From NCBI RefSeq assembly GCF_027942865.1, contig NC_134507.1:922571-986570 (forward strand): a stretch of DNA of 64,000 bases, in the 5' to 3' direction. Position 1 is the first letter of the stretch. Each line of letters begins with the position of its first letter. The stretch is from Odontesthes bonariensis. Taxonomy: Eukaryota; Chordata; Actinopteri; Atheriniformes; Atherinopsidae. Below, one piece after another: positions 1-64,000 of the stretch. Under the pieces are notes generated by a model. It was not told the DNA's origin. It saw nothing but the letters and a program-made list of their open reading frames with translations, and ran no database searches. The position numbers and the translations under genes are program-made.

Positions 1-3000
1 CAACCTAGATCCAACCCAGATCCAACCCGGATCCAACCCGGATCCAACCCGGATCCGACCTAGATCCAAACCTGATCCAACCTAGATCCAACCTAGATCC
101 AACCCGGATCCAACTTGGATCCAACCTGGATCCAACCTAGATCCAACCTAGATCCAACTTGGATCCAACCTAGATCCAACTTGGATCCAACCTGGATCCA
201 ACCTAGATCCAACCTGGATCCAACCTAGATCCAACCTGGATCCAACCTAGATCCAACCCTGATCCAACCTGGATCCAACTTGGATCCAACCCTGATCCAA
301 CCTGGATCCAACCTGGATCCAACCTAGATCCAACCTGGATCCAACCTAGATCCAACCCTGATCCAACCTGGATCCAACTTGGATCCAACCTAGATCCAAC
401 CCTGATCCAACCTGGATCCAACCTAGATCCAACTTGGATCCGACCTGGATCCAACCTAGATCCAACCTAGATCCAACCCGGATCCAACCCGGATCCAACC
501 TGGATCCAACCTGGATCCAACTTGGATCCAACCCGGATCCAACCTGGATCCAACCTAGATCCAACCTAGATCCAACCTGGATCCAACCTGGATCCAACCT
601 AGATCCAACCTAGATCCAACCTGGATCCAACCCTGATCCAACCTAGATCCAACCCTGATCCAACCTAGATCCAACCTGGATCCAACTTGGATCCAACCTG
701 GATCCAACCTAGATCCAACCTAGATCCAACTTGGATCCAACCTAGATCCAACCTAGATCCAACCTGGATCCAACCCGGATCCAACCTGGATCCAACCTAG
801 ATCCAACCTGGATCCAACCTGGATCCAACCTAGATCCAACCTGGATCCAACCCGGATCCAACCCGGATCCAACCCGGATCCGACCCAGATCCAAACCTGA
901 TCCAACCTAGATCCAACCTAGATCCAACCCGGATCCAACTTGGATCCAACCTGGATCCAACCTAGATCCAACCTAGATCCAACTTGGATCCAACCTAGAT
1001 CCAACTTGGATCCAACCTGGATCCAACCTGGATCCAACCTGGATCCAACCTAGATCCAACCTAGATCCAACTTGGATCCAACCTGGATCCAACCTAGATC
1101 CAACCCGGATCCAACCCGGATCCAACCCGGATCCAACCTGGATCCAACCTAGATCCAACCTAGATCCAACCTGGATCCAACCTAGATCCAACTTGGATCC
1201 AACCTGGATCCAACCTAGATCCAACCTGGATCCAACTTGGATCCAACCTAGATCCAACCTAGATCCAACCTGGATCCAACCCTGATCCAACCTAGATCCA
1301 ACCTAGATCCAACCCTGATCCAACCTAGATCCAACCTGGATCCAACTTGGATCCAACCTGGATCCAACCTAGATCCAACCTAGATCCAACTTGGATCCAA
1401 CCTAGATCCAACTTGGATCCAACCTGGATCCAACCTAGATCCAACCTGGATCCAACCTGGATCCAACCTAGATCCAACCCAGATCCAACCCGGATCCAAC
1501 CCGGATCCAACCCGGATCCGACCTAGATCCAACCCTGATCCAACCTGGATCCAACCTGGATCCAACCTAGATCCAACCTAGATCCAACCTGGATCCAACC
1601 TAGATCCAACCTGGATCCAACCTAGATCCAACCTGGGATCCAACCTAGATCCAACCTGGATCCAACCTGGATCCAACTTGGATCCAACTTGGATCCAACC
1701 TGGATCCAACCTAGATCCAACCTAGATCCAACCTGGATCCAACTTGGATCCAACCTGGATCCAACCTAGATCCAACCTGGATCCAACTTGGATCCAACCT
1801 AGATCCAACCTAGATCCAACCTGGATCCAACCCTGATCCAACCTAGATCCAACCCTGATCCAACCTAGATCCAACCTGGATCCAACTTGGATCCAACCTG
1901 GATCCAACCTATATCCAACTTGGATCCAACCTAGATCCAACTTGGATCCAACCTGGATCCAACCTAGATCCAACCTGGATCCAACCTGGATCCAACCTAG
2001 ATCCAACCCGGATCCAACCCGGATCCAACCCGGATCCAACCCGGATCCAACCCGGATCCGACCTAGATCCAACCTAGATCCAACCCGGATCCAACTTGGA
2101 TCCAACCTGGATCCAACCTAGATCCAACCTAGATCCAACCTAGATCCAACTTGGATCCAACCTAGATCCAACTTGGATCCAACCTAGATCCAACTTGGAT
2201 CCAACCTGGATCCAACCTGGATCCAACTTGGATCCAACCTAGATCCAACCTAGATCCAACTTGGATCCAACCTGGATCCAACCTAGATCCAACCCGGATC
2301 CAACCCGGATCCAACCTGGATCCAACCTGGATCCAACCTAGATCCAACCTAGATCCAACCTGGATCCAACCTGGATCCAACCTAGATCCAACCTAGATCC
2401 AACCTGGATCCAACTTGGATCCAACCTGGATCCAACCTAGATCCAACCTGGATCCAACCTGGATCCAACTTGGATCCAACCTGGATCCAACCTGGATCCA
2501 ACCTAGATCCAACCTGGATCCAACCTGGATCCAACTTGGATCCAACCTAGATCCAACCTAGATCCAACTTGGATCCAACCTGGATCCAACCTAGATCCAA
2601 CCTGGATCCAACCTAGATCCAACCTGGATCCAACCTAGATCCAACCCGGATCCAACCTAGATCCAACCCGGATCCAACTTGGATCCAACCTAGATCCAAC
2701 CTGGATCCAACCTAGATCCAACCTGGATCCAACCTAGATCCAACCTGGATCCAACCTAGATCCAACCTGGATCCAACTTGGATCCAACCTAGATCCAACC
2801 TGGATCCAACCTGGATCCAACCTGGATCCAACCTGGATCCAACCTAGATCCAACCTGGATCCAACCTAGATCCAACCTAGATCCAACCTGGATCCAACCT
2901 AGATCCAACCTGGATCCAACCTAGATCCAACCTGGATCCAACCTAGATCCAACCTGGATCCAACCTGGATCCAACCTGGATCCAACCTAGATCCAACCTA

Positions 3001-3348
3001 GATCCAACCTGGATCCAACCTGGATCCAACCTAGATCCAACCTGGATCCAACCTAGATCCAACCTGGATCCAACCTAGATCCAACCTAGATCCAACCTGG
3101 ATCCAACCTGGATCCAACCTGGATCCAACCTAGATCCAACCCGGATCCAACCTGGATCCAACCTAGATCCAACCTGGATCCAACCTGGATCCAACCTAGA
3201 TCCAACCTAGATCCAACCTGGATCCAACCTGGATCCAACCTGGATCCAACCTAGATCCAACCCGGATCCAACCTGGATCCAACCTAGATCCAACCTGGAT
3301 CCAACCTGGATCCAACCTGGATCCAACCTAGATCCAACCTAGATCCAC
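1..3348. repeat. 11-bp minisatellite, about 304 copies
   Basis: This is an uninterrupted tandem array of an 11-bp unit, ATCCAACCTGG. The variants change only the bases before GATCC (CCTA, CCTG, CCCG, CTTG, CCCT). One 12-bp unit near 1635 (CCTGGGATCC) shifts the phase. Three units make 33 bp, so the minus strand shows short open frames of an 11-residue period (LDPGWIQVGSR-like); these are by-products and not genes. The array reaches the left window edge, so its true size is unknown. It lies downstream of the phosphorylase exon 1 donor and is therefore presumably in that gene's first intron. Confidence 0.97.
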
Positions 3349-4230
3349 AACCTGGATGGGTTAAAGGCGGAGGACGAATTCCGTGTTTCTAACTATGTTC
3401 TTACCCATTTCTTTATGCAGCCATGGTGCCCAACACTCTGCTAACAGCCAGAAAACACCATCTGCTTTGTACAAACACGTTACCTCCACACAGACTGACA
3501 TCTAAATTTAGTTCTGTGCAGCCGAACTGAACAACAGAGACCAGGAAACATCCTGAACTGGCAGCTCCTCTCCGCATCACCTTATCTGGATCACCAATCA
3601 AGCACAAGCTACATCTACAAGGTAATTCAATGGAGTCTGGTGTAACCGTCTCACAGCACCTTATTACAAAGTTAGTTCAAGACTGTCGAGTGGAATTCTA
3701 TTATAGCACAAATATAAAGTCTTTGGCAGTTCTGCATGAACAACTGGACAGAAATCGGTCACTTTTCTCCTTTTTTTTTTTATTCCACGGAGGTCATACA
3801 GAAAGTCAAACCAGACTCCATTCACAAACAGTCCAACTCATTGTTGCATTGATAATTACCGGGGAAAATAAATCCTCACACTTTGTTAAAGGTCTTCTTT
3901 AGATGACTTAAGATCCTTTGATGAAATCGGCATAAGTTGTAAAGGTAACACGTGCGTATATTTTCAGGAAATGATTACAAAAACAACTTTTCCTCTACGC
4001 TGTCAGCAGCCCACTGCGGGACTCACCAACTGCAAGAAGTAAAGTTTTTAAACTTTGTGTCACGTCGCACAAAGAAACATTTGGTGGTTAAATTCATGCC
4101 GAACTCGTGTTTGATGTCTGAACTTCCAAAAAAGCAAATGGAAAATATGTTTAAACGATTCTGACTTTGCGCAAAGTCACAGAACGTTTTAGCGGTCAGG
4201 TTTTTAAATGGAGTCCGGCGGACTTTCTAC
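3349..4230 (-). other. Presumed intron 1 of the phosphorylase gene, unique part
   Basis: This is single-copy sequence between the minisatellite and the splice donor at 4230/4229. It has a T-run near 3770 and no recognisable exon or transposon. The short open frames here show no family resemblance. Calling it intron is an inference from the donor site and gene direction. Confidence 0.6.
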
Positions 4231-4473
4231 CTTGGGGTCCTTTTCGTAGTAGTGCTGCTGGGTTCTGATCCAGCGCCCCACCAGGTGGTCCCGGACGGTG
4301 TGGGCCAGGGCGAAGTAGTAGTCCCGGGAGGTCGCCACGTTCCGGTCCTTCACCAGCGTGAAGTGCAGGTGTCGGTTGAAGCTGCGCTTGATCTCGGCCA
4401 CGTCCCCGAGCCCCGCGATGCCGCGGACGCTGATCTGCTGCCGCTTCTGCTGGTCGCTCAGCGGCGGCGCCAT
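4231..4473 (-). CDS. pygb: Glycogen phosphorylase, first coding exon (81 codons, gene runs off left edge)
   Basis: Glycogen phosphorylase releases glucose-1-phosphate from glycogen in the cytosol, using pyridoxal phosphate. This exon encodes the N-terminal 81 residues. It carries the regulatory phosphoserine context KRQQISVRG with Ser15 (Ser14 of the mature enzyme), the target of phosphorylase kinase, and the invariant stretches [17 protein letters not shown] and [17 protein letters not shown]. The exon ends in KDPK, followed directly by a GT donor (4230-4229), the usual exon 1 boundary of this family. The segment [12 protein letters not shown] resembles the brain-type isozyme more than the muscle or liver types as I recall them, so pygb is preferred; pygm or pygl is possible. 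The family is about 840 residues, so about 90% of the protein lies beyond position 1. Confidence 0.93.
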
Positions 4474-4690
4474 GTTTCCCCTCTACAGCCGGCAGAGAGA
4501 GTGCGAAGGGCGGCCAGGGGGACGGAGAAGGTCCGCGGGGTGATGAACACCTGACAGGTGGCAGCACGAGGGGCAGCGGCGGCCCCGCCCACTGCATGAA
4601 CCGTGGGGCGAGGTCTACATGTGCGGGGGGCGGAGCTATCTGTGGAATGTGTGAACAAAGAGTGAGAATTGGGTCGAGAGGTCTCACTCT
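4474..4690 (-). promoter_or_regulatory. 5' UTR and proximal promoter of the phosphorylase gene
   Basis: This GC-rich stretch lies directly upstream (higher coordinates) of the phosphorylase ATG at 4473. An L1 3' end begins immediately beyond it at about 4695. No TATA box is obvious. The promoter role is inferred from position only. Confidence 0.45.
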
Positions 4691-4694
4691 GATG

Positions 4695-4817
4695 CTGTTT
4701 CTTTTTTTTTTTAAAGAACTTTATTTGCAACAAAGCCGAATAACGACATATAAATGTGTACGTAACGTCAAAAAAAAAAAAAAAAGCCAGCCAAGGGGAG
4801 CATAAGGATAAGAATAA

Positions 4818-4868
<51 letters not shown>

Positions 4869-5030
4869 GAGAATAACAGTCACAAAACTCTTGCAAAAAA
4901 GAAAACTATTGAACAAAACTGACATATGTGCCAAGGAGTCTCGTGTAAAAAAAGAAAAAAATCAAATATAAAACAAAGATTTAGGAAAACAGTTCGTCCA
5001 TAATCCCAAATTGGGAATCTCACTCTGATG
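4695..5030 (-). mobile_element. L1/Tx1-like LINE, 3' end only (family A)
   Basis: Read on the minus strand this is a LINE 3' UTR ending in an A-rich tail (the T-run near 4700). It matches a second copy at 8380-8640 almost base for base: both share the CGACATATAAATGTGTAC segment, the CCAGCCAAGGGGAGCATAAG segment and the GACATATGTGCCAAGGAGTC segment. This copy has an AAT microsatellite expansion inside it and no coding part, so it is a severe 5' truncation. Confidence 0.8.
4818..4868. repeat. (AAT)n microsatellite
   Basis: About 16 copies of AAT lie inside the LINE 3' end, where the second copy of that LINE (near 8480) has only a few. Confidence 0.97.
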
Positions 5031-5158
5031 CTGTTTCTGAGGCACAAATACTTCCGGATAGAGTCAGCGTGTTTATTTATCAACAAAATAAGATAAAACT
5101 ACACTGGATGAAGCAGCTTTTACTTTGTTAAAAACTGTGAGACACCCAATCAGCCTTA

Positions 5159-5173
5159 ATAATGATGATGATG

Positions 5174-5216
<43 letters not shown>

Positions 5217-5217
5217 G
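5159..5217. repeat. (TAA)n microsatellite
   Basis: An imperfect GATGATGATAATAATAA run of about 59 bp. Confidence 0.95.
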
Positions 5218-5275
5218 ATATTTTATTTATAAAGCACTTTAGATCAACTTAATGACCTCAGGATGGAGGATGTTG

Positions 5276-5277
5276 AT

Positions 5278-5344
<67 letters not shown>
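5276..5344. repeat. (GATA)n microsatellite
   Basis: About 16 perfect copies of GATA. Confidence 0.97.
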
Positions 5345-5345
<1 letters not shown>

Positions 5346-5873
5346 AACTAAATTTAACTGAGCAGACTGAACCAATAAGAAATATGGGGTATATGGATAA
5401 TTTACATTATATTGCACTATGATGATATTTGTGCAAATGTTATTAGTGCAAAATGAGCATCCTGAAGTTGCTCAGGATGCAGGATGCTGATTTGTAGTTT
5501 GTGTGTCAGTTACTGTGTTTCAGAGTGAAATACAAGCAGAATGTTTTCATGTCGAGCCCTAAAAGTGTTCAACGGGAAAGTTAACTTGTGTTTTTATAAC
5601 TGCACTCCTGTGGAAAATAAGTCCACCCTCCTTTAAGACCCTGAGAAAGCTGTCCTAATAAGTTCAAGGTCAGACTATTTTAATGCTCTTTATGTCGGCG
5701 TCTCCCAGTCTTCTCTCAGTCGCCTTCAGCTCTTCGGATTTGGCTAAAAACCTTCTTATTTAGGATTGCTTTAATACCCAGTAGCATGATGATACTTTTA
5801 TCTTATTTTATCTTATTTGATTTTGTTGTATTTTGCTTTCACTGTTCTTTTATTGTTTTTATTTGTTAGTAAC

Positions 5874-6064
5874 TAGGGCTGGGCAACGATTAAAATGTTT
5901 AATCTAATTAATCTCATGATTTCCCTACGCTGAGAAGACAATTCAACTTGGCAGTGTTTACAGATGACTTTGGTTCTGTCGACTCCGCCGTCTGGAAGAA
6001 CTTTAAAATGAAAATGGCCGAGTAAAAGTTCCGTACCCTTCTCCATGTTTGGTGGATCCGCCAA
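5874..6064 (-). mobile_element. hAT element remnant with BED-finger start fused to its terminal repeat
   Basis: The left edge TAGGGCTGGGCAACGATTAA is the terminal motif of a common fish hAT family. Read from 6064 on the minus strand, an open frame (LADPPNMEKG, then FKVLPDGGVDRTKVICKHCQ) is the start of a BED zinc-finger protein of the ZBED/hAT type. The CxxC half of the finger (CKHC) is present, but the downstream His pair and all of the transposase are missing. The coding piece runs straight into the terminal motif, which points to an internally deleted, non-autonomous copy. The right end runs into the 32-bp array. Confidence 0.7.
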
Positions 6065-6082
6065 TTACTTTCTTTTCCTGTT

Positions 6083-6825
6083 CCACAGCAGACAGCAGCA
6101 GACTTTTACAAAATAAAAGCCTGTGAGCAACAGACTTTTACAAAATAAAAGCCTGTGAGCAACAGACTTTTACAAAATAAAAGCCTTTGAGCAGCAGACT
6201 TTTACAAAATAAAAGCCTGTGAGCAACAGACTTTTACAAAATAAAAGCCTGTGAGCAACAGACTTTTACAATAATAAAAGCCTTTGAGCAGCAGACTTTT
6301 ACAAAATAAAAGCCTTTGAGCAGCAGACTTTTACAAAATAAAAGCCTGTGAGCAACAGACTTTTACAAAATAAAAGCCTGTGAGCAACAGACTTTTACAA
6401 AATAAAAGCCTTTGAGCAGCAGACTTTTACAAAATAAAAGCCTTTGAGCAGCAGACTTTTACAAAATAAAAGCCTGTGAGCAGCAGACTTTTACAAAATA
6501 AAAGCCTGTGAGCAGCAGACTTTTACAAAATAAAAGCCTGTGAGCAGCAGACTTTTATAAAATAAAAGCCTGTGAGTGACAGACTTTTACAAAATAAAAG
6601 CCTGTGAGCAGCAGACTTTTACAAAATAAAAGCCTGTGAGCAGCAGACTTTTACAAAATAAAAGCCTGTGAGCAGCGGACTTTTACAAAATAAAAGCCTG
6701 TGAGCAGCAGACTTTTACAAAATAAAAGCCTGTGAGCAACAGACTTTTACAAATTAAAAGCCTGTGAGCGACAGACTTTTACAAAATAAAAGCCTGTGAG
6801 CAACGGACTTTTACAATAATGGAAT
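6083..6825. repeat. 32-bp minisatellite, about 23 copies
   Basis: The unit is CAGCAGACTTTTACAAAATA followed by AAAGCCTGTGAG. Units vary mostly at CAGCAG/CAACAG and TGTGAG/TTTGAG. It starts where the hAT remnant stops and ends in AT-rich unique sequence. It has no coding capacity. Confidence 0.97.
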
Positions 6826-7100
6826 AAATAAAAAAACTAATAACTAAATAATTATAGTTAATTATTTAAATACGTATCAGAACAGAATAAAACTCCTGCC
6901 TCAGCTGGTTGTTGAACACAAACTGAAAGAGTGAATGATGTGGAAGCAGCCAGGGTTCACTTAGTTTAGTCACCTTTGTTATCCATTTTTATCCTGTTCT
7001 TCCACATAATGTGGAGTTATTGTGTCTATAAAACAGTTTCCACTGAAGCAGGACTGGATAAAAACTCAAACTAATTCGCTGAACTCTTCGCTCCAACAGT
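6826..7100. other. AT-rich unique sequence
   Basis: Between the 32-bp minisatellite and the next LINE tail I see no gene, repeat or transposon that can be supported. Confidence 0.6.
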
Positions 7101-7245
7101 GAAGTGATTGTTTTTTCTAATACAACTTTATTTTGCTTTACAAGATACAAAAACAGTGCAAAAACATGACAAGTATCATTAATAATAAATAAGGAATAAG
7201 TAAGCATACCAAAATAAATACATACATAAGTAATTTAAATAATAA

Positions 7246-7324
<79 letters not shown>

Positions 7325-7620
7325 ACCAGGGGACATGAACAATGAGGATTACACTGAGTTAAATATTTATATATTTATAAAGTGGGAGACTAGATTTATA
7401 GTTTTGATAGCTTTCTTGTTATTGGAGGAAATTGACTTGAAATACATCTGGAGTTCTATCATGAAAGCACAAAAAATGGGTTTCACTTTGGCAAATTTAC
7501 ATTTGTGGATGTAATATTTAGCAAGAATTAAAATGAGATTAATTAAAAAATATTATTTTTCAGTGGGAGCATCACTCTTTATAAAAAAACAAAAATGACA
7601 TTTTGCAGAAGGAGCTCAAA
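7100..7620 (-). mobile_element. L1-like LINE ORF2 C-terminal fragment with 3' UTR
   Basis: On the minus strand an open stretch upstream of the 3' UTR reads LAKYYIHKCKF, then KPIFCAFMIELQMYF and NNKKAIKTINL. This is the conserved tail of fish L1 ORF2 (IHKxKF...KPxFxxFxxEL). It spans about 61 codons before a stop near 7370. The following UTR is interrupted by a (GA)n run at 7249-7320. There is no reverse transcriptase domain, so this is a 5'-truncated copy. Confidence 0.7.
7249..7320. repeat. (GA)n microsatellite
   Basis: About 36 perfect GA dinucleotides. Confidence 0.98.
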
Positions 7621-7659
7621 ATCACAGCATGTATGATCTAAACAGTGAAGTGATTGTGA

Positions 7660-7884
7660 TCTTTCCTTTTCTCTCAGGAGTGGAGCATCCTCTCCACCCG
7701 GCTATCGTTGACGCAATGCGTCATGACGTCACACTCGGAGCGTCCCGCTCCCGGTGCTGGTCATGGTTTCAGAATAAAACGCCCCTCCGCGGACTGGCAG
7801 AAGTTTCGGCGGATTCTTCGGGGGTTCCAGGTGTCCAGGTCCAGAGCAGCAGGTAGCAGCCGGTGAAGCCCACACCTCCGACAG
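7660..7884 (+). promoter_or_regulatory. Probable banf1 promoter and non-coding first exon
   Basis: A CpG-rich block lies 2.3 kb upstream of the banf1 coding start. A perfect palindromic CRE (TGACGTCA) lies at 7724-7731. Candidate splice donors follow at CAG|GTAGCA (about 7850) and ACAG|GTACCG (7884/7885), either of which could join the acceptor at 10134. No start codon is needed in this exon because the BAF start lies in the next one. The exact transcription start and donor are uncertain. Confidence 0.55.
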
Positions 7885-8379
7885 GTACCGGCCCGTTCTG
7901 ACCCGGTTGGTGCTCCTCAGCTCAGCTGCCGACGTTGGAACAACGTGTCTCTGCATCTGACCCGGTTGGTGTAGCTGATCGAGCACTCGGTACTCCACTA
8001 TGTTGGCCTGCGGCTCTGTGATTGATTGCCTGTAGCTGTAGCTGTAGCTAGGCTAAGCTAACGTACTAAAGAAGGCACCCGGAAGTACCCCGCCTCCGTT
8101 GTGTATTATTTATTAATGTAGTTATAGTAACCTACGGTAAGACCTAACAAAGAACTACAACTACGTGCGAGATAAGAGGAGATTAGCATTCTGCTAACCC
8201 CTGGACGGCTAACGCGCGTAAATGGAGCCCTTCGGACCACCGTAGGTTCCAGATCGGCTCGGGTTCCGTCGTCTGCTGATTACGTCACACAATATGGACT
8301 GTCCGCTTGAATGGGAGTGCACTGTGATTGGCTGTAGTAGCCATAGTAAGCGTAAATTTTTATTTATTTTATTTTATTT
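7885..8379 (+). other. Start of banf1 intron 1, unique sequence
   Basis: GC-rich, then AT-rich single-copy sequence. It contains a TAGCTG triplet repeat near 8030-8050. No further exon is recognised. Confidence 0.5.
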
Positions 8380-9650
8380 TTTTATAAATTTATTTGCAAC
8401 AAAACAGAATAACGACATATAAATGTGTACATAACGTCAAAAAAAAAAAGAAGCCAGCCAAGGGGAGCATAAGGATAAGAATAATAATAAGAGAGAGTTT
8501 TTGCAAAACTCTTGCAAAAAGAAAACTATTGAACAAACTGACATATGTGCCAAGGAGTCTCGTGTAAAAAAATAAAAAAACAAACAAATAAAACAAAGAT
8601 TTAGGACAACAGTTCGTCCATAATCCCAAGTTGGGAACAAGCACATATTGTTGTTTTTGCTTTATGATTAGTTGAAGGTTTAATTGTGAGCAAGTATTGC
8701 TTTAATTCAATAAAAAAAACATAGAAATTTGGTTTTCTTTTCAAAGATGTGTATTTGTGTATGTGAAATTTAGCTTTGATAATTAATAAATGAATAAAGA
8801 AAACCTTTGGGTTCATTTTGCCACTTAGTTGAAACCCAAACAGGACATGTTCCCAGTACAACAGGAAGCTCGCTGATATTTTTAAGTCAACAAAATTACA
8901 AAAATGTTGCCAGAAATCTTCACAATGAGGACACAACCAGAACATATGAGTAATGGCCTCAGGGCAAAGGTCACAGAAGGTACAGTTCACATTAATGTTA
9001 GAGTTGAACTTCTTTAGGTGGTCTTTAGCAGGGTGGATCCTGGGAATGAGTTTAAAGGACACTTCCTTTACCTCGTTAGTGAGAAGAAAGTGATTTGGGA
9101 GCAACCGGGTAAATTCCAAGATCAATTAATCCGAAAGCGATTCCAAAAAGGCCCGACAGCAGGAGCAGAAGTCGCCTCCTTCTGAAACGGGGATCTAACC
9201 GACTTATTATTGTTACCAAGAAGAGGGTTAAAACGTATTTTTCCACCAGGAGAATGTATGGGAGTAAGAGTCGGAGACTGATGATAACTGAGTCTCTTCC
9301 TCTGTTTGAAAAACACGCAAATCTTTGTAGAAAAAGCGCCAAAAACTTTTGCGAATTCTCCAGAAGAAATGGGAAATTAAATTTAGAGAGAAATTCCTCA
9401 TGACTCAGCAACGTGCCAACGCTGTTAAACAGTCGATCAACCAGAATAATGTTATGATTAAATAAAGTTTTCTTCTTAGATAAAATGTCCTTATTATTCC
9501 GTATGAAGTATCGATGAGGAGAGAAGTTGTGCTTGTAGATGAGTAACCATGATAAAAAGGCCTGATGGTGGAAATTAGAGAGTTTGAGTTTGATTGGGAG
9601 CTTCTGTATATTTGTTTCTCGTCCTGTAAAAATAAGGCGCTGTGCGTCAG
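8380..9650 (-). mobile_element. L1/Tx1-like LINE, 5'-truncated, ORF2 C-terminus plus 3' UTR (family A)
   Basis: The 3' UTR (8380-8640) matches the copy at 4695-5030. Upstream on the minus strand the ORF2 C-terminal region is readable. One frame gives CTFCDLCPEAITHMFWLCPH, a CxxC...HxxxxC finger-like motif of the zf-RVT type, and IKAKFHIHKYTSLKRKPNF. A second frame near 9380-9560 gives ILVDRLFNSVGTLLSHEEFL and KHNFSPHRYFIRNNKD. A frame change near 9115 separates the two, so the copy is dead. It lies in banf1 intron 1, antisense to the gene. Confidence 0.82.
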
Positions 9651-9961
9651 AGTTTTTTTTCGCGGTCTTTCGGTGATCAGCAGCAGCTTTTAGGAATAAA
9701 TTAAATATTTCCTACAGAATAGTGTGTACCACACCTTAACCAACACCAGCCCCGAACCTTTAAAATCTAGTTTGTTTTGTTTTAATCATTTTGGCCACTT
9801 TGGTTCACTCTGAAGAGAAGCTTCATTTTCAGTTTCTGAGCAGCAATAACCTCTCTGACTATATGCGAGTGGACTTCTGCATATAAATGTACATAAAACT
9901 TGTTAAAGTTGTTCTGTTGGATATGTGTGTATATACATACACTACACATATATATTAGCTA
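9651..9961 (+). other. banf1 intron 1, unique sequence
   Basis: AT-rich, with a short TATA-type dinucleotide run near 9930-9960. No gene is seen. Confidence 0.5.
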
Positions 9962-9964
9962 ATA

Positions 9965-10013
9965 TGGGATGTGATACAGCTTCATGTCAAAAGAGGCGAA
10001 CTGTCCCTTTAAG
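9965..10013 (+). mobile_element. Solo terminal repeat of a TTAA-type MITE
   Basis: The segment ending in GGCGAACTGTCCCTTTAA is the terminal repeat of the foldback element found complete at 39371-39894. Only this one end is present here, about 120 bp upstream of the banf1 exon 2 acceptor. Confidence 0.75.
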
Positions 10014-10136
10014 AAGGGAATGCCTACCACCTAATCTGCATGTGATGACATCACTGCGGGGAACATTGAGTTCTGAACACATTTCCAGGTGTTTTTCTGT
10101 TATTTTCTCTGAATTTAAACTCTGTTTCCTGCAGGG

Positions 10137-10262
10137 ATGTCGTCCACGACTCAGAAGCACCGCGACTTTGTGGGCGAGCCGATGGGAGACAAGCCGGTGA
10201 TGGCGCTGTCGGGCATCGGAGAGACTCTGGGGAGGAAGCTGGAGGACCAAGGCTTCGACAAG
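10137..10262 (+). CDS. banf1: banf1 first coding exon
   Basis: The acceptor CCTGCAG ends at 10134, leaving GG before the ATG at 10137. It encodes 42 residues ending GFDK, and the donor GTGGAG follows at 10263. Confidence 0.96.
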
Positions 10263-12394
10263 GTGGAGAAATATATACTCCTGAAGCTGCTGTGGGTGGA
10301 GGAGACGGAGGGGGGAGTCCAACCCAGATTTAGTTCTGTTTGTTTGTTTCCTTTAAAATGAGGCGAGTCTTCTGTATCAGTTATGATCAGGACGGGAACT
10401 GTTAAGAATTTAGTGAATCCGGTTCCTTATCGGTTCGGTTCTCATCCAGTTATGTATCGAACAAATGGCTTTGGTTTAGCTACAGGTGTGCACGAATGGG
10501 GGTCTTTCATTAACAGTAATAATATTAATATTGTTGTTGTTATTAATAATTTTCTGCTCTGACTCATGGGCGACGTGCTCGTTTCCTGCTGTTGTCATAG
10601 CGATAGAGAAATGCAATGTGTGGCGAGACTAAAGACCCAAAAGCGAGACCTCAGATCCCTGCGTTACCTTTGACCTTTGAGAGAAGACGCTGCGCCAAAA
10701 GCTCCCCGTGAGAGCCGCCATCTTTAGCAGCGCGTCACAGGCTGTGTTCAAAACCGCATACTACTCCTACTACTCATACTAACTTTAACTTTTTTAAGTT
10801 CCCGGATGCATACTAGATTCTCCGAAATGTTGGGTATGCATCATGAGGTTACTACTCATACTCAAACTACCCAGGATGCAACGTAACGTGTCGTCGCCGA
10901 TCGTCATTTCCTGTCAAAACGGCAGTTTCAAGCTAGCTACAACGAGGGTAGGTTCACTTCCTGTTTTCAAAACAAAAGCACCAATTGTATGGTAATGGCT
11001 TTCCCTATGATAAAAGGCAACGGGTATTTTATTTTGTCTCAGATCTACATGCAGATAAACAGATTTTAAACCTTCTCTCAATCCTCCGGAGTTTACTGGA
11101 CAATTTGTTGCATCCCGGGCTGATTAAACCGTTTCCCTTTGACAGAAGTTAGAAAGAAGAGTAAAAACGTCTTTAACGTGTAGGAAAAACCTCTGAATGT
11201 GAAGCTGAGCAGCATCAGAACTCGGGCTGGGAATCCAGAACCGGCTCCCAGGAGTTCGATTCCGTGGACTCGTTAACCCGCCTGCCTAACGATCCCGTTT
11301 ATAGCTTCTGCTGACGTCTGACGCTTTAGCACGTCACGTGCACGCTTCGTGTTTATGTTATCATAAAGGGAAACGCCTCTAACCTGCTGAAACATGTGAC
11401 ATGCATAATACATAATAAATACTGCATACTGCATACTGCATACTCATCGATCAGACAGTATGCAGAGCGTTTACCCACAATGCATTTCGCTCCTGCCCGA
11501 GCAGAAATCAGCCGGCCTGAAGCTGATTTCTCTTAAGCTCTAAACTCTGTAAACTTTAGCAACATTTGAAACATTTTCAGGTGAGAAAGTAGTCGTTTAG
11601 ATCCCCAACGTGTTGAAAACCTGACAAAATACCGGCTGTTTACAATTTTGTTCCCACGAATTCGGCGCTACTAAAGCTAGCCGCAGTGAGCAACGCACTT
11701 CCGGTTATTTTCACCAAAATAAAATACCCGTTGCCTTTTATCATAGGGAAAGCCATTACCATACAATTGGTGCTTTTGTTTTGAAAACAGGAAGTGAACC
11801 TACCCTCGTTGTAGCTAGCTTGAAACTGCCATTTTGACAGGAAATGACGATCGGCGACGTCACGTTACGTTGCATCTTGGGTAGTTTGAGTATGAGTAGT
11901 AACCTCATGATGCATACCCAACATTTAGGAGAATCTAGTTTGCATCCGGGAACTTAAAAAAGTTGAAGTTAGTATGAGTAGTAGGAGTAGTAGGAGTAGT
12001 AGGCGGTTTCGAACACAGCCAATGTTTACTGCAGAGTGTTGGAGAAGAGGCTCCGCCCCCTGGTTTTACCCTCGTAGTTACTGAGGGATCCTGGGAGTCT
12101 GACCACCATCAGTTTATGGACTCAGAAGGTTGCTGCTGGAGTACTCTGTGGGGGGGCTGCGGGACCAGAACCTGGCCCCCTCAGGGCCTCAGGGCTCCTG
12201 TGTCCCCCTCTGTCCAGCCCTTCTAACCCACCTCTCTGTGATTTCAGGCCTACGTGGTTCTGGGTCAGTTCCTCCTGCTGAAGAAAGACACCGAGATGTT
12301 CACCGATTGGCTGAAAGACGCCAGCGGGGCCAACTCTCGCCAGGCGGGACTGTGCGCCCAGTGCCTCAAGGAGTGGTGTAACGCCTTCCTCTGA
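10137..12394 (+). CDS. banf1: Barrier-to-autointegration factor, complete coding region (two coding exons, 90 aa)
   Basis: BAF is a small dimeric protein that binds double-stranded DNA without sequence preference. It links chromatin to LEM-domain proteins and lamins, and re-forms the nuclear envelope after mitosis. Joining 10137-10262 to 12248-12394 gives 90 codons, one more than the 89-residue mammalian protein. The N-terminus [11 protein letters not shown] keeps Ser/Thr at the VRK1-kinase sites. The helix-hairpin-helix [19 protein letters not shown] and the C-terminal KEWCNAFL are typical. Compared with human, the position of Ala12 is Gly (G13) and that of Leu58 is Met (M59). The exons join in phase 0 at the conserved ...FDK|AYVV boundary. 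The 2-kb intron carries MITEs. I recognise no other candidate for this gene. Confidence 0.97.
10263..10736 (+). other. banf1 intron 2, left unique part
   Basis: No exon is seen. It contains a segment near 10395-10470 rich in CGGTTC motifs and a (TAATAT/TTG)-type AT stretch near 10520. Confidence 0.5.
10737..11038 (+). mobile_element. MITE, partial copy (left arm of facing pair)
   Basis: It begins GGCTGTGTTCAAAACCGCAT and runs for about 300 bp to GGTATTTTATTTTG. It is the reverse complement of 11711-12019 and matches 38775-39022 in the same orientation. It stops abruptly, so the distal half of the element is missing. The superfamily is unresolved. Confidence 0.85.
11039..11410. other. Spacer between the facing MITE copies
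   Basis: About 370 bp of single-copy intron sequence, with a hAT-like GGGCTGGGAATCCAGAACCG segment near 11225. No coding signal is seen. Confidence 0.5.
11411..12019 (-). mobile_element. MITE, near full-length copy (right arm of facing pair)
   Basis: In reverse orientation this is the same 0.6-kb element as in elovl6l intron 1 (38775-39330 plus its left end). The right edge GAACACAGCC is the terminal repeat. The left edge has lost the last few bases and ends in repeated GCATACT units. It contains no coding sequence. Confidence 0.85.
12248..12394 (+). CDS. banf1: banf1 last coding exon
   Basis: The acceptor TTTCAG ends at 12247. It encodes 48 residues from AYVVLGQFL to NAFL, with stop TGA at 12392-12394. 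Confidence 0.96.
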
Positions 12395-12455
12395 GGCTCC
12401 GCCTTCCTCTGAGGCACCGCCTTCCTCTGAGGCACCGCCCTCCTCTGAGGCACCG
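12383..12455 (+). repeat. 18-bp repeat spanning the banf1 stop codon
   Basis: The unit GCCTTCCTCTGAGGCWCC is repeated about four times. The first copy supplies the last codons (A-F-L-stop) of banf1 and the rest lie in the 3' UTR. Confidence 0.85.
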
Positions 12456-12598
12456 CCCTCTCACCGAAGGCTCCGCCTCTTCCTGTTCTTGTTCTCGCTG
12501 TCAGCCTGACGCCGCTCCTGTAAGATGTTTCTCTGTTCTTCCTTCAGGACGGCTGTTCTCAGGCGTTCTCCTGTTTTATAAGCTCGTTTCAAACATGA

Positions 12599-12604
12599 AT
12601 TAAA
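12599..12604 (+). promoter_or_regulatory. banf1 polyadenylation signal (ATTAAA)
   Basis: The common variant hexamer ATTAAA lies about 205 bp after the stop codon and is followed by a T/G-rich stretch. Confidence 0.65.
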
Positions 12605-13199
12605 ACTTTGTCTCAACCGTTTGTCCGAGTTTTTACTTTGGAGGTTCAGTGCTGAAGCCGCCGCTCGATAAATGATCCTCTAAATATTCATGTGATGAAA
12701 AAGTTATTTTCTGCGTTTACTTTCTTATGTTCTGAAGTTTAATGGGGTCCAACATCTCCAGCTCCATCCCAGAGTTCCTGCTGCTCGGTTTCCCATTTAC
12801 AGTCATCTCAGCAGCTGGAAGGAGCAGAAAGTCTGGTTGTTCTGTGCTGCAGCGCCACCCTGTGGAGTGATGGAGAACTGCAGCTCATGCTCACATTGTA
12901 CCTTCTGATAGTTTCACATTTCTGGCAGCAGGTGTGATGAAAACATGATGAAAACGTGCTGCTAAAGTCTCTGTGAACAAAGGTTGAGTTCCATCTGAGA
13001 ACACAGTCTAAAGTAATGAACTGTAGTTCACCTGGAAGCTGCAGGTAAACGTGGGAGTAAAACAACCTTAAACTGTGGGGAATAGCAGCATCAGTCCAGG
13101 AGGAACCTTTCTACGTCGAGCTGCCGTTACTCTCAGCTGTAGGCGGCCATCTTGTTTCCCTTGTTGAGTTCAGGCTCAGCCGCATTTAAGTTCCATCTG
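12605..13199. other. Intergenic, no gene seen
   Basis: Unique sequence downstream of banf1. A phrase AGTTCCATCTGA occurs twice (near 12988 and 13190), which may be an old duplication or insertion edge. Confidence 0.5.
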
Positions 13200-13707
13200 A
13201 AATAAAGTCTCCGGAAGATTTACAGGAGGACTTTGACCTCCGAGGACTGGGAAAAAGTATGTGCTGAAGCACAAACTACCGATACTCGTCTTAAAGTACT
13301 CCAATACAATTGGCTAATGAGGACGTATGTAACAAAAGAGAAAAGCTCAGTAAGTATAACGATACCATCCCAGACCTGTGTGTCAGGTTCTTCCACTGTG
13401 TCTGGGAATGCAGTAAAGTCCAACAAGCTTTAGAAACTATACTAGGTATAAAATGAGTTCTTGACCCTAAACTATTTATTCTAGGTTTATATCCTGATAG
13501 ACACTACATGTCTAGAAAAATAATCACTGCCCTGGACTTATGTTTACTGCTGGCAAAAAGAGTAAACCAAAAATCATCAGCTGGGTTAAGGAAATATCCA
13601 CAACTTTACCCATGGAGAAGATAACTTACATTATAAAAGGCAAAATATCACTATTTCAAAACATTTGGGGTCCTTTTATAGAATATATGGAGAATGTAGA
13701 TTTAAGT
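13200..13707 (+). mobile_element. L1/Tx1-like LINE (family B), ORF2 C-terminus, left piece of split copy
   Basis: The plus strand reads DLTSEDWEKVCAEAQ, then LQYNWLMRTYVTKEK, FHCVWECSKVQQALETIL, PKLFILGLYPDRHY and ITALDLCLLLAKR. This is the zf-RVT-type C-terminus of fish L1 ORF2, broken by an in-frame stop near 13459 and frame changes. The 3' UTR begins near 13690 and is cut at 13707. It resumes at 32351 after the hAT insertion. Confidence 0.85.
13700..13707 (+). repeat. hAT target-site duplication, left (ATTTAAGT)
   Basis: It pairs with ATTTCAGT at 32343-32350 (7 of 8 bases identical). The uninterrupted L1 copy at 34964-35461 has a single ATTTAAGT followed by AATGTGGG at this place. Confidence 0.9.
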
Positions 13708-14029
13708 CCTAGGTGTCAAACCCAAGGCCCGCGGGCCACATCCGGCCCGGCTTGCAATTATATCCGGCCCCCGAGATCATTTTATACAGTGGAAACTGCT
13801 TATAGTGGTCACGGATATAGTAATCATCAAACGCTTATATAGATCAAAAGGCTTGGGACAGAATCATGTTTATACAAACGCTGTTTAAATAATTTGTTTA
13901 TAGTAATCAAGAAATCCGCTTATAATGTTCATTTTTGGCCATTTTATGAATGTAAACATGTGAAATAATCATTTTAAAACTACGTGTAGCTATTTTATTT
14001 TTTACTCCCTTGATTCCTTTCTGGACGTC

Positions 14030-17000
14030 TGCTTCTGCCTATGCTTCTGCCTATGCTTCTGCCTATGCTTCTGCCTATGCTTCTGCCTATGCTTCTGCCC
14101 TATGCTTCTGCTCTATGCTTCTGCCCTATGCTTCTGCCTATGCTTCTGCCCTATGCTTCTGCCCTATGCTTCTGCCTATGCTTCTCCCTATGCTTCTGCC
14201 CTATGCTTCTGCCTATGCTTCTGCCTATGCTTCTGCCCTATGCTTCTGCCTATGCTTCTGCCTATGCTTCTGCCTATGCTTCTGCCCTATGCTTCTGCTT
14301 ATGCTTCTGCCCTATGCTTCTGCTTATGCTTCTGCCCTATGCTCCTGCCCTATGCTCCTGCCCTATGCTTCTGCCCTATGCTTCTGCTCTATGCTTCTGC
14401 CTATGCTTCTGCCTATGCTTCTGCCCTATGCTTCTGCCTATGCTTCTGCCCTATGCTTCTGCCTATGCTTTTGCCCTATGCTTCTGCTCTATGCTTCTGC
14501 CTATGCTTTTGCCCTATGCTTCTGCTCTATGCTTCTGCCTATGCTTCTGCCCTATGCTTCTGGCCTATGCTTCTGCTTCTGCTTCTGCCCTATGCTTCTG
14601 CTCTATGCTTCTGCCCTATGCTTCTGCCTATGCTTCTGCCCTATGCTTCTGCTCTATGCTTCTGCCCTATGCTTCTGCTCTATGCTTCTGCTCTATGCTC
14701 CTGCCCTATGCTTCTGCCCTATGCTTCTGCCTATGCTTCTTCTCTATGCTTCTGCTCTATGCTTCAGCCTATGCTTCTGCCTTATGCTTCTGCCTATGCT
14801 TCTGCCCTATGCTTCTGCCCTATGCTTCTGCCTATGCTTCTGCCCTATGCTTCTGCCCTATGCTTCTTCCCTATGCTTTTGCCCTATGCTTCTGCCTATG
14901 CTTCTGCCCTATGCTTCTGCCTATGCTTCTGCCCTATGCTTCTGCCCTATGCTTCTGCCTATGCTTCTGCCTATGCTTCTGCCCTATGCTTCTGCCTATG
15001 CTTCTGCCTATGCTTCTGCCCTATGCTCCTGCCCTATGCTTCTGTCTATGCTTCTGCCTATGCTTCTGCCCTATGCTTCTGCCTATGCTTCTGCCTATGC
15101 TTCTGCCTATGCTTCTGCCCTATGCTTCTGCTTATGCTTCTGCCCTATGCTTCTGCTTATGCTTCTGCCCTATGCTCCTGCCCTATGCTCCTGCCCTATG
15201 CTTCTGCCCTATGCTTCTGCTCTATGCTTCTGCCTATGCTTCTGCCTATGCTTCTGCCCTATGCTTCTGCCTATGCTTCTGCCCTATGCTTCTGCCTATG
15301 CTTTTGCCCTATGCTTCTGCTCTATGCTTCTGCCTATGCTTTTGCCCTATGCTTCTGCTCTATGCTTCTGCCTATGCTTCTGCCCTATGCTTCTGGCCTA
15401 TGCTTCTGCTTCTGCTTCTGCCCTATGCTTCTGCTCTATGCTTCTGCCCTATGCTTCTGCCTATGCTTCTGCCCTATGCTTCTGCTCTATGCTTCTGCCC
15501 TATGCTTCTGCTCTATGCTTCTGCTCTATGCTCCTGCCCTATGCTTCTGCCCTATGCTTCTGCCTATGCTTCTTCTCTATGCTTCTGCTCTATGCTTCAG
15601 CCTATGCTTCTGCCTTATGCTTCTGCCTATGCTTCTGCCCTATGCTTCTGCCCTATGCTTCTGCCTATGCTTCTGCCCTATGCTTCTGCCCTATGCTTCT
15701 TCCCTATGCTTTTGCCCTATGCTTCTGCCTATGCTTCTGCCCTATGCTTCTGCCTATGCTTCTGCCCTATGCTTCTGCCCTATGCTTCTGCCTATGCTTC
15801 TGCCTATGCTTCTGCCCTATGCTTCTGCCTATGCTTCTGCCTATGCTTCTGCCCTATGCTCCTGCCCTATGCTTCTGTCTATGCTTCTGCCTATGCTTCT
15901 GCCCTATGCTTCTGCCCTATGCTCCTGCCCTATGCTTCTGTCTATGCTTCTGCCTATGCTTCTGCCTATGCTTCTGCCCTATGCTCCTGCCCTATGCTTC
16001 TGTCTATGCTTCTGCCTATGCTTCTGCCCTATGCTTCTGCCCTATGCTCCTGCCCTATGCTTCTGCCTATGCTTCTGCCCTATGCTCCTGCCCTATGCTT
16101 CTGCCCTATGCTTCTGCTCTATGCTTCTGCTCTATGCTTCTGCCTATGCTTCTGCTCTATGCTCCTGCCCTATGCTTCTGCCTATGCTTCTGCCTATGCT
16201 TCTGCCCTTTGCTTCTGCCCTATGCTTCTGCCTATGCTTCTGCTCTATGCTTCTGCCTATGCTTCTACCCTATGCTTCTGCCCTATGCTTCTGCCTATGC
16301 TTCTGCCCTATGCTTCTGCCTATGCTTCTGCTCTATGCTTCTGCCTATGCTTCTGCCCTATGCTTCTGCTCTATGCTTCTGCCTATGCTTCTGCCCTATC
16401 CTTCTGCCTATGCTTCTGCCTATGCTTCTGCTCTATGCTTCTACCCTATGCTCCTGCCCTATGCTTCTGCTCTATGCTTCTGCCCTATGCTTCTGCCTAT
16501 GCTTCTGCTCTATGCTTCTGCCTATGCTTCTGCCCTATCCTTCTGCCTATGCTTCTGCCCTATGCTTCTGCCTATGCTTCTGCCCTATGCTTCTGCCTAT
16601 GCTTCTGCTCTATGCTTCTGCCTATGCTTCTGCCCTATCCTTCTGCCTATGCTTCTGCCCTATGCTTCTGCTCTATGCTTCTGCCCTATGCTTCTGCTCT
16701 ATGCTTCTGCCTATACTTCTGCCCTATGCTCCTGCCCTATGCTTCTGCTCTATGCTTCTGCCCTATGCTCCTGGCCTATGCTCCTGCCCTATGCTTCTGC
16801 CCTATGCTTCTGCTCTATGCTTCTGCTCTATGCTTCTGCCTATGCTTCTGCCTATGCTTCTGCCCTATGCTCCTGCCCTATGCTTCTGCCCTATGCTTCT
16901 GGCCTATGCTCCTGCCCTATGCTTCTGCCCTATGCTTCTGCCTATGCTTCTGCCCTATGCTTCTGCCTATGCTTCTGCCCTATGCTTCTGCCCTATGCTT

Positions 17001-20000
17001 CTGCTCTATGCTTCTGCCTATGCTTCTGCCCTATGCTCCTGCCCTATGCTTCTGCTCTATGCTTCTGCCTATGCTTCTGCCCTATGCTCCTGCCCTATGC
17101 TTCTGCTCTATGCTTCTGCCCTATGCTCCTGCCCTATGCTTCTGCCCTATGCTTCTGCCTATGCTTCTGCCTATGCTTCTGCTCTATGCTTCTGCCCTAT
17201 GCTTCTGCTCTATGCTTCTGCCCTATGCTTCTGCCTATGCTTCTGCCCTATTCTCCTGCCCTATGCTTCTGCTCTATGCTCCTGCCCTATGCTTCTGCCC
17301 TATGCTTCTGCCTATGCTTCTGCCCTATGCTTCTGCCCTATGCTCCTGCCCTATGCTTCTGCTCTATGCTCCTGCCCTATGCTTCTGCCCTATGCTTCTG
17401 CTCTATGCTTCTGCCCATGCTTCTGCCCATGCTTCTGCCCTATGCTTCTGCCTATGCTTCTGCTCTATGCTTCTGCCTATGCTTCTGCCCTATGCTTCTG
17501 CTCTATGCTTCTGCCTATGCTTCTGCTCTATGCTTCTGCCTATGCTCCTGCCCTATGCTTCTGCTCTATGCTTCTGCTCTATGCTTCTGCCTATGCTTCT
17601 GCCTATGCTTCTGCCCTATGCTTCTGCCCTATGCTTCTGCCTATGCTTATGCCCTATGCTCCTGCCCTATGCTTCTGCTCTATGCTTCTTCCCTATGCTC
17701 CTGCCCTATGCTTCTGCCCTATGCTTCTGCCTATGCTTCTGCCCTATGCTTCTGCCTATACTTCTGCCCTATACTTCTGCCCTATGCTTCTGCCTATGCG
17801 TCTGCCTATGCTTCTGCTCTATGCTTCTGCCCTATGCTTCTGCCTATGCTTCTGCCCTATGCTTCTGCCTATGCTTCTGCCCTATGCTCCTGCCCTATGC
17901 TTCTGCTCTATGCTCCTGCCCTATGCTTCTGCCCTATGCTTCTGCCCTATGCTTCTGCCCTATGCTTCTGCCCTATGCTTCTGCCTATGCTTCTGCCCTA
18001 TGCTTCTGCCTATGCTTCTGCCCTATGCTCCTGCCCTATGCTCCTGCCCTATGCTTCTGCTCTGTGCTCCTGCCCTATGCTTCTGCCTATGCTTCTGCCC
18101 TATGCTTCTGCTCTATGCTCCTGCCCTATGCTTCTGCCCTATGCTTCTGCTCTATGCTTCTGCCCTATGCTTCTGCCTATGCTTCTGCCCTATGCTTCTG
18201 CTCTATGCTTCTGCCCTATGCTTCTGCCTATGCTTCTGCCCTATGCTTCTGCCTATGCTTCTGCCCTATGCTTCTGCCTATGCTTCTGCCCTATGCTTCT
18301 GCTCTATGCTCCTGCCCTATGCTTCTGCTCTATGCTTCTGCCTATGCTTCTGCCCTATGCTTCTGCCTATGCTTCTGCCCTATGCTTCTGCTCTATGCTT
18401 CTGCCCTATAATTCTGCTTTATGCTTCTGCCCATGCTTCTGCCCTATGCTTCTGCCTATGCTTCTGCTCTATTATTCTGCCTATGCTCCTGCCCTATGCT
18501 TCTGCTCTATGCTTCTGCCCTAAGCTTCTGCTCTATGCTTCTGCCCTATGCTTCTGCCCTATGCTTCTGCCTATGCTTCTGCCCTATGCTTCTGCTCTAT
18601 GCTTCTGCCCTATGCTTCTGCTCTATGCTTCCGCCCTATGCTTCTGCCCATGCTTCTGCCTATGCTTCTGCCTATGCTTCTGCCCTATGCTTTTGCCTAT
18701 GCTCCTGCCCTATGCTTCTGCCCTATGCTTCTGCTCTATGCTTCTGCCCTATGCTTCTGCTCTATGCTTCTGCCCTATGCTTCTGCCTATGCTTCTGCCC
18801 TATGCTCCTGCCCTATGCTTCTGCTCTATGCTCCTGCCCTATGCTTCTGCCCTATGCTTCTGCCTATGCTTCTGCCCTATGCTTCTGCCTATGCTTCTGC
18901 CCTATGCTCCTGCCCTATGCTTCTGCTCTATGCTTCTGCCTATGCTTCTGCCTATGCTTCTGCCCTATGCTTCTGCTCTATGCTTCTGCTCTATGCTCCT
19001 GCCCTATGCTTCTGCCCTATGCTTCTGCCTATGCTTCTGCCCTATGCTTCTGCTCTATGCTCCTGCCCTATGCTTCTGCCCTATGCTTCTGCTCTATGCT
19101 TCTGCCCTATGCTTCTGCCTATGCTTCTGCCCTATGCTTCTGCTCTATGCTTCTGCCCTATGCTTCTGCCTATGCTTCTGCCCTATGCTTCTGCCTATGC
19201 TTCTGCCCTATGCTTCTGCTCTATGCTCCTGCCCTATGCTTCTGCTCTATGCTTCTGCCTATGCTTCTGCCCTATGCTCCTGCCCTATGCTTCTGCTCTA
19301 TTCTTCTGCCCTATAATTCTGCTTTATGCTTCTGCCCATGCTTCTGCCCTATGCTTCTGCCTATGCTTCTGCTCTATTATTCTGCCTATGCTCCTGCCCT
19401 ATGCTTCTGCTCTATGCTTCTGCCCTAAGCTTCTGCTCTATGCTTCTGCCCTATGCTTCTGCCCTATGCTTCTGCCTATGCTTCTGCCCTATGCTTCTGC
19501 TCTATGCTTCTGCCCTATGCTTCTGCTCTATGCTTCCGCCCTATGCTTCTGCCTATGCTTCTGCCCTATGCTTCTGCCTATGCTTCTGCCTATGCTTCTG
19601 CCCTATAATTCTGCTTTATGCTTCTGCCCATGCTTCTGCCTATGCTTCTTCCTATGCTTCTGCCCTATGCTTTTGCCTATGCTCCTGCCCTATGCTTCTG
19701 CCCTATGCTTCTGCCCTATGCTTCTGCCCTATGCTTCTGCTCTATGCTTCTGCTCTATGCTTCTGCCCTATGCTTCTGCCCTATGCTTCTGCCCTATGCT
19801 TCTGCTCTATGCTTCTACCTTATGCTTCTGCCCTATGCTTCTGCCCTATGCTTCTGCCTATGCTTCTGCCCTATGCTTCTGCCTGTGCTTCTGGCTATGC
19901 TTCTGCCCTATGCTTCTGCCCTATGCTTCTGCCCTATGCTTCTGCCTATGCTTCTGCTCTATGCTTCTGCCTATGCTCCTGCCCTATGCTTCTGCTCTAT

Positions 20001-23000
20001 GCTTCTGCCCTATGCTTCTGCTCTATGCTTCTGCCCTATGCTTGTGCCCTATGCTTCTGCCTATGCTTCTGCCCTATGCTTCTGCCTATGCTTCTGCCTA
20101 TGCTTCTGCCCTATGCTTCTGCTCTATGCTTCTGCCCTATGCTTGTGCCCTATGCTTCTGCTCTATGCTTCTGCCTTATGCTTCTGCCCTATGCTTCTGC
20201 CCTATGCTTCTGCCCTATGCTTCTGCCCTATGCTTCTGCTCTATGCTTCTGCCTTATGCTTCTGCCCTATGGTTCTGCCCTATGCTACTGCCTATCCTTC
20301 TGCCTATGCTTCTGCCCTATGCTTCTGCCCTATGCTTCTGCTCTATGCTTTTGCCCTATGCTTCTGCTCTATGCTTCTGCCTGTGCTTCTGCCCTATGCT
20401 CCTGCCCTATCCTTCTGCCCTATGCTCCTGCCCTATGCTTCTGCCCTATGCTTCTGCCTATGCTTCTGCCCTATGCTTCTGCCCTCTGCTTCTGCCTGTG
20501 CTTCTGCTCTATGCTTCTGCCCTATGCTACTGCCTATGCTTCTGCCTATGCTTCTGCCCTATGCTTCTGCCCTATGCTCCTGCCCTATGCTTCTGCCCTA
20601 TGCTTCTGCCTATGCTTCTGCCCTATGCTTCTGCCCTCTGCTTCTGCCTGTGCTTCTGCCCTATGCTTCTGCCCTATGCTACTGCCTATGCTTCTGCCCA
20701 TGCTTCTGCCCTATGCTTCTGCCCTATGCTACTGCCTATGCTTCTGCCTATGCTTCTGCCCTATGCTTCTGCCCTATGCTTCTGCTCTATGCTTTTGCCC
20801 TATGCTTCTGCCCTATGCTTCTGCCTGTGCTTCTGCCCTATGCTTCTGCCCTATGCTCCTGCCCTATCCTTCTGCCCTATGCTCCTGCCCTATGCTTCTG
20901 CCTATGCTTCTGCCTATGCTCCTGCCCTATGCTTCTGCCCTATGCTTCTGCCTATGCTTCTGCTCTATGCTTCTGCCTATGCTTCTGCCCTATGCTTCTG
21001 CCTATGCTTCTGCCCTATGCTTCTGCCCTATGCTTCTGCCTAAGCTTCTGCCTATGCTTCTCCCTATGCTTCTGCCCTATGCTTCTGCCCTATGCTTCTG
21101 CCTATGCTTCTGCCCTATGCTTCTGCCAATGCTTCTGCCTATGCTTCTGCCCTATGCTTCTGCCCTATGCTTCTCCCTATGCTTCTGCCCTATGCTTCTG
21201 CCCTATGCTTCTGCCTATGCTTCTGCCCTATGCTTCTGCCTATGCTTCTGCCTATGCTTCTGCCTATGCTTGTGCCCTATGCTTGTGCCCTATGCTTGTG
21301 CCCTATGCTTCTGCCCTATGCTTCTGCCTATGCTTCTGCCTATGCTTCTGCCCTATGCTTCTGCCTATGCTTCTGCCCTATGCTTCTGCCCTATGCTTCT
21401 GCCTATGCTTCTGCTCTATGCTTCTGCCCTGTGCTTCTGCCCTATGCTTCTTTCTTTGCTTCTGCCTATGCTCCTACCCTATGCTTCTGCCCTATGCTTC
21501 TGCCTATGCTTCTGCCTATGCTTCTGCCCTATGCTTCTGCCCTATGCTTCTGCTCTATGCTTCTGCCCTATGCTTCTGCTCTATGCTTCTGCCCTATGCT
21601 TCTGCCCTATGCTTCTGCTCTATGCTTCTGCCCTATGCTTCTGCCTATGCTTCTGTCCTATCCTTCTGCCTATGCTTCTGCCCTATGCTTCTGCCCTATG
21701 CTTCTGCCTATCCTTCTGCCCTATGCTTCTGCTCTATGCTTCTGCCCTATGCTTCTGCCTATGCTTCTGCCTATGCTTCTGCCTATGCTTCTGCCTATGC
21801 TTCTACCTATGCTTCTGCCTATGCTTCTGCCCTATGCTTCTGCTCTATGCTTCTGCCTATGCTTCTGCCTATGCTTTTGCCTATGCTTCTACCCTATGCT
21901 TCTGCCTATGCTTCTGCCCTATGCTTCTACCCTATGCTTCTGCCTATGCTTCTGCCCTATGCTTCTGCTCTATGCTTCTGCCTATGCTTCTGCCTATGCT
22001 TCTGCCTATGCTTCTACCCTATGCTTCTGCCTATTCTTCTGCCCTATGCTTCTGCCTATGCTTCTGCCTATGCTTCTACCCTATGCTTCTGCCTATGCTT
22101 CTGCCCTATGCTTCTGCCTATGCTTCTACCCTATGCTTCTGCCTATGCTTCTACCCTATGCTTCTGCTCTATGCTTCTGCCCTATGCTTCTGCTCTATGC
22201 TTCTGCCCTATGCTTCTTCCTATGCTTCTGCCTATGCTTCTGCCTATGCTTCTACCCTATGCTTCTGCCCTATGCTTCTGCCTATGCTTCTGCCTATGCT
22301 TCTGCCTATGCTTCTACCCTATGCTTCTGCCTATGCTTCTGCCCTATGCTTCTGCCTATGCTTCTGCCTATGCTTCTGCTCTATGCTTCTGCCTATGCTT
22401 CTGCCTATGCTTCTGCCTATGCTTCTACCCTATGCTTCTGCCTATGTTTCTGCCCTATGCTTCTGCCCTATGCTTCTGCCTATGCTTCTGCTCTATGCGT
22501 CTGCCTATGCTTCTGCCCTAGGCTTCTGCCTATGCTTCTACCCTATGCTTCTGCCCTATGCTTCTGCCTATGCTTCTACCCTATGCTTCTGCCCTATGCT
22601 TCTACCCTATGCTTCTGCCTATGCTTCTGCCTATGCTTCTGCTCTATGCTTCTGCCTATGCTTCTGCCCTATGCTTCTGCTCTATGCTTCTGCCTATGCT
22701 TCTGCCCTATGCTTCTACCCTATGCTTCTGCCTATGCTTCTGCCTATGCTTCTGCCCTATGCTTCTGCCTATGCTTCTGCCCTATGCTTCTACCCTATGC
22801 TTCTGCCTATGCTTCTGCCTATGCTTCTGCCCTATGCTTCTGCCTATGCTTCTGCCCTATGCTTCTACCCTATGCTTCTGCCTATGCTTCTGCCCTATGC
22901 TTCTACCCTATGCTTCTGCTCTATGCTTCTGCCTATGCTTCTGCCTATGCTTCTGCCCTATGCTTCTGCTCTATGCTTCTGCCTATGCTTCTGCCCTATG

Positions 23001-26000
23001 CTTCTACCCTATGCTTCTGCCTATGCTTCTGCCTATGCTTCTGCCCTATGCTTCTGCCTATGCTTCTGCCCTATGCTTCTACCCTATGCTTCTGCCTATG
23101 CTTCTGCCTATGCTTCTGCCCTATGCTTCTGCCTATGCTTCTGCCCTATGCTTCTACCCTATGCTTCTGCCTATGCTTCTGCCCTATGCTTCTACCCTAT
23201 GCTTCTGCTCTATGCTTCTGCCTATGCTTCTGCCTATGCTTCTGCCCTATGCTTCTGCCCTATGCTTCTGCCCTATGCTTCTACCCTATGCTTCTGCCTA
23301 TGCTTCTGCCTATGCTTCTGCTCTATGCTTCTGCCTATGCTTCTGCCCTATGCTTCTACCCTATGCTTCTGCCTATGCTTCTGCCTATGCTTCTGCCCTA
23401 TGCTTCTGCCTATGCTTCTGCCCTATGCTTCTACCCTATGCTTCTGCCTATGCTTCTGCCTATGCTTCTGCCCTATGCTTCTGCCTATGCTTCTGCCCTA
23501 TGCTTCTACCCTATGCTTCTGCCTATGCTTCTGCCCTATGCTTCTACCCTATGCTTCTGCTCTATGCTTCTGCCTATGCTTCTGCCTATGCTTCTGCCCT
23601 ATGCTTCTGCCCTATGCTTCTGCCCTATGCTTCTACCCTATGCTCCTGCCCTATGCTCCTGCCCTATGCTTCTGCTCTGTGCTCCTGCCCTATGCTTCTG
23701 CCTATGCTTCTGCCCTATGCTTCTGCTCTATGCTCCTGCCCTATGCTTCTGCCCTATGCTTCTGCTCTATGCTTCTGCCCTATGCTTCTGCCTATGCTTC
23801 TGCCCTATGCTTCTGCTCTATGCTTCTGCCCTATGCTTCTGCCTATGCTTCTGCCCTATGCTTCTGCCTATGCTTCTGCCCTATGCTTCTGCCTATGCTT
23901 CTGCCCTATGCTTCTGCTCTATGCTCCTGCCCTATGCTTCTGCTCTATGCTTCTGCCTATGCTTCTGCCCTATGCTTCTGCCTATGCTTCTGCCCTATGC
24001 TTCTGCTCTATGCTTCTGCCCTATAATTCTGCTTTATGCTTCTGCCCATGCTTCTGCCCTATGCTTCTGCCTATGCTTCTGCTCTATTATTCTGCCTATG
24101 CTCCTGCCCTATGCTTCTGCTCTATGCTTCTGCCCTAAGCTTCTGCTCTATGCTTCTGCCCTATGCTTCTGCCCTATGCTTCTGCCTATGCTTCTGCCCT
24201 ATGCTTCTGCTCTATGCTTCTGCCCTATGCTTCTGCTCTATGCTTCCGCCCTATGCTTCTGCCCATGCTTCTGCCTATGCTTCTGCCTATGCTTCTGCCC
24301 TATGCTTTTGCCTATGCTCCTGCCCTATGCTTCTGCCCTATGCTTCTGCTCTATGCTTCTGCCCTATGCTTCTGCTCTATGCTTCTGCCCTATGCTTCTG
24401 CCTATGCTTCTGCCCTATGCTCCTGCCCTATGCTTCTGCTCTATGCTCCTGCCCTATGCTTCTGCCCTATGCTTCTGCCTATGCTTCTGCCCTATGCTTC
24501 TGCCTATGCTTCTGCCTATGCTTCTGCCTATGCTTCTGCCTATGCTTCTACCTATGCTTCTGCCTATGCTTCTGCCCTATGCTTCTGCTCTATGCTTCTG
24601 CCTATGCTTCTGCCTATGCTTTTGCCTATGCTTCTACCCTATGCTTCTGCCTATGCTTCTGCCCTATGCTTCTACCCTATGCTTCTGCCTATGCTTCTGC
24701 CCTATGCTTCTGCTCTATGCTTCTGCCTATGCTTCTGCCTATGCTTCTGCCTATGCTTCTACCCTATGCTTCTGCCTATTCTTCTGCCCTATGCTTCTGC
24801 CTATGCTTCTGCCTATGCTTCTACCCTATGCTTCTGCCTATGCTTCTGCCCTATGCTTCTGCCTATGCTTCTACCCTATGCTTCTGCCTATGCTTCTACC
24901 CTATGCTTCTGCTCTATGCTTCTGCCCTATGCTTCTGCTCTATGCTTCTGCCCTATGCTTCTTCCTATGCTTCTGCCTATGCTTCTGCCTATGCTTCTAC
25001 CCTATGCTTCTGCCCTATGCTTCTGCCTATGCTTCTGCCTATGCTTCTGCCTATGCTTCTACCCTATGCTTCTGCCTATGCTTCTGCCCTATGCTTCTGC
25101 CTATGCTTCTGCCTATGCTTCTGCTCTATGCTTCTGCCTATGCTTCTGCCTATGCTTCTGCCTATGCTTCTACCCTATGCTTCTGCCTATGTTTCTGCCC
25201 TATGCTTCTGCCCTATGCTTCTGCCTATGCTTCTGCTCTATGCGTCTGCCTATGCTTCTGCCCTAGGCTTCTGCCTATGCTTCTACCCTATGCTTCTGCC
25301 CTATGCTTCTGCCTATGCTTCTACCCTATGCTTCTGCCCTATGCTTCTACCCTATGCTTCTGCCTATGCTTCTGCCTATGCTTCTGCTCTATGCTTCTGC
25401 CTATGCTTCTGCCCTATGCTTCTGCTCTATGCTTCTGCCTATGCTTCTGCCCTATGCTTCTACCCTATGCTTCTGCCTATGCTTCTGCCTATGCTTCTGC
25501 CCTATGCTTCTGCCTATGCTTCTGCCCTATGCTTCTACCCTATGCTTCTGCCTATGCTTCTGCCTATGCTTCTGCCCTATGCTTCTGCCTATGCTTCTGC
25601 CCTATGCTTCTACCCTATGCTTCTGCCTATGCTTCTGCCCTATGCTTCTACCCTATGCTTCTGCTCTATGCTTCTGCCTATGCTTCTGCCTATGCTTCTG
25701 CCCTATGCTTCTGCTCTATGCTTCTGCCTATGCTTCTGCCCTATGCTTCTACCCTATGCTTCTGCCTATGCTTCTGCCTATGCTTCTGCCCTATGCTTCT
25801 GCCTATGCTTCTGCCCTATGCTTCTACCCTATGCTTCTGCCTATGCTTCTGCCTATGCTTCTGCCCTATGCTTCTGCCTATGCTTCTGCCCTATGCTTCT
25901 ACCCTATGCTTCTGCCTATGCTTCTGCCCTATGCTTCTACCCTATGCTTCTGCTCTATGCTTCTGCCTATGCTTCTGCCTATGCTTCTGCCCTATGCTTC

Positions 26001-29000
26001 TGCCCTATGCTTCTGCCCTATGCTTCTACCCTATGCTTCTGCCTATGCTTCTGCCTATGCTTCTGCTCTATGCTTCTGCCTATGCTTCTGCCCTATGCTT
26101 CTACCCTATGCTTCTGCCTATGCTTCTGCCTATGCTTCTGCCCTATGCTTCTGCCTATGCTTCTGCCCTATGCTTCTACCCTATGCTTCTGCCTATGCTT
26201 CTGCCTATGCTTCTGCCCTATGCTTCTGCCTATGCTTCTGCCCTATGCTTCTACCCTATGCTTCTGCCTATGCTTCTGCCCTATGCTTCTACCCTATGCT
26301 TCTGCTCTATGCTTCTGCCTATGCTTCTGCCTATGCTTCTGCCCTATGCTTCTGCCCTATGCTTCTGCCCTATGCTTCTACCCTATGCTCCTGCCCTATG
26401 CTCCTGCCCTATGCTTCTGCTCTGTGCTCCTGCCCTATGCTTCTGCCTATGCTTCTGCCCTATGCTTCTGCTCTATGCTCCTGCCCTATGCTTCTGCCCT
26501 ATGCTTCTGCTCTATGCTTCTGCCCTATGCTTCTGCCTATGCTTCTGCCCTATGCTTCTGCTCTATGCTTCTGCCCTATGCTTCTGCCTATGCTTCTGCC
26601 CTATGCTTCTGCCTATGCTTCTGCCCTATGCTTCTGCCTATGCTTCTGCCCTATGCTTCTGCTCTATGCTCCTGCCCTATGCTTCTGCTCTATGCTTCTG
26701 CCTATGCTTCTGCCCTATGCTTCTGCCTATGCTTCTGCCCTATGCTTCTGCTCTATGCTTCTGCCCTATAATTCTGCTTTATGCTTCTGCCCATGCTTCT
26801 GCCCTATGCTTCTGCCTATGCTTCTGCTCTATTATTCTGCCTATGCTCCTGCCCTATGCTTCTGCTCTATGCTTCTGCCCTAAGCTTCTGCTCTATGCTT
26901 CTGCCCTATGCTTCTGCCCTATGCTTCTGCCTATGCTTCTGCCCTATGCTTCTGCTCTATGCTTCTGCCCTATGCTTCTGCTCTATGCTTCCGCCCTATG
27001 CTTCTGCCCATGCTTCTGCCTATGCTTCTGCCTATGCTTCTGCCCTATGCTTTTGCCTATGCTCCTGCCCTATGCTTCTGCCCTATGCTTCTGCTCTATG
27101 CTTCTGCCCTATGCTTCTGCTCTATGCTTCTGCCCTATGCTTCTGCCTATGCTTCTGCCCTATGCTCCTGCCCTATGCTTCTGCTCTATGCTCCTGCCCT
27201 ATGCTTCTGCCCTATGCTTCTGCCTATGCTTCTGCCCTATGCTTCTGCCTATGCTTCTGCCCTATGCTCCTGCCCTATGCTTCTGCTCTATGCTTCTGCC
27301 TATGCTTCTGCCTATGCTTCTGCCCTATGCTTCTGCTCTATGCTTCTGCTCTATGCTCCTGCCCTATGCTTCTGCCCTATGCTTCTGCCTATGCTTCTGC
27401 CCTATGCTTCTGCTCTATGCTCCTGCCCTATGCTTCTGCCCTATGCTTCTGCTCTATGCTTCTGCCCTATGCTTCTGCCTATGCTTCTGCCCTATGCTTC
27501 TGCTCTATGCTTCTGCCCTATGCTTCTGCCTATGCTTCTGCCCTATGCTTCTGCCTATGCTTCTGCCCTATGCTTCTGCTCTATGCTCCTGCCCTATGCT
27601 TCTGCTCTATGCTTCTGCCTATGCTTCTGCCCTATGCTCCTGCCCTATGCTTCTGCTCTATTCTTCTGCCCTATAATTCTGCTTTATGCTTCTGCCCATG
27701 CTTCTGCCCTATGCTTCTGCCTATGCTTCTGCTCTATTATTCTGCCTATGCTCCTGCCCTATGCTTCTGCTCTATGCTTCTGCCCTAAGCTTCTGCTCTA
27801 TGCTTCTGCCCTATGCTTCTGCCCTATGCTTCTGCCTATGCTTCTGCCCTATGCTTCTGCTCTATGCTTCTGCCCTATGCTTCTGCTCTATGCTTCCGCC
27901 CTATGCTTCTGCCTATGCTTCTGCCCTATGCTTCTGCCTATGCTTCTGCCTATGCTTCTGCCCTATAATTCTGCTTTATGCTTCTGCCCATGCTTCTGCC
28001 TATGCTTCTTCCTATGCTTCTGCCCTATGCTTTTGCCTATGCTCCTGCCCTATGCTTCTGCCCTATGCTTCTGCCCTATGCTTCTGCCCTATGCTTCTGC
28101 CCTATGCTTCTGCTCTATGCTTCTGCTCTATGCTTCTGCCCTATGCTTCTGCCCTATGCTTCTGCCCTATGCTTCTGCTCTATGCTTCTACCTTATGCTT
28201 CTGCCCTATGCTTCTGCCCTATGCTTCTGCCTATGCTTCTGCCCTATGCTTCTGCCTGTGCTTCTGGCTATGCTTCTGCCCTATGCTTCTGCCCTATGCT
28301 TCTGCCCTATGCTTCTGCCTATGCTTCTGCTCTATGCTTCTGCCTATGCTCCTGCCCTATGCTTCTGCTCTATGCTTCTGCCCTATGCTTCTGCTCTATG
28401 CTTCTGCCCTATGCTTGTGCCCTATGCTTCTGCCTATGCTTCTGCCCTATGCTTCTGCCTATGCTTCTGCCTATGCTTCTGCCCTATGCTTCTGCTCTAT
28501 GCTTCTGCCCTATGCTTGTGCCCTATGCTTCTGCTCTATGCTTCTGCCTTATGCTTCTGCCCTATGCTTCTGCCCTATGCTTCTGCCCTATGCTTCTGCC
28601 CTATGCTTCTGCTCTATGCTTCTGCCTTATGCTTCTGCCCTATGGTTCTGCCCTATGCTACTGCCTATCCTTCTGCCTATGCTTCTGCCCTATGCTTCTG
28701 CCCTATGCTTCTGCTCTATGCTTTTGCCCTATGCTTCTGCTCTATGCTTCTGCCTGTGCTTCTGCCCTATGCTCCTGCCCTATCCTTCTGCCCTATGCTC
28801 CTGCCCTATGCTTCTGCCCTATGCTTCTGCCTATGCTTCTGCCCTATGCTTCTGCCCTCTGCTTCTGCCTGTGCTTCTGCTCTATGCTTCTGCCCTATGC
28901 TACTGCCTATGCTTCTGCCTATGCTTCTGCCCTATGCTTCTGCCCTATGCTCCTGCCCTATGCTTCTGCCCTATGCTTCTGCCTATGCTTCTGCCCTATG

Positions 29001-31243
29001 CTTCTGCCCTCTGCTTCTGCCTGTGCTTCTGCCCTATGCTTCTGCCCTATGCTACTGCCTATGCTTCTGCCCATGCTTCTGCCCTATGCTTCTGCCCTAT
29101 GCTACTGCCTATGCTTCTGCCTATGCTTCTGCCCTATGCTTCTGCCCTATGCTTCTGCTCTATGCTTTTGCCCTATGCTTCTGCCCTATGCTTCTGCCTG
29201 TGCTTCTGCCCTATGCTTCTGCCCTATGCTCCTGCCCTATCCTTCTGCCCTATGCTCCTGCCCTATGCTTCTGCCTATGCTTCTGCCTATGCTCCTGCCC
29301 TATGCTTCTGCCCTATGCTTCTGCCTATGCTTCTGCTCTATGCTTCTGCCTATGCTTCTGCCCTATGCTTCTGCCTATGCTTCTGCCCTATGCTTCTGCC
29401 CTATGCTTCTGCCTAAGCTTCTGCCTATGCTTCTCCCTATGCTTCTGCCCTATGCTTCTGCCCTATGCTTCTGCCTATGCTTCTGCCCTATGCTTCTGCC
29501 AATGCTTCTGCCTATGCTTCTGCCCTATGCTTCTGCCCTATGCTTCTCCCTATGCTTCTGCCCTATGCTTCTGCCCTATGCTTCTGCCTATGCTTCTGCC
29601 CTATGCTTCTGCCTATGCTTCTGCCTATGCTTCTGCCTATGCTTGTGCCCTATGCTTGTGCCCTATGCTTGTGCCCTATGCTTCTGCCCTATGCTTCTGC
29701 CTATGCTTCTGCCTATGCTTCTGCCCTATGCTTCTGCCTATGCTTCTGCCCTATGCTTCTGCCCTATGCTTCTGCCTATGCTTCTGCTCTATGCTTCTGC
29801 CCTGTGCTTCTGCCCTATGCTTCTTTCTTTGCTTCTGCCTATGCTCCTACCCTATGCTTCTGCCCTATGCTTCTGCCTATGCTTCTGCCTATGCTTCTGC
29901 CCTATGCTTCTGCCCTATGCTTCTGCTCTATGCTTCTGCCCTATGCTTCTGCTCTATGCTTCTGCCCTATGCTTCTGCCCTATGCTTCTGCTCTATGCTT
30001 CTGCCCTATGCTTCTGCCTATGCTTCTGTCCTATCCTTCTGCCTATGCTTCTGCCCTATGCTTCTGCCCTATGCTTCTGCCTATCCTTCTGCCCTATGCT
30101 TCTGCTCTATGCTTCTGCCCTATGCTTCTGCCTATGCTTCTGCCTATGCTTCTGCCTATGCTTCTGCCTATGCTTCTACCTATGCTTCTGCCTATGCTTC
30201 TGCCCTATGCTTCTGCTCTATGCTTCTGCCTATGCTTCTGCCTATGCTTTTGCCTATGCTTCTACCCTATGCTTCTGCCTATGCTTCTGCCCTATGCTTC
30301 TACCCTATGCTTCTGCCTATGCTTCTGCCCTATGCTTCTGCTCTATGCTTCTGCCTATGCTTCTGCCTATGCTTCTGCCTATGCTTCTACCCTATGCTTC
30401 TGCCTATTCTTCTGCCCTATGCTTCTGCCTATGCTTCTGCCTATGCTTCTACCCTATGCTTCTGCCTATGCTTCTGCCCTATGCTTCTGCCTATGCTTCT
30501 ACCCTATGCTTCTGCCTATGCTTCTACCCTATGCTTCTGCTCTATGCTTCTGCCCTATGCTTCTGCTCTATGCTTCTGCTCTATGCTTCTTCCTATGCTT
30601 CTGCCTATGCTTCTGCCTATGCTTCTACCCTATGCTTCTGCCCTATGCTTCTGCCTATGCTTCTGCCTATGCTTCTGCCTATGCTTCTACCCTATGCTTC
30701 TGCCTATGCTTCTGCCCTATGCTTCTGCCTATGCTTCTGCCTATGCTTCTGCTCTATGCTTCTGCCTATGCTTCTGCCTATGCTTCTGCCTATGCTTCTA
30801 CCCTATGCTTCTGCCTATGTTTCTGCCCTATGCTTCTGCCCTATGCTTCTGCCTATGCTTCTGCTCTATGCGTCTGCCTATGCTTCTGCCCTAGGCTTCT
30901 GCCTATGCTTCTACCCTATGCTTCTGCCCTATGCTTCTGCCTATGCTTCTACCCTATGCTTCTGCCCTATGCTTCTACCCTATGCTTCTGCCTATGCTTC
31001 TGCCTATGCTTCTGCTCTATGCTTCTGCCTATGCTTCTGCCCTATGCTTCTGCTCTATGCTTCTGCCTATGCTTCTGCCCTATGCTTCTGCCCTATGCTT
31101 CTACCCTATGCTTCTGCCTATGCTTCTGCCTATGCTTCTGCTCTATGCTTCTGCCTATGCTTCTGCCTATGCTTCTGCTCTATGCTTCTGCCTATGCTTC
31201 TGCCCTATGCTTCTGCTCTATGCTTCTGCCTATGCTTCTGCCT
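14030..31243 (+). repeat. 17.2-kb array of a 12/13-bp unit, about 1,370 copies
   Basis: The units are TATGCTTCTGCC (12 bp) and CTATGCTTCTGCC or TCTATGCTTCTGC (13 bp) mixed irregularly. Point variants (TATGCTCCTGCC, TATGCTTTTGCC, TATGCTACTGCC and others) mark longer duplications. None of the three plus-strand frames of the unit contains a stop (YASA, MLLP, LCFC), so stop-free frames of up to about 2,190 codons arise. They lack complexity, splice logic and homology and are not genes. The plus strand is about 75% pyrimidine. Confidence 0.98.
14240..15900 (+). repeat. 833-bp direct duplication in the left part of the array
   Basis: The variant run CTTCTTCTCTATGC followed by CTTCAGCC appears near 14741 and again near 15574, with matching neighbours over several hundred bases. 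Confidence 0.85.
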
Positions 31244-31270
31244 CGCTAGCTAACGTAACGAGTTGACACC
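18421..31270 (+). repeat. Higher-order duplications inside the 12/13-bp array
   Basis: A rare variant unit, CTATTATTCTGCC, has its ATTATT at 18471, 19376, 24086, 26831 and 27736. The spacings imply blocks of 905, 2745 and 8360 bp. A second rare variant, CTAGGCTTC, lies at 22518, 25263 and 30891 and gives offsets of 2745 and 8373 bp. The extra 13 bp equals one unit. Thus about 18.4-22.9 kb is repeated at 26.8-31.2 kb. Confidence 0.9.
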
Positions 31271-31290
31271 GGGCAGCAAGCGCGCGAATC

Positions 31291-31494
31291 ATGGCTGGAA
31301 AAAGGAAGTAATTTTCTCTGAATGAAAAACGTAGTCTCCTCGAGGCATATGACAAATTACCAAAAACGAGCCAACGAGATGCTGCGGCGAAGCTTGGCAT
31401 TCCTCAGGCTACCTCGTGTAGTCTAATTAAGCAACGAGAAACAGTCATGAATGCTAACGACCGAGAAAGAAAACGACGGCGGACTGCGCAGTAA
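31291..31494 (+). pseudogene. pogo/Tigger transposase N-terminal remnant
   Basis: An ATG at 31291 opens a 67-codon frame whose seventh codon is TAA (31309-31311). After it the frame reads FSLNEKRSLLEAYDKLP, then RDAAAKLGIPQATSCSLIKQ. This is the CENP-B/pogo-type N-terminal helix-turn-helix that binds the transposon ends. It stops at TAA 31492-31494. The DDE catalytic domain is absent. The ATG is 47 bp from the end of the tandem array, so the array sits where the 5' leader of the transposase gene should be. Confidence 0.8.
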
Positions 31495-32342
31495 TTAAAT
31501 TAATATTAATAATTAAATGTAATTAAACTTGCATGATAATAAAATTGAGTAAATGCTGAAGCTGTTTCATTTCATTTTTCTCATTGAGAAACGATGCAAA
31601 TGGCATTTAGAGGATATTCTGCATAAAAAAATAAGTGAAATACCTGTACTGTAATACAAATCAACCGCTTATAGTGTTCAAATTGGCTCTGGACCAACGT
31701 GATCACTATAAGCGGTTTCCACTGTATTATTGTTACTGATGGCTGGTAACACAATAAACTACAGATCCCATAATGCATCCAGCTCTGATAAAATGGCATA
31801 AGAGCAAAGAAAACTGAAGGTTTTGATTGGTTATTTATTATTGCTGAAAAGCCCAAATTTTATTTACATTTCCAGGTTTTGTTTTGCAGCATGTTCATAT
31901 TTCTAACTTGTATAATTTTGACAGGAGATATTTTTATGGAGAGTAAAATCATTTGGGATATTTAAAATTTAAGTCTTTTTTAATATAAAATTACATAAAA
32001 CCAAAGAAATTCAAATGTTTTGATTTGTTATTTAATGTTTACTTAAAGCACAAGCACTTTCACAATTTTTTTTTTTTTCTGGCATTTTTTGCAGCATGTT
32101 CATATTTCTAACTTGTATAATTTTGAGTGGATATATTTTTATGGAGAACAAGATATTTTAAGTTAAAGTTTAAGTTTTTTTATTCCAGAATAACATTCCT
32201 GTCTGTTTTTATTCATATTTGTGTTAAAAAAAAAAAAAAACATTTAGTTTTAGTGTGTTCAATAATGTCTATTCTGTTCGGCCCGCGACCTAAAGTGTGT
32301 TTTGACTTTTGGCCCCCGGTGCAATTGAGTTTGACACCCCTG

Positions 32343-32350
32343 ATTTCAGT
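32343..32350 (+). repeat. hAT target-site duplication, right (ATTTCAGT)
   Basis: The partner of 13700-13707, with one mismatch. Confidence 0.9.
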
Positions 32351-32695
32351 AATGTGGGTAACGAAGACGAAGAGGCGTAGTTGTTGGTTGTCCTTTCTGT
32401 GATCTATGGTTCAAAAATCTGTATTTTTGAACCATATAGGTACAATAGCGAAATAATATGGGCTTATTCTTGTCAAGATAGAGAAACGTTCATTGTTCTG
32501 GTTGTTGTTTCTTTTCGGTTTTTTACTTGTACTAAGTGTTGCTCTATATTATCTCATAAATATCTGACTTGCAAGGAAGGACAATAACTTTGCCCCTGAT
32601 GTCTCCTGGGAGATGAGAGCGCTCTTATTTCTGAATATGTGTGTTTTGGAAAAATGTTGAAAACTCAATAAAGATAATGTTGGGGAAAAAAATAA
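32351..32695 (+). mobile_element. L1/Tx1-like LINE (family B), 3' UTR, right piece of split copy
   Basis: It resumes at AATGTGGGTAACGAAGACG and ends in ACTCAATAAAGATAATGTTG followed by an A-rich tail. It is colinear with the intact copy at 35071-35461. Confidence 0.9.
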
Positions 32696-33513
32696 AGCGT
32701 AACAAAGTAAGAAGATCTCATGCTTAGATCCGTCTGATAAAAGTGGAAATAAAACGTTTAACTCTGATCGTTTCCGACTCAAATCAGCTGAAAAACAAAA
32801 CAAAACAGGAACTACAAATCCATAAATAACTTTATTACAGTTTCAGAGGAGAACAAAGACAGATAAATACAGTTTGTTTCAATAAATAAAAAGGTTTCAG
32901 TTTTTTCACAGAGCAGAAACAAACCTGTCCAACTTCACACAAACAGGTGAGGACGCACCAGCAGGTGGCGCCAGAGACGCTCCGGCAGCCAATCAGGCGC
33001 CATCATATGCCAGAGACGCTCCAGCAGCCTATCAGGCGCCATCATATGTCAGAGTCATTAAAGTGAGAAATGACAGAAACGCTGTTAACGTGCAGGTAAA
33101 CATCATGAAAAGGAGGAAATTAAACAGTTTAACAGAAAATTCTTTATGGAAACCAGCTGATCAGCCGTTTGAACGAGGGTCACATGATCAGAGGCTTCTC
33201 AGGTGAGGGTCACATGATCAGAGGCTTCTCAGGTGAGGGTATATTTATTCTATTAACTGATCCGCTCAAGGATTAAAAACGTTCAGCAGCTGAAAGAAGT
33301 TAAAATGAACAGAGACTGAAGGATGTGGCTCCAGTTAAACCAGTTTAACCAGACCCAGCTGTTTACCTTCAGCCAGTTTCATCTCTCAGAATAAAACTTC
33401 GGCCGTTTGGAGGAGCAGCCGCAGACCTGAGGAAGGAAAGCTGCTGAACTTTGTTCCTTTTACTGTTGGAACAAACCTTCCACTGATTGGTGGTATTGGT
33501 GGTCTTGCCGGCT
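32696..33513 (-). other. elovl6l 3' UTR and downstream flank
   Basis: On the minus strand an AATAAA signal lies at 32831-32836, about 680 bp after the stop codon. Two short direct duplications are visible: a unit with CCAGAGACGCTCC and CAGGCGCCATCATATG (about 32970-33055), and one with GGGTCACATGATCAGAGGCT (33177-33240). No other gene is seen. Confidence 0.65.
32831..32836 (-). promoter_or_regulatory. elovl6l polyadenylation signal (AATAAA)
   Basis: A canonical hexamer on the minus strand, within CTGTAATAAAGTT. Confidence 0.6.
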
Positions 33514-33938
33514 CTACTGGGTCTTGGCGGTCTTGGCGTCGCGGCGCAGGTAGGTCCGGTAGAAGAAGTTGACGAACAGCAGCAGGTAGCTGAGGTACAT
33601 GAGCGAGGCCCAGGTGATGTTGGCGAGGCGGGACGGGCAGTCGCCCTGCTGCATCCAGCGGTACACCAGCCCGCTGACGGCCACGCCCATCACCATCTGC
33701 AGGATCTGAGCGCTGGTGATCAGCACGGCCAGGGGGCGGGGCACGCGCAGCCGGGCCGCCCGCGCCGCATAGTAGCTGTACATCAGGGCGTGCACGCCGT
33801 AGTTCATGGTCATGAACCAGCCGCCGCCCGCCACCATGTCTTTGTAGGAGTACCAGGAGTACAGCAGCACGGTGATGTGGTGGTACCAGTGCAGGAAGAG
33901 CAGCTTCTGCTTCCTCAGCACGATGAACGCCGTGTCGC
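33514..33938 (-). CDS. elovl6l: elovl6l exon 4 (last coding exon)
   Basis: The acceptor AG is at 33940-33939. It encodes from [12 protein letters not shown] through the HxxHH box to the C-terminus [10 protein letters not shown], with stop TAG at 33516-33514. Confidence 0.95.
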
Positions 33939-36900
33939 CTGAGGGGGCAAACACGCCAAGCACACGTTAGTGATGAGGTCAGAGCCGCACGCCAAACAAA
34001 CACACCAACCAAACACACACACCAACACCAACCAAACAAACACACACACCAAACGCACACACACACCAACCAAACACACACACCAAACGCACACACACAC
34101 CAACCAAACAAACCCACACACCAACCAAACAAACACACACACCAACCAAACAAACACACACACCAAACAACCAAACACGCACACACCAACACACCAACCA
34201 CACCAACCAAACAAACAAACACACACACCAACCAACCAACCACACGCACACACCAACCAACCAACCAACCACACACACACACACACACACCAACCAAACC
34301 AACCAAACACACACACACACACACCAAACAAACAAACAAACAAACACACACACCAACCAAACCCACACCAACCAAACAAACCAACCAAACACACACACCA
34401 ACCAACCAACCAAACACACACACCAACCAAACACACACACCAACCAACCAACCAAACACACACACCAACCAAACACACACACCAACCAAACACACACACC
34501 AACCAAACACACACACCAACCAAACACACACACCCACCAAACACACACACCCACCAAACGTTAGTGACGAGGTCAGAGCCGCACGCCAAACCTTTTGTCT
34601 ACCTGTTGGTTCACCTTTAATCCACCAATCAGCTGTCGGCCCGTTAAACTTAAACACATTTATCTGGATGTTGTGATGATACAGTGATGGAACTGACCGA
34701 GTTCTGGAGCTTTGCTGAGGACGAAGGCGTAGGCCCAGAACTTGCTGACGGGGCCGTTGTAGAAGCTTTGGTCGCAGATGGAGCGCCTGAAGCCGCTGGA
34801 GCTCAGGACGTGGGACATGTAGGACCCGGTCCGGAGCGCACCCACGATGCTGAGGACAGAAAGCAGAGCGGTGAGGCCCGAGGCTAAAGAACCTCACAGA
34901 ACCAGCCAGAACCGGCCAGACTTTACAAGGAAACAGGAAAATATTTCATTTAAATCAGAAGTTTCTATCCACAACTTTACCCATGGAGAAGATAACTTAC
35001 ATTATAAAAGGGAAAATATCACCATTTCAAAACATTTGGGGTCCTTTTATAGAATATATGGAGATTTAAGTAATGTGGGTGACGAAGACGCGTAGTTGTT
35101 GGCTGTCCTTTCTGTGATCTATTTTTTTTTTTTAAATTTTATTCTGTACGGATTGTACATCTGAATCTATTTTTTAACCATATAGGTACATAGTGAAATA
35201 ATATGGGCTTATTCCTGACAAGATAGAGAAACGTTAATGTTCTGGTTGTTGTTGTTTCTTTTTCTACTTGTACCAAGTGTTGCTCTTTATTATCTCAAAT
35301 ATCTGACTTGCAAGGAAGGACAATTTGAATGTTGGATAATAACTTTGCCCCTGATGTCTCCTTGGATATGAGAGCACTCTTATTTCTGAATATATGTGTG
35401 TTTTGGAAAAATGTTGAAAACTCAATAAAGATAATGTTGGGAGAGAAAAAAAAAAAAAAAAAATCTGAAGTTTCCACCGACAGAAATCTGCAGCTTCCTG
35501 TTTCAGTCGAGCAGAACCGCACACACCTGGGCGTGAGGCGTCTCCGTGGTAACCACACACACCTGGGCGTGAGGCGTCTCCGTGGTAACCGCACACACCT
35601 GGGCGTGAGGCGTCTCCGTGGTAACCGCACACACCTGGGCGTGAGGCGTCTCCGTGGTAACCACACACACCTGGGCGTGAGGCGTCTCCGTGGTAACCGC
35701 ACACACCTGGGCGTGAGGCGTCTCCGTGGTAACCGCACACACCTGGGCGTGAGGCGGCGTGTTTTCAGCTCAGCCGTCACGCCGACGTGTCGAGTCAGGA
35801 ATCTGAGGTTGCGGCTGGTTACCATGGAGACGGTTCAATTTCATTTTTTTATTTATATAGCGCCGAATAAAACTGCGACCATGTTTAAATCCAGTTCTGT
35901 TTAGCTGTGCATGTGACACCTGAAAGTGTTTTATCTGCACTCTTCACTTTTTAATTAATTAATGATATTTTCAGTGGGTTTTTTATTTTTTAATGATTTT
36001 ATTGCCTTCTTGGGATTTTATGCAGCTGTAAAGCACTTTGAATTACCGTGTGTACGAATTGTGCTCTATAAATAAAATTGCCTTGCAACAAATGTCATCT
36101 CAAGGCACTTAGATAATAAAGTCCAATTCAAGCCAATTGGAATTCAATTCATTGTAATCATAATTATTCATAAAATAATCCAATTCGTTCATATAGAGCC
36201 AATTCAAAAACACTTTCCTAGCTAAGAAAACCAACAGATTGCATTGAAACTTTTTTTTTGTCGGTCCAAATCTCCCGTATGTGTTTTGGAAACATGTTGA
36301 AAACTCAATAAAGATAATGTTGGGGAAAAAATTAAAAATGATCCAAACCATCAGGATAAGAACTTTAAGCCATTTAGTCTCATTTTTATGGTTCCAACAG
36401 AAGAAAAGATGAAATCTGGTTTCAGCTCATTAACCTGAGAGGTAGGAGACGTTTCCTGTGATCCTGCAGGTCCGACAGGTGGAAACAAAGAGCAGATTAA
36501 TGGAGGGTGTGAGCAGCTCAGAGGAAACAAAGCTGACGTTCACTTTGTTTTCACAGCTCAGAAACCAGATGAAGCCCGGCTGCTTCTTCTGGTCAGAAAC
36601 AGGTTCCATTCTGAGGGAAAGTAGAGCCTCGAACGGCTGCAGGGCGGCTTACTGAGACCAAAGAACTGATCCGGAGAAACATTAATGAACCAAACCAAAG
36701 GAGGTCCAAACTGTGTCTGAGTCCCAGCTGGAGTCTGACTACAGAGAAGCTCTTTAAACCAGCCTCCATCTCTTAACGGGCCTGTAGTCGCCATAAAAAA
36801 CTAATTAAACCAAATCAAAAGGCCACTGATGCACCATGGGAGATGTGGTTTAACGCAGGCAAAAAGAAGATGAATGTCCAAAAATGAATTCTTGTGTTTT

Positions 36901-39900
36901 TCTGATTATTTATTTCAAAACAATAAAAACAAACAAAAGAACAAATAAAACCTGCACTGAAAAAAACAAACTCATAAGATTTACTTAAAAAACCCTTTGT
37001 AAGTATTTGCACTCCAATGATTTAAGTAAGATTTAATGCTGCAATATCAAGTAAATTTTACTTACCATAAAACAGTTTTGAAGATATTAAGTAACATTTA
37101 CTTAAGTACATCCAAGTTTTAAATGATATTTATTTAAACAAATTAAGTAAAGTTTTCATAGGCAGGAACATTTTACTCATATACTCAACATAATTTGAAG
37201 TAAATGAGTTTCAAACTTAATCACATTTTAACTACTAATTTTATCTATTGTTCTTATTTCTTTCAAATTTAAATCATGCTTTTTATTTCTACTGTTTTAA
37301 TGTATCCGTAAAGCACTTTGAATCGCCCTGTAGTTGAATCGTGCCGTACAGATAAACCAGCCTAAATGTTATATATCTGTAGTATTTGCTGTTATGAAGT
37401 AACTTAGTAGATTTTAACGATACACTTTCAGAGTAAAGTTTATGTAGTATTTCTAGGTTTATGTACATACAACTATTAAACATTTAAATTGTATGAGGAA
37501 ACCTAAGTAAAACTTACTCTTCCCCCATAATTCATGTGTTACGTTAAATAAAATGTTTAATTTTACTTAAGCTCAAATTCTTCCTGATCTTTAAAATACA
37601 TGGTAGAGATTAGGACAGTTACTCTAATAGAGTTTACTTCACCAAAAAGTCACTTTTTTCAGTGTGCTGCTCTCTCCTTTTCCCTGGTAATAAACCATCG
37701 GCCCACCCAGGTGCATGCTGGGACTCCAGGTGCCCAGTGTGACCCAATTCGCAAAATATTCTAAACAAATAACTAACAAAGAATATTAGCAAAAAAATAA
37801 ATAAATTTAAATAAAGCACCGAAATTAATCAAATAAAGTTACTCATAATTAGCTAATTAAAATTACAACTAGAACCAAAAACTAACTCTACAAATAGCTC
37901 CTACAGGGCCGACTGATGTCAGCCGATTACCAGATGCTGATCTGTGGCTCTGACTGGGGGAACTGGGAAGGGTGGGGGGGGGGATTCGGCTGCGTGTAAA
38001 AGGCGAGTTACCTGAAGACGGCGAGGCTGAGCGACCACAGGATGAGCGGCAGCCGCAGGTTCATCTTGGGGCGCTGCTTCATGTAGTGCTGACCTCCGAA
38101 CACCAGGGCGGCGTACAGCGCGCTGAACACAAAGGACTTCCTCCTGTAGGAGAGAGAGAACGGCTCAGAGTTTCACACCCGACTTTCACACCCGAGTTTC
38201 ACACCCGAGTTTCAGTCATGGACTGTGTTCCAAACCACATACTTCTTCTACTAAAGCCTGGTTCATAGTCTGTAACGCAAGACACAACGCAAGCCCTTGC
38301 GTGCTTGTGTGTGTCACCTCAATTTTCTAATCTTCACGCAAGACGTAAGACGCGAGTAGAGCTATAGAGTAGCCACTCTGGACGCGAGCACAGGGCACTA
38401 TCTACATCACATCCGGCGGCGTGTTCATCTTCCGGTTTCATCCCCTAATAAAAGACCGCTGTTTTCAAACATAGACATGTTATAGACATATTATGTCTAT
38501 GTTTTCAAACGCCAAGGTAGAAAGCGAAGAAGAAGAAGGAGCATGAATCCACTCGAAGAGAGACTTGCCGAAGAGGTCCTGGCGGTGAATTTGCTTTCAT
38601 CGTAGTAGGCTTGTCATTGAAAAAACCCGCTACTCCACCTACTGTCCTGGCGGTGAATCGCCACGCAGCACACGCAACCGCCGGCAAAGCTAAATGAAGC
38701 ATAAACGTCTCGAGCCATTAACACAAGCGCAAGGCTAGTTAAAAGAAGTATCACTCAGCCTTAACTTTCTGAGTTAGTATGCGAGAAGTTCCCGGATGCA
38801 TACTAGATTCTCTGAAATGTTGGGTATGCATCATGAGGTTACTACTCATACTCAAACTACCCAAGATGCAACGTAACGTCGCCGATCGTCATTTCCTGTC
38901 AAAACGGCAGTTTCAAGCTAGCTACAACGAGGGTCGGTTCACTTCCTGTTTTCAAAACAAAAGCACCAATTGTATGGTAATGGCTTTCCCTGTGATAAAA
39001 GGCAACGAGTATTTTATTTTGTGAAAATAACAGGAAGTGCGTTAGCTCACTGTGGCTAGCTTTAGTAGCGCCGAATTCGTGGGAACAAAATGGTAAACAG
39101 CCGGTATTTTGTCAGGTTTTCAACACGTTGGGGATCTAAACGACTACTTTCTCACCTGAAAATGTTTCAAATGTTGCTAAAGTTTACAGAGTTTAGAGCT
39201 TAAGGGAAATCAGCTTCAGGCCGGCTGATTTCGGCTCGGGCAGGAGCGAAATGCATTGTGGGTAAACGCTCTGCATACTGTCTGATCGATGAGTATGCAG
39301 TATGTAGTATGTAGTATCGAACACAGCCATGGAGGGTCCAGGTAATGGACTGTAACCAGGCCCTGCTTAAAGGGACAGTTCGCCTCTTCTGACATGAAGC
39401 TGTGTAACATCCCATATCAGCAACATCATTTCTGAACATCTTCTTACCCCCTGCTGCGTCCTGTGAGCAGAGTTCCAGCCTCGTTTTGGTGTTGATGAAG
39501 GTAGTCCGGCTAGTTGGCTGGGGTTTAAAAAATAAAGCGTTTTGCTTCTCAGAACAATATGCGTTCAACAGAGTAATACATTTGCATCACAAAATGGTTC
39601 TCCAGGAAAAAGTCAGAGCTCACAATCTCTTGGCCCTATTTTCTCTCCCTTCGTATCACTGCCTGCTGTGCAGAGCGAGCAGCAAACTGCGTAACAGGCG
39701 CGGCTGCAGGCAGTGATACGAAGGGAGAGAAAATAGGGCCAAGAGATTGTGAGGTCTGCCTTTTTCCTGGAGAACCATTTTGTGATGCAAATGTATTACT
39801 CTGTTGAACGCATATTGTTCTGAGAAGCAAAAGGCTTTATTTTTTAAACCCCAGCCAACTAGCCGCTTCATGTCAAAAGAGGCGAACTATCCCTTTAACC

Positions 39901-41140
39901 CTCCTGTTGTCTTGCGGGTCAAAAGTGAGCCACCACCATGTTTAGCTGTAGAAAAAAATACCTTAAACTATCTTTTTCCAACTTGAAATGTTCTGACTTT
40001 TCCTAAAGGGACCCCATCATTAGAAAAAGTCAGACTTTATTGTTGTTTATGTTTCCATGTAGGCTGTACACCACTAGGGTACAAAGATTGTCTTATGGGT
40101 CATTTTTGACCCGTGAATTATAAAAACATTTAAACAGCAGAAAAAAGTTCACTGTTTTTTTTTCCCTTTCAATATAATTAATTCAGAAGTTATTACTTCA
40201 CATTTATATAATAGCAATAATAAACCTTTATTATGTAAAAGAAAACTGAGAAAACAAGAAAACTGTTGGTCCAACTGACAAAAACAAAAAAAAGTGTAAT
40301 CCTGAAAACTGCTGATTGTCTTTTTGTATTGAGTAACAAAAAATACATGATAAAAATGTATTGAATTGAGTTGAATAGATAAATAACAGGTGGCTTCATC
40401 ATAAAAAATAGATTTTGGATTTAAAATGAAATTAAGTTGCTTTATTTTGGGGCTTTGGTAGGGCGGGAGTAAACACAATGTTAAGACCGCACAAAGGGTT
40501 AAATTCTGTTGATCAGCTGACTCACACCTTCACAGCATACCTGAGTGATGACCCCACGTGTGGCCTCACAGGTTCCTGATCCATCATTTTAACATTTAAC
40601 ACACCCACCAGAGGAGGGGGGGACCGGACCGACCGGATCCCAGGTGAGCTGTGACGTCACTGCGCCACACCTGAGCACGGCGGAATGTTCTGCTGGTTTC
40701 TGATTTTTTTATTTTTCAAACAAAACTAATGAAACAGATTCTCAGGGGGTCCGTTTATAAAACTTTACATTCTAACTTCCCCCGCTGGTTCCAACTGATC
40801 CATCAGTAAAACTGATCAGTCTGATCACTTCTGTGATTGATCAGCATCAGCTGCGCTGTTCGGCTCCAACTAAACACACTTCTGATGACACGGATCGATA
40901 AGCTATCAGAGCAGATGATCGCTGATCAGTTTATGTATGGAAACAGGTAAACTGCGGGATAAATTAGATAAACTGCGGGATTAGTTTCTCCTAAAGGAGT
41001 CTCATTCAGGCTGGAACCTGCTCACACAATTAAAGACCTGCTCACCAGTTCTCCTGCATCCACTGGATCGCTCCGCGCTCATCGAACCGCCGCTCGAAGC
41101 TGTACTGGGACAGCTGCAGGTACAGGTCCGTGTCGTTCAT
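33514..41140 (-). CDS. elovl6l: ELOVL6-family very-long-chain fatty acid elongase, complete (four coding exons, 267 aa)
   Basis: This ER membrane enzyme catalyses the condensing step (fatty acyl-CoA plus malonyl-CoA) that extends C12-C16 saturated and monounsaturated chains. Joining 41046-41140, 38012-38143, 34698-34849 and 33514-33938 gives 804 nt, or 267 residues, against 265 in human ELOVL6. All junctions keep frame (TG|G, AG|C, G|GC). Hallmarks are AIQWMQENW near the start, [18 protein letters not shown], KxxExxDT at residues 122-129, the catalytic HWYHH box at 143-147, and [19 protein letters not shown]. Several hydrophobic spans fit the seven-helix fold. The segment [20 protein letters not shown] looks closer to the fish elovl6-like paralogue than to elovl6 itself, as I recall them; the paralogue call is less certain than the family. 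Confidence 0.93.
33966..34591. repeat. CACCAACCAAACA-type repeat in elovl6l intron 3, flanked by a 32-bp direct repeat
   Basis: About 560 bp of irregular (CA)n, CCAA and ACCAAACA units. A matching 32-bp sequence beginning GTTAGTGA (GAGGTCAGAGCCGCACGCCA within it) lies at both ends, 33966-33997 and 34560-34591, differing at one base. Confidence 0.92.
34698..34849 (-). CDS. elovl6l: elovl6l exon 3
   Basis: The acceptor AG is at 34851-34850 and the donor GT at 34697-34696. It encodes [15 protein letters not shown] through SKAPEL, 50 full codons. Confidence 0.95.
34964..35461 (+). mobile_element. L1/Tx1-like LINE (family B) 3' end, uninterrupted copy
   Basis: This is the last stretch of ORF2 homology plus the 3' UTR, ending in AATAAAGATAATGTTGGGAG and an A-tail (35446-35461). 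It is the undisturbed reference for the hAT insertion site: ATTTAAGTAATGTGGG is continuous at 35063-35080. It lies in elovl6l intron 2, antisense to the gene. Confidence 0.88.
35517..35757. repeat. 36-bp minisatellite, about 7 copies
   Basis: The unit begins CGCACACACCTGGGCGTGAG and continues GCGTCTCCGTGGTAAC. The only regular variant is CGCACA/CACACA. As 36 is a multiple of three, several frames are open by chance. Confidence 0.96.
35840..36100 (+). mobile_element. LINE 3' tail remnant (CR1/L2-like)
   Basis: The tail motif GTAAAGCACTTTGAATTACC followed by GTGCTCTATAAATAAAATTG is typical of fish L2/CR1-type LINE 3' ends. No coding part is present, and the left boundary is unclear. Confidence 0.55.
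36270..36345 (+). mobile_element. L1 (family B) 3' tail fragment
   Basis: GTGTTTTGGAAACATGTTGA followed by AAACTCAATAAAGATAATG matches the end of the copies at 32620-32695 and 35397-35461. Confidence 0.8.
36346..36954. other. elovl6l intron 2, unique sequence
   Basis: No exon or named repeat is seen. The short open frames here show no family resemblance. Confidence 0.5.
36955..37664. mobile_element. MITE with CACTGAAAAAA inverted ends
   Basis: It starts CACTGAAAAAA (36955) and ends TTTTTTCAGTG (37664), about 710 bp. The interior is AT-rich with repeated AAGTAA/TTACTT motifs and an included LINE-tail fragment (GTAAAGCACTTTGAATCGCC near 37304). No transposase is present. The target duplication is not clear. 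A single such end also occurs at about 45634-45647. Confidence 0.65.
37665..38011. other. elovl6l intron 2, right end
   Basis: Unique sequence with a G-run (37974-37983) about 30 bp from the exon 2 donor. Confidence 0.5.
38012..38143 (-). CDS. elovl6l: elovl6l exon 2
   Basis: The acceptor CTACAG ends at 38144 and the donor GTAACT starts at 38011. It encodes [20 protein letters not shown] through LWSLSLAVF. Confidence 0.95.
38219..39330 (+). mobile_element. MITE (banf1-intron family), full copy split by a second insertion
   Basis: The left end GGACTGTGTTCCAAACCACA begins at 38220 and the right end is GAACACAGCC near 39329. ATGG-type sequence flanks both ends. The body from 38775 onward matches the banf1 intron copies in detail. 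Between about 38252 and 38765 a different segment is inserted. Confidence 0.78.
38252..38765. mobile_element. Unclassified insertion inside the MITE
   Basis: About 510 bp starting AAAGCCTGGTTCATAGTCTG, absent from the banf1 intron copies. It includes a hairpin near 38468-38505 (AAACATAGACATG and its complement) and two TCCTGGCGGTGAAT repeats (38578 and 38645). It may be a non-autonomous Harbinger-type element, but its right end is not certain. Confidence 0.5.
39371..39894. mobile_element. TTAA-flanked foldback element
   Basis: It is bounded by TTAA at 39367-39370 and 39895-39898. The inverted ends read AGGGACAGTTCGCCTCTT and AGGGATAGTTCGCCTCTT. Inside, 39500-39660 and 39703-39865 are near-perfect inverted copies around a short centre with CAGCAGG/GCAGGC motifs; both strands even translate to the same peptide ([20 protein letters not shown]). 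No transposase is present. TTAA target sites are used by piggyBac and Kolobok elements, and I cannot decide between them. Confidence 0.85.
39899..40498. mobile_element. piggyBac-like non-autonomous element
   Basis: It starts CCCTCCTGTTGTCTT and ends, in reverse complement, CCCTTTGTGCGGTCTT. TTAA lies at both sides (39895-39898 and 40499-40502). The left TTAA is shared with the preceding element. The interior is AT-rich without coding potential. The CCCT-type end next to TTAA fits piggyBac. Confidence 0.72.
40503..41045. other. elovl6l intron 1, unique sequence
   Basis: It includes a perfect CRE-like TGACGTCA near 40651, within a GC-rich patch, and two near-identical GATAAACTGCGGGAT motifs at about 40950-40980. 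No exon is seen. Confidence 0.5.
41046..41140 (-). CDS. elovl6l: elovl6l exon 1 (first coding exon)
   Basis: The ATG is at 41140-41138 ([16 protein letters not shown]). It ends ...QEN plus TG before the donor GTGAGC at 41045. The start is chosen because its length and the AIQWMQEN motif match the family. An upstream in-frame ATG at 41224 would add 28 residues encoded by a GGGTCC repeat and is unlikely. Confidence 0.92.
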
Positions 41141-41549
41141 CTGCGTCTTCAGCCGGGGTCCGACAGGGTCCAACAGGGTCCAACCAGAGGAAAACAGGGT
41201 CCAACAGGGTCTGACAGGGTCCAACCAGAGGGAAATGGGCTCAAACCAGATAAAAAAAAATGGGCTCTATCCAGAGGAAAACAGTCCGCCCGCCGCGTCT
41301 CCACCTGCCGTGTGTCCGCTCACCTGTTCCCGTCCTAATTAAAGGCTGTTAAGAAAGGGGGCGGGGCCTCCGGAGGACACCTGTCCCACTCATCACAGCA
41401 GGTAGGTGAGTTTCCATGGTAACTGAAGGGCAGAAAGCAAATGTTGTGAGCAGTGAAACAGCTCACCTGTCAGTTAGTCACAATAAGTTCTAATAACTCT
41501 GAGTTTCTATATAAAATGACCAATAAACAAGAAGGATGGAAGTTTATGG
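41141..41549 (-). promoter_or_regulatory. elovl6l 5' UTR and upstream region
   Basis: It contains a short repeat of CAACAGGGTC / CAACCAGAGG units (about 41158-41285) directly upstream of the ATG, then GC-rich sequence near 41355. No clear TATA box or sterol element can be called. The promoter role is inferred from position. Confidence 0.4.
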
Positions 41550-41940
41550 AAGTTTTTCTGTGAGTTTGAATACGAATTTCTAATATTTAATTTTTACAGC
41601 ATCAAAATCAGACTTTGAATTTGAAAAACCAACAGAGTAAAAAAAAAAAACAATTTCTAAAAACAAAATTCAGTGGAAAAAAATTCAACTTAAAAAAAAT
41701 TAAATGGAAAAAAAATTCAACTTCAAAAAATTAAATGGAAAAAAAAATAAAATTCAAAAAATTCAACTTAATTTCCATTGAATTTTTAGATGTTGAATTT
41801 TTTTCCACTGATTTTTGTTTTTCGATTTTTTTTTTTTTACTCTGTTGGTTTTTCAAATTCAAAGTCTGATTTTGATGCTGTAAAAATTCAATATTAGAAA
41901 TTTGTATTCAAACTGATGGCACAGAAAAACTTCCATACAG
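41550..41940. mobile_element. Foldback element, about 390 bp
   Basis: The left arm begins GAAGTTTTTCTGTGAGTTTG and the right arm ends in its complement. Arms of roughly 165 bp (41550-41715 and 41775-41940) pair with few gaps through ATCAAAATCAGACTTTGAAT and CAACAGAGTAAAAAAAAA. The AT-rich centre has repeats of AATTCAACTT. No coding sequence. The class is unknown. Confidence 0.75.
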
Positions 41941-42284
41941 GTTTACTGTTAATCTGACAGGTTCAACTTTTAAATTGAACACTTTTCCACATTTATTTTC
42001 TGCTTTTATTAAACTTTTACATCAGGAAGTTACACAGTTCTGCAGGTGAAGCTGCTCCGAGCAGCAGCTCTTATAAACTCCTGGTTTGATCTGTTTACAG
42101 GTGAATGTGCCGAGCAGGTAAACCAGTTCAGCTGTAAACATCACAGCAGGGAGGCAGAGATGTGGTGAAAGGAGACAAACAGGCCGAGCAGCCTGAGGTG
42201 AACAGAACAGGATCAGGTGGAACAGGTGAGGAAAGTGTCTGAGCTGCACCTTCCTCTGCTGAGGAACAACAAAGCTCTGAGTCA
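41941..42284. other. Unique flank of the 55-bp array
   Basis: No gene or transposon is recognised. Confidence 0.5.
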
Positions 42285-45200
42285 GCTGGTTCCACAGAGA
42301 GGGGCCTGATAACTGAAGGCTCTGCCTCCCAAACTGGCAGCTGGTTCCACAGAGAGGGGCCTGATAACTGAAGGCTCTGCCTCCCAAACTGGCAGCTGGT
42401 TCCACAGAGAGGGGCCTGATAACTGAAGGCTCTGCCTCCCAAACTGGCAGCTGGTTCCTCAGAGAGGGGCCTGATAACTGAAGGCTCTGCCTCCCAAACT
42501 GGCAGCTGGTTCCATAGAGAGGGGCCTGATAACTGAAGGCTCTGCCTCCCAAACTGGCAGCTGGTTCCTCAGAGAGGGGCCTGATAACTGAAGGCTCTGC
42601 CTCCCAAACTGGCAGCTGGTTCCACAGAGAGGGGCCTGATAACTGAAGGCTCTGCCTCCAAAACTGGCAGCTGGTTCCTCAGAGAGGGGCCTGATAACTG
42701 AAGGCTCTGCCTCCCAAACTGGCAGCTGGTTCCACAGAGAGGGGCCTGATAACTGAAGGCTCTGCCTCCCAAACTGGCAGGTGGTTCCACAGAGAGGGGC
42801 CTGATAACTGAAGGCTCTGCCTCCCAAACTGGCAGCTGGTTCCTCAGAGAGGGGCCTGATAACTGAAGGCTCTGCCTCCCAAACTGGCAGCTGGTTCCAC
42901 AGAGAGGGGCCTGATAACTGAAGGCTCTGCCTCCCAAACTGGCAGCTGGTTCCACAGAGAGGGGCCTGATAACTGAAGGCTCTGCCTCCCAAACTGGCAG
43001 CTGGTTCCACAGAGAGGGGCCTGATAACTGAAGGCTCTGCCTCCCAAACTGGCAGCTGGTTCCACAGAGAGGGGCCTGATAACTGAAGGCTCTGCCTCCC
43101 AAACTGGCAGCTGGTTCCTCAGAGAGGGGCCTGATAACTGAAGGCTCTGCCTCCCAAACTGGCAGCTGGTTCCATAGAGAGGGGCCTGATAACTGAAGGC
43201 TCTGCCTCCCAAACTGGCAGCTGGTTCCTCAGAGAGGGGCCTGATAACTGAAGGCTCTGCCTCCCAAACTGGCAGCTGGTTCCACAGAGAGGGGCCTGAT
43301 AACTGAAGGCTCTGCCTCCCAAACTGGCAGCTGGTTCCACAGAGAGGGGCCTGATAACTGAAGGCTCTGCCTCCAAAACTGGCAGCTGGTTCCTCAGAGA
43401 GGGGCCTGATAACTGAAGGCTCTGCCTCCCAAACTGGCAGCTGGTTCCACAGAGAGGGGCCTGATAACTGAAGGCTCTGCCTCCCAAACTGGCAGGTGGT
43501 TCCACAGAGAGGGGCCTGATAACTGAAGGCTCTGCCTCCCAAACTGGCAGCTGGTTCCTCAGAGAGGGGCCTGATAACTGAAGGCTCTGCCTCCCAAACT
43601 GGCAGCTGGTTCCACAGAGAGGGGCCTGATAACTGAAGGCTCTGCCTCCCAAACTGGCAGCTGGTTCCACAGAGAGGGGCCTGATAACTGAAGGCTCTGC
43701 TTCCCAAACTGGCAGCTGGTTCCACAGAGAGGGGCCTGATAACTGAAGGCTCTGCCTCCCAAACTGGCAGCTGGTTCCATAGAGAGGGGCCTGATAACTG
43801 AAGGCTCTGCCTCCAAAACTGGCAGCTGGTTCCTCAGAGAGGGGCCTGATAACTGAAGGCTCTGCTTCCCAAACTGGCAGCTGGTTCCACAGAGAGGGGC
43901 CTGATAACTGAAGGCTCTGCCTCCCAAACTGGCAGCTGGTTCCACAGAGAGGGGCCTGATAACTGAAGGCTCTGCCTCCCAAACTGGTAGCTGGTTCCAC
44001 AGAGAGGGGCCTGATAACTGAAGGCTCTGCCTCCCAAACTGGCAGCTGGTTCCACAGAGAGGGGCCTGATAACTGAAGGCTCTGCCTCCCAAACTGGCAG
44101 CTGGTTCCACAGAGAGGGGCCTGATAACTGAAGGCTCTGCCTCCCAAACTGGCAGCTGGTTCCACAGAGAGGGGCCTGATAACTGAAGGCTCTGCCTCCC
44201 AAACTGGTAGCTGGTTCCACAGAGAGGGGCCTGATAACTGAAGGCTCTGCCTCCCAAACTGGCAGCTGGTTCCACAGAGAGGGGCCTGATAACTGAAGGC
44301 TCTGCCTCCCAAACTGGTAGCTGGTTCCACAGAGAGGGGCCTGATAACTGAAGGCTCTGCCTCCCAAACTGGCAGCTGGTTCCACAGAGAGGGGCCTGAT
44401 AACTGAAGGCTCTGCCTCTCAAACTGGCAGCTGGTTCCACAGAGAGGGGCCTGATAACTGAAGGCTCTGCCTCCCAAACTGGCAGCTGGTTCCACAGAGA
44501 GGGGCCTGATAACTGAAGACTCTGCCTCCCAAACTGGCAGCTGGTTCCATAGAGAGGGGCCTGATAACTGAAGGCTCTGCCTCTCAAACTGGCAGCTGGT
44601 TCCACAGAGAGGGGCCTGATAACTGAAGGCTCTGCCTCCCAAACTGGCAGCCGGTTCCACAGAGAGGGGCCTGATAACTGAAGGCTCTGCCTCTCAAACT
44701 GGCAGCTGGTTCCACAGAGAGGGGCCTGATAACTGAAGGCTCTGCCTCCCAAACTGGCAGCTGCTTCCACAGAGAGGGGCCTGATAACTGAAGGCTCTGC
44801 CTCCCAAACTGGCAGCTGCTTCCACAGAGAGGGGCCTGATAACTGAAGGCTCTGCCTCCCAAACTGGCAGCTGGTTCCACAGAGAGGGGCCTGATAACTG
44901 AAGGCTCTGCCTCCCAAACTGGCAGCTGGTTCCTCAGAGAGGGGCCTGATAACTGAAGGCTCTGCCTCCCAAACTGGCAGCTGGTTCCACAGAGAGGGGC
45001 CTGATAACTGAAGGCTCTGCCTCCCAAACTGGTAGCTGGTTCCACAGAGAGGGGCCTGATAACTGAAGGCTCTGCCTCCCAAACTGGCAGCTGGTTCCAC
45101 AGAGAGGGGCCTGATAACTGAAGGCTCTGCCTCCCAAACTGGTAGCTGGTTCCACAGAGAGGGGCCTGATAACTGAAGGCTCTGCCTCCCAAACTGGCAG

Positions 45201-45560
45201 CTGGTTCCACAGAGAGGGGCCTGATAACTGAAGGCTCTGCCTCCCAAACTGGGAGATGATTCCACAGAGAGGGGCCTGATAACTGAAGGCTCTGCCTCCC
45301 AAACTGGCAGCTGGTTCCACAGAGAGGGGCCTGATAACTGAAGGCTCTGCCTCCCAAACTGGCAGCTGGTTCCACAGAGAGGGGCCTGATAACTGAAGGC
45401 TCTGCCTCCCAAACTGGCAGCTGGTTCCACAGAGAGGGGCCTGATAACTGAAGGCTCTGCCTCCCAAACTGGCAGCTGGTTCCACAGAGAGGGGCCTGAT
45501 AACTGAAGGCTCTGCCTCCCAAACTGGCAGCTGGTTCCACAGAGAGGGGCCTGATAACTG
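42285..45560. repeat. 55-bp tandem array, about 60 copies
   Basis: The unit is GGTTCCACAGAGAGGGGCCT, then GATAACTGAAGGCTCTGCCT, then CCCAAACTGGCAGCT. Copies differ by single substitutions (CCACAG/CCTCAG/CCATAG, CCCAAA/CCAAAA/CTCAAA, GGCAGCT/GGTAGCT). A rare pair of variants (CTCCAAAACT at 42656 and 43371; CAGGTGG at 42779 and 43494) shows a 715-bp, 13-unit block duplication. Because 55 is not a multiple of three, each minus-strand frame repeats every 165 bp, giving frames of up to 683 codons. These are artefacts. Confidence 0.98.
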
Positions 45561-45654
45561 TGGCGGAAACAGGCTTCCATAGCACCGATATTCTGCTGTA
45601 AAAAAAACAAACGTAAAAATTAGCTTCACAGACTACTTTTTTCAGTGTGCGTGT

Positions 45655-46070
45655 CTTCCTCTGACGTCACCTTACGTCGTCGTTACGTCACACGAATGAT
45701 GCGGAAGTCGGAGTCGCTGTGGAGAACGTAAACTAATGTCAGGCAACCCGCCTGAAAAATCAGGCAAAGAACCGCAGAAGCGAAAGAAAAGCAGGCGGAA
45801 GCTGCGGGGCGGACAGCGGGCTCCACGGTCACTCACCTCCGGCTTGCACACTCACGGCTGCCCGCTTATAGCGCGGTTTTCCCAGCCCGCCGCCGCCGTT
45901 ACCACTTCTCCGGTTACATCTGCCCTCTGTGACCGTCGGTACACCCGCCACCGACGCCGACACCGACCAATGGACCAGCCGAGTGAGTCAGAGTGTTCTC
46001 CGGTGCTGCTGGGGTGTTCCACGGGTCGTTAAAAGCTGCACAACCCGCTGCATCCTTGACCCTCCTGGAG
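45655..46070 (+). promoter_or_regulatory. CpG-rich promoter and candidate first exon of an unidentified gene
   Basis: Two CRE-type sites (TGACGTCA at 45662-45669; TTACGTCA at 45683-45690) and an ETS-like GCGGAAGT (45701-45708) lie in 50 bp. A GC-rich stretch follows and ends at a strong donor GGAG|GTAAGT (46071). An ATG at 45736 opens 98 codons (MSGNPPEKSGKEPQKRKKSR...), rich in Lys/Arg, ending at TAA 46030-46032 before the donor. I do not recognise the product. The exon could be non-coding. No downstream exon is identified. Confidence 0.4.
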
Positions 46071-47880
46071 GTAAGTGGACAGTATGCGAAACTCCTTTGA
46101 AAAATCGCGAAATTTATCTCTTTTTTTGTTGTTGACCAAATTACTCACGTGCCAGAGACGAACCGGAAGTCTTAGCAAGTGTAAAACCATATCCCCAATA
46201 AATCGGCATAGACAGGATTCATGTAAACAGCAGCTTCTTTGGGTAACATTTCCACCTTTACTGCCCCTCATGTTGTCTTAATTATGGTCCTCCCTGCGGA
46301 GCGGAGCCCTACAGCAACGCTAGTCTCCCGGATAAGTCGACGATTTAGTCAAAAAAATGTCTGAATGGTCGATTATTTTTATCCCGAACCAACAATGAAG
46401 CCTTGTTGCTTAAAGGAGTGTTGAATAAGAGACGGAGCGATGCTAACTGATGACTTTCCCCTGAGGGAGAATGAAAAAAGCCCGGATTCTGAAAGGAGAT
46501 CAGGCGCCGGGGCGAGCAGCGGGTATCTGAGCTCCCAGAAGCGACACAAAACGGCTGTTTTCGGCAGAAACACGCAGCCAAAGAGCCACGGAGACTGAAG
46601 TAAAATGCAGCTGAACACGTTTATGTTTGCGAGTGGAAATGCAGAAATGCAGAAATATTTATTCTCCATCAGTCAGGAGCAGGACTGGAGTCAGAATCAG
46701 GGATGCGGAAGGTCGAGCGACCTCTAAAAATGACACTTTGGACACCTTGAGGCGTCAGATCTGTTTATTATCTGTTTATTTATTATAAACCAAAGAGTGT
46801 GAGGCTGATGGATGGGAGAAGATGCTTCCAGTCTCACTCTCATCCCTCAGTTTAATGCTTCTGATATTAACTGTAGAAGTGTTCAAGCTTCTCTCATCAT
46901 CTCCATAATGAGGGTTTTTCATTTTAATATAAAACCAGTCCAGCAGTAACTGATCATTAACTTTATGATCATCGATATCTCTGATCATCTGGGCGTGTTG
47001 ATTAGTCTGTTTTAAAAAGAAACATTCATTCATTCATTCATTTTAGGAGGCCAGGAAAAAAGCTCATTTTCAGCTTTTTGTTGTTATTTTCTCTTTTTTT
47101 GGTAGTTTTGTACCTTTTTATTTATTTATTTATTTATTTTTTGTTTGTTATTTTTATTATATTTTTTTATTTTTGTATCTGTTTTATTTAAAATTTGTGA
47201 TTTGTTGTTTTTTTCTGTCTGTTTTTTTTCTCTTTTAAATCATTTTGTGGTTGTTTTGCTTTTTCTCATCTTTTTGTTGTTTTCCTAATTGTTTCTGTTT
47301 ATTCGTGTTTCTTTTGCCTGTTTTTGCTCTTTTTGTTGTTTTGTCATCAGACTGACACCAAACGCTCTCTTATCTTTTGGTTATTCTGCGTATGGTCGAC
47401 AGATGATGAAATCTGTTTCTGTTTTTTTTGTGTTCTGTCGTCACGTCCGACCCGGTCAGAACAGGAAACCTTTATGTGGTTTTACTGGTGAACACTTTAT
47501 TTTCCGGGTGTTTCTGTTCGGCTGTAATTTAAAGAAAGACTTTAAAGCATCAGTTATATTTATATGAATAAAAGAAGTCCTAAATAAACAGAATAAACCC
47601 AGACTCTGGTGTAAGTTCCGGGTTTTCGTGGACGTTCAGAATCCGGTCGTATTTGTGGAGCGACTCTTTTCTCCTGATGGTTGGACGGGATGAGCTGAAG
47701 AAGATTCTCTTTGCCGGGTAAGAAGACATCTTTGATTGATCATAAACTGTGATGAACATAAAGTCTGTTTGCTTTCTGAGCTCCGTCACATTCTGTTTCC
47801 TTTGACTTCCAGCTCCACTCAGGCTGTTTCTCCTCCTCATCGCTGAAGTCCAGCTGGATGAACAAGGTAACACAACTTAT
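46071..47880. other. Region without a recognisable gene
   Basis: Unique sequence with T-rich low complexity at about 47050-47340 and a (CATT)n run near 47025. A minus-strand stretch 47730-47860 (LDFSDEEEKQPEWSWKSKE, after a weak TCCAG acceptor) looks codon-like but ends at a TGA and has no recognisable family. Confidence 0.5.
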
Positions 47881-48030
47881 GACTTCTGATGGATAATAAC
47901 CCATCTGATGGAGAACTTATGATGGATAATAACCCATCTGATGGAGAACTTATGACTTCTGATGGATAATAACCCATCTGATGGAGAACTTATAACTTAT
48001 GATGGATAATAACCCATCTGATGGAGACGC
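47880..48030. repeat. Short tandem repeat, about 4 copies of a 30-40 bp unit
   Basis: The unit is ATGGATAATAACCCATCTGA plus TGGAGAACTTAT, with an optional GACTTCTG. Confidence 0.9.
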
Positions 48031-48157
48031 TGTTACACTGTTATAAACTGTTCCTCTGATAATAAGATGAGTTTATTTTGAGTTTATAAACCTGCAGCTC
48101 TGAATGTATTTAACTGTGTTCAGGCTGGTTAAAGCTCATTACTTGGTTGGTGGTTGG

Positions 48158-50858
48158 ACCTGCTGTAGCTGACGGTGCTGAACAGTTTGGACCTGCTGTA
48201 GCTGACGGTGCTGAACAGTTGGGACCTGCTGTAGCTGACGGTGCTGAACAGTTTGGACCTGATGTAGCTGACGGTGCTGAACAGTTTGGACCTGATGTAG
48301 CTGACGGTGCTGAACAGTTTGGACCTGCTGTAGCTGACGGTGCTGAACAGTTTGGACCTGCTGTAGCTGACGGTGCTGAACAGTTTGGACCTGATGTAGC
48401 TGACGGTGCTGAACAGTTTGGACCTGATGTAGCTGACGGTGCTGAACAGTTTGGACCTGCTGTAACTGACGGTGCTGAACAGTTTGGACCTGATGTAGCT
48501 GACGGTGCTGAACAGTTGGGACCTGCTGTAGCTGACGGTGCTGAACAGTTTGGACCTGCTGTAGCTGACGGTGCTGAACAGTTTGGACCTGATGTAGCTG
48601 ACGGTGCTGAACAGTTTGGACCTGCTGTAGCTGACGGTGCTGAACAGTTTGGACCTGCTGTAGCTGACGGTGCTGAACAGTTTGGACCTGATGTAGCTGA
48701 CGGTGCTGAACAGTTTGGACCTGATGTAGCTGACGGTGCTGAACAGTTTGGACCTGATATAACTGACGGTGCTGAACAGTTTGGACCTGCTGTAGCTGAC
48801 GGTGCTGAACAGTTTGGACCTGATGTAGCTGACGGTGCTGAACAGTTTGGACCTGCTGTAGCTGACGGTGCTGAACAGTTTGGACCTGCTGTAGCTGACG
48901 GTGCTGAACAGTTTGGACCTGATGTAGCTGACGGTGCTGAACAGTTTGGACCTGATATAACTGACGGTGCTGAACAGTTTGGACCTGATGTAGCTGACGG
49001 TGCTGAACAGTTTGGACCTGATGTAGCTGACGGTGCTGAACAGTTTGGACCTGCTGTAGCTGACGGTGCTGAACAGTTTGGACCTGCTGTAGCTGACGGT
49101 GCTGAACAGTTTGGACCTGCTGTAGCTGACGGTGCTGAACAGTTTGGACCTGATGTAGCTGACGGTGCTGAACACTTTGGACCTGCTGTAGCTGACGGTG
49201 CTGAACAGTTTGGACCTGCTGTAGCTGACGGTGCTGAACAGTTTGGACCTGCTGTAGCTGACGGTGCTGAACAGTTTGGACCTGATGTAGCTGACGGTGC
49301 TGAACAGTTTGGACCTGCTGTAGCTGACGGTGCTGAACAGTTGGGACCTGATGTAGCTGACGGTGCTGAACAGTTTGGACCTGATGTAGCTGACGGTGCT
49401 GAACAGTTTGGACCTGATGTAGCTGACGGTGCTGAACAGTTTGGACCTGCTGTAGCTGACGGTGCTGAACAGTTTGGACCTGATGTAGCTGACGGTGCTG
49501 AACAGTTTGGACCTGATGTAGCTGACGGTGCTGAACAGTTTGGACCTGCTGTAGCTGACGGTGCTGAACAGTTGGGACCTGCTGTAGCTGACGGTGCTGA
49601 ACAGTTTGGACCTGATGTAGCTGACGGTGCTGAACAGTTTGGACCTGCTGTAGCTGACGGTGCTGAACAGTTTGGACCTGCTGTAGCTGACGGTGCTGAA
49701 CAGTTGGGACCTGATGTAGCTGACGGTGCTGAACAGTTGGGACCTGCTGTAGCTGACGGTGCTGAACAGTTTGGACCTGATGTAGCTGACGGTGCTGAAC
49801 AGTTGGGACCTGATGTAGCTGACGGTGCTGAACAGTTTGGACCTGCTGTAGCTGACGGTGCTGAACAGTTTGGACCTGATGTAACTGACGGTGCTGAACA
49901 GTTTGGACCTGCTGTAGCTGACGGTGCTGAACAGTTTGGACCTGCTGCAGCTGACGGTGCTGAACAGTTTGGACCTGATGTAGCTGACGGTGCTGAACAG
50001 TTTGGACCTGCTGTAGCTGACGGTGCTGAACACTTTGGACCTGATGTAGCTGACGGTGCTGAACAGTTTGGACCTGCTGTAGCTGACGGTGCTGAACACT
50101 TTGGACCTGCTGTAGCTGACGGTGCTGAACAGTTTGGACCTGCTGTAGCTGACGGTGCTGAACAGTTTGGACCTGCTGTAGCTGACGGTGCTGAACAGTT
50201 TGGACCTGATGTAGCTGACGGTGCTGAACAGTTTGGACCTGCTGTAGCTGACGGTGCTGAACAGTTTGGACCTGATGTAGCTGACGGTGCTGAACAGTTT
50301 GGACCTGATGTAGCTGACGGTGCTGAACAGTTTGGACCTGCTGTAGCTGACGGTGCTGAACAGTTGGGACCTGATGTAGCTGACGGTGCTGAACAGTTTG
50401 GACCTGATGTAGCTGACGGTGCTGAACAGTTTGGACCTGCTGTAGCTGACGGTGCTGAACAGTTTGGACCTGATGTAGCTGACGGTGCTGAACAGTTTGG
50501 ACCTGCTGTAGCTGACGGTGCTGAACAGTTTGGACCTGCTGTAGCTGACGGTGCTGAACAGTTTGGACCTGATGTAGCTGACGGTGCTGAACAGTTTGGA
50601 CCTGCTGTAGCTGACGGTGCTGAACAGTTGGGACCTGATGTAGCTGACGGTGCTGAACAGTTTGGACCTGCTGTAGCTGACGGTGCTGAACAGTTTGGAC
50701 CTGCTGTAGCTGACGGTGCTGAACAGTTTGGACCTGCTGTAGCTGACGGTGCTGAACAGTTTGGACCTGCTGTAGCTGACGGTGCTGAACAGTTGGGACC
50801 TGCTGTAGCTGACGGTGCTGAACAGTTTGGACCTGCTGTAGCTGACGGTGCTGAACAG
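48158..50858. repeat. 33-bp tandem array, about 82 copies
   Basis: The unit is GGACCTGCTGTAGCTGACGG followed by TGCTGAACAGTTT. Substitutions recur at a few places (CTGCTG/CTGATG, GTAGCT/GTAACT, AGTTTGG/AGTTGGG, CAG/CAC). No length change that breaks the 33-bp phase is seen, so both strands stay open for over 900 codons. The plus frame (GPAVADGAEQF repeat) has no ATG in frame near its start. The minus frame (SYSRSKLFSTV repeat) has an ATG at 50927 but no family resemblance. I treat it as non-coding satellite. Confidence 0.96.
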
Positions 50859-51000
50859 CAGGCGGTCAGACCGGAGATAAGAGCAGCAACAGTACCGATG
50901 TGGAAGGTTTGAAAACATGGAAATCATTATGGAGACTGACCGGCATCAGTTGCCATGACGATACAAAGCAAACCAGCGTCATGATGCTGACAATCCAGAG

Positions 51001-51379
51001 CTAAACTAAACTAAACTAAGCTAAGCTAAGCTAAGCTAAGCTAAACTAAACTAAACTAAACTAAGCTAAGCTAAACTAAGCTAAGCTAAGCTATACTAAA
51101 CTAAGCTAAGCTAAGCTAAACTAAGCTAAACTAAACTAAACTAAGCTAAGCTAAACTAAACTAAGCTATACTAAACTAAGCTAAGCTAAGCTAAACTAAG
51201 CTAAGCTATACTAAACTAAGCTAAGCTAAGCTAAGCTAAACTAAACTAAGCTAAGCTGAACTAAACTAAGCTAAACTAAACTAAGCTAAGCTATACTAAG
51301 CTAAGCTAAGCTAAACTAAACTAAGCTAAGCTATACTAAGCTAAGCTAAGCTAAACTAAGCTAAACTAAACTAAACTAA
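51001..51379. repeat. Pentanucleotide array (CTAAG/CTAAA/CTATA)n, about 76 copies
   Basis: Irregular mixture of CTAAG and CTAAA, with occasional CTATA. It ends exactly where the hexamer array starts. Confidence 0.98.
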
Positions 51380-52270
<891 letters not shown>

Positions 52271-52429
52271 CTGACAGATTTCGCTGAGTCATGATTTGTG
52301 GAACAGAAACTGAGACTAAGAGCAGCCAATCAGAACGCAGCTCAGAGTGATGTCACTGTTTGTGGGATTTGCTCATCGATCAGCTGCTCTGACGCTGCGT
52401 TTCATCACCGCAGCAGCTTCGGCCTCCTG

Positions 52430-52670
52430 ATTGGCCGGAGCAGAGACCACCTGACCGGCCCGGGAGGAAGGGAGGCGGGGCTTCAGCCGATTGATCGAAA
52501 TCAGATGGAGAGGAGGAGCCGAGCGGAGAGTCTGTAAATCCACCATGAGCCGGCTGTGCTGCAGACAACAAGTGTTCGCCGAGGAGGAGGAGGAAGAAGA
52601 AGAAGAAGAAGAGGATCAAGAAGAAGGAGAAGAAGAATAGAGCAGGTTACTGCAGCAGAGAGAAGTACAG
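52430..52670 (+). promoter_or_regulatory. Promoter-like region and candidate first exon of an unidentified gene
   Basis: An inverted CCAAT box (ATTGG, 52430-52434) and a GC box (GAGGCGGGGC, 52472-52481) precede a good Kozak start, CCACCATGA (ATG 52545). The 31-codon frame reads MSRLCCRQQVFA and then an acidic Glu-rich run, ending at TAG 52638-52640. A donor ACAG|GTGAGG follows at 52670/52671. The small frame may be an upstream ORF in a 5' UTR exon. No downstream exon is recognised before the window ends. Confidence 0.4.
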
Positions 52671-52685
52671 GTGAGGCTGGATCTG

Positions 52686-52687
52686 TT

Positions 52688-52771
<84 letters not shown>

Positions 52772-52790
52772 CGTGCACGTGCACAGATTG
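52686..52790. repeat. (GT)n microsatellite
   Basis: About 45 GT dinucleotides followed by GCGTGCGTGCACGTGCAC. Confidence 0.97.
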
Positions 52791-53367
52791 AGCTGCCTGC
52801 TGGGAGGAGGAGGAGGGAGTGTCAGGGAATCCTATTAGCCGAGTCCAGGAAAAGTAGGGCTAACTGTGTGCTTATCAGTGTTTATCTGTATGTGTGTCCG
52901 TGCACACGCACGTGCACACACAGATAAACACATGCACACACACACACAAACACCGTCTGACAGGACTATTTCAGTCTCACTTTTCAGTTTTATCTCTGAA
53001 ACCTTTGAGCTTCCTCTGAAACAAAAGTAAAAATCTGGAGTTAAAACGCAGAAGAAGAAGAAGAAGAAGAAGCTGAACGAAATTAATTTAATTTAATCGG
53101 TTGTCATGGTGATGGATTAAACGAGTAATTAAGCTTCAGACGGGAAGCATTGATTGGTTTATTCTTCAGAAAAGGTTCAGTGTTGAACTGTTGGTGAGAC
53201 ACGGTGAAAATTCTACATTTATATTTATATATTTATACATATATTATTATTATATTATATATAAATAAATATATTTATATATAAATATCTTTTTAAAAAG
53301 AGAACATTTTCTGTTCACAGCAGAAACTGTAAATGATATTAAGGTTAATGTTGGCTGTGTTGTGCAC
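52791..53367. other. Unique and AT-rich sequence
   Basis: It contains a short (AAG)n run near 53050 and an AT-rich stretch at 53215-53290. No gene is seen. Confidence 0.5.
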
Positions 53368-54575
53368 CTGCTGACGGGTCACATGACTCACTAACTTCCT
53401 GCCGACGGGTCACATGACTCACTAACTTCCTGCCGACGGGTCACATGACTCACTAACTTCCTGCCGACGGGTCACATGACTCACTAACTTCCTGCCGACG
53501 GGTCACATGACTCACTAACTTCCTGCCGACGGGTCACATGACTCACTAACTTCCTGCCGACAGGTCACATGACTCACTAACTTCCTGTTGACGGGTCACA
53601 TGACTCACTAACTTCCTTCCTGCCGACAGGACACATGACTCACTAACTTCATGCCGACGGGTCACATGACTCACTAACTTCCTGCCGACAGGTCACATGA
53701 CTCACTAACTTCATGCCGACGGGTCACATGACTCACTAACTTCCTGCCGACGGGTCACATGACTCAGTAACTTCCTGCCGACGGGTCACATGACTCACTA
53801 ACTTCCTTCTGACGGGTCACATGACTCACTAACTTCCTGTTGACGGGTCACATGACTCACTAACTTCCTGCCGACAGGTCACATGACTCACTAACTTCCT
53901 ACTGACGGGTCACATGACTCACTAACTTCCTGCTGACGGGTCACATGACTCACTGACTTCCTGCTGAGGGGTCACATGACTCACTAACTTCCTGCTGACG
54001 GGTCACATGACTCACTAACTTCCTACCGACGGGTCACATGACTCACTAACTTCCTGCTGACGGGTCACATGACTCACTAACTTCCTGCTGACGGGTCACA
54101 TGACTCACTAACTTCCTGCAGACGGGTCACATGACTCACTAACTTCCTGCTGACGGGTCACATGACTCACTAACTTCCTGCAGACGGGTCACATGACTCA
54201 CTAACTTCCTGCTGACGGGTCACATGACTCACTAACTTCCTGCCGACGGGTCACATGACTCACTAACTTCCTGCCGACGGGTCACATGACTCACTAACTT
54301 CCTGCCGACGGGTCACATGACTCACTAACTTCCTGCCGACGGGTCACATGACTCACTAACTTCCTGCCGACGGGTCACATGACTCACTAACTTCCTGCCG
54401 ACGGGTCACATGACTCACTAACTTCCTGCCGACGGGTCACATGACTCACTAACTTCCTGCCGACGGGTCACATGACTCACTAACTTCCTGCCGACGGGTC
54501 ACATGACTCACTAACTTCCTGCCGACGGGTCACATGACTCACTAACTTCCTGCTGACTGGTCACATGACTAAAGA
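53368..54575. repeat. 31-bp tandem array, about 39 copies
   Basis: The unit is CTGCCGACGGGTCACATGAC followed by TCACTAACTTC. Variation is concentrated in CTGCCGACGG (CTGTTGACGG, CTGCTGACGG, CTGCAGACGG, CATGCCGACGG). The GTCACATGACTCA core is almost invariant. The right half (from about 54235) is the most uniform. Confidence 0.97.
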
Positions 54576-55383
54576 ACAGCAGCTTTCAGCTCTCTGTGAA
54601 CACTCTTCAGTATTTTCTCTTCGCCTTCAAACCTTAGAGATTTATCCTCTTTTTCTCTCATTTTGCTCCTCGTTGTTTCTTTCTTCTATGCGTGTGCACG
54701 TGTGTGTGCACGTGCGTGTGCACGTTGTGCGACAGTAATAACTGTGGGTGTGAAACGGGGCGGCCGCTGAGCAGAACACGTTGGCGGGGGTTAAACGCAG
54801 CAGAGCTTCAGTAAACGACTCACTCGATGAGTCGTTTCATTTGATGTTTCTGCTGCTTAAAACCCACCAATCAGCTGGCCTGAAGCTGTATGGATGGAAA
54901 GGTATGAAGGGTTAGCATTAGCATTAGCATTACCAGCGTTGGATGGGAAGGAGACGCAGCTGGTAAGGAGTGAACCGGCATCATGATGCTGAAACTCTGC
55001 GTGTGAAGCTGCTTCAGATTTCAGGCAGAGGAGGGAGAGGCTGTACTTTCTTTTTACCAAGACTCTGAAGGTTGTTTAACGTGGTCTGAACACGGTGTTT
55101 TCAGAGTTTACGTATCCGAACTAAACAGAGTCCTGCTCTCCTGATGATGAGCAGGAGAATCAGAGTTCATCTCCTGGACTTTTCCTCCAATCGGAGCTTT
55201 AATTGTGGAACATCTTCAGACAGCAGAGGGTCTTGGATCAGAACCGGGTCATGGACCCAGATGGATCCGGGTCATGGACCCAGATGGAACCTCATGGGCC
55301 GTTTTCGGACTGTAGGAACCTTTTGGCAGTTCTTATAACCTTTTAATCCACGGGGCCGTTTTCTCCCGGATTCGCACATACAG
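54576..55383. other. Unique sequence between arrays
   Basis: It holds a GTGCACGTG-rich patch (54690-54725), a GCATTA triplet (54914-54932) and two early copies of the 24-bp unit (about 55240-55275). No gene is recognised. Confidence 0.5.
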
Positions 55384-56170
55384 GAACTCGGGACCATCGC
55401 CCTCGGGAACTAGGGACCCCGGCCCTCGGGAACTAGGGACCCCGGCCCTCGGGAACTAGGGACCTCGGCCCTCGGGAACTAGGGACCCCGGCCCACGGGA
55501 ACTAGGGACCTCGGCCCTCGGGAACTAGGGACCGCGGCCCTTGGGAACCAGGGACCTCGGCCCTCGGGAACTAGGGATCGCGGCCCTCGGGAACTAGGGA
55601 TCGCGGCCCTCGGGAACTAGGGACCCCGGCCCTCGGGAACTAGGGACCCCGGCCCACGGGAACTAGGGACCCCGGCCCTCGGGAACTAGGGACCCCGGCC
55701 CACGGGAACTAGGGACCCCGGCCCTCGGGAACTAGGGACCGCGGCCCACGGGAACTAGGGACCCCGGCCCTCGGGAACTAGGGACCCCGGCCCACGGGAA
55801 CTAGGGACCCCGGCCCACGGGAACTAGGGACCCCGGCCCACGGGAACTAGGGACCTCGGCCCTCGGGAACTAGGGACCCCGGCCCACGGGAACTAGGGAC
55901 CCCGGGCCTCGGGAACTAGGGACCGCGGCCCTCGGGAACTAGGGACCCCGGCCCACGGGAACTAGGGACCCCGGCCCACGGGAACTAGGGACCGTGGCCC
56001 TCGGGAACCAGGGACCTCGGCCCTCGGGAACTAGGGATCGCGGCCCTCGGGAACTAGGGACCCCGGCCCATGGGAACTAGGGATCGCGGCCCTCGGGAAC
56101 TAGGGATCGCGGCCCTCGGGAACTAGGGACCGCGGCCCTCGGGAACCAGGGACCGCGGCCCTTGGGAACT
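55384..56170. repeat. 23-bp tandem array, about 34 copies
   Basis: The unit is CTCGGGAACTAGGGACCCCG plus GCC. Variants are CCCACGGG, CCGCGG, CCTCGG and GGATCG. GC-rich, with a CpG in almost every unit. Confidence 0.97.
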
Positions 56171-56287
56171 AGGGACCATTTCAGCTCCTTCTCCTCACCT
56201 GGGTCTGTTCTGGGTTCTATAGGAACACATCTGACGGTGGTTGGTAGTTTTTCTTCTTTCCTTACTTTTACGGGGTTTTGTTTTGGG

Positions 56288-56745
56288 TTCATGACCCAGA
56301 TGGAACCGGGTCATGGACCCTGATGGAGCTGGGTCATGGACCCAGATGGAGCTGGGTCATGGACCCAGATGGAGCTGGGTCATGGACCCTGATGGAGCCG
56401 GGTCATGGACCCAGATGGAGCTGGGTCATGGACCCAGATGGAACCGGGTCATGGGCCCTGATGGAGCTGGGTCATGGACCCAGATGGAGCTGGGTCATGG
56501 ACCCTGATGGAGCCGGGTCATGGACCCAGATGGAGCTGGGTCATGGACCCAGATGGAGCCGGGTCATGGGCCCTGATGGAGCTGGGTCATGGGCCCTGAT
56601 GGAGCTGGGTCATGGGCCCTGATGGAGCTGGGTCATGGACCCAGATGGAGCTGGGTCATGGACCCAGATGGAACCGGGTCATGGAGCCTGATGGAACCGG
56701 GTCATGGACCCTGATGGGCCCTGATGGAACCGGGTCATGGAGGTA
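56288..56745. repeat. 24-bp tandem array, about 19 copies
   Basis: The unit is CAGATGGAGCTGGGTCATGG plus ACCC, with variants CTGATGG, GAACCGGG and GGGCCC. Since 24 is a multiple of three, a frame of DPDGAGSW repeats is open by chance. Two detached copies lie at about 55240-55275. Confidence 0.97.
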
Positions 56746-57142
56746 AAAGGTGCCTCCAGAAGCTTCTGAGCGGCCTCATGTTGTTCATCAGATTTTCCTA
56801 CATTTTCCAGAAGCCCCTCAGGGACTCTGCTCAGACTGATGGTTCCAGCAGCTGCTCAGTCGTTCTCTCCTCTGCATTTTTAACCTTTTTATGTGATAGA
56901 ATCAGCAGATGACAGGAAGTGACTGAGGGGGGAGTTCAGCTCAGATTCCAAACAGAACCAGGCTGAACCGAAAAAAACCTTCTCTGTGTTCCAGCTTCGT
57001 CTGGAAACTTTGGAGGCTTCATGTTTCCTTCCAGACATTTTATGTTGAGCTCTGTGAACACAACAAAATGTGTTTTAATCAGCTGGTTTGGACTGAAATA
57101 AAGATGTCGGATCCTTCCTCTGCAGCCTGCCTCCTCCTGCTA
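56746..57142. other. Unique sequence before the terminal array
   Basis: No gene is recognised. An AATAAA hexamer lies at about 57097-57102, but no coding exon can be tied to it. Confidence 0.45.
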
Positions 57143-57412
57143 CAGCTCCTCTTCTTCCTCCTCCTGCTCCTCCTCCACCTCCCTCTTCCTTCCCTCCACC
57201 TCCTGCTCCACCTCCTCTTCCTCCACCTCCCTCTTCCTGCTCCTCCACCTCCACCTCCTCCTCCTCCTCCTCCTCCTCGGGACCAGGCGCACCGACTGAC
57301 ACGTGTTTGACTTATTGGAACTGCTGCTGGTTCCTGACTGCTGCGTCCCCAACCTCCACCTGACCTGATGCGCCTGGTTGGTGTCACGGCACGGCGGGCT
57401 GAGACCCCTTTA
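57143..57412. repeat. 265-bp module, copy 1
   Basis: A CTCCT-rich half (CAGCTCCTCTTCTTCCTCCT...) is followed by a unique half with GGACCAGGCGCACCGACTGA, ending GAGACCCCTTTAACGTTGG. A 10-bp inverted pair (ACCAGGCGCA at 57282 and TGCGCCTGGT at 57369) lies in the unique half. Confidence 0.95.
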
Positions 57413-58297
57413 ACGTTGGTTATTAATGTTGGTTATTAATGTTGGTTAATGTTGGTTATAACGTTGGTTAATGTTGGTTATAATGTTGGTTATAACGTTG
57501 GTTAATGTTGGTTATAACGTTGGTTAATGTTGGTTATAATGTTGGTTATAACGTTGGTTAATGTTGGGTATAACGTTGGTTAATGTTGGGTATAACGTTG
57601 GTTAATGTTGGTTATAACGTTGGTTATAAGGTTGGTTAATGTTGGGTATAACGTTGGTTAATGTTGGGTATAACGTTGGTTAATGTTGGTTATAACGTTG
57701 GTTAATGTTGGGTATAACGTTGGTTAATGTTGGTTATAACGTTGGTTAATGTTGGGTATAACGTTGGTTAATGTTGGTTATAACGTTGGTTATAACGTTG
57801 GTTAATGTTGGTTATAACGTTGGTTAATGTTGGGTATAACGTTGGTTAATGTTGGTTATAACGTTGGTTAATGTTGGGTATAACGTTGGTTAATGTTGGT
57901 TATAACGTTGGTTATAACGTTGGTTAATGTTGGTTATAACGTTGGTTAATGTTGGTTATAACGTTGGTTATATCGTTGGTTAATGTTGGTTATAACGTTG
58001 GTTAATGTTGGGTATAACGTTGGTTAATGTTGGTTATAACGTTGGTTATAACGTTGGTTATATCGTTGGTTAATGTTGGTTATAACGTTGGTTAATGTTG
58101 GTTATAATGTTGGTTATAACGTTGGTTAATGTTGGTTATAACGTTGGTTAATGTTGGTTATAACGTTGGTTATAACGTTGGTTAATGTTGGTTATAATGT
58201 TGGGTATAACGTTGGTTATAATGTTGGGTATAACGTTGGTTAACGTTGGTTATAACTTGGTTATAACGTTGGTTATAACGTTGGTTAATGTTGGGTA
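57411..58297. repeat. 10/12-bp array, segment 1
   Basis: A mixture of GTTGGTTAAT (10 bp), GTTGGTTATAAC and GTTGGGTATAAC (12 bp). Confidence 0.98.
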
Positions 58298-58573
58298 CAG
58301 CTCCTCTTCTTCCTCCTCCTGCTCCTCCTCCACCTCCCTCTTCCTTCCCTCCACCTCCTGCTCCACCTCCTCTTCCTCCACCTCCCTCTTCCTGCTCCTC
58401 CACCTCCACCTCCTCCTCCTCCTCCTCCTCCTCCTCCTCGGGACCAGGCGCACCGACTGACACGTGTTTGACTTATTGGAACTGCTGCTGGTTCCTGACT
58501 GCTGCGTCCCCAACCTCCACCTGACCTGATGCGCCTGGTTGGTGTCACGGCACGGCGGGCTGAGACCCCTTTA
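58298..58573. repeat. 265-bp module, copy 2 (6 bp longer)
   Basis: It starts 1155 bp after copy 1 and differs mainly by two extra CTC triplets before GGGACCAGG. Confidence 0.95.
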
Positions 58574-60877
58574 ACGTTGGTTATTAATGTTGGTTATTAA
58601 TGTTGGTTAATGTTGGTTATAACGTTGGTTAATGTTGGTTATAACGTTGGTTAATGTTGGTTATAATGTTGGTTATAACGTTGGTTAATGTTGGTTATAA
58701 CGTTGGTTATAAGGTTGGTTAATGTTGGGTATAACGTTGGTTAATGTTGGGTATAACGTTGGTTAATGTTGGTTATAACGTTGGTTAATGTTGGGTATAA
58801 CGTTGGTTAATGTTGGTTATAACGTTGGTTAATGTTGGGTATAACGTTGGTTAATGTTGGTTATAACGTTGGTTATAACGTTGGTTAATGTTGGTTATAA
58901 CGTTGGTTAATGTTGGGTATAACGTTGGTTAATGTTGGTTATAACGTTGGTTAATGTTGGGTATAACGTTGGTTAATGTTGGTTATAACGTTGGTTATAA
59001 CGTTGGTTAATGTTGGTTATAACGTTGGTTAATGTTGGTTTTAATGTTGGTTATAAGGTTGGTTAATGTTGGTTATAATGTTGGTTATAACGTTGGTTAA
59101 TGTTGGGTATAACGTTGGTTAATGTTGGTTATAACGTTGGTTATATCGTTGGTTAATGTTGGTTATAACGTTGGTTAATGTTGGGTATAACGTTGGTTAA
59201 TGTTGGTTATAACGTTGGTTATATCGTTGGTTAATGTTGGTTATAACGTTGGTTAATGTTGGTTATAATGTTGGTTATAACGTTGGTTAATGTTGGTTAT
59301 AACGTTGGTTAATGTTGGTTATAACGTTGGTTATAACGTTGGTTAATGTTAGTTATAATGTTGGGTATAACGTTGGTTATAATGTTGGGTATAACGTTGG
59401 TTAACGTTGGTTATAACTTGGTTATAACGTTGGTTATAACGTTGGTTAATGTTGGGTATAACGTTGGTTATAAGGTTGGTTATAACGTTGGTTATAACGT
59501 TGGTTAATGTTGGGTATAACGTTGGTTAACGTTGGTTATAACGTTGGTTAATGTTGGGTATAACGTTGGTTATAACGTTGGTTAATGTTGGTTATAATGT
59601 TGGTTATAACGTTGGTTAATGTTGGGTATAACGTTGGTTAACGTTGGTTATAACGTTGGTTATAACGTTGGTTAATGTTGGGTATAACGTTGGTTATAAC
59701 GTTGGTTAATGTTGGTTATAACGTTGGTTAACGTTGGTTATAACGTTGGTTATAACGTTGGTTAATGTTGGGTATAACGTTGGTTAATGTTGGTTATAAC
59801 GTTGGTTATATCGTTGGTTAATGTTGGTTATAACGTTGGTTAATGTTGGGTATAACGTTGGTTAACGTTGGTTATAATGTTGGTTATAACGTTGGTTAAT
59901 GTTGGGTATAACGTTGGTTAATGTTGGTTATAACGTTGGTTATATCGTTGGTTAATGTTGGTTATAACGTTGGTTAATGTTGGGTATAACGTTGGTTAAT
60001 GTTGGTTATAACGTTGGTTATATCGTTGGTTAATGTTGGTTATAACGTTGGTTAATGTTGGTTATAATGTTGGTTATAACGTTGGTTAATGTTGGTTATA
60101 ACGTTGGTTATAACGTTGGTTAATGTTGGTTATAATGTTGGGTATAACGTTGGTTATAATGTTGGGTATAACGTTGGTTAACGTTGGTTATAACTTGGTT
60201 TATAACGTTGGTTATAACGTTGGTTAATGTTGGGTATAACGTTGGTTATAAGGTTGGTTATAACGTTGGTTATAACGTTGGTTAATGTTGGGTATAACGT
60301 TGGTTAACGTTGGTTATAACGTTGGTTAATGTTGGGTATAACGTTGGTTATAACGTTGGTTAATGTTGGTTATAATGTTGGTTATAACGTTGGTTAATGT
60401 TGGGTATAACGTTGGTTAACGTTGGTTATAACGTTGGTTATAACGTTGGTTAATGTTGGGTATAACGTTGGTTATAACGTTGGTTAATGTTGGTTATAAC
60501 GTTGGTTAACGTTGGTTATAACGTTGGTTATAACGTTGGTTAATGTTGGGTATAACGTTGGTTATAACGTTGGTTAATGTTGGTTATAATGTTGGTTAAT
60601 GTTGGTATAATGTTGGTTAATGTTGGGTATAACGTTGGTTATAATGTTGGTTATAACGTTGGTTAATGTTGGTTATAATGTTGGTTAATGTTGGTTATAA
60701 TGTTGGTTAATGTTGGGTATAACGTTGGTTATAATGTTGGTTATAACGTTGGTTAATGTTGGTTATAATGTTGGTTAATGTTGGTTATAATGTTGGTTAA
60801 TGTTGGGTATAATGTTGGTTAATGTTGGGTATAACGTTGGTTATAATGTTGGTTATAACGTTGGTTAATGTTGGGTA
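58566..60877. repeat. 10/12-bp array, segment 2
   Basis: Same units as segment 1. Its first several hundred bases run in register with segment 3. Confidence 0.98.
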
Positions 60878-61148
60878 CAGCTCCTCTTCTTCCTCCTCCT
60901 GCTCCTCCTCCACCTCCCTCTTCCTTCCCTCCACCTCCTGCTCCACCTCCTCTTCCTCCACCTCCCTCTTCCTGCTCCTCCACCTCCACCTCCTCCTCCT
61001 CCTCCTCCTCCTCGGGACCAGGCGCACCGACTGACACGTGTTTGACTTATTGGAACTGCTGCTGGTTCCTGACTGCTGCGTCCCCAACCTCCACCTGACC
61101 TGATGCGCCTGGTTGGTGTCACGGCACGGCGGGCTGAGACCCCTTTAA
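60878..61148. repeat. 265-bp module, copy 3
   Basis: It starts 3735 bp after copy 1 and 2580 bp after copy 2. It has the same length as copy 1. Confidence 0.95.
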
Positions 61149-64000
61149 CGTTGGTTATTAATGTTGGTTATTAATGTTGGTTAATGTTGGTTATAACGTT
61201 GGTTAATGTTGGTTATAACGTTGGTTAATGTTGGTTATAATGTTGGTTATAACGTTGGTTAATGTTGGTTATAACGTTGGTTATAAGGTTGGTTAATGTT
61301 GGGTATAACGTTGGTTAATGTTGGGTATAACGTTGGTTAATGTTGGTTATAACGTTGGTTAATGTTGGGTATAACGTTGGTTAATGTTGGTTATAACGTT
61401 GGTTAATGTTGGGTATAACGTTGGTTAATGTTGGTTATAACGTTGGTTATAACGTTGGTTAATGTTGGTTATAACGTTGGTTAATGTTGGGTATAACGTT
61501 GGTTAATGTTGGTTATAACGTTGGTTAATGTTGGGTATAACGTTGGTTAATGTTGGTTATAACGTTGGTTATAACGTTGGTTAATGTTGGTTATAACGTT
61601 GGTTAATGTTGGTTTTAATGTTGGTTATAAGGTTGGTTAATGTTGGTTATAATGTTGGTTATAACGTTGGTTAATGTTGGGTATAACGTTGGTTAATGTT
61701 GGTTATAACGTTGGTTATATCGTTGGTTAATGTTGGTTATAACGTTGGTTAATGTTGGGTATAACGTTGGTTAATGTTGGTTATAACGTTGGTTATATCG
61801 TTGGTTAATGTTGGTTATAACGTTGGTTAATGTTGGTTATAATGTTGGTTATAACGTTGGTTAATGTTGGTTATAACGTTGGTTAATGTTGGTTATAACG
61901 TTGGTTATAACGTTGGTTAATGTTGGTTATAATGTTGGGTATAACGTTGGTTATAATGTTGGGTATAACGTTGGTTAACGTTGGTTATAACTTGGTTATA
62001 ACGTTGGTTATAACGTTGGTTAATGTTGGGTATAACGTTGGTTATAAGGTTGGTTATAATGTTGGTTATAACGTTGGTTAATGTTGGGTATAACGTTGGT
62101 TAACGTTGGTTATAACGTTGGTTAATGTTGGGTATAACGTTGGTTATAACGTTGGTTAATGTTGGTTATAATGTTGGTTATAACGTTGGTTAATGTTGGG
62201 TATAACGTTGGTTAACGTTGGTTATAACGTTGGTTATAACGTTGGTTAATGTTGGGTATAACGTTGGTTATAACGTTGGTTATAACGTTGGTTAATGTTG
62301 GTTATAACGTTGGTTAACGTTGGTTATAACGTTGGTTATAACGTTGGTTAATGTTGGGTATAACGTTGGTTATAACGTTGGTTAATGTTGGTTATAATGT
62401 TGGTTAATGTTGGGTATAATGTTGGTTAATGTTGGGTATAACGTTGGTTATAATGTTGGTTATAACGTTGGTTAATGTTGGTTATAATGTTGGTTAATGT
62501 TGGTTATAATGTTGGTTAATGTTGGGTATAACGTTGGTTATAATGTTGGTTATAACGTTGGTTAATGTTGGTTATAATGTTGGTTAATGTTGGTTATAAT
62601 GTTGGTTAATGTTGGGTATAATGTTGGTTAATGTTGGGTATAACGTTGGTTATAATGTTGGTTATAACGTTGGTTAATGTTGGGTATAACGTTGGTTATA
62701 ATGTTGGTTAATGTTGGTTATAACGTTGGTTAATGTTGGTTATAATGTTGGTTAATGTTGGTTATAATGTTGGTTAACGTTGGTTATAATGTTGGTTATA
62801 ACGTTGGTTCTAATGTTGGGTATAACGTTGGTTATAACGTTGGTTATAATGTTGGTTATAACGTTGGTTATAATGTTGGGTATAACGTTGGTTATAACGT
62901 TGGTTATAATGTTGGGTATAACGTTGTTTATAACGTTGGTTATAACGTTGGTTATAACGTTGGTTAATGTTGGGTATAACGTTGGTTATAATGTTGGTTA
63001 ACGTTGGTTATAATGTTGGTTATAACGTTGGTTATAATGTTGGTTATAACGTTGGTTATAATGTTGGTTAACGTTGGTTATAATGTTGGTTATAACGTTG
63101 GTTAATGTTGGGTATAACGTTGGTTATAACGTTGGTTATAACGTTGGTTATAATGTTGGGTATAAGGTTGGTTATAACGTTGGTTTTAACGTTGGTTATA
63201 ACGTTCGTTATAACGTTGGTTAATGTTGGGTATAACGTTGGTTAACGTTGGTTATAACGTTGGTTATAACGTTGGTTAATGTTGGGTATAACGTTGGTTA
63301 ATGTTGGTTATAATGTTGGTTATAACGTTGGTTATAACGTTGGTTATAATGTTGGGTATAAGGTTGGTTATAACGTTGGTTATAACGTTGGTTATAATGT
63401 TGGGTATAAGGTTGGTTATAACGTTGGTTATAACGTTGGTTAACGTTGGTTATAACGTTGGTTATAACGTTGGTTAATGTTGGGTATAACGTTGGTTAAC
63501 GTTGGTTATAACGTTGGTTAATGTTGGGTATAACGTTGGTTATAACGTTGGTTAATGTTGGTTATAATGTTGGGTATAACGTTGGTTATAACATTGGTTA
63601 ATGTTGGGTATAACGTTGGTTATAACGTTGGTTAATGTTGGTTATAATGTTGGTTAATGTTGGGTATAACGTTGGTTATAATGTTGGTTAATGTTGGTTA
63701 TAACGTTGGTTAATGTTGGTTATAATGTTGGTTAATGTTGGGTATAACGTTGGTTATAATGTTGGGTATAACGTTGGTTATAATGTTGGGTATAACGTTG
63801 GTTATAACGTTAGTTAATGTTGGTTATAACGTTGGTTATAACGTTGGTTAATGTTGGGTATAACGTTGGTTAATGTTGGTTATAATGTTGGTTATAACGT
63901 TGGTTAATGTTGGTTATAATGTTGGTTAATGTTGGTTATAATGTTGGTTAATGTTGGTTATAATGTTGGTTAATGTTGGTTATAACGTTGGTTATAACGT
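61142..64000. repeat. 10/12-bp array, segment 3, continues past window
   Basis: Same units; it is still repeating at the right edge, so its full length is unknown. The small open frames (NVGYNVGY repeats) are artefacts. Confidence 0.98.

Follow-up and report, generated by a model that had tools for sequence, protein, structure and literature searches.

The window analysed here, a 64,000-nucleotide stretch of Odontesthes bonariensis DNA, holds a set of nested elements, the outermost of which is an interrupted copy of a putative L1 3' end, judging by its likeness to a relative elsewhere in the window and by its open reading frames; the latter presumably derive from an L1-type LINE, of which the end alone is present. 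The left piece of this 3' region (13595..13707, forward strand) ends in a target-site copy, ATTTAAGT, at 13700-13707, and the right piece (32351..32696, forward strand) reaches the terminal repeat. The relative (34966..35460, forward strand) is a paralogous empty site that has no hAT and possesses near-identical flanks (ATCAGAAGTTTC / ATCTGAAGTTTC). Window positions 13595-13693 match 34966-35064 of this relative at 97 of 99 bases; over the right part, from 32342 onward, 341 bases align, 20 of them mismatched, and a further 65 positions are gaps. The initial annotation had described an L1 that is interrupted between 13707 and 32351, where its relative is continuous; this description holds, save that the broken copy has 7 additional bases (AATGTAG) to the left of the duplication.

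The break is occupied by a non-autonomous hAT-like element (13708..32342; no strand assigned) of about 695 bp once its own insert is subtracted. We assign it to the hAT superfamily from its 8-bp target duplication (ATTTAAGT at 13700-13707 and ATTTCAGT at 32343-32350, which differ by one mismatch) and from its short inverted ends (CCTAGGTGTCAAAC / GTTTGACACCCCTG, with an inverted match over GGTGTCAAAC), as had been annotated. We also considered a composite hAT-plus-pogo unit that moves jointly, an idea prompted by a match of another pogo locus, L002, across the hAT-pogo junction. That candidate was rejected: the L002 hAT shares a 36-bp likeness with the window hAT at its end only, and its right side is unrelated. 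Since this is a different hAT, the pogo element entered two hATs independently.

Within the hAT-like element lies a non-autonomous pogo/Tigger-type element (13787..31724, forward strand) of 17,938 bp, which would measure about 735 bp if the array inside it were cut to one unit. Its terminal inverted repeats (left, CAGTGGAAACTGCTTATAGTGGTCACG, 13787..13813, forward strand; right, 31698..31724, reverse strand) match in inverted orientation at 25 of 27 bases, and TA target-site copies abut them at 13785..13786 and 31725..31726; the annotated TA-flanked pogo ends are thereby substantiated. With up to 5 mismatches to the 21-bp end allowed, this is the sole such pair in the window, and TA also flanks both sides of every family element that was read with both ends found. 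Near the right end is a remnant of the start of the transposase gene (31291..31491, forward strand; MAGKRK*FSLNEKRSLLEAYDKLPKTSQRDAAAKLGIPQATSCSLIKQRE...), with a stop at codon 7. Read in frame minus its first seven codons, this remnant has iRhom1-2_N as its best Pfam hit, below the cut-off (E 0.026), and no match in the PDB. A CENP-B/Tc5-type DNA-binding domain was found in one family member only, L003, in which HTH_Tnp_Tc5 is hit (E 1.7e-14) downstream of the start and in a different frame from it; the first 50 residues of L003 yield HTH hits below the cut-off (E 0.033 or worse) and a weak match to CENP-B (1bw6, E 0.038). The pogo/Tigger-type family of which this element is a member is both large and young.

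The bulk of this pogo element is an array of 12/13-bp units (TATGCTTCTGCC / CTATGCTTCTGCC and variants) at 14030..31242 on the forward strand, which extends for 17,213 bp and comprises 1361.8 copies according to TRF, in agreement with the roughly 1,370 units annotated earlier. The four unit words that we tested occur, within the window, on the forward strand only and are confined to the array, along which the unit variants change. Superimposed on the units are three forward-strand block duplications with identities of 99.8-100%. One is a tandem duplication at an offset of 833 bp (14186..15916), in which 14186-15083 equals 15019-15916 with 2 mismatches; another is a large duplication (18009..31102) at offsets of 5,615-5,628 and 8,360-8,373 bp, exemplified by 19685-22729 and 28058-31102 (2 mismatches in 3,045); the last is a tandem duplication at an offset of 2,745 bp (21734..27261), in which 21734-24516 and 24479-27261 are the same at all 2,783 positions. 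A strong fold-back of the unit was considered as a candidate driver of slippage. Of two 131-nt stretches that we folded, the purine-rich strand outperforms its shuffles (z of -4.3 and -7.0), but its absolute folding energies are weak, at -9.5 and -11.3 kcal/mol; the opposite strand folds no better than shuffles.

A check had been proposed, namely to look in other copies of this pogo family for short versions of the repeat, located after the left end and before the transposase ATG; a survey of the 945-Mb host assembly found them. A 21-base word at the left edge of the array has 437 exact arm matches genome-wide, among which fold-back copies count twice. We read 84 arms by script, with the window and two other long copies excluded and with two of 86 entries removed as false pattern matches. 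The seed, TGCTTCTGCC, occurs once or twice before the ATG in 73 of these 84 arms, at the position that corresponds to 14028..14039 of the window (forward strand; TCTGCTTCTGCC, preceded by TTTCTGGACG); single-unit and short-array copies thus occupy the same internal place as the long array. One unit was counted in 47 arms, two in 26, three in 5 and four in 3, with single cases of 6, 10 (binned as 9) and 19, the classes of at least three units being over-represented as one search targeted such copies. The two-unit form is TGCTTCTGCC-CTA-TGCTTCTGCC, with a 3-base spacer. Genome-wide, only 10 loci have at least three exact units directly behind the exact left flank, a pattern that misses copies with variant units, such as L032.

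Two copies of the same pogo element contain further long arrays, of about 3.9 kb (on contig C6, 38997335-39001278) and 1.6 kb (on C24, 8597477-8599107), which are known from pattern hits in their interiors and from the outermost few hundred bases on either side. Both are bounded by the same left arm, 5' UTR and transposase start. Placement of a kilobase array within the element is thus seen at both ends in the window, and at the left end and the inner right part at C6 and C24. Growth of a pogo element to 18 kb had been annotated as unusual: the array does lie inside the pogo element, but this is not the sole case. The presence of the seed in most of the family arms read, together with long arrays in other pogo copies, leads us to conclude that the transposon's own sequence is the most likely source of the satellite. 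No hAT was seen in the left flanks of the C6 and C24 copies, and therefore the two outer levels, hAT and L1, are probably incidental rather than part of the cause. The three long copies have diverged by 2.5-3.1%, as compared to a median of 1.4% for 36 copies (Mann-Whitney 0.012); we do not rely upon age as a cause of long arrays, because selection as best matches biased many of the controls towards young copies.

We have weighed this transposon origin against a satellite that already existed before the pogo element captured it or received it as an insertion, such that the short arrays elsewhere are its remnants. We consider this highly improbable: in 47 of the 84 arms the single unit runs directly into 5' UTR sequence on both sides, and no array of perfect 13-bp units was found outside the pogo family in the clusters examined. 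The latter result derives from matches to three perfect 13-bp units (100 listed of 103), which fall into 8 clusters, 6 of which were examined (all save C6:2291189 and C28:9090980) and lie in this pogo family. Scarcely more probable is that the length of the array is an assembly error, that is, a false duplication within a repeat, as might be suspected from the exact 2,783-bp internal duplication and the near-exact 3-kb copies. Against this, there is no N anywhere in the window, the assembly comprises 187 contigs (the longest seen being 48.5 Mb), about 8 kb of array persists when all three block duplications are subtracted, and the unit variants differ from one part of the array to another.

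Two other explanations carry more weight, even though each seems unlikely to us. One is that a subfamily with the TAA codon gained a moderately long array once and that this element transposed with it, the three long arrays then descending from it with later gain or loss of length; this departs from the main proposal only as to whether jump or growth came first. Its attraction is that codon 7 has changed from TCA to TAA in 3/3 long arrays versus 5/64 scorable other arms (Fisher 0.0012, a comparison noticed post hoc, with 21 additional arms not scorable), and that a GCTC unit variant is common to the window and C6 arrays: 140 of its 158 forward occurrences in the genome are in the window, and all 13 of the doubled GCTC form are in the window (10) or at C6 (3). 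On the other hand, the doubled form was not found at C24, the TAA codon also occurs in copies that have 1, 2 and 3 units (L011, L023, L026, L033 and L032), and among the positions compared (at most 361) the three long copies share no derived base apart from the TAA codon. Given the shared codon and unit variant, a jump may have carried an array that was already lengthened; these variants fit equally well with lengthening ahead of the jump and with growth after it. The annotated order of L1, hAT, pogo and then array accordingly stands as regards the nesting, whereas its last step, pogo before array, is only likely. The other explanation attributes growth to location: the element sits in a minisatellite hotspot about 0.92 Mb into the contig, and the transposon would merely have supplied the word; this can act alongside the main proposal. 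Outside the array, tandem repeats of at least 300 bp cover 20.9 of 46.8 kb, in at least 8 arrays with differing units, and by chunk (14 of 3 kb) the tandem-repeat content is 47%, versus 0.3% at 79 other pogo loci (281 kb in total), which are short, partly overlapping and in no case matched for distance from the chromosome end. The minisatellite-rich surroundings may therefore explain the extreme size of the array. Nevertheless, long arrays of the same seed occur elsewhere too, the one on C6 being 3.2 Mb away from a contig end and the one on C24 8.6 Mb in, no array was seen by eye in the 295 and 171 bases outside their respective left ends, and a pogo copy nearer the contig end, at C2:261500, has one unit.

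Our preferred reading, to which we assign a probability of about 0.88, is that the satellite grew from a seed in the pogo 5' UTR by neutral or selfish expansion; we put forward no function. The process would have started with a young pogo/Tigger-type family that carried the short seed in its 5' UTR. We infer that the one-unit form is ancestral; the two-unit form would have come from an initial duplication that included a 3-base spacer. Transposition would then have spread both forms, each of which is seen in copies, through the genome, and a few copies would have lengthened, presumably by slippage, to the 3, 4, 6, 10 and 19 units that are observed. Three copies reached kilobases at the same spot (1.6, 3.9 and 17.2 kb, the first two known from edges and pattern hits). 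The last growth of the window copy took the form of the visible block duplications of 0.8, 5.6 and 2.7 kb, for which unequal exchange or break-induced copying within the array would be the simplest mechanism; a minisatellite-rich neighbourhood probably favoured its extreme size, and the hAT and L1 would merely record the insertion site. As a more tentative extension, with the odds somewhat against it, the pogo family may be a mobile satellite seeder that has distributed hundreds of near-identical 10-bp seeds, with a TAA-subfamily form that is prone to kilobase runaway and was perhaps moved with an expanded array.

Of the known cases, miDNA4 of Xenopus (Scalvenzi and Pollet 2014) comes closest; it is a Tc1/mariner MITE with an internal satellite that occurs as a single monomer or in arrays of varying copy number, and it underlies a model of satellite birth within a MITE, as recounted in PMC12628747 and PMC9659126. 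The window element is likewise non-autonomous and of Tc1/mariner type, with a single or arrayed internal repeat; it differs in being pogo-type, in its 12/13-bp unit, in its one array of 17.2 kb, and in a seed that seems native to the 5' UTR of the element rather than a captured repeat. In Lathyrus sativus, satellites are described as having expanded from short arrays in LTR retrotransposons (Vondrak et al., PMC7004042); the dispersal of short arrays by a transposon family and their occasional expansion, there chiefly in favourable chromosome regions, are similar, but that study concerns plant retrotransposons and reads, whereas here a DNA transposon shows seed and intermediates in one assembly. 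The satellite CficCl-61-40 of Chenopodium, from the CACTA element Jozin (PMC7320549), also took a DNA-transposon fragment (of about 40 bp) as its start monomer; its unit is reported to come from the transposase gene, while that of the window comes from the 5' UTR and both element ends are kept. According to PMC7325037, pogo/Tigger-like elements have a TA target and HTH and Tc5/CENP-B-type DNA-binding domains; these features recur in the window's family, although the window copy retains no more than its two ends and the beginning of the transposase gene. Set beside these accounts, the present case is unusually complete.

The starts of satellites are usually deduced from finished arrays; here, the starting word, the first duplication and the intermediates are found at one fixed position, so that the array and the family copies together form a stepwise record of the possible birth of a satellite from a transposon. 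There are several hundred arms in one genome, and the copies can be dated by divergence; as they are otherwise alike, growth rates and triggers (place, age or subfamily) can be measured by comparing them. If the family is indeed a seeder, then this genome would hold the stages of satellite birth, from 1 to about 1,360 units, at one position of one element.

We find that other copies of the window's pogo family carry short versions of the array repeat at the same spot, before the transposase ATG, and the main reading of the initial annotation, that a satellite has grown inside a pogo element, is supported. In a genome search with window 13700-14000, the best 40 matches of 512 candidates were scored; one is the window itself, and the remaining 39 are 88-95% identical, all except L002 (a pogo locus within a hAT-like element) starting at or near the pogo end. 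The left-edge word of the array, TTTCTGGACGTCTGCTTCTGC, occurs 437 times in the genome, with fold-back copies counted twice. In the copies read, the one-unit state at the array position is TGCTTCTGCC followed directly by TCGCTAGC, and the two-unit state is TGCTTCTGCCCTATGCTTCTGCC, its units 13 bp apart. Left arms were then counted by script (n=84 distinct arms after removal of two false matches, the window and the long copies on contigs C6 and C24 being omitted); in this non-random sample, drawn from the best matches, the first 30 left-edge words in positional order and loci picked for at least three units, 47 arms have one unit, 26 have two, five have three and three have four, and there is one arm each with 6, 10 (earlier binned as 9 by rounding) and 19 units. 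A pattern of the left flank followed immediately by at least three exact units occurs at 10 genome loci: the window and nine others with 3 to 19 units. The direction of change would be from one unit to many, with slippage as the probable means of the first growth steps.

Several of these loci have features of their own. Many pogo copies, among them L006, L007, L012, L016, L023 and L033, fold back and have a left arm at each end. Two arms were read at 19 loci, and within a single element they frequently hold unlike numbers of units, 1 in one arm and 2 in the other. At L030, the left arm holds four units, and past the seed (the short unit word of the pogo 5' UTR) it gives way to other sequence, LINE-like by eye. 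The array at L076 (C3:46071708), 0.45 Mb from a contig end, consists of ten pure 12-bp units like those that open the window array on its left, and may be closely related to the start of that array.

The window array itself is the extreme of this family. TRF gives 1361.8 copies at 14030-31242, in agreement with the roughly 1,370 copies of a 12/13-bp unit claimed previously, and the tested unit words were found on one strand only. Spacings between exact register words are 13 bp in 772 cases and 12 bp in 417, with 56 distinct spellings between these words, most commonly TATGCTTCTGCCC (404), TATGCTTCTGCC (376) and TATGCTTCTGCTC (180); the variants are unevenly distributed along the array. Large blocks are repeated within it: 21734-24516 equals 24479-27261 with no mismatch, 19685-22729 equals 28058-31102 with 2 mismatches, 18009-19816 equals 26369-28176 with 4, and 14186-15083 equals 15019-15916 with 2. 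Removal of one copy of each block leaves ~8 kb. These block copies imply that the last growth was by large duplications, recent as judged by their high identity and perhaps made through unequal exchange or a similar process, or that it is in part assembly error.

Two further kilobase-scale arrays were identified. Three consecutive perfect 13-bp units occur 94 times in forward and 9 times in reverse orientation in the genome; among the 100 of 103 matches listed, 39 are in the window, and two other dense clusters lie at C6:38997345-39001083 and C24:8597623-8599107. Short pieces read on both sides place the two arrays in this pogo family: each is preceded by the left pogo end with its arm and followed by the family's 5' UTR and the beginning of the transposase gene, the pieces ending before the right pogo end is complete. 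Their spans, judged from the edges with interiors known by pattern matches alone, are ~3.9 kb (C6) and ~1.6 kb (C24). No hAT was seen in the left flank of either copy. Two small clusters of perfect 13-bp units, at C6:2291189 and C28:9090980, have surroundings outside the set read.

Do these arrays descend from one subfamily, or did they arise in separate events? All three long copies (window, C6 and C24) have GGAAGTAATTTT where most copies have GGAAGTCATTTT, which creates a stop at codon 7; this stop is present in 3/3 long copies versus 5/64 scorable other arms (21 arms without a readable codon excluded), for which a Fisher value of 0.0012 is optimistic because the change was spotted only after the long copies were seen. 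Besides it, no derived base is common to the three copies in the arms compared. The GCTC unit variant occurs 158 times forward and never in reverse, with 140 of the 158 in the window, and its doubled form is found 10 times in the window, three times at C6 and nowhere else in the genome. The window and C6 arrays may thus have some array history in common, or the GCTC change may have recurred.

All levels of the claimed nest (L1, hAT, pogo, array) were found in the window, C2:922571-986570 of the host assembly (945 Mb, 187 contigs). The left L1 piece (13595-13693) is identical at 97/99 bases to a relative at 34966-35064, and the right piece has 20 mismatches to it over 341 aligned bases, plus indels; as claimed, this relative runs uninterrupted through the break point. 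Compared with it, the broken copy has 7 additional bases left of the proposed 8-bp duplication, which was recovered as ATTTAAGT (13700-13707) and ATTTCAGT (32343-32350) with hAT-like ends just inside. The hAT interior (31788-32196) contains a ~210-bp duplication, 73.6% identical. A third L1 3' tail copy lies at 36280-36338 (+), and a LINE piece at 8601-9125 (-) has an ORF whose end resembles zf-RVT (E 3.5e-05, short of the Pfam cut-off). The TA-flanked pogo ends at 13787 and 31724 were also borne out, matching at 25/27 bases, with no further site in the window within 5 mismatches of the 21-bp pogo end. The transposase remnant reads MAGKRK, a stop, then FSLNEKRSLLEAYDKLPKTSQRDAAAKLGIPQATSCSLIKQRE; searched alone, it had no PDB match, and no Pfam domain scored above cut-off. 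A longer family member, L003, matches HTH_Tnp_Tc5 (E 1.7e-14), and its first 50 residues show a weak CENP-B likeness (E 0.038). By sequence, the window element is of pogo/Tigger type, because of its TA targets, its ends and the DNA-binding domain matches in L003. At L002:1501-2530, a different hAT-like element contains a pogo copy ~70 bp in from its left end, next to a 247-codon open frame; this is an independent pogo-in-hAT nest. The window's own nesting in hAT and L1 is ordinary. For the claimed order, pogo then array, the nest levels are seen as described, and we infer that the array grew after the pogo insertion.

The surroundings may also matter. Tandem repeats of at least 300 bp occupy 20.9 of the 46.8 kb of the window outside the pogo array. 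In 3-kb chunks, the tandem-repeat share is 47% in this part of the window (14 chunks, 11 containing one) versus 0.3% at a further 79 loci of the pogo family totalling 281 kb, some of which overlap one another and which are not matched to the window for distance from a chromosome end. At least eight further minisatellite arrays, with different-looking units of 5 to 56 bp, lie at 1-3357, 6094-6816, 42283-45560, 48154-50858, 50999-52273, 53367-54570, 55383-56717 and 57411-64000. At 33514-33966 (-) lies an exon of a fatty acid elongase gene of the ELO family (ELO domain E 4.4e-47), which together with the repeat types points to a fish as host. An effect of place on the extreme array length is likely; it is probably not the whole cause, because two further long arrays sit elsewhere, in surroundings that were hardly seen.

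Passages of two reviews (PMC12628747, PMC9659126) describe the same general route, in which short arrays within transposons expand, and as described there miDNA4 of Xenopus is the nearest known case; plant cases are given by Vondrak et al. (PMC7004042) and Belyayev et al. (PMC7320549). A literature search returned no pogo-born satellite of such size among its results. The interest lies not in the nest itself but in the stepwise range of array lengths that a single transposon family shows at one fixed position.
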